From positions 1-28,894 of IMG/VR virus record IMGVR_UViG_3300044825_001934: a DNA stretch of 28,894 nt; one strand, given 5' to 3'. The notes under the pieces are model-generated. The model ran no database searches. It was not told the DNA's origin and worked only from the letters and a program-made list of their open reading frames with translations. Shown piece by piece: positions 1 through 28,894 of the stretch. Numbering within the stretch: position 1 is the first letter of the stretch; every line of letters begins with the position of its first letter. A program made the translations under genes and the position numbers. The stretch is from a virus.

Positions 1-1
1 C

Positions 2-469
2 GTCGTGGAGCAAGTCGACGTGATGGAGCGGCAAATGGACGCGGCCGGAGGGTGCGTCGTCCCGGCCGTCGACGTGGAAAGGATGGACGGGCAGACCCCT
101 CAGCGCGTGGCGGACGTGGCCCTCGAATACGTGGAGCGGATCGAGGCGCGACGTGGCATCCGGTGTGTGTTCTACACCTACCCGTTCTTTGTGAACGGTC
201 CCCCTCGCTTGCCCCTGTCGGCGGACCTTGCGGCGCGGCCCCTGTGGATCGCGCACTACCCCCGGCCTGGGAAGGCGCTCAAGCGGCCGCTGGTGCCGAA
301 GCCGTGGGAAGACTGGACCATCTGGCAGTACGACGGCGACAAGGGCCGGCGCGACCCCTCGGGCATGGACCTGGACTTCAACGTGTACCGCGGCACCGTC
401 GAGCAACTGCGGGCGGAGCTTCTGCGGCCCCTCGTGTCGAAGTGCTCCGAGACGCCGAACGGCTGCTGA
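2..469 (+). CDS. GH25 endolysin (lysozyme), C-terminal part, truncated by the window edge
   Basis: The reading frame is open from base 2 and has no start in the window, so this is the 3' part of a gene. It would cut the glycan strands of peptidoglycan for host lysis. The family signature is the PAVDVE stretch, whose Asp-x-Glu carries the GH25 catalytic acid. It is followed by a YTYPFF strand, then PLWIAHY, then EDWTIWQYDGD, and a closing DLDFNVYRG strand, all in the usual GH25 order. The N-terminal GIDVSEH strand is absent here, but an identical type of start lies at the other end of the window (28845). The two pieces are in phase if the ends are joined. The join would still lack roughly 50-60 residues of the barrel. 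The family call is firm; joining the two pieces into one gene is inference. Confidence 0.88.
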   Translation, partial: VVEQVDVMERQMDAAGGCVVPAVDVERMDGQTPQRVADVALEYVERIEARRGIRCVFYTYPFFVNGPPRLPLSADLAARPLWIAHYPRPGKALKRPLVPKPWEDWTIWQYDGDKGRRDPSGMDLDFNVYRGTVEQLRAELLRPLVSKCSETPNGC

Positions 470-480
470 TGGCGACGTGC

Positions 481-495
481 GCCCCGCGGAGGGGC
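481..495. terminator. small GC hairpin between convergent genes
   Basis: GCCCC and GGGGC form a perfect 5-bp stem around a GCGGA loop. It lies 11 nt after the endolysin stop and just before the stop of the possible minus-strand peptide gene. There is no T run on either strand, so termination is only suggested by position. Confidence 0.3.
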
Positions 496-500
496 GATCG

Positions 501-611
501 CTACGGGCGCAGGTACCACCACGAGACGCCGGTCAGGATGAGAAGCACGGCGACGGCGGCGACGATGTAGGCACGCGCGGGCGATGTGGGCGGAACGGGC
601 GCGTTGGACAT
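501..611 (-). CDS. possible 36-residue single-pass membrane peptide
   Basis: On the minus strand an ATG at 611 opens 36 codons ending in TAG at 503-501. The peptide has a Pro-rich start (MSNAPVPPTSPARAY), then about 16 hydrophobic residues (IVAAVAVLLILTGV), then SWWYLRP. This is one clear transmembrane helix with a short basic end. An AGGA lies about 7 nt before the ATG. It converges on the endolysin gene and would be the only minus-strand gene in the window. Small single-helix proteins near endolysins can be holins, antiholins or lysis peptides, but nothing here proves that role. It could be a chance frame, since GC-rich DNA makes such frames easily. Confidence 0.35.
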   Translation of the reverse strand: MSNAPVPPTSPARAYIVAAVAVLLILTGVSWWYLRP

Positions 612-661
612 CGGTCCATCCTGCGCTCCATCCCCTCACGCGGGCAACAATCTGCCATCGC

Positions 662-782
662 GGACCGACGACGGTTTGCTCCGGTGTGGTGAAAACCTCG
701 GATTCGTTGAGCATTTCACCGTCGCGGCCAACGTGGACCGCGTGCCGCAAGGGTCGGTCCATGGCGCGGACCGGTATGGTCC
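662..782. promoter_or_regulatory. control region with dyads upstream of terS
   Basis: The 316-bp stretch between endolysin and terS holds several inverted and direct repeats. GGTGAAA (688-694) and TTTCACC (714-720) form a dyad that extends to 10 of 12 matched positions, with CTC and GAG inside. GGACCGAC (662-669) is mirrored by GTCGGTCC (753-760). GGACC (768-772) and GGTCC (778-782) flank the promoter box. TCGGTCCAT occurs at both 611-619 and 754-762. This is the pattern of an operator region. No regulator can be assigned. Confidence 0.4.
768..780 (+). promoter_or_regulatory. start-associated promoter motif before terS
   Basis: GACCGGTATGGT with the box TATGGT at 775-780 lies 11 nt, counted from the first T, before the GTG start at 786. 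It is one of about ten copies of the same motif in the window. The predicted transcript start falls on the start codon. Confidence 0.55.
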
Positions 783-785
783 ACC

Positions 786-1607
786 GTGGACTGTACGATC
801 TGCGCCCACGAGAAAGCGGCGAGCATCAACGCGGCGCTGGCGAACGATGACGCGAACGTGTCCGCCATCGCGCGGCGGTTCGACGTGTCGAAGACCACAC
901 TGCTCCGGCATCGGTCCAAGCACCTGCCCACCGGGCCTAGTCCGGCCGTCACGCCCGGACCGGCAACCCCGGGGATTATCCCCGCCCTTGACCGGGCACC
1001 GACGGCAACGGGCAGGAAAGGGCCGGGAAGACCCTGCACCGTCTGCCATTCGCCGGACCGTGAGACCATCGAGGCGCACCTGCTCGCCGGGAAACCGCAA
1101 GCGACGATCCCGGACATCGTCCCCGGTTCCCCCGCCCACGACGCGATCCGTCGACACGTCATGCACTGCATCCCTGAACGGATGCGGCGGGCGCGTGCCG
1201 AGGTGGACGGGATGGCGGCGCTCAAGATGGCGGACGACCTTGGAGTGCTTCGGAGCGCGGCCATGGGCCTCATGCGCGACGCGCAAGACCTTGTGACGGC
1301 AGCGCGCAAGAGCCTTGACGGCCCCGTGGGCGGCGGTGGGGACGATGACGCTCCACCGCCGCCTGACCCCGGCAAGGCGATGGCGGACGCTCTCCGCGCC
1401 GCGGCTGCTGTGGTGGGGCAGGCAAAGAGCGTCGTTGAGCTAGTGGGCAAGTTCACCGGAGAGCTTCGCACGGTTGTCGAGGTCGACATCCGAAAGGCCA
1501 AGGAGTGGCCTGATTTCCTGACGCGGATCGGTGAGGCCGTCGCGGGATGCGATGCGTGCTCCGCGGCTGTAGAGGCGGCGTTCGCCGTCGGTGAGGGCGG
1601 CTCGTGA
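786..1607 (+). CDS. terS: putative terminase small subunit with tandem zinc/HTH modules
   Basis: 273 residues directly upstream of the terminase large subunit and overlapping it by 4 bases (GTGA), the usual place for the DNA-recognition subunit of the packaging motor. Two similar modules follow one another. The first has C3-x2-C6, a helix-turn-helix-like stretch (AIARRFDVSKTTLLRH) and H42-x3-H46. The second has C84-x2-C87 and a helical stretch ending RRHVMHC (H124, H127). Each could bind one zinc and one stretch of DNA. The rest is Ala-rich and helical with an acidic/proline linker near 180-195. The GTG at 786 is chosen because the protein then begins with the first Cys pair and the promoter box sits 11 nt upstream. 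The role rests on position plus DNA-binding features, not on a recognised TerS family. Confidence 0.65.
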   Translation: MDCTICAHEKAASINAALANDDANVSAIARRFDVSKTTLLRHRSKHLPTGPSPAVTPGPATPGIIPALDRAPTATGRKGPGRPCTVCHSPDRETIEAHLLAGKPQATIPDIVPGSPAHDAIRRHVMHCIPERMRRARAEVDGMAALKMADDLGVLRSAAMGLMRDAQDLVTAARKSLDGPVGGGGDDDAPPPPDPGKAMADALRAAAAVVGQAKSVVELVGKFTGELRTVVEVDIRKAKEWPDFLTRIGEAVAGCDACSAAVEAAFAVGEGGS

Positions 1608-3331
1608 AGCGAGAGCAGAAGACGGCGGCGGCTGACGTTGCGGCCGCTGTGAGGGCGGCGCGAGGCCGGCGCAAGGCGGCAGCGGCCAAGGAGAGCATCG
1701 CGGCCGGCGCGCTGACGTTCCGGGCGTTCCTGGAATCGCGAGACTACTTCCCCGACCCGCTCAACCTCTCCCCGGCCATGTGGGCGATCGTCGACGCGTC
1801 CGACGGGCGTCCCGATCTTGTCCCGGCGGACATCTGCCGGACGATCTTTAACTGTAGTCCCGACGTGCTCCCAAAGACCCCGCCGCGCGTGGTGGGCGTC
1901 GGGGCAGGGCGACGCGGCGGCAAGACGTCGCGCCTCTTGGCTCCGAAGGCCGTCCATCTGGCCATCTCCGTGCCTCTCCCAAACCTGAGACCGGGCGAGG
2001 TGGCCCGCGTGGCGATCGTGGCCCCGGACCTGGACGCGGCAGCGGCGACGCTTAACTACGTCAAGGGCATCGTCGCGGCGTCCGAGGTGCTGCGGACGCT
2101 GGTTTTGGCCGATACCCCTCCGGAGGACCCGGACGACGTTGGAAACGCCGTGGCGGTCATTCTGCGGCGGCCAGACGGGCGCCTTGTCGACATCGTTGTT
2201 CGCGCGGCGTCTCGGGGCGGCAAGACGACCCGCTCGCGTACGCTCGTGGGGCTCGTTCTGGACGAGGCGTGCTTTCTCTTCGCGGACGACGGGCACACGG
2301 TCAACGATCGGGCCATCTTCGACGCGGCGGCTCCCGCGATCGAGCCGGGAGGGCAGGTGTGGATTGCGTCCACGCCATGGATCGAAGGCGAAGGGCTCTT
2401 GGAGCAATTCGTCGCCGACAACTGGACGACGGGCAGGCAAGCGACGACGGCGCTTGTGGCGGCCCGTGTCGGAACAAGGCTTCTTCGTCCTGACTGGGAT
2501 CCGGACGGCAGCATCGAAAGGGCACTGCGAGCGGCGCCAGACGGCGACGTGACCACCGACCGCGAGATCCTGGCAAAGCCGCACGCGGCCGGATCGAGAC
2601 GATTCTTCCCCGCTTCGGACGTGGACGCGGCCACTACTCTTGCGATTCCCGACGGAACCCCCGACGGTATCGGGGCAGGCGCGGACTACGGCCACACGTC
2701 GGACCGATCGGCGGTGGCGGTGGCAGAGCGCTACCGCTCGGGCATGTTCTCGCTGTCCTTCGTCATGGGGATCCCGTCGTCCCCGGACCGCAGGCCATCG
2801 GAGACGTATCGGGACGTGGCCACGGCGGCAAAACTCCGCGGCGCGCGTGCCGTAGCGTCGGACGGGCACTACAAGGAAGCTGCCCGCGAGGAGTACGACC
2901 GTCACGGAGTCGCGTTCCGGTTGGCTGCTCCGACGGACGACCTTTTTGAAGCTGGGCGCACGGTCCTACGAGAGCGGCGTCTCTCTTTGGCCAGACTGCC
3001 AGAGTCGGACCGGGCGATGCTGGCCAAGCAATTCGCGGCGGTCCTGACCATCCCGGCGCAAGGCGGCCGGATGAAGATCCACGTTCCCCGGGCGACCGTG
3101 AAGGACGCGGCGCAAGGCAAGGGCACGACCCATTGCGACGAGCTTGTGGCGGTCCTGACGGCCCTTCACGAGGCCGGCGCTGGCGACCCGTCACTGTGGG
3201 CCAACGCGGAAGAGAAGCGCGCCCAAGAGGCAGCGGCTGCCGAGCAAACGTGGTCCCCGCGACCTGGCTCGCTCGCAAGTCTCTGCGCCTATCGCAACGG
3301 CGGGCGCGTGTCGACGGGCAAGTTTTGGTGA
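1604..3331 (+). CDS. terL: terminase large subunit
   Basis: 575 residues, the normal size for a phage packaging ATPase-nuclease. It would pump DNA into the prohead and cut the concatemer. A Walker A-like loop GAGRRGGKTS lies at about 100-109 and a Walker B strand with Asp-Glu (LVGLVLDEA) at 214-222. A coupling motif IASTPW follows at 254-259. The RNase H-like nuclease has its acidic residues in GADYG (D361), SDGHYK (D420) and HCDELV (D512). Start GTG 1604 overlaps the terS stop. The first 35 residues are Ala/Arg-rich. The portal promoter motif begins just after its stop. Confidence 0.93.
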   Translation: MKREQKTAAADVAAAVRAARGRRKAAAAKESIAAGALTFRAFLESRDYFPDPLNLSPAMWAIVDASDGRPDLVPADICRTIFNCSPDVLPKTPPRVVGVGAGRRGGKTSRLLAPKAVHLAISVPLPNLRPGEVARVAIVAPDLDAAAATLNYVKGIVAASEVLRTLVLADTPPEDPDDVGNAVAVILRRPDGRLVDIVVRAASRGGKTTRSRTLVGLVLDEACFLFADDGHTVNDRAIFDAAAPAIEPGGQVWIASTPWIEGEGLLEQFVADNWTTGRQATTALVAARVGTRLLRPDWDPDGSIERALRAAPDGDVTTDREILAKPHAAGSRRFFPASDVDAATTLAIPDGTPDGIGAGADYGHTSDRSAVAVAERYRSGMFSLSFVMGIPSSPDRRPSETYRDVATAAKLRGARAVASDGHYKEAAREEYDRHGVAFRLAAPTDDLFEAGRTVLRERRLSLARLPESDRAMLAKQFAAVLTIPAQGGRMKIHVPRATVKDAAQGKGTTHCDELVAVLTALHEAGAGDPSLWANAEEKRAQEAAAAEQTWSPRPGSLASLCAYRNGGRVSTGKFW

Positions 3332-3335
3332 TTCG

Positions 3336-3346
3336 CCCGGTACTGT
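3336..3346 (+). promoter_or_regulatory. start-associated promoter motif before the portal gene
   Basis: CCCGGTACTGT with TACTGT at 3341-3346 lies 11 nt before the portal ATG at 3352. There is no Shine-Dalgarno sequence between box and ATG, so the message would be leaderless. Confidence 0.6.
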
Positions 3347-3351
3347 CCGAT

Positions 3352-4932
3352 ATGGGCATCTTTGCCAGTCTGGCGCGCGTGTTCTCGCGGCGACCCGTGG
3401 CGCCCGCGCTGGCCCCTCCCGCTTCGCGCGACGTGCGCGGACCGATGGTCCTTTCGCGTCAGGGCAGGCTGTGGGAATTGCCGGACCGCGACACGGCCAT
3501 GATGGAGGCCGAGCAAGGGCGTTTCCAGCGCGTGGCGGAGCTTCTCGACGCAATGCGCGGCGACGGATTGATCCGCGGCATCCTCGGCACGCGCTCCGCG
3601 GGCATGTTCTCGCTTCCCACCATCTTCGACGGCGACCCGTGGCTTGTCGACGTGCTCCGAGGGCGGCCGGCGAAGTACGACGAGCAGACCGGCGCTCGCA
3701 TCGAGCCGCGGCTGCCGGGCATGTGGGAGCGAATCTTGCCGCTCTCCGAGGCTACGGCCGTTGTGGAAGACGGCATTATGGCCGGCGTTGGCATCGGGTA
3801 CATGGAGGACGACCCGCTGCCGGGCGGCTGGCGGCGGCTGCGGCGGCTGGATCTTCACTGGCTGACGTATCGGCACCATGAGGACGGCTGGTACTACCAG
3901 GATGCTCGGCGCGGCGTCGTGAAGGTCACGCCCGGCGATGGACGATGGGCCCTGTTTACCCCGTACGGGCGTCACCGTCCGTGGGCGCGAGGCGCGTGGT
4001 ACCCCTGCGCTGGCCCGTTCATCTCGAAAGCTGGCGCGAGCGTCGACCGGATGCGGTGGCAGAAGTTTCTGGCCGACGGGCTGCGGTACATCGAGCAAGA
4101 GGAGGGCGCGTCCGAAGTTCATCTCCAGGCCATGGTTCAATTCATGCGGGACGGGTGGTCGTACGCCCCCGGCCTCGTGACTCCCAAGGGCTACAAGCCA
4201 GGGATCTTGGAGTCGAGCGGACGCGGCTATGAGGTGTACTCACAGACGGAGAGCCGCGCCGACATCGAGATCATGGTGGGGCTCGCCGGGCAGGTGACCA
4301 CCACGGAGGGCGGCAAAGGCTTTTCCTCGGGCGACATCTGGCGGGACATCGCTCTCAGCTTGATCCAGACGACGGCGACGGCTGCGAGCGAGTGGATCGG
4401 CGGCGACATTATCGACCCGTGGACGCAGGCGATCGGGCAACCCCGCGACGCTGTCCGCGCGACGTGGGATGTACGCGACCCGGCACAGCGAACGGCGGCG
4501 GCAGACGCGGCGACGTCGGCGGCCGGCGCAATCGAGGCCATCGATCGCGTGGCGGAGAAGCGCGGGCAGCGCGTGAACGCGACGAGCTTCTTCCGGGATC
4601 ACGGCGTCGCTGTGGAGCTTGAGGCGCTCAGCGGGGCACCGACCTCCCGAGCACTTCCCCCCGCTGGCACGACCCCGCTTCTTCTCGGCGACGGCTCGCC
4701 GACGCAAGAGCCTGTCCCCGGCGAAGCGGCCGTGTTGCTGGCGGCGAAGATGACAGAGCATGTCGTGGAGCGGTGTCCGCACGAGGCCGTCAACCGGTGT
4801 CGACTGTGCGGCGTGGAGCGGGTGCGGGACTTTGAGGTTGGCGCCGACGGAACGATCCGCTGGATCGTCGCGTGGCAGCCGATCGGCGGCGGACCGGCGG
4901 CGGGAGACGCTGCCGAGGGCGGTACGGTGTAG
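3352..4932 (+). CDS. Mu gp29-like (DUF935) portal protein
   Basis: 526 residues. It should form the dodecameric portal through which DNA enters the capsid, and it lies between terL and the prohead protease as expected. The family is visible in GVGIGYMEDD (about 145-154), the LDLHWLTYR strand, the GPFISKAG turn (221-228), the long MRWQKFLADGLRYIEQEEG helix and the ITTEGGKGFSSGDIWRDI-like stretch after residue 310. The ATG at 3352 is preferred over upstream in-frame starts, which would lie inside terL. It is also the one fitted by the promoter box. An oddity is a C-terminal cysteine cluster (C475, H477, C483, C486) resembling a small zinc knuckle. The last codons overlap the next promoter box. 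Confidence 0.85.
   Translation: MGIFASLARVFSRRPVAPALAPPASRDVRGPMVLSRQGRLWELPDRDTAMMEAEQGRFQRVAELLDAMRGDGLIRGILGTRSAGMFSLPTIFDGDPWLVDVLRGRPAKYDEQTGARIEPRLPGMWERILPLSEATAVVEDGIMAGVGIGYMEDDPLPGGWRRLRRLDLHWLTYRHHEDGWYYQDARRGVVKVTPGDGRWALFTPYGRHRPWARGAWYPCAGPFISKAGASVDRMRWQKFLADGLRYIEQEEGASEVHLQAMVQFMRDGWSYAPGLVTPKGYKPGILESSGRGYEVYSQTESRADIEIMVGLAGQVTTTEGGKGFSSGDIWRDIALSLIQTTATAASEWIGGDIIDPWTQAIGQPRDAVRATWDVRDPAQRTAAADAATSAAGAIEAIDRVAEKRGQRVNATSFFRDHGVAVELEALSGAPTSRALPPAGTTPLLLGDGSPTQEPVPGEAAVLLAAKMTEHVVERCPHEAVNRCRLCGVERVRDFEVGADGTIRWIVAWQPIGGGPAAGDAAEGGTV
4921..4928 (+). promoter_or_regulatory. start-associated promoter motif before the protease gene
   Basis: GGTACGGT with TACGGT at 4923-4928 lies 12 nt before ATG 4935 and overlaps the last codons of the portal gene. 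It is nearly identical to the copy before the gene at 18476, including the trailing GTAGACATG. Confidence 0.55.
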
Positions 4933-4934
4933 AC

Positions 4935-6011
4935 ATGGGCATCATCCCCCTGACGGCGGCCCCGGCGCCCCCGACGCGCTTTCGCATCTGGCACGCGGGC
5001 AACAACCCGGGCGACTACGGCGACAACGTCCTGACGGCCGCGGCGGCGGCGCGTGTTCTCGCGGAGTACCAGAAGCGCGGGCACGCGCTGGCGATCGACG
5101 TTCAGCACGCGACAAACCCGGAGTCCAACCCGGGGTATGACCCCGCGGATCCTCCCCCCATGGCCGGATACGCAGAGATCCGCGTGGTGCGCACGGCTGC
5201 CGGCGCGGAGGTGTGGGCGACTGACGTGCGCTGGTCCGACTGCGGCCGTCCCCATCCCGAAGCCGGTAAGGTGTGCTGTGGGAAGCACCAGATCGCTTCC
5301 GGGCAACGGCGGTACATCTCGCCGGACTGGAACCTCGATCCGGAGACGCGCGAACCCATTTCGATCAATCGGCTCTCGCTTGTGGCGGAGCCTGGTACGT
5401 ACGGAATCAACATGCTCGCGGCTCGCGCGGGCGCAGCATCGAGGTCATCTCCCATGAACGACACCGAGATTCTCAAGGCCCTTCTGGCGGCGGCGATGGG
5501 CGCTGCGTCCTCGCAGGACGCCGACATCCAGGCGTTCGGCGCGATCGTCTCTCAGCAGGCGGCGGATCTGGCGGCAGCCAAGGGGCTCTCCCTGGACGCG
5601 GCCCCGGCGTCGGACGCGACCCCCGTGGCGGCGGCCGATCCCAAGGTCCCCGCGGCCGATCCCAATGTCGCCGCGGCCCCCATGGCGGGCATCGAGGAGG
5701 CCGTCGCGGCGGCGGTCAAGAAGCTCGGGCTGACGGCCGGCGCGAAGGGCGTCACGTCGGCGGACGTGCGCGCAATCGTGGCCGAGGACGCCGAACGGCG
5801 CGCGCTCATCGAGGCCAACAAGGACAAGCTCGGCGCCGTGGCGCACCTGCTCGCGTCGAAGCCGCTGACGGAGGTCAAGGCGTTCGTGGCGGCCGTCGCG
5901 AGCAAGTCGACGAGCAAGGACGAGCCCGTGCGCGGCGCCCCGGTGGGCGGCGGCATCGAGTCCAGCAAGACCTACTCGCTCGCGGACCGGTTCGCGGCGA
6001 AGGGCAAGTGA
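4935..6011 (+). CDS. Mu I-like prohead protease with scaffold-like C-terminus
   Basis: 358 residues. The first 170 resemble the Mu protease I family, which matures the prohead: FRIWHAGNNPGDYGD near the start, ALAIDVQHAT (D55, H58) in the position of the catalytic His motif, RRYISPDWNLDP (about 126-136) and LSLVAEPGTYG (about 148-157). The remainder is Ala/Lys-rich and helical, without cysteines, as in capsid scaffolds. The ATG at 4935 fits the promoter box. Cysteines C103, C114 and C115 in the loop before the ISP motif are unusual and could bind metal. A second start inside the gene (5454) is described separately. The capsid gene follows after the decoration gene. Confidence 0.82.
   Translation: MGIIPLTAAPAPPTRFRIWHAGNNPGDYGDNVLTAAAAARVLAEYQKRGHALAIDVQHATNPESNPGYDPADPPPMAGYAEIRVVRTAAGAEVWATDVRWSDCGRPHPEAGKVCCGKHQIASGQRRYISPDWNLDPETREPISINRLSLVAEPGTYGINMLAARAGAASRSSPMNDTEILKALLAAAMGAASSQDADIQAFGAIVSQQAADLAAAKGLSLDAAPASDATPVAAADPKVPAADPNVAAAPMAGIEEAVAAAVKKLGLTAGAKGVTSADVRAIVAEDAERRALIEANKDKLGAVAHLLASKPLTEVKAFVAAVASKSTSKDEPVRGAPVGGGIESSKTYSLADRFAAKGK
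5454..6011 (+). CDS. nested in-frame scaffold protein (Mu Z-like arrangement)
   Basis: An in-frame ATG at 5454 (residue 174 of the protease) has a GAGG at 5441-5444, a spacing of 9 nt. It falls exactly where the protease domain ends and the helical Ala-rich part begins. It would yield a 185-residue scaffold alone. Mu makes its scaffold Z from an internal start inside gene I, so the arrangement has precedent. The separate product is inferred from the ribosome site and domain boundary only. Confidence 0.55.
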   Translation: MNDTEILKALLAAAMGAASSQDADIQAFGAIVSQQAADLAAAKGLSLDAAPASDATPVAAADPKVPAADPNVAAAPMAGIEEAVAAAVKKLGLTAGAKGVTSADVRAIVAEDAERRALIEANKDKLGAVAHLLASKPLTEVKAFVAAVASKSTSKDEPVRGAPVGGGIESSKTYSLADRFAAKGK

Positions 6012-6053
6012 TCGGCGCGCGGCGCCACGACTGATACTCAGGAGACATCCATC

Positions 6054-6500
6054 ATGGCACTCTCGAAGTTCACCGACATCGACGCGCGCGAGCAGACCGC
6101 TTTCGAGCATCTGGTCAAGGGCTCCACCACCATCCACGGCGGCGGCCTCATGGTCGCCGCGGCCGACGGCTTCGCCAAGCCCGGCCTCACCGCCACCGGC
6201 CTCGTGGTGCTCGGCGTGGCGAGCCAGAGCGTGGTCAACGCTGGCGCCGACGGCGCGGCCAAGGTGCTCGTGGAAGGTCCCGTCGCGCCGAACGGCAAGC
6301 GTCGGCTCTTCCGGTTCAAGAACGCGACTGCGGGCGACGCGCTGACGCAGGCGGAGATCGGCCGGGACGCGTACATCCTGGACGATGAGACCTTCACGAA
6401 GACGGCCAGCGGGCGCAGCGTCGGCGGCAAGCTCCGCGAGATCGAGAAGGACGCGGCCGGCGCGACGACCGGCTACGTCTGGATCGAGCTTCCCCTGTGA
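6054..6500 (+). CDS. capsid decoration / head-stabilising protein
   Basis: 148 residues between protease and major capsid gene, where Mu-like phages keep a small decoration or head protein. It is rich in Gly, Ala and Val with repeated short beta strands (GLVVLGVASQSVVNAG, KVLVEGPV, RRLFRFKNAT) and ends GYVWIELPL, which fits DUF2190-like beta-sandwich proteins. The start ATG 6054 has AGGAGA about 9 nt upstream, a normal ribosome site rather than the leaderless type. Its message therefore probably comes from the upstream protease promoter. The exact family is uncertain. Confidence 0.65.
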   Translation: MALSKFTDIDAREQTAFEHLVKGSTTIHGGGLMVAAADGFAKPGLTATGLVVLGVASQSVVNAGADGAAKVLVEGPVAPNGKRRLFRFKNATAGDALTQAEIGRDAYILDDETFTKTASGRSVGGKLREIEKDAAGATTGYVWIELPL

Positions 6501-6544
6501 TGGTCCGCAAGGCTTCCACCCCCAACGACTGACGAGGATCCATC

Positions 6545-7483
6545 ATGTTCCCGAATCTTCCGGCAAAGGCGCGAGCGCTCAACGTCACCCTGATCAAGAT
6601 GTGGGAGGACGGTTTCGAGGAGGGCGCGCTCGGCGCGTCAGCCATCATGGACATCTGCTCCGTCGAGGGCAGCGACGCGAGCGAGAACGTCTACCTGTTC
6701 CCGCAGGAGGTGCGCGGCCTCCGGACGCGCGGCGCCGACGGTGCGCTCATCCCCGACGCGGTCCAGGTGTACGAGGGCAGCACGAAGAACGCGGACAAGT
6801 ACCGCATGATCGACGTGGCGCTCAACGACTACAAGGACGACAAGATCGGCCAGTACAGCGTCGTGGCCCGCGACTACGGCATGGCGGCGGCCACCGGCCC
6901 CGTTCTCGATATGGAAGACCTGGCCATCGGCGCGGACGCGGCGACGGCGCTCTGTTACGACGGAACCCCCTTCTTCGGGACGGCTCACCCCGTCGACCCG
7001 GTCAAGGCGTCCTCGGGCACGTGGAGCAACAAGCTCACGAAGGGTGCGGGGCTCACGTTCGACACGTTCGGCGAGGTGCTGCAATCCATGGTCAAGTTCC
7101 CGTCCGCCACGCCCGGCAAGGCGGCGGGCACCATGCCGTCGCACCTGCTCGTCCCGGCGGACTACTTCGGGATGGCGCTCGACATCTGCGCCAACGAGTT
7201 CCCCTCCGGCCTCGCTGGCGCGCGGAACAAGTGGATCGGCCTCGGCATCAAGCCGATCGCGGTCCCCAACTGGACGCGCGACGCGTGGATGCTCGCCGAT
7301 GCGCGCCTGTCGAAGAAGCGGCCTTTCGTGTTCCAGGAGCGCGAAAAGGTGGCCCTCGTCCCCGCGGGCATCGATCCGGACGGCGCGGTCGAGTACGAGC
7401 GCGGCACCCTGCGCTGGATCGTGAAGGGGCGCAACGGCGTCGGCTTCGCGTACCCCACGAAGGCCGTCCTCGTGGTCAAGTGA
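6545..7483 (+). CDS. major capsid protein, Mu gpT-like
   Basis: 312 residues, close to the size of Mu gpT. It should be the HK97-fold shell subunit. The family shows in the N-terminal helix after FPNLPAKARALN, the SEGSDASENVYLF-like stretch near 40, the DGTPFFGTAHPV motif at about 139-150, and the C-terminal strands RWIVKGRNGVGF and YPTKAVLVVK. Start ATG 6545 follows a GAGG site. A rho-independent terminator lies right after the stop, closing the head operon. Confidence 0.88.
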   Translation: MFPNLPAKARALNVTLIKMWEDGFEEGALGASAIMDICSVEGSDASENVYLFPQEVRGLRTRGADGALIPDAVQVYEGSTKNADKYRMIDVALNDYKDDKIGQYSVVARDYGMAAATGPVLDMEDLAIGADAATALCYDGTPFFGTAHPVDPVKASSGTWSNKLTKGAGLTFDTFGEVLQSMVKFPSATPGKAAGTMPSHLLVPADYFGMALDICANEFPSGLAGARNKWIGLGIKPIAVPNWTRDAWMLADARLSKKRPFVFQEREKVALVPAGIDPDGAVEYERGTLRWIVKGRNGVGFAYPTKAVLVVK

Positions 7484-7505
7484 CCCGTCCCCACCATCTC
7501 ACCAG

Positions 7506-7555
7506 AGACCCCGCGCACCTGTCCTCTCTCCGGGTGCGCGGGGTTTCGCCTTTCT
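7506..7555 (+). terminator. rho-independent terminator after the capsid gene
   Basis: CCCCGCGCACC (7509-7519) pairs perfectly with GGTGCGCGGGG (7533-7543). The stem is lengthened by A7508-T7544, encloses a 13-nt pyrimidine-rich loop and is followed by TTTCGCCTTT. This is the clearest terminator in the window. A new promoter motif begins within 15 nt. Confidence 0.88.
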
Positions 7556-7568
7556 GGCCCGGTAGGGT
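7555..7568 (+). promoter_or_regulatory. start-associated promoter motif before the connector gene
   Basis: TGGCCCGGTAGGGT, a full match to the consensus, with TAGGGT at 7563-7568 and the ATG 12 nt from the first T. It restarts transcription directly after the capsid terminator. Confidence 0.65.
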
Positions 7569-7574
7569 CAAGGC

Positions 7575-8264
7575 ATGTGGCAGACCCTTGCGACGCTTCG
7601 CGACCTTCACGAAGTAGGCGTCCCCACGGCGGCGCTGGCCAGCAAGACGGTCCCCGAGAAGCATCGGGCGCTGGCGAGGGCGTCGAGCATCTTCGCGGCC
7701 TACCTCCGGAAGAAGCACACGACACCGATGGCCCTCGTGGCTACCGACGCCGTCACGGTGTCGGTTGCTGGCGCGGCAGCGCTTGCGGGCACGCCGATCG
7801 GGGCGGCGGCGGACGTGCGCATCGAGGTGGTAGCAGGCGGCGCCGTCTCTGGCGGCTCCGTCACCGTGCGCGTCTCGCGGGACGACGGGACGGCCGGCAC
7901 ATGGGGCCAGACGCTGCCGGTTCTCGCGGACGGGCTTGTGTCCGTCGACGGCGTGCAGACGACGCTATCGGGCACGTGGACGGCGGGAGAGGCCGTCGCG
8001 TACACGGCCGGACCTGACCCCGGGATCCGGTGGGCGGTGGCGGCCATCGCGGCACACGCGCTGTACTACAACCGAGGGGCGGACCCGAAGGCGATGGAGC
8101 CGTACAAGGCCGCTTACGAGGCGGCGATCGGCTTCGGCAAGGCGCTCGCGGCGGGGCAAGAGGCGGAGCTTGACCAGCGCGCGGACGCGACCCCGCACCG
8201 TGCGGAAGGCGGACCCCTGTACGCGCAGCGCACGCGGGACGGCTTTCTGCGGGGCGAGGCGTGA
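7575..8264 (+). CDS. head-tail connector, gp36/DUF1320-like, with an inserted beta domain
   Basis: 229 residues in the first connector position after the capsid gene. The helical ends (WQTLATLRDLHEVGV to about residue 50, and WAVAAIAAHALYYNRG to about 195) look like the small adaptor proteins that sit under the portal. Between them, residues about 55-150 form Val/Gly/Thr-rich strands (VTVSVAGAA, DVRIEVVAGGAVSGGSVTVR) ending in AGEAVAYTAGPDPG. This reads as a beta-sandwich inserted into the adaptor. The module resembles, in pattern, the repeats in the sheath protein. The connector call rests mainly on gene order and helix pattern. Confidence 0.55.
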   Translation: MWQTLATLRDLHEVGVPTAALASKTVPEKHRALARASSIFAAYLRKKHTTPMALVATDAVTVSVAGAAALAGTPIGAAADVRIEVVAGGAVSGGSVTVRVSRDDGTAGTWGQTLPVLADGLVSVDGVQTTLSGTWTAGEAVAYTAGPDPGIRWAVAAIAAHALYYNRGADPKAMEPYKAAYEAAIGFGKALAAGQEAELDQRADATPHRAEGGPLYAQRTRDGFLRGEA

Positions 8265-8656
8265 TGGGCGGCGGCATCACCGGCGACGGCTTCGCGCGGC
8301 TGGACGAGCTTGTCGCGCGGCTGGACGGCGAGCGGCTTCAACGTGCCATCGTCGACGGAGCAACGGAGGCCGTCGCGTCTCTCGCGGCGACGCAGTACGC
8401 GGCCGGCATCGGACCCGACGGCGCAGCGTGGCCCCCGAACCAGGACGGCGGCGTGCCTCTCACCGGGGCAACGTCACAGATCGTATTCCGTGCCACCGGT
8501 ACAGGCATCGAGGCGTCCGCTCCGGACGTGCTGCGGTACCACGAGACGACGCGGCCCGTGTTCCCCGCTGCCGGCGCGCTGTCGTCGACGTGGGCAGAGG
8601 CGGCGGACGACGCGTCGAGCAAAATCCTTGAGGATTTTCTAGGGAAAGGAGGCTGA
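8264..8656 (+). CDS. tail completion / virion morphogenesis protein (Mu gpG, P2 gpS-like)
   Basis: 130 residues from the ATG at 8264, which shares its A with the upstream TGA (TGATG) and follows GGGGCGAGG. It carries the family hallmarks: an amphipathic N-terminal helix, then GIGPDGAAWPPNQDGG with the Gly and Trp expected before a Leu-Thr-Gly (PLTGATSQIVF), then a strand and LRYHETTRPVFPA near 90, where this family has a Tyr-x-x-x-His pattern. It likely helps to close or join the tail. The next gene follows after 3 nt. Confidence 0.7.
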   Translation: MGGGITGDGFARLDELVARLDGERLQRAIVDGATEAVASLAATQYAAGIGPDGAAWPPNQDGGVPLTGATSQIVFRATGTGIEASAPDVLRYHETTRPVFPAAGALSSTWAEAADDASSKILEDFLGKGG

Positions 8657-8659
8657 CGC

Positions 8660-9256
8660 ATGCTGTCCATCGACACGCTCGCGGCGGAGCTGGCTAGCTA
8701 CTTCGCGGCGCGGAGCATCGCTGTCGAAGTGGTGCTCGGCAACTGGCAAGAGGCGCAGCACGCAGGCGCGGACCGCGTGATCGTGGGGCTTGGGGACTTC
8801 GACCCCGACGCTCCCGGGACATCCGTCGGACTGCGGCCTGGCGTCGTGATCCAGACTGGCGCCACCACCGCGGCTCAGATCGTGGCGGTGCGGACGCAAG
8901 AGGTAGTTGTCTGGGTCCACGGCGTAGCGCCAGATGGCACGTCGGATGCCGCGCGGACCACCGCGAATCACGTGCGCACGGCGCAGCTCTTGGACGCGAC
9001 GATCGCGGGGCTGCGGCGCGTGGTGGGGCGAGGCGCGCTCTCGTTCGGGAAAGGCGCTTGGCCAGCGGCCGCTATCGGCGATGTCACGTACGGGGCGCTG
9101 GCGCGCTTCAAGTGCCTCTTGGACATCCCGGTGTTGGGCGATGCGTGGGCAGTCGTCCCCAAGCCGTACAGCGTCCAGACGCAAGTCGTGGCGGACCTGC
9201 CAGGGGGCGAGGTCACCGCGGCACAGACCACCACCGCGCTCCCTGTAGACCCGTGA
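8660..9256 (+). CDS. Mu gp37-like tail terminator / connector
   Basis: 198 residues between the morphogenesis protein and the sheath, the position of the Mu gp37 (DUF1834) protein. Start ATG 8660 follows a strong AAAGGAGG. The N-terminus (LAAELASYFAARSIAVEVV) is a helix and strand. DRVIVGLGDFDPDAPG and VVVWVHGVAPDG follow, with a central helix HVRTAQLLDATIAGLRRVV, and the C-terminal strand KPYSVQTQVVADLPGGE is typical of tail terminators. It should cap the tube end facing the head. Identification is by order and pattern. Confidence 0.6.
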   Translation: MLSIDTLAAELASYFAARSIAVEVVLGNWQEAQHAGADRVIVGLGDFDPDAPGTSVGLRPGVVIQTGATTAAQIVAVRTQEVVVWVHGVAPDGTSDAARTTANHVRTAQLLDATIAGLRRVVGRGALSFGKGAWPAAAIGDVTYGALARFKCLLDIPVLGDAWAVVPKPYSVQTQVVADLPGGEVTAAQTTTALPVDP

Positions 9257-9267
9257 AGGGCCGAATC

Positions 9268-9281
9268 TGGCCCGGTAAGGT
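9268..9281 (+). promoter_or_regulatory. start-associated promoter motif before the sheath gene
   Basis: TGGCCCGGTAAGGT, a full match, with TAAGGT at 9276-9281 and the ATG 11 nt from the first T. A 5-bp hairpin GGGCC-GAATCT-GGCCC (9258-9273) overlaps its left part. Confidence 0.65.
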
Positions 9282-9286
9282 GTGAC

Positions 9287-11107
9287 ATGTCTCTCACGCT
9301 TCCCTCTGCACAAGTCACCGTCCGCAAGGGCGGCCTGGGAGTCGCGACCGGCGGCCCCACGAACGTCCACGTCGCAATCGGCCCGTCGTCCAAGGGGCCG
9401 ATGAAGCAGCCGATCGCGTTCAATGTCTCGACGGACGCGGCCGGCACCTACGGGTGCGGCCCGATGCCGAAGGCGGCGGCGTACGCGACGCGACGCAGGG
9501 CGGCGCGCTACGTCGCGATCCGCATCCCCGCTGTCGTTGAGACGGCGTCGGTGTCCGCGATCACGAAGCCGACCGGGAAGACCGCCACCACCACCGGAAC
9601 CCCCAACTGGGGATACGACGTCGTCTTCGTGTTCTCGACGGGCGGCACCATCGGGACCATCGGCGCGTTCTGGAAAGTGTCGCTGGACGGCGGCGTGACG
9701 TTCTCGACCCCGGCGGCGCTCGGAACGGCAACGAGCGTTCTTCTCCCCGGCACCGGGGTAACCGTGGTGCTGACCGCGTCCGAGGTGTGGGCCACGAACG
9801 ACGAGATCCGCTTCTACACGCGGCCCGCGTCTCAGGCCATCTCTCCGGTCACCACGACGCGCGTTGGCACGAGCACGTCGGCGGTCACCATGACCGGCAC
9901 GCCCGAGGACGAATACGAGATCGTCTTCCGCATCCTGAACGGCGGCACCATCGGGATCACCGGCATCACCTACGACTACTCCCTGGACGGCGGCGACACG
10001 TTCACCACGCCCGCGCAACTCGGCACGGCAACGAGCGTGGCCCTGCTCGACGGCGCAGAGGCCAGCGGCGTCACCGTCAATCTTGCGGCGGGCACGCTCG
10101 ACACGCTGGACACGGCGCGGGCCAAGTCGACCGGCCCCGCGTGGCAGGCGTCCGATGCGTTGGAGGCACTGGACGCGCTTCGGGCGTCCTCGCACACGTG
10201 GCGCTTCATTCATCTGGCCGGCGACACGACTCCGGCAAAGGCGTCGTCCGTGGGCGGCAAGATGACGGCGTTCGAAGGGCTGGGCGTGTTCACGTATGCT
10301 CTCATGAGCGCGCGCGACCGCATCGATGGCGAGGTGGACGCGCTCGGTATGCCGTCGGTGGCATGGGCGGAGCGGCTCATCGCGGACTACCAGAGCTTCG
10401 CTTCGGACCGTTCGTCCGTCAGTGCCGGGCGTGCTCGCGTCACCTGCCCGATCACCGGGCGATCGAACCGCCGTCCGGCGTCGTGGGTCGCGTGCGCTCG
10501 GCTCATCGAGAACACGATCCAGGTGGACCCCGGCCGCAAGCTCGACGGCCCTCTGTCCGAGGACGTCCGGATCTTCGACTCCACGGGGCGGCTCGCGGAG
10601 CTGAACAGCAACATTCGCTCGGCGCTGCACTCGGCGCGCTTCCTGACCCTCCGGACGTACGACCGCGAGGCCGGCACGTACATCACGCGCGGCAATTCGA
10701 TGGCGGCGGCTGGCTCCGAGTTCAACCGGATCGCGATGCGCGCCGTGATGGATCTCGCGTCCGAGGTCTACCAGGCGGTCATGCTCCAGCAGATCGAGAA
10801 CAACCTGCTGGCCAACCCCCTGACCGGCGCACAGCCGGGCGTGACGTCGGGCGAGAGCATCGTCCCCGGCGCGCTGGCGGAGGCGGACGCGCGGATCATC
10901 GATCGCGAGCTTCTCACTGCGCTCCGCGCCGTTCTCGTGGCCAACGGCTACGTCAGCGCGGTTCGGGCGCAGGTGAGTCGAACGGATCCGTTCCTGACCA
11001 CCGGCATCCTGACGGCCAAGGTGTCCTTGACCCCGCTCGGATACGTCGACGAGTTCAAGGGCGACATCTTCTTCGAAAGCCCGCGGCTCGCGGCGCTCAT
11101 TGCGTGA
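9287..11107 (+). CDS. contractile tail sheath protein with duplicated beta insert
   Basis: 606 residues, the size and position of a myovirus sheath, followed immediately by the tube gene. The N-terminus (LPSAQVTVRKGGLGVATGGP) and the C-terminal part (TAKVSLTPLGYVDEFKGDI, near 580-600) are typical of sheaths, whose C-terminal domain interlocks with the tube. Two similar segments, residues about 103-162 and 203-266, share TGTP, GGTIG, SLDGG.TF.TPA.LGTATSV and GVTV.L. They lie 100 residues apart and are an internal duplication of a surface domain. The motif box lies 11 nt before ATG 9287 and there is no ribosome site. Contraction drives the tube through the envelope. Confidence 0.8.
   Translation: MSLTLPSAQVTVRKGGLGVATGGPTNVHVAIGPSSKGPMKQPIAFNVSTDAAGTYGCGPMPKAAAYATRRRAARYVAIRIPAVVETASVSAITKPTGKTATTTGTPNWGYDVVFVFSTGGTIGTIGAFWKVSLDGGVTFSTPAALGTATSVLLPGTGVTVVLTASEVWATNDEIRFYTRPASQAISPVTTTRVGTSTSAVTMTGTPEDEYEIVFRILNGGTIGITGITYDYSLDGGDTFTTPAQLGTATSVALLDGAEASGVTVNLAAGTLDTLDTARAKSTGPAWQASDALEALDALRASSHTWRFIHLAGDTTPAKASSVGGKMTAFEGLGVFTYALMSARDRIDGEVDALGMPSVAWAERLIADYQSFASDRSSVSAGRARVTCPITGRSNRRPASWVACARLIENTIQVDPGRKLDGPLSEDVRIFDSTGRLAELNSNIRSALHSARFLTLRTYDREAGTYITRGNSMAAAGSEFNRIAMRAVMDLASEVYQAVMLQQIENNLLANPLTGAQPGVTSGESIVPGALAEADARIIDRELLTALRAVLVANGYVSAVRAQVSRTDPFLTTGILTAKVSLTPLGYVDEFKGDIFFESPRLAALIA
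9593..10084 (+). repeat. internal duplication within the sheath gene
   Basis: Copy one covers about 9593-9772 and copy two about 9893-10084, a 300-nt offset. DNA similarity is strongest around CTGGACGGCGGCG and GGCACGGCAACGAGCGT, but codon changes are many, so the duplication is old. The protein repeats are given under the sheath gene. Confidence 0.7.
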
Positions 11108-11116
11108 GGTAGGACC

Positions 11117-11650
11117 ATGAATTTCCCGCAGACCATCGGATTTGCGTACACGCTCGCGAGCGCGCATATCGACCTGAACGGCCGGCGCTACGTCGGGATC
11201 CAGACCATCAAGTGGCAGCATGCCATGGAGGGGGCCGAAATGGTCCCCGGCGCGTCGCTCGTGTCCGTCGCGGAAACGCCGGGCACGTACAAGGCCACGT
11301 GCGAGTTCGAGATCCTATGGGGCGAGTTCCGCTCCTTGATCCAGGGGCTCGGCAACGGCTACATGATGCGTCGGTTCAACATCGGCGCGCAGGTGCAAGA
11401 CGTCGGCGCGGGGCTGTCCTCGCTCTTCATCCCGTCGGCTCGCATCATCTCCGTCGACGGCGGGCTCGAAGCCAAGGCGGCCACGAAGAGCGTGAAGTGC
11501 TCCGTGATGGGCGTGATCACCCTGGACGGCATCGCCCCGATCACGCTCGGCAGCTCGTTCGGCGGCTCCGGCAACGTGTTCGGCGGATCCGCGTCCGTCG
11601 TGGCCAGCGTCGGCGCGTCCGTCGGCGCGTCCGTCGGCTTCTCGTTCTGA
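11117..11650 (+). CDS. tail tube protein
   Basis: 177 residues, directly after the sheath gene, the usual sheath-tube order. It should polymerise into the inner tube. The body is beta-rich (YVGIQTIKWQHAMEGAEMV, TYKATCEFEILWGEFRSLI, KSVKCSVMGVITLDGIAP), matching the tube fold of Mu-like phages. Start ATG 11117 has GAGGTAGGA upstream. The last 18 residues are a Ser-Val-Gly-Ala repeat encoded by tandem 12-bp units. It looks like a recent extension of the C-terminus. Its effect is unknown. Confidence 0.72.
   Translation: MNFPQTIGFAYTLASAHIDLNGRRYVGIQTIKWQHAMEGAEMVPGASLVSVAETPGTYKATCEFEILWGEFRSLIQGLGNGYMMRRFNIGAQVQDVGAGLSSLFIPSARIISVDGGLEAKAATKSVKCSVMGVITLDGIAPITLGSSFGGSGNVFGGSASVVASVGASVGASVGFSF
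11612..11635 (+). repeat. tandem 12-bp repeat at the tube gene 3' end
   Basis: GGCGCGTCCGTC occurs twice in tandem (11612-11623, 11624-11635), with a partial copy before it. It encodes Gly-Ala-Ser-Val units and probably arose by slippage. Confidence 0.75.
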
Positions 11651-11657
11651 CACTGGC

Positions 11658-11671
11658 TGGCCCGGTATGGT
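11658..11671 (+). promoter_or_regulatory. start-associated promoter motif before the tail chaperone gene
   Basis: TGGCCCGGTATGGT, a full match with TATGGT at 11666-11671. Here the ATG lies 23 nt from the first T, leaving a short leader of about 11 nt that contains a G-run ribosome site. It is the exception to the leaderless spacing. Confidence 0.6.
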
Positions 11672-11688
11672 GTGACGGGGGGCACACT

Positions 11689-12222
11689 ATGCACGAGGCT
11701 ACCATGTCCGAGAGAGAGCAAGATCCAAAGAGCGACTACCCCCCGCAGATCGCGGAGAAGCTCCGGCAGATCGAGGCCCGCAAGGCTGCGATCGATGCGG
11801 AGCGCGCGACCCGAGCCGCGGCCGAGAATCTCCCCCCGTCCCCCGAGGACGTGCTTCGCGCGGAGGAAGAGAACCTCGCTCGTATGGAGCGGGAGGAGGC
11901 CGACGAGAGGGCGTGGCGCGCCGCGCTGGCCAAGTACGGCAAGGGGCGCGTAGCGCGTGTCCACACCCCCGCGGGCATCATCATCATGCGGGCGATGACG
12001 CTGGCGGAGCAAGACGCGAACGGCGCGCGTATCGCATCGCTGGACGATGACATGCAGCGGACGATCGTCGCTCGTGAGGTCACGCTGGATGCCGTCGTAC
12101 ACCCGGCGAAGGACGCGGCGCGCGACGTCACCACGCGCTTTCCGGGTCTTTGGGTTCGTCTGTACGCGGCGCGCGACGCGCTCTCCGTGGGCGAGGTGGA
12201 CGCGCTGACGGGAAAAGCCTAG
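11689..12222 (+). CDS. tail assembly chaperone, short form
   Basis: 177 residues between the tube and tape measure genes, where phages encode the chaperone that coats the tape measure during tail assembly. It is charged and helical in the first 90 residues (repeated Glu/Arg/Ala), then a more folded part with HTPAGIIIMRAMTLAEQDANG and a WVRLYAARDALSVGEVDAL helix. ATG 11689 follows GGGGGG. An in-frame ATG at 11704 with GAGG 5 nt upstream is an alternative start. It ends at TAG 12220-12222, just after a slippery sequence. Confidence 0.72.
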   Translation: MHEATMSEREQDPKSDYPPQIAEKLRQIEARKAAIDAERATRAAAENLPPSPEDVLRAEEENLARMEREEADERAWRAALAKYGKGRVARVHTPAGIIIMRAMTLAEQDANGARIASLDDDMQRTIVAREVTLDAVVHPAKDAARDVTTRFPGLWVRLYAARDALSVGEVDALTGKA

Positions 12223-12401
12223 CCCTGGCGGGCGCGGCCGGGAACGACGTGGGCGACATGGCCGGAGTGCTTGCCTACCTTTTCCCGGCCGATGTCCGCC
12301 ACGAGGCGCGTGTCCGCGCGGGGCTCGCGCTCTTGGCCGAAGGGCTCGTGAACCTGCGTTCGTGCGGCGCCGTGGCACGCGCGTTCCTGAAACCGGAGTA
12401 G
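11689..12401 (+). CDS. tail assembly chaperone, -1 frameshift fusion
   Basis: The -1 frame is open past the stop of the short form and runs to TAG 12399-12401. A slip at GGGAAAA (12210-12216) would join about 176 residues of the short form to 61 more, giving roughly 237. The added part (MAGVLAYLFPADVRHEARV to CGAVARAFLKPE) has a helical character and lacks its own ribosome site. The geometry is that of the lambda G/GT and Mu gp41 systems, and both forms would be needed in a fixed ratio. Confidence 0.75.
12210..12216 (+). other. programmed -1 frameshift slippery site
   Basis: G-GGA-AAA in the zero frame is a canonical X-XXY-YYZ heptamer, lying 3 nt before the zero-frame TAG. The same kind of site is used in lambda tail chaperone genes. 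GC-rich sequence follows. Confidence 0.8.
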
Positions 12402-12404
12402 CTC

Positions 12405-14030
12405 ATGGACTGGAGTGCATCGCTTGATACATCCAAGGTCGTTGGACCCGCGGAAGAGGCGGCGCGCGCTCTTGGTTCGATGCGAGGCGCGGTCGGGGGG
12501 GCTGGGTCGGCGCTTGGCGCGTTCGGCGCTGCGGCGGCTCCGTTCACGCAGGCTACAAAGGGGGCGGACGGCGCGGCGGCAGCGTACAAGCGCGCTGGTG
12601 ACGCGGCGGTGGAGTCTGCCACTGCGGCGACGCGTGCCGCGGACGCTCAGAAAAAGGCAGCGGACCGCGCGTTTTTGTCGACCCGGACGGACGCGAAGAA
12701 GGGCGGATGGTCGGCGGAAAAGGAAGCCTACGAGCTGGCCAAGCGCACGCGCATCGCGGCAAAGGGGGCAGGCGCCAACGCTGTCGAGGTGGCGAAGCTA
12801 GAGCAGAAAGAGGGGCAGGCGCTAGACCGTCTCAAGGCGGCGGAGCGGAAGAAGGCCGACTACCTCAAGGCGGGCGGCCTCAAGGCGCTCGGGGCGGGCG
12901 CGGCGGTGGTGGCTGCCGGCGTGGGCGCGGCGGCAACGGCCTACGGGGCACTCGTGAAGTTGGCGGCGGCGTCCACTGGCGTTGGCTCGTTTGAGGATCT
13001 GACGAAGATCGCGATAGGCGCCCGCGCCATGGGGCAGCTTCAAGGCATCGCGGCGCGCACGAACATGTCCATTCGTGGGATGCTCCGCGGCGTGGACGCT
13101 CAGCCGCTTGTCCGAGCGGCGGACCTGTTCTCGCGCAATTTCTCCGCGTCCACTGCCACAGGGCGAGCGCTCGGCGACATCCTGACGCGCTCCTTCAATG
13201 GCTTCTTCTCGCTCATTGAGCGTATCGAGCCTGTCGCGACCGGGGCATTTCAGGGCATGGTGCTTGGCGCGCTCACCGTCGAGAACGCGTGGCTTAGGCT
13301 ACAGATCGCGGCGTACCCCATCGTTTCGCCGCTCCTAAAGGCCGTCGAGGCAACCGACGCGCTTGAGGCGGCCGGCAAGTTGGCGGCGGAGCCGTTCAAG
13401 CAGCTAGCGGCCGATGTCGAGAAGATCAAGATCGCGATCGATGTCGCGTCGGCGGCGTACGACAAACTAAAGGCATCTGGCCAACTGGCGAACGTCGGGC
13501 AGGCTACAGGGGCAACGGCGACGATCGGCGTACTGGGCGCACTGTTCGGTTCCGGTGAACCCAAGGAAGGCGAGAAGGCCGGCGAGGGCGGATCCGGCGT
13601 CGGTGCGGCCATGGGCGACGGCATCGTGGCGGGGCTCGACGCGAAGCAAGGTGCCATTTACGACGCCGGGAAGCGCGCTACCGACGCAGCCGTCAGGGGC
13701 GCGAAAGACGGCGCGGAAATCCGGAGCCCCTCGCGGAAGATGCGCCGTGACGTCGGCCGGCAAATGGGCGAAGGTGTGGCCCTCGGGCAAGAGGACATGC
13801 GCGATCGCGTGCAGCGCGCTGCGGCGTCGTCCCTCGTCCCCGATGCGCCGCTTGGTGGCGCGCTGGCCCGCGGCGGCGGCGGCGTCTCGCTCACCGGCCC
13901 GCTGGTCCACGTTGGGCAGATCGTCGTGGGCGCGGTGGCCGACATTGGCACTGAGGTGCGGCGGATCCTTGACGTTGAGGCCGGGCGCGCTGCGGAGCGA
14001 CTCGGTATCGCGCTCCCTGCGAGGGCATGA
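12405..14030 (+). CDS. tail tape measure protein
   Basis: 541 residues directly after the frameshifted chaperone, as expected. It would set the tail length; at about 0.15 nm per residue this suggests a tail near 80 nm. It is Ala/Lys-rich and helical, with a hydrophobic segment near 155-190 (LGAGAAVVAAGVGAAATAYG). The C-terminal part has the typical tape-measure pattern GDGIVAGLDAKQGAIYDAGK, then EIRSPSRKMRRDVGRQMGEG near 440-465. Start ATG 12405 lies 3 nt after the fusion stop, with a CGGAG site. Confidence 0.88.
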   Translation: MDWSASLDTSKVVGPAEEAARALGSMRGAVGGAGSALGAFGAAAAPFTQATKGADGAAAAYKRAGDAAVESATAATRAADAQKKAADRAFLSTRTDAKKGGWSAEKEAYELAKRTRIAAKGAGANAVEVAKLEQKEGQALDRLKAAERKKADYLKAGGLKALGAGAAVVAAGVGAAATAYGALVKLAAASTGVGSFEDLTKIAIGARAMGQLQGIAARTNMSIRGMLRGVDAQPLVRAADLFSRNFSASTATGRALGDILTRSFNGFFSLIERIEPVATGAFQGMVLGALTVENAWLRLQIAAYPIVSPLLKAVEATDALEAAGKLAAEPFKQLAADVEKIKIAIDVASAAYDKLKASGQLANVGQATGATATIGVLGALFGSGEPKEGEKAGEGGSGVGAAMGDGIVAGLDAKQGAIYDAGKRATDAAVRGAKDGAEIRSPSRKMRRDVGRQMGEGVALGQEDMRDRVQRAAASSLVPDAPLGGALARGGGGVSLTGPLVHVGQIVVGAVADIGTEVRRILDVEAGRAAERLGIALPARA

Positions 14031-14578
14031 TCATGGCAGCGGACCCCCAAGATAACCCGACGATCTACGAGCATCCCACGCTGGACAACGTCCCGATCCC
14101 CGGGACGCGCGTGGTTCGGACCGGTGGCGGCGAACGAACGATGAAGGTCGAGCAGCAGCAACAGCCCGGCTTTGCCGGCGCGTTCACGCTCGTTAAGATC
14201 GAGGACATGGCCACGGCGTCGTACCGTATCGACTGCGCGGACAAGCCGGCGCGCGACGCGGTCAACGCGTGGCTCCCCGCCATGCGCGCGGCGCAGAAGA
14301 GCCGACCAAAGCCTACCGTGTTCCGGTTCTTCGATCCCGCGCTGGAACACAACGAGATCCGCAACGTGATCGTGCAGAAGGTTGGCGGCTGGCAGAAGGA
14401 CGACCGCTCCGGCATGTGGAGCGTCGAGATCGGGCTGGCCGAGTGGAAGAAGCGCGTCCCGATCGGCGGAGCAGCCGGCCCGCGTCCGAAGTCCGACATC
14501 GAGAAACAGATCGAGGACATCAACGCGCAAAACAAGGTGCTGGAAAAGCAGCTCGCGGCGCTCAAGAAGGGCAAGTAA
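14027..14578 (+). CDS. baseplate/tail protein at the Mu gp43 position
   Basis: 183 residues, ATG 14027 overlapping the tape measure stop (ATGA) with GAGGG upstream; ATG 14033 is an alternative. In Mu-type order this is the slot of gp43 (DNA circulation protein), but it is much shorter and I do not recognise the family by sequence. The body has strands and helices (FAGAFTLVKIEDMATASYRI, NAWLPAMRAAQKS, RNVIVQKVGGWQKDD) and ends in a Lys/Glu/Leu coiled coil from about 157. It probably joins the tape measure to the hub. Confidence 0.5.
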   Translation: MIMAADPQDNPTIYEHPTLDNVPIPGTRVVRTGGGERTMKVEQQQQPGFAGAFTLVKIEDMATASYRIDCADKPARDAVNAWLPAMRAAQKSRPKPTVFRFFDPALEHNEIRNVIVQKVGGWQKDDRSGMWSVEIGLAEWKKRVPIGGAAGPRPKSDIEKQIEDINAQNKVLEKQLAALKKGK

Positions 14579-14579
14579 C

Positions 14580-15239
14580 GTGTACACGATCGGCGGCTTC
14601 GGCATCGTGGAGTGCGACGTGCTCGTGGAGGACCGCGGCATCTGGACGGCGACCGTGAAGCCCACCGACGACGCGACTCTGGCGAACGGACAGGCCGTCG
14701 ACGTGCAACTTGGCACGCTGACGCTTCGCGGTACCGTGATCCGCAGCGGCGCCGACCCGGCGGGGGCAGGCGTCTTTGTAGTCGGCGGGCGGGGCGGATG
14801 GCGGCGCGTCGTCCCTCGCAAGCAATACCGAGACGCGGCCGGTGTGCGGCTGACGGACGTGCTCCGCGACCTTGCCACGGAAACGGGCGAAGACGCGCGT
14901 CTGGACGCGTCCCTCACGCCTGTGGTGCTCGGCGCGGCGTGGACGCGTCCAGAGTGCCAAGGCGCGGCGGCGTTGGCCGCTCTCGGGTATCCGTGGCGCG
15001 TCATGCCCGACGGCGGGACACTCGTCGGTCCACTGCCGGAGTTCGCGTCCTCGGCGATCGTGTCGCTCCGCAAATGGTGGCCGGATACCGGCGCGGCCAT
15101 CGTGGAGCTTCCCGACGATGACATCTCGGGCATCGTTCCCGGCGCCGTCGTCTCCCTTGGGGACGTGTCGCTGACGGTGCGCTCGCTTCGCGTTCTTGTG
15201 GCCCCGGGCGGTACCGTGCGCGTGGAGGTGGCCGCTTGA
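14580..15239 (+). CDS. baseplate hub protein at the Mu gp44 (P) position
   Basis: 219 residues, start GTG 14580 two bases after the previous stop, with AAGAAGGG upstream. An upstream in-frame extension exists but overlaps the preceding gene by 200 nt, so it is not used. The protein is beta-rich (YTIGGFGIVECDVLVEDRG, QAVDVQLGTLTLRGTVIRSG). In the middle it has a helix VRLTDVLRDLATETGED and the stretch AAALAALGYPWRVMPDGG, which recalls hub proteins. The C-terminus is a strand-rich domain (IVPGAVVSLGDVSLTVRSLR). Position before the spike gene supports the hub role; the family match is weak. Confidence 0.5.
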   Translation: MYTIGGFGIVECDVLVEDRGIWTATVKPTDDATLANGQAVDVQLGTLTLRGTVIRSGADPAGAGVFVVGGRGGWRRVVPRKQYRDAAGVRLTDVLRDLATETGEDARLDASLTPVVLGAAWTRPECQGAAALAALGYPWRVMPDGGTLVGPLPEFASSAIVSLRKWWPDTGAAIVELPDDDISGIVPGAVVSLGDVSLTVRSLRVLVAPGGTVRVEVAA

Positions 15240-15871
15240 ACCTCGGGCAGCTCTTCGAAAGCATCCTGGACGCCGTTGGCGCTCGGCAGCGGTTCCACGG
15301 CTTCTATCGGTACGAGGTCGCGGGCAATGACGCTGCACAGGCGACGCTGCGACGCGTCGGCGACGTGTCCGGGCTCCCTGACGAGATCCCGATCGCGGAC
15401 AAGCGATACGGGGCACACGGCGTCACCTGCGAGTCCCGTGATGGTCAACAGGTGCTCGTCGGATTCGAGGGCGGCGACCCCTCGATCCCGTACGTGGCCC
15501 ACTACCTCCCCGGCAACCCGAAGATCATCACAGTCGACGCTGTCGACACAATCCAGATCGGCACGACGGGCGCTCACGGCGTCTCACCCGCTCCCGGCGG
15601 CGGCGATCCGTCGCCGCTCCGTGTCCACGTGGGGACGCACGACCGAAAGCCGGTAGCGCGGCGCGATGACCCCGTCGCGTGCGGCGTGCTGCAACTTACG
15701 CCCGGCGCTGGCATCGCCACGATCGCCTACACAAACCAGGCAGGGTTTACGTACATCCTCGGCACCATCGCGGCATCGGGGCTCGTGTTCTCGCCGGACC
15801 CGTTCACCGCCGGACGCGCGGACATCACCGGCAACATCACGGCCGGCTCCGTCCTTTTCGACTCCGAGTGA
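15236..15871 (+). CDS. baseplate spike / assembly protein, Mu gp45-like
   Basis: 211 residues from a TTG at 15236 that overlaps the hub stop (TTGA), with GGAGGTGG 6 nt upstream. The N-terminal half has the OB-like features of gp45/gpV spike proteins: FYRYEVAGNDAAQATLRR and then QQVLVGFEGGDPSIPYVAHY, where this family has a Gly-Asp-x-x-x-Pro turn. The middle (IITVDAVDTIQIGTTG) is a strand repeat fitting a beta-helical needle. The end is Gly/Ala/Thr-rich (DITGNITAGSVLF). It should be the membrane-piercing tip. A promoter motif for the next gene starts 10 nt after its stop. Confidence 0.72.
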   Translation: MNLGQLFESILDAVGARQRFHGFYRYEVAGNDAAQATLRRVGDVSGLPDEIPIADKRYGAHGVTCESRDGQQVLVGFEGGDPSIPYVAHYLPGNPKIITVDAVDTIQIGTTGAHGVSPAPGGGDPSPLRVHVGTHDRKPVARRDDPVACGVLQLTPGAGIATIAYTNQAGFTYILGTIAASGLVFSPDPFTAGRADITGNITAGSVLFDSE

Positions 15872-15880
15872 TCACCTTGG

Positions 15881-15891
15881 GTCGGTAGAGT
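15881..15891 (+). promoter_or_regulatory. start-associated promoter motif before the gp46-like gene
   Basis: GTCGGTAGAGT with TAGAGT at 15886-15891, 11 nt from GTG 15897. The left part (TTGGGTCGGTA) departs from TGGCCC but matches the copy before the gene at 18476. Confidence 0.5.
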
Positions 15892-15896
15892 AAAAC

Positions 15897-16286
15897 GTGG
15901 AGTACGGCGAGACAATCAACATCGACTCTCCCCTGTTCCGGCGGCTCATCGGCGACGAGGCCGTGTTGGCGCAAGCGCTCGTGATGCGCCTCGATACGCG
16001 GCGCGGCACCTACTGGGACGATCCGGATTACGGTCTCATGGTGGACGACCTGACGAACGCGGGGCTTACGTCCGATGCCGTGGTTTCCATCGCGGGCGCG
16101 ATCAAGGCCGAATGCGAGAAGGAAGAGCGCGTGTCGTCCGTCGCTGTGACTCCCACGGTGGAGCAGACCGAAGGCGGCCTGTCCATTCGCCCCTCGATCC
16201 GCGTGTTTCCCGCCAGCGGGCGGCCGTTCGACTTCGTCGGACCGCTGGTCAACTTCGCTGGCGGCGCTCTCCGAAAGGACGTGTAA
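15897..16286 (+). CDS. baseplate wedge protein, gp46/gp25-like
   Basis: 129 residues, GTG start 15897 placed 11 nt after the first T of its promoter box. The family pattern is clear: an N-terminal part ending QALVMRLDTRRGTYWDDPDYG, with the aromatic/Asp/Tyr-Gly turn of gp25-like lysozyme-fold proteins, then LMVDDLTNAGLTSD, and a C-terminal strand GRPFDFVGPLVNFAGG. It forms the baseplate wedge with the next protein. It stops one base before the GTG of the gp47 gene. Confidence 0.8.
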   Translation: MEYGETINIDSPLFRRLIGDEAVLAQALVMRLDTRRGTYWDDPDYGLMVDDLTNAGLTSDAVVSIAGAIKAECEKEERVSSVAVTPTVEQTEGGLSIRPSIRVFPASGRPFDFVGPLVNFAGGALRKDV

Positions 16287-16287
16287 G

Positions 16288-17523
16288 GTGCCGACTCCGA
16301 CCCTGACGGACCTGCTGTCCGACAAGACGAAAGAGCAGGTGTTCGACGAGCTGGTGCAGGCGGCGATCGACGAAAAGCTGTCGTCGACGGCCTGGCAGCC
16401 GGGCGAGCCGATCCGCGCCATCATGTCGGCGGTGGCCCGCGTTCTCGCGGCGCTGTGGACCGTGATCGCCGTCCCCGCGATCCGCGCGGCGTTCCTGGAC
16501 TACGCGTCCGGCGCTTGGCTAACTCTGCTCGCGTGGACGGCGTACAACGTCAAGCGGAAGGGCAAGGAGTTCGCGGCCGGCAACGTCACGATCGAAAACC
16601 GCGGAGGCGTCGCGTACCTCGGCGGCGGATCCATTGTCCCTGGGCAGATCCGCATCAAGAACGACGTCAACGGCAAGACGTTTACCAACGTCGGCGGCGG
16701 CGGCGTCGAGGCGTGGATCGGGTCCGGCCCGTATCCGACGGTTACGCTCCCGTTCATCGCGGACGAGGCCGGCATCGGCTCCGATACGCTGCCGAATGAG
16801 ATTTCGACACAGCCTGTCACGGCCCCGTCCGGGCTTGTGGTCAAGTCGCCAACCCCGGCGATGCTTGGGTCGGACGAGGAGACTGACGACGCGCTCAAAG
16901 AGCGTTGCAGGCTGTCGACGGCGGCCATCTCCCCGGCTGGCCCAAGGGACGCGTACCGGTTCGTGGCGCTGTCGACGACCCGGGCGGACGGCTCTTATGT
17001 AAGCGTGACCCGCGTGCGCGTGGTGGATACCGGCGCTTGCACGCTCAGGGTGTATCTGGCCGGGCGTTCGGCCCCGACCCCGGGGAACATGGCCACCGCT
17101 GGATCTGACGTTTTCCTGGTGTACCAGCGGCTTCTCAAGGACGTCGTCCCGACTGGCTTCGTCTGCCACGTGTACTCAGCGATCGCGGAAGACACGCTCC
17201 CCACGTTCTTGCAGACGCTGGAGGTCAACCTCATCGTGGACGAGGAGTCCGGGCTGACGAGGGAGGAGGCCGAGGTCAAGGCGTCGGCGGCGATCGCGGA
17301 GTACCTTGCGGACGTGCCGATCGGCGGACGGCGGGACGTGCCGATCGTGTCCTTCGACGATCCCGGCAAGCTCATGGTGTCCGAGCTTCTGGCGAAGGCG
17401 TCCGAGAGCGCCAAGGGCATCGTCCGCGCGACGAGTAGCCTCGGCTCTTCCGACATGGAGATCCCTTTCAACGCGATCCCAGACGTTGCGTACAATGTGA
17501 CCGCTGTACTGGTGAAGCAATGA
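16288..17523 (+). CDS. baseplate J-like protein, Mu gp47-like
   Basis: 411 residues, GTG 16288 with AAGG upstream. It is the main wedge protein linking hub to fibres. Recognisable parts: an N-terminal helix with WQPGEPIRAIMSAVARVLA (about 32-50), the DYASGAWLTLLAWTAYNVKR segment (about 71-90), the GVAYLGGGSIVPGQIRIKND strands, and ATPAMLGSDEETDDALKERC-like residues near 190-208, a hallmark of the family. It ends with DVPIVSFDDPGKLMVSELL and VAYNVTAVLV. The gene order gp45-gp46-gp47 matches Mu. Confidence 0.88.
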   Translation: MPTPTLTDLLSDKTKEQVFDELVQAAIDEKLSSTAWQPGEPIRAIMSAVARVLAALWTVIAVPAIRAAFLDYASGAWLTLLAWTAYNVKRKGKEFAAGNVTIENRGGVAYLGGGSIVPGQIRIKNDVNGKTFTNVGGGGVEAWIGSGPYPTVTLPFIADEAGIGSDTLPNEISTQPVTAPSGLVVKSPTPAMLGSDEETDDALKERCRLSTAAISPAGPRDAYRFVALSTTRADGSYVSVTRVRVVDTGACTLRVYLAGRSAPTPGNMATAGSDVFLVYQRLLKDVVPTGFVCHVYSAIAEDTLPTFLQTLEVNLIVDEESGLTREEAEVKASAAIAEYLADVPIGGRRDVPIVSFDDPGKLMVSELLAKASESAKGIVRATSSLGSSDMEIPFNAIPDVAYNVTAVLVKQ

Positions 17524-18473
17524 TCACGGACAGTGTGCTTAGGGGGCTGCTCTCGGGATGGATGCTCCGCGTTGAGCGCGAGCATTGGGGAAAGCTCATG
17601 CGCGCCACGCTTCGCGTCGTCCATGACACCGTGGACAACGTGCGACTAGGGCGGCTCGCGGCGATGCCGGGGCAGGTGCTCGGGGATGACAGTTTCCCCC
17701 ATGTCGAGGCGCTCAACCTCATCGGGCGCGATCGGAAACTCCGCCGCGGGAAGCTGGAAACCGACGTCGCTTACGCGGCGCGCTGCCGCGACTGGCTCAC
17801 GGCCAAGAGGCGCGCGGGCACGTATGCTGGGCTGCTGTACGCGCTACGCGCCGTTTTGCAGCCGTCCCCGCCGCGCGTGCGACTTGTTCGCGGAGGATCG
17901 GCGGACGACGTCGGATACTGGTGGACCCTGGACGATGACGCGCTCCGCTACCAAGAGACCGACCCCTTGGGGGCGCATCACGGCGTCGTCTGGCCAGAGG
18001 CCGGCGATCCTGTCTACGCGGACAGCACAGACGCGGCGGCGTGGAACTGGGACTGGTCCTACTACACCGGCCCTCCGGAGCCGATCCCCGACCCGTCTCG
18101 GGTGTGGGTCATCATCTACGGCCCGTGCAACAGCCCTGAACTGGACGCATTCGAGGGCATTTACGCGGACGGTCTCTCCGTGTTTGGCGAGGCGGACGGC
18201 GACGGAGACAAGTACACGATCGGGACGACTGCCACGGCGTCGTACGTGGAGATCGTCCGCGCCGTGTGCGCCGACTTCAAGGCGGCCGGGTGTACCATCC
18301 CGTGGATTATCACGGTCATGGACGAGACGTCTTTTGTGATTCCTGATTCGACGGACCCGGAGAACCCTGACGGGTGGTGGAAGTACCACGGGAAGATCGT
18401 CAACGACGCCGGAACGCTGCGGCGAGTCCGCGCAAGGTCGACCCTTGGCCGGTACTGGGTCGGTACGGTGTAG
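17520..18473 (+). CDS. baseplate protein at the gp48/gpI position
   Basis: 317 residues, ATG 17520 overlapping the gp47 stop (ATGA). In the N-terminal 110 residues, ALNLIGRDRKLRRGKLETD and AYAARCRDWLTAKRRAGTYAG match the Mu gp48/P2 gpI pattern in which Arg-rich stretches precede a helix. The middle has a Trp-rich part (AAWNWDWSYYTGPPEP) and the last 120 residues a compact domain with VWVIIYGP and AGCTIPWIITVMDET. This longer C-terminus would attach fibres. The promoter motif of the next gene overlaps the end. Confidence 0.72.
   Translation: MITDSVLRGLLSGWMLRVEREHWGKLMRATLRVVHDTVDNVRLGRLAAMPGQVLGDDSFPHVEALNLIGRDRKLRRGKLETDVAYAARCRDWLTAKRRAGTYAGLLYALRAVLQPSPPRVRLVRGGSADDVGYWWTLDDDALRYQETDPLGAHHGVVWPEAGDPVYADSTDAAAWNWDWSYYTGPPEPIPDPSRVWVIIYGPCNSPELDAFEGIYADGLSVFGEADGDGDKYTIGTTATASYVEIVRAVCADFKAAGCTIPWIITVMDETSFVIPDSTDPENPDGWWKYHGKIVNDAGTLRRVRARSTLGRYWVGTV
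18459..18469 (+). promoter_or_regulatory. start-associated promoter motif before the fibre gene
   Basis: GTCGGTACGGT with TACGGT at 18464-18469, 12 nt from ATG 18476. A partial second copy (CCGGTACTGGG) lies 12 nt further left. Confidence 0.6.
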
Positions 18474-18475
18474 AC

Positions 18476-19324
18476 ATGTCGGCGAACTACAACGGTCAAG
18501 ACCCGTTCACCGCAAACGCGTACATCGCCGGTAAAGGGTACTGGCTGACGGTGTATTTGGCCACGGACGAAGACGACCGGGACGCGGCGTCTGTCAGCGT
18601 CGGATTGGAGGGCGTCACCGACCGTACCAACTGGCTTGCGTGGCGCATGGTCAACGGGCTGGAGGGCGGCACCTACGGTGCGGTCATCACCTGGAACGGC
18701 GCGCAGACGTTCAACAACATCGCCACGTTCGGGAATGACATCCTGGTCAACGGGCAAGGGCGCTTCGCCAACTGGCCCAAGCTCGAAGGCTCGAAGGTCG
18801 TGAAGCGCCGCGCGTGGCGGATCGCGAATGGCACGTACGACGCAGACGGCGCAAACAGCGGCGCTCCGCTGCGGTACCACGGCTGGCTCGACAACGGCGA
18901 CACGAACCCCGTTCCGTGCATCAAAACGACCGCGATCACGTCCGGGAGTAACGTCACCCTCGTGGAGCTTTTGGAGCTTCCGGGCGAAGGCAGGTTGGAC
19001 AGTGTGAAGGTCACTTGCCGCGGCCTCACGCCTGCCAACAACGCGGTCCCCGCGATCGTGGCTTACCCCACGTTCGAGATCGTGGAATGGTCCGGCACTA
19101 GCGCGATCGCCGTGGCAACCCCGGCCGTCGCGTCGGGGCACAGCATGACGGACTGGCAGAGCGTGCGCGAGGTCACGTTGACCCCCACGTCGACGCTGAC
19201 GATCAACAAAAACAAGCACTATGGCGTGAGAATCTCTCACCCCGTCGGCGGCGTCGGGCAAGCGGCATCGATGCGCGTGTTCGACTTCGAAAGCACCATC
19301 ACCCTGTTCACCATCCCGCAGTGA
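18476..19324 (+). CDS. probable tail fibre or baseplate appendage
   Basis: 282 residues, ATG 18476 fitted by its promoter box; upstream in-frame codons lie inside the previous gene. It follows the gp48-like baseplate gene, the normal place for fibres. The sequence is beta-rich with many Asn, Thr and Gly (NGAQTFNNIATFGNDILVNG, TEWSGTSAIAV-like strands) and ends in a short strand DFESTITLFTIP. It has no collagen repeat and no enzyme motif that I recognise. It may be the base of the receptor-binding structure. The role is inferred from position and composition. Confidence 0.5.
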   Translation: MSANYNGQDPFTANAYIAGKGYWLTVYLATDEDDRDAASVSVGLEGVTDRTNWLAWRMVNGLEGGTYGAVITWNGAQTFNNIATFGNDILVNGQGRFANWPKLEGSKVVKRRAWRIANGTYDADGANSGAPLRYHGWLDNGDTNPVPCIKTTAITSGSNVTLVELLELPGEGRLDSVKVTCRGLTPANNAVPAIVAYPTFEIVEWSGTSAIAVATPAVASGHSMTDWQSVREVTLTPTSTLTINKNKHYGVRISHPVGGVGQAASMRVFDFESTITLFTIPQ

Positions 19325-19333
19325 GAGAGCGTC

Positions 19334-19783
19334 ATGGATCCCACGATCATCGAGAGTCTGTCGCGCGGAGTGGAGCGCGTCGGTATTCCCGCGGGGCTCA
19401 TCTTCGCGGGGCTCTATCTGCTCAACAAGCTCGTCCGCGGCGTTGGCCCTCCCGTCGCTGGTTTCCTGGTCAAGCTCACGGAGAAACTCTCCGAGCACAG
19501 CATCGATCACGCGAAGCTGGACGGCAAGCTGGACACGCATCACGAGCGGATCGAGGGGCAGATCGGCGCCCATACCGAGAAGACCGTAGCGGAGATCCGC
19601 AAGGCTGCCGCGGCGCTCCGATCACACGTCGACTCCGTGCGCGGCGACGTGAGAGACGCGGCGGACCGCATCATTGACAACGTGCGGCCGATCCGCGGAG
19701 ACGACGCGCCAGACCCGCGATCGTCGCGCCGCTCGTCGCCACTGGACCCCGAAGACACAATGCAAAGCGAGAAGGACAAGTGA
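19334..19783 (+). CDS. membrane-anchored coiled coil: holin or inner spanin candidate
   Basis: 149 residues. An N-terminal amphipathic stretch precedes one transmembrane helix (about 18-34, IPAGLIFAGLYLLNKLV). A long hydrophilic coiled coil (about 45-115, KLTEKLSEHS, AEIRKAAAALRSHVDSVRGD) and a charged tail follow. It overlaps the next gene, a lipoprotein, by 4 bases. A one-helix membrane protein with a periplasmic coiled coil beside a small lipoprotein is the pattern of an inner/outer spanin pair, but holins of the BhlA type look similar. Endolysin is distant in the window (it would be reached around the circle). Confidence 0.55.
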   Translation: MDPTIIESLSRGVERVGIPAGLIFAGLYLLNKLVRGVGPPVAGFLVKLTEKLSEHSIDHAKLDGKLDTHHERIEGQIGAHTEKTVAEIRKAAAALRSHVDSVRGDVRDAADRIIDNVRPIRGDDAPDPRSSRRSSPLDPEDTMQSEKDK

Positions 19784-20121
19784 TCGCCACCACCACCACC
19801 ACCATTCACCGCTCCGCGCTCGTGCGCCTCGTCCTCGGGACGGCGTGCGTCGTGCTCGGCGCCGCTGGCCCGTTGCAGGGCTGCAAGTCCATCGGCGCTT
19901 CGGACGTGGCGCTGTACATGTCGACGGCTGACAGGGTCGCTCGCGCCGTGGCGAAGGCGTCCGAGAGTGCCAAGGTCACGGCGGCCCGAGAGCGCTGCAA
20001 CGCCATCGAGGCGGCGGCAGCGACGGCCGATGACGCGGCGACGGCGGCCGCTCTGCTCCGCGAGCTGGCGGCGGCGCAGAAAGACCTTGCGGACGCCATC
20101 GAGGCCGACGCGGCGCGCTGA
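19780..20121 (+). CDS. small lipoprotein, outer spanin candidate
   Basis: 113 residues from GTG 19780, which overlaps the upstream stop (GTGA). A later GTG near residue 16 (VRLVLGTACVV) would give a more typical signal peptide. The signal ends in LQGC, a good lipobox, so the mature protein should be anchored to a membrane by a lipidated Cys. The mature part is Ala-rich and helical (AVAKASESAKVTAARERCN, ALLRELAAAQKDLADAIEAD), a coiled coil that could pair with the preceding protein. A (CAC)n run encodes the Thr tract at the start. Lysis role is inference. Confidence 0.6.
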   Translation: MIATTTTTIHRSALVRLVLGTACVVLGAAGPLQGCKSIGASDVALYMSTADRVARAVAKASESAKVTAARERCNAIEAAAATADDAATAAALLRELAAAQKDLADAIEADAAR

Positions 20122-20147
20122 CACCACCACCACCCTGCGAGGCTTCC

Positions 20148-20444
20148 ATGATGACCGCTACATGTCCCGAGAAGAAGCTCCCCGTTTCGGTCCGCGGCGC
20201 CCCCGACGGCGCGCTTGACCTTGCGTCCGGCGACGTTCTCACCGTGACGAAGGGCGACTCCGGAAACGACTTCCTGGTCTGTCGAGCCCTCTACGTCGGG
20301 ACCGGCGGAAACCTCCGCATCCTGACGGAGAATGGGCAAGACGTGCTCTTCAAGAACGTGGCCGACGGAGCCTTGATCCCCGTCCGGGCAACGCGCGTGT
20401 TCGCCACGAACAGCACGGCGGCCGACATCCTCGCCCTTCGGTGA
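20148..20444 (+). CDS. spike base protein of the RCAP_rcc01079 type
   Basis: 98 residues from ATG 20148 (ATG 20151 equally possible) after GCGAGG. The pattern RALYVGTGGNLRILTENGQ, then FKNVADGALIPVRATRVFAT and a closing STAADILAL, matches the small spike-base family found in gene transfer agents and tailed phages. In these it sits on the capsid or at the base of a head spike. Here it lies among fibre genes and could attach the LamG-like protein encoded next. The identification is from memory of the family pattern. Confidence 0.65.
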   Translation: MMTATCPEKKLPVSVRGAPDGALDLASGDVLTVTKGDSGNDFLVCRALYVGTGGNLRILTENGQDVLFKNVADGALIPVRATRVFATNSTAADILALR

Positions 20445-20448
20445 CCCG

Positions 20449-21195
20449 ATGAGAACCTCGATCGGCGTGGGCATCGGATGCGGCCTCAGCGGCGGCGGCG
20501 CCCCGTGGACACCGAAGCGCCTTGGGGCGTCGCTGGCCCTCTGGCTCCGGGCTGACAAGGGCGTCTTCCTCAACGGCTCCAACGTCGCGGCGTGGGCGGA
20601 TCAATCCGGCAACGGGCGGGACTTCTCGCAGGGGACGGCGTCGCGGCAGCCGACGTGGAGCGCAACCGCGCTCGGCGGACAGCCGGCCGTCGTCTTCGAC
20701 GGCGCGAATGACATCTTCTCCGCGGCGACGCTCTCCGCGCTGTCGACGTCGGCCGACACGTTCATCGTCATGAAGTGCGCCAACGACCCGGCCCTCACCG
20801 GCTTCGGCGCGTGCTGGCAGATCGCGAGCCTGCCAGGGACCGAGGACTATGTCCCCTTCTACTTGGGGCGGCAAATCTACTGCGGCATCTTCTCGACGGC
20901 CCGAAAGGCAACCGTCGTGGTCGGTTCCGCGGGGTACTTCGCGGCTCCCCGCATCTTCTCCGTGTACTCCAAGAACGGAGAATGGAAGATGTCGACGGAC
21001 GGTGTCGAGCGATTCGCCACCGCCACAAACACGTTCTCGTCCACGGGCACGATCGCGCTCGGCGGAGACCCCGAGCAGAGCTTCCCCTATCACGGCAGCT
21101 TCGCGGAGGTCATCATCGCAAGCCCATCTCTCACCGCGCCTCAGCGCGCGCAGGTACATACCTACCTCGGCAAGCGGTACGGTATCGTGGTCTGA
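20449..21195 (+). CDS. LamG / concanavalin-like receptor-binding protein
   Basis: 248 residues. After a short Gly-rich start, LALWLRADKGVFL, AAWADQSGNGRDFSQG and QPAVVFDGANDIF form the characteristic opening of the LamG-like lectin fold. The remaining strands run through MKCANDPALTGFG and GTIALGGDPEQSFPYHGSFAEVIIA, ending RAQVHTYLGKRYGI, the family's usual closing helix. Such domains bind glycans and are common at phage fibre tips. Start ATG 20449 lies 4 nt after the spike-base stop, suggesting coupling. It is the best candidate for host recognition. Confidence 0.75.
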   Translation: MRTSIGVGIGCGLSGGGAPWTPKRLGASLALWLRADKGVFLNGSNVAAWADQSGNGRDFSQGTASRQPTWSATALGGQPAVVFDGANDIFSAATLSALSTSADTFIVMKCANDPALTGFGACWQIASLPGTEDYVPFYLGRQIYCGIFSTARKATVVVGSAGYFAAPRIFSVYSKNGEWKMSTDGVERFATATNTFSSTGTIALGGDPEQSFPYHGSFAEVIIASPSLTAPQRAQVHTYLGKRYGIVV

Positions 21196-21228
21196 GACCA
21201 CCACGGGCTAGGCCCAAGGAGAAACAGC

Positions 21229-21495
21229 ATGCGAGGAATCGTGTTTTCGGGCGGGACGAGCGAGCAGAACTACCAGGCGGCGTTCGACATGGACGGCGTC
21301 GTGTTCCCCGTCGTGTACCCCAACGGTGCGCCGGGCACGACCCGGTACGCGGACCCCGTCCGGCATCCCAACGGCTCGACGTGGGCCTACCCCGCGGACG
21401 AAGTGTCCGAGCCGATCCTCGTGGCGGCGGAGCAGGGTCCGATCGTCGACCTGACGCAGTCGGAATGGTTCCCCCCGCCCCCGATGCCCGAGTGA
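21229..21495 (+). CDS. small conserved-looking phage protein of unknown function
   Basis: 88 residues, ATG 21229 with a strong AAGGAG. No family recognised. It has a strand-rich start (MRGIVFSGGTSEQNY), a middle with VVFPVVYPNGAPGTTRYADP, and an acidic/proline end (SEWFPPPPMPE). It is the last gene of the rightward virion block, after the LamG-like protein. It may be a small fibre-associated protein or chaperone. Confidence 0.6.
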   Translation: MRGIVFSGGTSEQNYQAAFDMDGVVFPVVYPNGAPGTTRYADPVRHPNGSTWAYPADEVSEPILVAAEQGPIVDLTQSEWFPPPPMPE

Positions 21496-21513
21496 CCTAC
21501 CCCCTCCCTCCCC

Positions 21514-21521
21514 GGTAGGCT
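21514..21521 (+). promoter_or_regulatory. variant of the promoter motif before the structured non-coding region
   Basis: CCCCGGTAGGCT carries a TAGGCT box at 21516-21521, a variant of the common motif. GGTAGG also pairs with CCTACC at 21496-21501, so it may instead be part of a hairpin. No gene start follows within 12 nt, so a transcript from it would be non-coding. Confidence 0.35.
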
Positions 21522-21618
21522 GCCGCGGTTCGCTGCGCGCCTACCACGTCCCCCGCATCGAGAAGTTCGCCGATCGCGTCCCGCGCGCCACTGCGGCGCG
21601 CGGAGAACGCGCGGCAGC
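21519..21618 (+). ncRNA. candidate structured RNA with a long imperfect hairpin
   Basis: The arm 21519-21540 pairs with 21596-21618. The outer part is 8 bp (GCTGCCGC with GCGGCAGC); after one more pair and a bulged G comes GTTC/GAAC-type pairing, one mismatch, one G-T pair and six GC pairs. Altogether about 21 of 22 positions pair around a 55-nt loop that is itself GC-rich. No reading frame of note covers it. It lies right after a promoter-like box and before a regulator gene. It may be a small RNA, a recombination or packaging site. No RNA family recognised. Confidence 0.5.
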
Positions 21619-21659
21619 TTCGCCCCGCTGATCTCTCAGTTCTCCCTCATGGTCGGGCC

Positions 21660-21708
21660 ACATTGCACGGACGCAATGTCAGCGTCAAGCATGCAAGATG
21701 CTGTCATC
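21660..21708. promoter_or_regulatory. operator-like dyads before the HTH gene
   Basis: ACATTGC (21660-21666) and GCAATGT (21673-21679) form a perfect 7-bp dyad with a 6-nt spacer. GCAAGATGCTGTCATC follows at 21693-21708. The latter core GCAAGATGCT recurs near 26218-26262. They lie 30-80 nt before the HTH gene start, where its own product or the RHH protein could bind. Confidence 0.5.
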
Positions 21709-21727
21709 CTGCCCACGGTCGCGCGTC

Positions 21728-21741
21728 TGGCCCGGTACCGT
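21728..21741 (+). promoter_or_regulatory. start-associated promoter motif before the HTH gene
   Basis: TGGCCCGGTACCGT, a full match, with TACCGT at 21736-21741 and the ATG 12 nt from the first T. It puts a regulator into the same class as the virion genes. Confidence 0.65.
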
Positions 21742-21747
21742 CCACGC

Positions 21748-21954
21748 ATGACCCCCACCATCTCCGCGCACGACGTTCGGCGCATCGCCGTCGCTGCGAT
21801 GACTGACCCACGGACGATCCAGCGCTACCTCAAAGGCGAGCCGATCCGCTCGACATCCAAGGCCCGCATCGAGGCGTCACTGGCGGCCCTTGGGTTCCCC
21901 GCGGCGGCCCCGTCACCGGCCCCGCGCCCCGAGGGGGCGGCCGGCGATACCTAG
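21748..21954 (+). CDS. small HTH DNA-binding regulator
   Basis: 68 residues from ATG 21748. An upstream in-frame start would lie in the non-coding region and is not supported. The first 50 residues read as a LacI/Cro-like DNA-binding head: DVRRIAVAAMTDPRTIQRYLKG with the turn at MTDPRT, then STSKARIEASLAALGF. A Pro-rich tail follows and no ligand domain. The dyads upstream and its place at the start of the regulatory block make it a candidate switch or early repressor. Too short for certainty. Confidence 0.62.
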   Translation: MTPTISAHDVRRIAVAAMTDPRTIQRYLKGEPIRSTSKARIEASLAALGFPAAAPSPAPRPEGAAGDT

Positions 21955-22084
21955 CCCGTCCAGAGACGTCCTGGGCGCGCTCGTCGACCTGCTGGCGGAC
22001 CGTGTCGCGGAGAACCTCTCGGCGCGGGCGGCAGCCGACGACATCCGCGCGGCGCGATTGTTACAGCACGGTGTCATCCCCTGA
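21890..22084 (+). CDS. possible small helical protein overlapping the HTH gene
   Basis: An open frame from TTG 21890 to TGA 22084. The first 20 codons, overlapping the HTH gene, are Arg/Pro-rich and look like frame noise. The last 40 (DVLGALVDLLADRVAENLSA then DDIRAARLLQHGVIP) form an amphipathic helix pattern like small phage or excisionase-type proteins. The real start is not visible; a shorter product from a non-standard codon or coupling to the HTH gene's TAG (21952-21954) is possible. Confidence 0.35.
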   Translation: MGSPRRPRHRPRAPRGRPAIPSPSRDVLGALVDLLADRVAENLSARAAADDIRAARLLQHGVIP

Positions 22085-22111
22085 GAAACACCGGGGGGCG
22101 CATCTTTCGCG

Positions 22112-22140
22112 TTGCGCCGTGACACGCTCCGATGTACTAG
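22112..22140 (+). promoter_or_regulatory. sigma70-type promoter candidate before the RHH gene
   Basis: TTGCGC (22112-22117), 17-nt spacer, TACTAG (22135-22140). Unlike the motif class it has a -35-like box and a leader of about 38 nt carrying a proper ribosome site. It is probably read by the host enzyme. Confidence 0.45.
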
Positions 22141-22184
22141 TCCATGGACACCTGGTCGCGATGAGAGCGGCCCAAGAGGAAGCC

Positions 22185-22400
22185 ATGGATACCCCTGACC
22201 CTGTCCACACCAAGCGGTTCGTCTCCTTCCGGCTGCCGGTCTCCGAAGTCGAGGCCATCGAGGCGTTCGGGCGCGACGTCGCGCGCCGTACCCCCGGCCT
22301 CAAAGTGGACCGCACCGCAGCTCTGCGAATTCTGGTTCTGTCCGCGCTGGCGCGGCGCGACGAGCTTGTCGGCAACCTCCCCATGGGAGACGCGCAATGA
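22185..22400 (+). CDS. ribbon-helix-helix-like regulator
   Basis: 71 residues. ATG 22185 is chosen for its AAGAGGA 6 nt upstream; ATG 22161 in frame lacks one. RFVSFRLPVSEVEAIEAFG gives the short N-terminal strand (SFRLP) and first helix of the RHH/CopG fold, and KVDRTAALRILVLSAL the second helix with the usual hydrophobic pattern. RHH dimers bind operators through the strand. The gene overlaps the next, sigma-region-4 gene by 4 bases (ATGA), so both are made together. Confidence 0.65.
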   Translation: MDTPDPVHTKRFVSFRLPVSEVEAIEAFGRDVARRTPGLKVDRTAALRILVLSALARRDELVGNLPMGDAQ

Positions 22401-22834
22401 TCCCCGTCGAAGTGCTCCGCGTCATGTGGGCGGCGACGGGCTCGCTCTACGCGTCGAACATGGAGCGATCCATGGAGGACGACATCCGCGAGGCCATCGA
22501 ACGCACCGACGGCCCTTTCCGGCCGGACGTTGGCACGCTTACCCCCGATGCGATGCCCGCTGCGGCGGACCCGGGCGACCGGCTGGTGCCGGGCGGCGCG
22601 ACCTTGCAAGAGATCGCGAACGAAATGGGGATCTCCCGCGAGCGGGTGCGGCAGATCCAGGCGCGAGCCATGCGCAAGATGCGCCGGCAGTTTGTGATCA
22701 TGTTCGGGCGACCGTTCCCGGAGAAGACGACGGCGGAGCGGCTGGTGGACGCGACCCGGCCGGCGACGTACAGGCGTCCCTCTGCCAGCGTCACGCCCGT
22801 CGAATATGGCTTTCTGCCTATGGCGGCGGAGTGA
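22397..22834 (+). CDS. sigma region-4-only protein (phage sigma factor subunit candidate)
   Basis: 145 residues, ATG 22397 overlapping the previous stop. Residues 68-96 (ATLQEIANEMGIS then RERVRQIQARAMRKMRRQ) are a near-textbook sigma70 region 4.2 helix-turn-helix, the part that reads -35 boxes and binds the polymerase beta flap. No region 2 or 3 is present. The N-terminal 60 residues are acidic and unlike sigma regions. The C-terminal 35 are basic. It could be half of a split sigma factor, with the region-2 protein encoded at 26914. It could also be an activator or a plain DNA-binding protein built on the same fold. Confidence 0.78.
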   Translation: MIPVEVLRVMWAATGSLYASNMERSMEDDIREAIERTDGPFRPDVGTLTPDAMPAAADPGDRLVPGGATLQEIANEMGISRERVRQIQARAMRKMRRQFVIMFGRPFPEKTTAERLVDATRPATYRRPSASVTPVEYGFLPMAAE

Positions 22835-22836
22835 AC

Positions 22837-23847
22837 ATGGACGGCGACGACGCAAAGCATGGCTACGCGGTCCTCGTGGACCGTCGGCTTCGGAACACGG
22901 AGGCGCACGTGATGCCCACGGAGGAACGTCTCGTGCTCCGCACGCTCGCCGGTCACGCGGACGAGGCAGGAAGGTGCTTCCCCTCGATCCCCACGCTGGC
23001 GGGCGAGTGCGGCATGTCGGAAGAGAGGACCCGCAAGGCGCTCCGGGCGTTGGAAGCCAAGGGCTGGTGCTACGTCAGCAACGCGAACCGCTTCAAGGCG
23101 GACGGCGGGCGTACCAGCGACGAACGGACCCTGACCCCGGAGAAGGGGCAATGGTGGGCGAAGGACGAGCGGTCCAAGCTCCGTGGCTTCCTGTCCCCGG
23201 ACCGACCCCCCCCTAGTCTCGCCGGGCACCCCCTAGTCTCGCCGGGCGATACCACCCCCGTTACGCCGGGCACGACTACCCCCGTCACGCCGGGCGTGAC
23301 CACCCTAGTCTCGCCGGGCGATACAGGAAGCTCCCATGGAAGCTCCCATGGAAGCACCCATGGAAGCGCCCATGAGGGGACCGCTTCGCGGCCCCTCCCC
23401 CCGGTGGGGACGACGGCTTCTCTGTTCGATGCTCCGGAGGTCAAGCCAGAGAGGGCGGCGCCCAAGAGGCGCATCCCCGACGGCTGGACGCCGAAGCGTC
23501 AGCACGAGGCGCTGGCCCTCAGCCTGGCGCTGCCCACCGGGCACGTGCAGACCGCGGCGGAGAAGTTCAAGGGGCACTTCGTCGCGAACGGCAAGACGTT
23601 CGCCAACTGGGATCAGGCGTTCGCCAACTGGCTTCGCACCGACTCGGACCGGTTCAAGGCGGGCGGCCCCGGCGTCCGCGGAGCGTCCCCCGGCGGCACG
23701 CGGCGGCCGGTGAACAACCGGCAGGATACGGGCTGGGCCACGATCGTCCCCGACGACGCGGCCGACGACGCGATCGAGAACATGATCCGCGGCGAGGGCG
23801 GCATCATTCAGCAGCGCGGCAGCGTCCCCGGATCGCTCGGGTACTAG
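22837..23847 (+). CDS. replication initiator with winged-helix N-terminus and internal iterons
   Basis: 336 residues, ATG 22837 two bases after the previous stop. Residues about 25-85 (PTEERLVLRTLAGHADEAG, FPSIPTLAGECGMSEERTR, KALRALEAKGWCYV) form the winged-helix domain of phage replication proteins. A linker of repeats follows: V-S/T-P-G-x-T-T-P units at about 130-163 and four G-S-x-H units to about 178. The last part (WTPKRQHEALAL, AEKFKGHFVANGKTFANWDQ, AFANWLR, about 214-270) resembles the DnaT/initiator C-terminal domain that contacts the helicase loader. The repeated DNA inside the linker is likely the origin, as in lambda O. Confidence 0.75.
   Translation: MDGDDAKHGYAVLVDRRLRNTEAHVMPTEERLVLRTLAGHADEAGRCFPSIPTLAGECGMSEERTRKALRALEAKGWCYVSNANRFKADGGRTSDERTLTPEKGQWWAKDERSKLRGFLSPDRPPPSLAGHPLVSPGDTTPVTPGTTTPVTPGVTTLVSPGDTGSSHGSSHGSTHGSAHEGTASRPLPPVGTTASLFDAPEVKPERAAPKRRIPDGWTPKRQHEALALSLALPTGHVQTAAEKFKGHFVANGKTFANWDQAFANWLRTDSDRFKAGGPGVRGASPGGTRRPVNNRQDTGWATIVPDDAADDAIENMIRGEGGIIQQRGSVPGSLGY
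23212..23319 (+). repeat. five iteron-like direct repeats (candidate origin)
   Basis: Core CCTAGTCTCGCCGGGC occurs exactly at 23212-23227, 23232-23247 and 23304-23319. Diverged copies at 23256-23271 and 23280-23295 keep the last seven bases GCCGGGC and the leading CC. Starts are 20, 24, 24 and 24 bp apart, close to two helical turns, so bound proteins would line up. The repeats are also coding (V-S-P-G units). Confidence 0.75.
23326..23373 (+). repeat. four tandem 12-bp repeats beside the iterons
   Basis: GGAAGCTCCCAT twice, then GGAAGCACCCAT and GGAAGCGCCCAT, with no gaps. They encode Gly-Ser-Ser/Thr/Ala-His units. They may be part of the origin or a slippage tract. Confidence 0.8.
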
Positions 23848-23855
23848 ACCATCAC

Positions 23856-23867
23856 CATCACGAGAGA
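23856..23867 (+). repeat. repeated leader element CATCACGAGAGA (copy 1)
   Basis: Lies 8 nt before ATG 23875. A near-identical CACCACGAGAGA occurs at 25539-25550 and 27421-27432, each ending 8-11 nt before a start codon, and a variant within codons at 27454-27467. The GAGAGA part can act as the ribosome site. Confidence 0.6.
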
Positions 23868-23874
23868 GAACACC

Positions 23875-25515
23875 ATGGACAGCAACATCACGAACAGCGG
23901 CGACACGGACAACGGCGCGGCCCTCGCGTGCAGCTTCTGCAAGCGGACGCAGGACGAGACGACGCGCATGGCAACCGGCGGCGGAGCGGTTATCTGCGAC
24001 ACGTGCGCGGCGGCGCTGCCGGTCTACACGCCGCGCAAGATGGACCCGTGCTCGTTCTGCAACGGCAATCACCGGGCGTGCAAGGCGTTCGTCGACGGCG
24101 TGTGCATCTGCGACGAGTGCCTGGACGTGGCGGCGGAGGCTACCGGCGTCGAGCGCAAGGCCCCGGCCCCGGCCCCGGACCTGACGGCGACATTCGCACG
24201 TGCCGCGGCTGCGAGTCTCGCGCTGAAGCGGCCCGCTCCCGCGGCCCCGCGCGAGTGCTCGGACAGCGGCGCATGCGAATGCGACACCTGCAAGCGGCTC
24301 CACGCGCTGTGGACAGCGTGCAACTCGCTCCGTACGAGAGCTGAATTTACGAAGCGTCGGCCCGAGGGGGGCGGTCATGGTTTTGACGGTGGCCCGTGGA
24401 ACGCGCGGATTTCCCCGCTGACGACGCGACGCGCCATGCTGGCGGCGGCGGCGGCGGCAGTCGCGCAGCAACACGGCGAGACGCTCAACATCGGCACCGT
24501 CACCGACGAACAAATCGTCCAATGGGAGATCGTTGCAAAGCGGGATGCGGAGGCCGCGGCGCAGAAGGCGCGCGAGGAAGAGCCCTTGAATGAGAGCAAG
24601 AAGCGGCGCCGCGCAGCGTCGCGGGCGTTCGCAGGTGTCATCCCCGGCGCGTACGCGAGCGTGGCCCCCGTAGAGGCCGGCGAAACCGAGGACGAGCGCA
24701 AGGTCAACGCGGCGGCGCTCTTCTCCCCGGACGAGTTCGGGCGCGTCCGCGTGAAGGACAAGGCCGCATATAGGGCGGCCATGGACGCGGCCGTCGACAT
24801 CGCCAACGGCAAGGTGCGCACGGTCCTGCTCGCTGGCCCGTCGGGCTCCGGCAAGACGCACCTCGCGGCCCTCATGCTGCGCCGCATCGCCCTGGAATGG
24901 GAGCGCAACGCGGCCCGCGGGGCGGTTCCCGAGTTCAACCCCGATGCACCTCAGCGGCGGCCGCTCGACGGCGACCCCGACGGCGACCCCGTCTTCCTGC
25001 GTCTCGCGGCGGACCCGGGGTACGGTTACCGCGACCCCGGCGCGACCATCCCCGGCGCGACGTGGCAGAAGTCCCGCGACATGTTCCGCGCGTCGGTGGC
25101 GCCGAGGGCGTTCCCGAAGGACGGGCAGGAGGTGGCCGACCCCCTGGACGCGGCCAAGCGCACGGCCGTCGCTGTGCTGGAGGACATCGGCCCCGAGCCA
25201 TCGCAGGCGAACGTGGCTCCGATGGCAGACGTTGTCTGGGAGCGGTACGACGGCGCGGGGCTCGTGACGATCGCCACCACCGGGTTCTGCGACCCCGAGG
25301 CGGCCCCGGCCCCGCGCGACGCGGACGACATGCGCCGGTTCTTGGCGCGGCTGGCGGCGCGGTACGATGACGCCTTTGTCCGGAGGCTTTCGGAGCCGGG
25401 CGTTTCCGTCGTGATCCCCGTCGGGTGCAAGCTCGCGAAGGGTGCCGCACGGACGGCCCCGCAGTCGCCCGGAAACGGGGCAAGGCGCGGCCCGAACGCG
25501 TCGCACGTCTCCTAG
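23875..25515 (+). CDS. tandem ClpX-type zinc fingers fused to a DnaC/IstB-like AAA+ ATPase
   Basis: 546 residues. C19-x2-C22 and C41-x2-C44 (CSFCKRTQDETTRM to ICDTC) match the ClpX C4 zinc-binding domain, and C59-x2-C62 with C79-x2-C82 is a second copy. A third cysteine group follows (C128, C134, C136, C139). Residues 160-310 are a linker. The C-terminal part is a P-loop ATPase: GPSGSGKTHLA at 321-331, Walker B-like AVLEDIGPEP at 434-442, a sensor strand LVTIATTGF and FVRRLSEPG near 501-509. Helicase loaders (DnaC) have this type of ATPase. Next to the initiator, helicase loading is the likely role. ClpX zinc domains bind partner proteins such as lambda O, so the fusion could dock to the initiator. 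Confidence 0.78.
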   Translation: MDSNITNSGDTDNGAALACSFCKRTQDETTRMATGGGAVICDTCAAALPVYTPRKMDPCSFCNGNHRACKAFVDGVCICDECLDVAAEATGVERKAPAPAPDLTATFARAAAASLALKRPAPAAPRECSDSGACECDTCKRLHALWTACNSLRTRAEFTKRRPEGGGHGFDGGPWNARISPLTTRRAMLAAAAAAVAQQHGETLNIGTVTDEQIVQWEIVAKRDAEAAAQKAREEEPLNESKKRRRAASRAFAGVIPGAYASVAPVEAGETEDERKVNAAALFSPDEFGRVRVKDKAAYRAAMDAAVDIANGKVRTVLLAGPSGSGKTHLAALMLRRIALEWERNAARGAVPEFNPDAPQRRPLDGDPDGDPVFLRLAADPGYGYRDPGATIPGATWQKSRDMFRASVAPRAFPKDGQEVADPLDAAKRTAVAVLEDIGPEPSQANVAPMADVVWERYDGAGLVTIATTGFCDPEAAPAPRDADDMRRFLARLAARYDDAFVRRLSEPGVSVVIPVGCKLAKGAARTAPQSPGNGARRGPNASHVS

Positions 25516-25538
25516 GCCGTCCAGACCCTGCAACCCCG

Positions 25539-25550
25539 CACCACGAGAGA
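25539..25550 (+). repeat. repeated leader element CACCACGAGAGA (copy 2)
   Basis: Followed by GAGAAGCACC and ATG 25561. The 30 nt before it begin TAGGCCGTCCAG, similar to the TAGCGCGTCCAT before copy 3, so whole leaders, not just ribosome sites, are shared. Confidence 0.6.
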
Positions 25551-25560
25551 GAGAAGCACC

Positions 25561-26205
25561 ATGAACACGACCAGCAAGAACACCCTGGAAGACATCGGGC
25601 ACAAGGTCAGGACGGCGCTCCGCGGCGCGTGTCTGGCGCGGACGCTCCCCTTCGACGCGAGAACCATGGCCGGCGCGTGTGGCCCCGCTACGGCGGCGCT
25701 GCTGACGGCGCTGGCCATGGCAGGCATCCCGTCGACGTGGGCCCACGGCAGGATGCTGCGCCCCGAGCCTGTGGACCCGCACACCTGGGTCATGGTCGGA
25801 GACTACTTCGTCGACCTGACGGCGACGCAGGCAGCGACGTGCGGCGAAGCTGTGCGAATCGTCGGCGCATCGTCGCGGTGCTACCGGCGCACCGTGAACG
25901 GCGGCCCGAGCTTCGGCCCGTGCCTGGACGTGGAACCGGACATCGTGGCCGACGTGACGTCCCCGTGGGCCCACGAGGCGGCGCTTGTGGCAGTCGTGGC
26001 CGAAGCGATGGGCGCTCCCCGCGAGGACGTCGAGCCGCACGCGCTGGCGGTACTGTGGGGCAACGAGTCCCGCCGCCGCGCTCTCATGACCCCACGGAGC
26101 ATTCTCGCGGAGGTGGCAGCGCTTCCCGGCCTGACAGCCGACGACGCTCGGGCACTGGCCGAGCACGCGCGAGCGCTCATCGCGGCACGCGCAAAAAGCG
26201 CGTAA
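25561..26205 (+). CDS. papain/transglutaminase-fold cysteine peptidase-like protein
   Basis: 214 residues, ATG 25561 with GAGAGAGAAG upstream. A Cys-His-Asp triad can be seen: C40 in MAGACGPATAALL at the start of a helix, H74 in DPHTWVMVG and D85 in YFVDLTATQ, the spacing and local pattern of the transglutaminase-like fold. The C-terminal 100 residues are helical, with a basic end. Substrate is unknown: it could be a peptidase, deamidase or transferase. In this early-gene block a host-takeover or anti-defence role is possible, but that is a guess. No signal peptide, so it should act in the cytoplasm. Confidence 0.6.
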   Translation: MNTTSKNTLEDIGHKVRTALRGACLARTLPFDARTMAGACGPATAALLTALAMAGIPSTWAHGRMLRPEPVDPHTWVMVGDYFVDLTATQAATCGEAVRIVGASSRCYRRTVNGGPSFGPCLDVEPDIVADVTSPWAHEAALVAVVAEAMGAPREDVEPHALAVLWGNESRRRALMTPRSILAEVAALPGLTADDARALAEHARALIAARAKSA

Positions 26206-26213
26206 AAACGCGC
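26192..26213 (-). terminator. hairpin with T run for leftward transcription
   Basis: GCGCGT (26198-26203) and ACGCGC (26208-26213) pair around AAAA. On the minus strand the stem is followed by TTTTT (complement of 26193-26197), the form of a short rho-independent terminator. It overlaps the stop codon of the peptidase-like gene. Confidence 0.4.
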
Positions 26214-26217
26214 CGCC

Positions 26218-26268
26218 AGCATCTTGCGTACAGGAATCGCCCATGGACAGCAGCAAGATGCTTGCATC
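26218..26268. promoter_or_regulatory. inverted pair of GCAAGATGCT operator-like sites
   Basis: AGCATCTTGC (26218-26227) and GCAAGATGCT (26253-26262) are perfect reverse complements separated by 25 nt. The second extends to GCAAGATGCTTGCATC, which shares 14 of 16 bases with 21693-21708. The second site overlaps the -35 of the HNH promoter, fitting repression. Confidence 0.5.
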
Positions 26269-26290
26269 ATGGACGGTTCCGTGTTACTCA
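26262..26290 (+). promoter_or_regulatory. promoter candidate before the HNH gene
   Basis: TTGCAT (26262-26267), 17-nt spacer, TACTCA (26285-26290), and the ATG lies 12 nt from the first T of the -10. This would also give a leaderless start but with a -35 box. The operator-like site overlaps it. Confidence 0.5.
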
Positions 26291-26296
26291 TCTGGC

Positions 26297-26914
26297 ATGC
26301 CCCATCCCGTCCACGCCGAAGCGGCCCCGGGCAATGCTCGGATCGAGCCGATCCCCTTCGCCCCTGGCTACCACGTCAGCACCGACGGGCGCGTTTTCTG
26401 CGCCCGTGGGGCGTCCATGGTGGAGCTGGCCCAGAACGCGCACAAGGACACGCGCTACCCCCGGGTCAGGCTCACGGTGGGCGGCCGCGGCCGGAACGTG
26501 CGCGTGCATCGGATCATGGCGGCCGTCTTCATGGGCGAGCCGCCGTCTCCCCGGCATGAGGTGCGGCACCTCAACGACACGAAGACCGACAACCGGCTCG
26601 ATAATCTGGCGTGGGGCACCCCCTCCGAAAACCTGCGCGACGCGTTCCGGAACGGGCGGCGCGACCCGGGAAAGAGCCGCTCGGGCATGAGCGAGCCGCT
26701 TGTCAGGGCGCTCCGCCTCGTGGCGTCAACAGGCATGAGCCTCCGGCGGACGGCGCGGCTCTGTGGCGTCCCGGAAAGCACCACGCACGACGTCGTCAAG
26801 GGGCGCACGTGGGGGCACGTGGGGCCGTTCACGGCGTCGCAACTGGCAGCGGCGGCGAAAGCCCGCGCCGCCGTTCACCCTCGGCAGATCCCCCTGTTCC
26901 GCGAGGCGGCGTGA
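26297..26914 (+). CDS. HNH endonuclease with NUMOD4-like start and HTH tail
   Basis: 205 residues from ATG 26297, favoured over ATG 26243 because the latter lies before the operator and promoter. After PIPFAPGYHVSTDGRVFCAR (NUMOD4-like) comes RVHRIMAAVF, then EVRHLNDTKTDNRLDNLAWG with the His-Asn-His core (RHLND and DNRLDNLAWGT), then SENLRDAFRNG. This is the usual homing-type HNH. The last 70 residues have an HTH pattern (SLRRTARLCGVPESTTHDVV). It would nick or cut DNA, perhaps for spread of its own gene or to aid packaging. It overlaps the sigma region-2 gene (TGATG). Confidence 0.82.
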   Translation: MPHPVHAEAAPGNARIEPIPFAPGYHVSTDGRVFCARGASMVELAQNAHKDTRYPRVRLTVGGRGRNVRVHRIMAAVFMGEPPSPRHEVRHLNDTKTDNRLDNLAWGTPSENLRDAFRNGRRDPGKSRSGMSEPLVRALRLVASTGMSLRRTARLCGVPESTTHDVVKGRTWGHVGPFTASQLAAAAKARAAVHPRQIPLFREAA

Positions 26915-27411
26915 TGGTTACCGGCGTCGACATCACGAAGCAGTGGAAGGACATCGAGCGTCTCGCTCGGGCCTACTACCGCTCGGCGCAGACGCAAGAG
27001 TACCTCCGAGCGCGGGCAAAGGCGGGGCACGCCGGGCGGCGCATCGAGGCCGACGACTTCGTCCAAGAGGTGGCGCTGGCGATCCACCGGAAGAACGGGA
27101 CGGCCGGCGCGTTCGACCCCTCCCGCGGCAAGCTCGGCACGTACGTCTGGCGCGTGTGCTTCTCCGTCGCGTCGCATGGCACGGAGCGACGCGAACCCGA
27201 AGCACTGCTCAGTGACCCGGCAGACATGGGTAAAATGGCACGATCCGTCGACGGTATTGCGACTGCGCGGCGCGTCACACTGGAAAGCAACAATGCGGTC
27301 CTGGCGTCCCTCGCACGCTCTCGCGCCGCTGACAGGCGCGCGGGACAGCTTGCCCTGTTCTCCCCCGAGCAAGAGTGTCCGTTCTTGGAAGACGTCACCG
27401 ACGCGGCCTAG
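26914..27411 (+). CDS. sigma region-2-only protein (phage sigma factor subunit candidate)
   Basis: 165 residues from ATG 26914, one base overlap with the HNH stop (GTG 26911 also possible). The first 95 residues match sigma70 region 2: a helix DIERLARAYYRSAQTQEYL (2.1), EADDFVQEVALAIHRK (2.2, about 45-60, the part that grips the beta' clamp helices), FDPSRGKLGTYVWR (2.3, about 67-80) and VCFSVASHGTERR (2.4, -10 reading). No region 4 follows; the C-terminal 70 residues are unrelated and end acidic. A region-4 protein is encoded 4 kb upstream. Together they could make a two-subunit sigma factor, as SigO-RsoA does in Bacillus. Confidence 0.72.
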   Translation: MVTGVDITKQWKDIERLARAYYRSAQTQEYLRARAKAGHAGRRIEADDFVQEVALAIHRKNGTAGAFDPSRGKLGTYVWRVCFSVASHGTERREPEALLSDPADMGKMARSVDGIATARRVTLESNNAVLASLARSRAADRRAGQLALFSPEQECPFLEDVTDAA

Positions 27412-27420
27412 CGCGTCCAT

Positions 27421-27432
27421 CACCACGAGAGA
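27421..27432 (+). repeat. repeated leader element CACCACGAGAGA (copy 3)
   Basis: Ends 8 nt before ATG 27440. A diverged copy, CACCACAAGAGAGA, lies in the coding start of the same gene (27454-27467), so the leader appears to be duplicated here. Confidence 0.6.
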
Positions 27433-27439
27433 TACCATC

Positions 27440-27697
27440 ATGGACCCCACCACCACCACAAGAGAGACAATCTTCCCGCGCATCCCCGATCGCGACATCG
27501 CCGTTCGGCTCGCTCACGTCGAGCGCGTCGTGGAGGACGTCTCGGCCATCCTGACGGAGTTCCGGGCGGCGATGGACGTCTGGCTCAAGAGCCGGGCGAT
27601 GGAGCGACACATCGAAGCGGCGGAGGACGCGGAAGACGCGCGGCATGGCGAGGCCGGTATCAAGGCTGGCCCCGACGGGCTCGGGGCGACCCGATGA
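27440..27697 (+). CDS. small coiled-coil protein of unknown function
   Basis: 85 residues, ATG 27440 with GAGAGA upstream. No family recognised. After a Thr-rich start (PTTTTRET) come DIAVRLAHVERVVEDVSAIL and TEFRAAMDVWLKS, a heptad-like helix, then a charged helix (AMERHIEAAEDAEDARHG). It overlaps the next gene by 4 bases. The Thr tract is encoded by the duplicated leader element, so the N-terminus may be recent. Confidence 0.6.
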   Translation: MDPTTTTRETIFPRIPDRDIAVRLAHVERVVEDVSAILTEFRAAMDVWLKSRAMERHIEAAEDAEDARHGEAGIKAGPDGLGATR

Positions 27698-27897
27698 CCC
27701 GCGTTCACGTCGTCCTGGATCTCGCGTCCGACGGCAGCGACGCGCGCACGTCCCCCGAGGCGCTGGCGGCCATGTGCGCGGAGTACGTCCCCCAAGGCAA
27801 CCTTCACGTGATCGGGCACTCCATCTCCGTCGAGTACGACGTCCGGCTGGACGCGTACGCTGACACGATCGAGTTCGACGCGGAGCTGGCGAAGTGA
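27694..27897 (+). CDS. small acidic protein of unknown function
   Basis: 67 residues, ATG 27694 overlapping the previous TGA (ATGA). Strand-rich start (RVHVVLDLASDGSD), central EALAAMCAEYVPQGNLHVIG, and an alternating strand SISVEYDVRLD followed by an acidic end. Looks like a small folded protein. The tight overlaps on both sides argue that it is translated. No function can be given. Confidence 0.6.
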   Translation: MTRVHVVLDLASDGSDARTSPEALAAMCAEYVPQGNLHVIGHSISVEYDVRLDAYADTIEFDAELAK

Positions 27898-28073
27898 CCC
27901 GCGAGGAGGCGTCGCGCGTTCGGGAAGCGGCCGTGCGGCGCCTCCTTTGGGGCGTCCAGAACGGCGACGGCGTGGAGGTGCCCGAGGGCGGCATCCTGAC
28001 CTATCAGGAGGCCGTCGACGTCGTGCGCGAGGCGCTCGGGCAGGCTGCCGCGGCCCGCATCATCAAGGCATGA
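27894..28073 (+). CDS. short helical protein, 59 residues
   Basis: GTG 27894 overlaps the previous stop (GTGA) and reads to TGA 28071-28073. The protein has a basic helix (REEASRVREAAVRRLLWGV), a loop rich in Gly, Glu and Val, and a second helix (YQEAVDVVREALGQAA). Third in a chain of coupled small genes (27440, 27694, 27894), which supports it being real. Function unknown. Confidence 0.6.
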   Translation: MTREEASRVREAAVRRLLWGVQNGDGVEVPEGGILTYQEAVDVVREALGQAAAARIIKA

Positions 28074-28080
28074 TGTCGCC

Positions 28081-28144
28081 TTGCCGTTGAGTCCGTGCGG
28101 CGCGTATCCTTGTTCGCAGCACGCGGCCCACGGTGGGTTATCAT
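28081..28144 (+). promoter_or_regulatory. promoter candidates before the moron gene
   Basis: TTGCCG (28081-28086) and TATCCT (28105-28110) are 18 nt apart. A better -10 alone, TATCAT, lies at 28139-28144, 12 nt before an in-frame GTG (28151). Own promoters are typical of moron genes. Which of the two acts cannot be told. Confidence 0.45.
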
Positions 28145-28174
28145 CGGCGCGTGTTCCAACGGAGGCATGTCGAC

Positions 28175-28678
28175 ATGTTCGAGAAGATTCTTCTAGCGTT
28201 GCTGGTCTACGGCTCACAGTGCGCGTCCCCGCCGGATGTCGACGGCGGCGGCGAGACGAGCGGCACCACGGGCGGGACGACCGCTTCGGAGCAGACCACC
28301 ACGACGACGGACCCAGAGACCACCGACGGCGGCGCGGTCGGCGAGGCAGGGCAGGGCGGCGAGGCCGGTCAAGGTGGGGCAGGCGGCGGCATGGGCGGCA
28401 TGGGCGGCAGCGTCACGACGGGGCTTTCCCCGCTCGGCGGGCACTGCGTCGACACGGCCGACTGCGACGGCGGCCTGGAATGTTTCGAGTGGCACGAGAA
28501 CGGGCAGGGGGCGATCGGTATCTGCTCCGTGGAATGCACCAGTAACAGCGTGTGCGCCCCCGGGCTCTGCCTGTACACCGTCGACGGCGGGCACTGCGTC
28601 CCCCCTTGCTTCAACACGGCCGACTGCCCGTCCCCCCTCGTCTGCGATGCGGCCATCGGCGCGTGCGTCGCGTTCTAG
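28175..28678 (+). CDS. secreted Cys-rich (lipo)protein, moron candidate
   Basis: 167 residues from ATG 28175, with GGAGG 9 nt upstream; GTG 28151 in frame is an alternative. MFEKILLALLVYGSQC is a short signal peptide ending in a Cys, possibly a lipid anchor although Ser-Gln before the Cys is not a good lipobox. A low-complexity Gly/Thr/Glu linker follows (about 20-80). The C-terminal 85 residues have 12 cysteines in patterns such as GGHC-DTADC, SNSVCAPGLC and PPCFNTADC, fitting six disulphides. Such domains are common in secreted proteins of myxobacteria and their relatives. It is unlike the rest of the phage. It could alter the lysogen or host surface. Confidence 0.65.
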   Translation: MFEKILLALLVYGSQCASPPDVDGGGETSGTTGGTTASEQTTTTTDPETTDGGAVGEAGQGGEAGQGGAGGGMGGMGGSVTTGLSPLGGHCVDTADCDGGLECFEWHENGQGAIGICSVECTSNSVCAPGLCLYTVDGGHCVPPCFNTADCPSPLVCDAAIGACVAF

Positions 28679-28757
28679 GTAGCGCTCCGGATTGCCACGC
28701 GTCCCGATGTCGGGCGAAGATGATCACGCCCGTCGGCGCTGGCCAGCGTTACTGCCG

Positions 28758-28785
28758 TTGCCGTTTGCCCCTCCCCTGATACTCG
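28758..28785 (+). promoter_or_regulatory. promoter candidate in the endolysin leader
   Basis: TTGCCG (28758-28763), 16-nt spacer, TACTCG (28780-28785) preceded by TGA, an extended -10. It would start about 55 nt before the endolysin GTG. A hairpin CGGGCG/CGCCCG with a 10-nt loop lies upstream near 28710-28733. Confidence 0.4.
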
Positions 28786-28828
28786 CGACCCAACGCACGG
28801 GATGGAGCGGCGACCGCCGGGCCTTTCT

Positions 28829-28839
28829 GCCGGTACCGT
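28829..28839 (+). promoter_or_regulatory. start-associated promoter motif before the endolysin
   Basis: TGCCGGTACCGT with TACCGT at 28834-28839, 11 nt from GTG 28845. It puts the lysis enzyme into the same class as the virion genes. Confidence 0.6.
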
Positions 28840-28844
28840 CAGGC

Positions 28845-28894
28845 GTGACACCCCCCGACGGAATCATCGGCATTGACGTCTCAGAGCACCAAGA
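28845..28894 (+). CDS. GH25 endolysin, first 16 codons, cut by the window edge
   Basis: GTG 28845 opens VTPPDGIIGIDVSEHQ. GIDVSEHQ is the first strand of the GH25 barrel and carries the first active-site Asp. The start is fixed by the promoter box 11 nt upstream. It is the missing N-terminus of the type of gene cut at the left edge of the window. Confidence 0.8.
   Translation, partial: MTPPDGIIGIDVSEHQ

Follow-up and report, generated by a model that had tools for sequence, protein, structure and literature searches.

The window analysed here, a 28.9-kb stretch of DNA (28,894 nucleotides), is apparently the near-complete genome of a small phage whose host is probably myxobacterial. Two of its plus-strand genes, with 4 kb between them, each encode a protein that resembles one part of a bacterial sigma factor, and about ten near-identical promoter-like signals stand directly 5' of lysis and virion genes. 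We refer to the two proteins as P0001 and P0002. Both are the products of real genes, with frames that are coding-like in GC3 as well as in codon use.

P0001 (145 amino acids; positions 22397–22834, plus strand) contains a stand-alone helix-turn-helix (HTH) of the sigma region 4.2 type at residues 67–96, as indicated by Pfam and PHROG profiles in a frame with coding-like codon use. The start of its gene overlaps the preceding gene via ATGA. The match to Pfam Sigma70_r4 scores 46.1 bits, above the curated cut-off of 24.1, and spans profile positions 20–49 of 50 only, which corresponds to region 4.2. Additionally, PHROG 351 (sigma factor) matches residues 67–98 (1.7e-8). The preliminary description had seen in this protein a clear region 4.2 and no other sigma region, and our profile searches bear this out: other sigma regions were sought by Pfam and none was found, and region 4.1, where the beta-flap contacts of region 4 sit, was not detected by sequence using the Sigma70_r4 profile. 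A helix predicted with low confidence at residues 19–36 partly overlays region 4.1, with no sequence match there. When P0001 was compared with annotated phages, matches hardly extended past the 30-residue HTH.

P0002 (165 amino acids; positions 26914–27411, plus strand) resembles sigma region 2 only, over residues 2 to about 92. Its match to Pfam Sigma70_r2 (20.4 bits, E = 4.6e-4) falls short of the curated threshold, 24 bits. Scored with a profile built from five complete Myxococcota ECF sigma factors, the protein reached 38.6 bits against 7.2 for the best of 200 shuffles, a test that is biased upward because the five were picked for matching P0002; the profile-profile match is limited to residues 39–92. 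In region 2, full Myxococcota ECF sigmas are ∼33–38% identical to P0002. We also modelled the protein with AlphaFold2 in single-sequence mode, which yielded pLDDT values of about 73–86 for residues 11–60, 59 for residues 61–70 and 75–78 for residues 71–90. Chains of sigma region 2 head the structural matches of this model, aligning over residues 1–93; the best (2o7g) has a Z of 5.7, which is modest and under the level deemed safe for helical bundles; Foldseek alone returned no significant match. T4 gp55 is absent from the structural matches, which excludes nothing, and searches for PHROG matches at E 0.1 and for solved structures of the gp55 family were likewise negative. Region 4 was not found in P0002, and the chain stops where region 4 would start. 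The frame is intact, the conserved region 2 core is kept and the predicted fold is coherent. Because the ECF profile scores far above the shuffles, and with a putative region-2 fold in the model (residues 2–91), we consider region 2 of P0002 to be real despite the sub-threshold Pfam score. Thus, the earlier assignment of regions 2.1–2.4 and no region 4 to this protein was fair in substance but worded more strongly than the evidence allows.

The promoter-like motif TGG-N2/3-CGGTANNGT was found 5–6 nt ahead of the start codon in nine genes, where 0.2 would be expected. Counted in the form GGTANNGT-N5/6-RTG, the signal occurs ten times on the plus strand and never on the minus strand (expected 0.20; shuffle maximum 2). 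The conserved positions are a T at −8, a G at −6, CGG ahead of TA, and the final G and T. Between −18 and −48 every column stays within the null, and −35 matches score no higher than those at random positions, indicating that there is no −35 conservation. Shine-Dalgarno pairing was considered as the source of the motif and set aside because several instances pair little and the spacing matches that of a −10 hexamer. We infer that the motif sites are promoters.

The full motif, with its TGG extension, occurs five times in the 28.9 kb of the phage, and all sites listed here are on the plus strand. Full sites are TGGCCCGGTAGGGT-N6-ATG (7555–7577) at the start of gene 7575–8264, a head-tail adaptor by gene order; TGGCCCGGTAAGGT-N5-ATG (9268–9289) at the start of the tail sheath gene 9287–11107; TGGGTCGGTAGAGT-N5-GTG (15878–15899) at the start of gene 15897–16286, gp25-like by gene order; TGGGTCGGTACGGT-N6-ATG (18456–18478) at the start of gene 18476–19324; and TGGCCCGGTACCGT-N6-ATG (21728–21750) at the start of a small HTH gene, 21748–21954, which opens the presumed early block. 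The sites at 7555–7575 and 9268–9287 had been proposed in the preliminary description and are real, forming part of this larger set. Shorter forms are GGTATGGT-N5-GTG (773–788) at the start of a small-terminase-like gene (786–1607), GGTACTGT-N5-ATG (3339–3354) at the start of gene 3352–4932 (portal by gene order), GGTACGGT-N6-ATG (4921–4937) at the start of the head maturation protease gene 4935–6011, and GGTACCGT-N5-GTG (28832–28847) at the start of the GH25 endolysin gene, the C-terminal part of which lies at 5–469. One further instance, TGGCCCGGTATGGT (11658–11671), stands 17 nt 5' of the ATG at 11689 and is not leaderless, and a match at 5265–5280, within the protease gene and away from gene starts, is probably due to chance. 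Nine of the ten placed sites stand before lysis or virion genes; the difference in frequency between late genes (9/27) and early genes (1/12) is not significant (p 0.13).

Relatives of the phage were sought by several routes. Among 35 phages with a shared tail sheath, region 2 occurs alone in one, region 4.2 alone in two and both together in none, and the motif is carried by none. The preliminary description had looked to related phages that keep a single one of the two proteins along with the motif as evidence against joint action; singly held domains were seen, in phages that lack the motif. One of the phages with the sheath, G032 (28 kb), likewise encodes a region-2-only protein, which belongs to another subgroup and cannot be aligned with P0002, and a word-enrichment scan of that genome revealed no motif comparable to TGG-N2/3-CGGTANNGT. 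Searches of IMG/VR contigs revealed no protein closely related to P0001 or P0002, nor to the large terminase (1604–3331), the DnaC-like protein or the replication initiator. For P0002, an ECF-guided search gave no relatives and tblastn against annotated phages no match. The strict form CTGGCCCGGTANNGT-N5/6-ATG occurs in 17 stretches among all viral contigs, none of which holds a set of sites. Lastly, four Myxococcota contigs encode related terminases (31–41% identity, tblastn) and have almost nothing else in common with the phage, lacking both sigma-like proteins and any set of motif sites.

Together, the two sigma-like proteins and the promoter-like signals suggest, without proving it, that the phage uses a cut-down sigma factor to reprogramme host transcription. 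The best-fitting phage precedent, left unnamed in the preliminary description, is T4 gp55 with gp33: gp55 is a region-2-only late-promoter factor, and a review terms the pair 'a split sigma' (PMC2988020). P0002, too, has sigma similarity confined to region 2, and just as T4 late promoters have a −10 element, the putative promoters of this phage are −10-like with no −35. The two systems also differ. By sequence search P0002 is nearer the ECF-type (group IV) region 2 of Myxococcota, although those ECF matches inspected over their entire length are complete sigmas that include region 4, unlike P0002. The phage promoter is GC-rich and adjoins the start codon, the sigma-like HTH of P0001 has no counterpart in gp33, and neither a sliding clamp nor a gp33-like flap binder or co-activator was found among the phage proteins scanned, which represent part of the genes.

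We tentatively favor, at somewhat less than an even chance, a reading in which P0002 is a gp55-like late-promoter factor and P0001 an accessory or independent regulator. P0002, retaining region 2, would bind the beta' clamp helices of the host core polymerase, and would melt and read phage promoters made of the enlarged −10 element only. Transcripts would then begin at or beside the start codon of lysis, head and tail genes and so be leaderless. P0001, which is encoded in the same presumed early block, might aid at the motif promoters, possibly in contact with P0002, or regulate something else; the early/late order is likewise putative. Against the gp55-like reading stand the score of region 2 under the Pfam cut-off, the motif preceding the early HTH gene at 21748, and the failure to find a counterpart of the motif in G032.

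The host polymerase might also read the phage promoters unaided, since at least one Myxococcota genome (one examined) uses their TANNNT-ATG core as a leaderless signal of host type. Across 800 kb taken from this genome (G320), TANNNT is ∼10-fold enriched 6–9 nt ahead of the ATG of long ORFs, with G at ∼55% at each of the two positions preceding TA and no visible −35, and leaderless genes with GGTANNGT are present. Leaderless promoters of Deinococcus-Thermus similarly place a −10-like hexamer a few bases 5' of the start codon with a dispensable −35, and in Deinococcus TANNNT adjoining the ORF suffices for transcription (PMC12340547). It is thus possible, if less probable than a gp55-like P0002, that the phage promoters work as strong leaderless −10 promoters for the host RNA polymerase carrying the main host sigma, with the TGG only adding strength, while P0001 and P0002 act elsewhere; P0002 might, for example, inhibit or appropriate the host enzyme. 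In contrast to the Deinococcus-Thermus signal, the phage motif adds a conserved TGG-N2/3-C upstream and a GT end, a combination found here, as a set, in this phage only. The TGG extension is phage-specific relative to 284 Myxococcota genomes, which hold 0–2 copies each, not above the reversed control, and the full motif is enriched in no sampled genome. Use of GGTANNGT among TANNNT-N5/6-ATG sites is also stricter in the phage than in G320 (6/8 vs 6/48, p 6e-4), and the N5 spacing that the phage keeps is rare there.

The pairing of a region 2 and a region 4 protein recalls Bacillus subtilis SigO-RsoA (YvrI-YvrHa), in which region 4-like and region 2-like sequences are on two proteins (PMC8103513, PMC10028694). 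Here, too, the two are separately encoded, with only region 4.2 recognizable in P0001, and the pair is phage-borne rather than bacterial. P0001 and P0002 could be obligate subunits of one sigma that fires only when both are present; their domains are complementary within one small, apparently near-complete genome, and SigO-RsoA demonstrates that a division of this kind can act as an AND gate (PMC10028694). We regard this as unlikely, given the absence of a −35 element for region 4, a region 4.1 visible only as a low-confidence structural overlay, the 4 kb between the genes, and kin phages that have either protein singly. In the SigO/RsoA model the −35 element is read by region 4, and a −10-only promoter is better fitted by a region-2-only factor of the gp55 type. 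Stand-alone HTH proteins serve as late activators in other phages, and P0001 alone could be the late regulator, binding TGGNCC beside the −10 element, with P0002 a decaying or repurposed ECF remnant. The weak region 2 score and the two kin phages with region 4.2-like proteins but no region 2 agree with this; those phages lack the motif, and the normal coding signal, intact frame, conserved core and coherent predicted fold of P0002 do not suggest decay, making this proposal improbable. About equally doubtful is joint action of the two proteins as a split sigma, with region 2 of P0002 reading TANNGT and the P0001 HTH reading the adjacent TGGNCC in place of a −35, which would divert host polymerase to some ten mostly leaderless late promoters.

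If P0002 does drive the motif promoters, then a region-2-only sigma exists outside the T4 family, and the gp55 solution, with region 4 and the −35 dropped, arose more than once, in this case in a 29-kb genome without an obvious clamp. GC-rich bacteria would gain from such a system a set of promoters that is compact, leaderless and orthogonal, and the minimum portion of sigma that suffices for promoter recognition could be tested directly.

With an RTG triplet (R, A or G) after a spacer of 5-6 nt, the motif GGTANNGT occurs ten times on the plus strand of the window and never on the minus strand; 0.20 occurrences are expected and shuffling gave a maximum of two, and permuted motif cores occurred zero or one times. 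The two promoter sites named in the preliminary description, 7555-7575 and 9268-9287, both belong to this larger set. The intragenic match at 5265 (+), one of the ten, is probably due to chance, and an additional site at 11664 lies 17 nt 5' of its start codon. When aligned, the sites share T at -8, G at -6, CGG preceding TA and a hexamer ending in GT. No column from -18 to -48 was conserved above the null, and -35 matches were no better at motif sites than at random positions. Because of the motif spacing, transcription would be expected to start on the start codon, yielding leaderless transcripts. Nine of the ten placed sites precede lysis or virion genes, while a site at 21734 precedes a small HTH gene, the first of a presumed early block; this late/early contrast is not significant alone (p 0.13). 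The HTH protein (21748-21954) shares 49% identity over 47 aa with an ORF in a Myxococcota contig, located ~4 kb away from a related terminase gene. Also in the early block, 25561-26205 encodes a transglutaminase-like protein (PF13471, just above cut-off).

P0002 (165 aa, 26914-27411, +) matches Sigma70_r2 at 20.4 bits, under the curated cut-off of 24. A profile of five full Myxococcota ECF sigmas gives 38.6 bits, against at most 7.2 for 200 shuffled sequences; since the ECF sigmas were selected for matching P0002, it is the Pfam score that is free of bias. The profile-profile match to these sigmas is limited to residues 39-92. A single-sequence AlphaFold2 model is fairly confident at residues 11-60 and 71-90, and sigma region 2 chains top the structural alignment list for residues 1-93 (Z up to 5.7), a match that is suggestive but, given a helical bundle, not safe.

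For P0001 (145 aa, 22397-22834, +), the proposed region 4.2 was borne out: Sigma70_r4 scores 46.1 bits, with a match confined to profile positions 20-49, which correspond to the helix-turn-helix of region 4.2. By sequence, region 4.1 is undetectable. The structure model is poor outside the HTH; because it can be superposed on several structures of sigma region 4 (Z 2.0-3.5), P0001 may retain a remnant of region 4.1. Both frames appear coding in GC3 and codon use.

In T4, gp55 is sigma-like in domain 2 alone, and the beta flap is taken by gp33 (PMC2988020). P0002 and the window motif would parallel this system, in which a region-2-only factor works with a -10-only promoter. Since such a factor would need just a -10-only promoter, we tentatively favor P0002 as a gp55-like late-promoter factor. 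The preliminary description had instead suggested that P0001 and P0002 might act jointly as a two-subunit sigma resembling SigO/RsoA. We consider this improbable even with both domains encoded, as the -35 element is missing, region 4.1 is undetected in P0001 and 4 kb separates the genes. The two domains are also found apart in kin phages. Among 35 records, counted over the families' cut-offs, one (G032) has region 2 only and two (G012 and G034) have region 4.2-like proteins only. Single-domain phages, which the preliminary description would have counted against joint action had the motif been kept, thus exist, but none of the three carries the motif; because of this, and because many records are fragments, their evidence against a SigO/RsoA-like pair is weak.

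G032, a second 28 kb sheath-bearing phage (IMG/VR 3300021976_000061), encodes its region-2-only sigma-like protein at L210:5049-5545. This protein scores 41 bits with Sigma70_r2 and is not alignable with P0002; its gene is flanked by a portal-like and a protease-like gene. The two stand-alone region 4.2-like proteins lie at L213:9555-10070 (171 aa) and L212:4523-4987 (154 aa), in sheath-bearing phages without region 2.

The 28,894-base record (GC 68.5%) carries contractile-tailed, Mu-like virion genes (protease, major head protein, sheath, tape measure and baseplate), the sheath being ~30% identical to those of Myxococcus phage Mx4 and Thermus/Meiothermus phages. Because fragments at 5-469 and 28845-28894 resemble the C- and N-terminal parts, respectively, of one GH25-type endolysin, the record probably represents an almost complete genome that was cut within that gene. 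The ends do not overlap; the joined frame is open with an apparent shortfall of some 60 residues, and roughly 180 bases appear to be missing at the junction. No close relatives were found in any collection searched. Terminase relatives in four Myxococcota genomes (33-42% identity in one comparison, 31-41% in another) make a Myxococcota host likely. The window also encodes a putative helicase loader (23875-25515), a DnaC-like P-loop ATPase with a fused ClpX-type C4 zinc finger, for which phage collections yielded no relative, and a lipoprotein-like, cysteine-rich protein with a Gly/Thr-rich stretch (28175-28678), a style common in myxobacteria.

The main rival to a gp55-like P0002, a possible but less probable reading, is that a host sigma reads the phage promoters unaided. 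Within 800 kb of the Myxococcota genome G320, TANNNT is ~tenfold enriched 6-9 nt 5' of the ATG that starts long ORFs (L170-L209), with G favored at both positions preceding TA and no visible -35, and plausible genes begin at example sites with GGTANNGT. On these sequence grounds, the motif core is a host-type leaderless signal; one of the same kind is known from Deinococcus-Thermus (PMC12340547). The phage is much stricter (6/8 versus 6/48 TANNNT-N5/6-ATG sites in G320, p 6e-4). The core with its TGG extension (TGG-N2/3) occurs five times in the 28.9 kb phage, whereas each of 284 Myxococcota genomes has 0-2 occurrences, no more than of a reversed control. The other phage loci fetched by sheath similarity have at most one core site on either strand. 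For the bacteria, the G320 enrichment suggests widespread leaderless transcription within one Myxococcota lineage.
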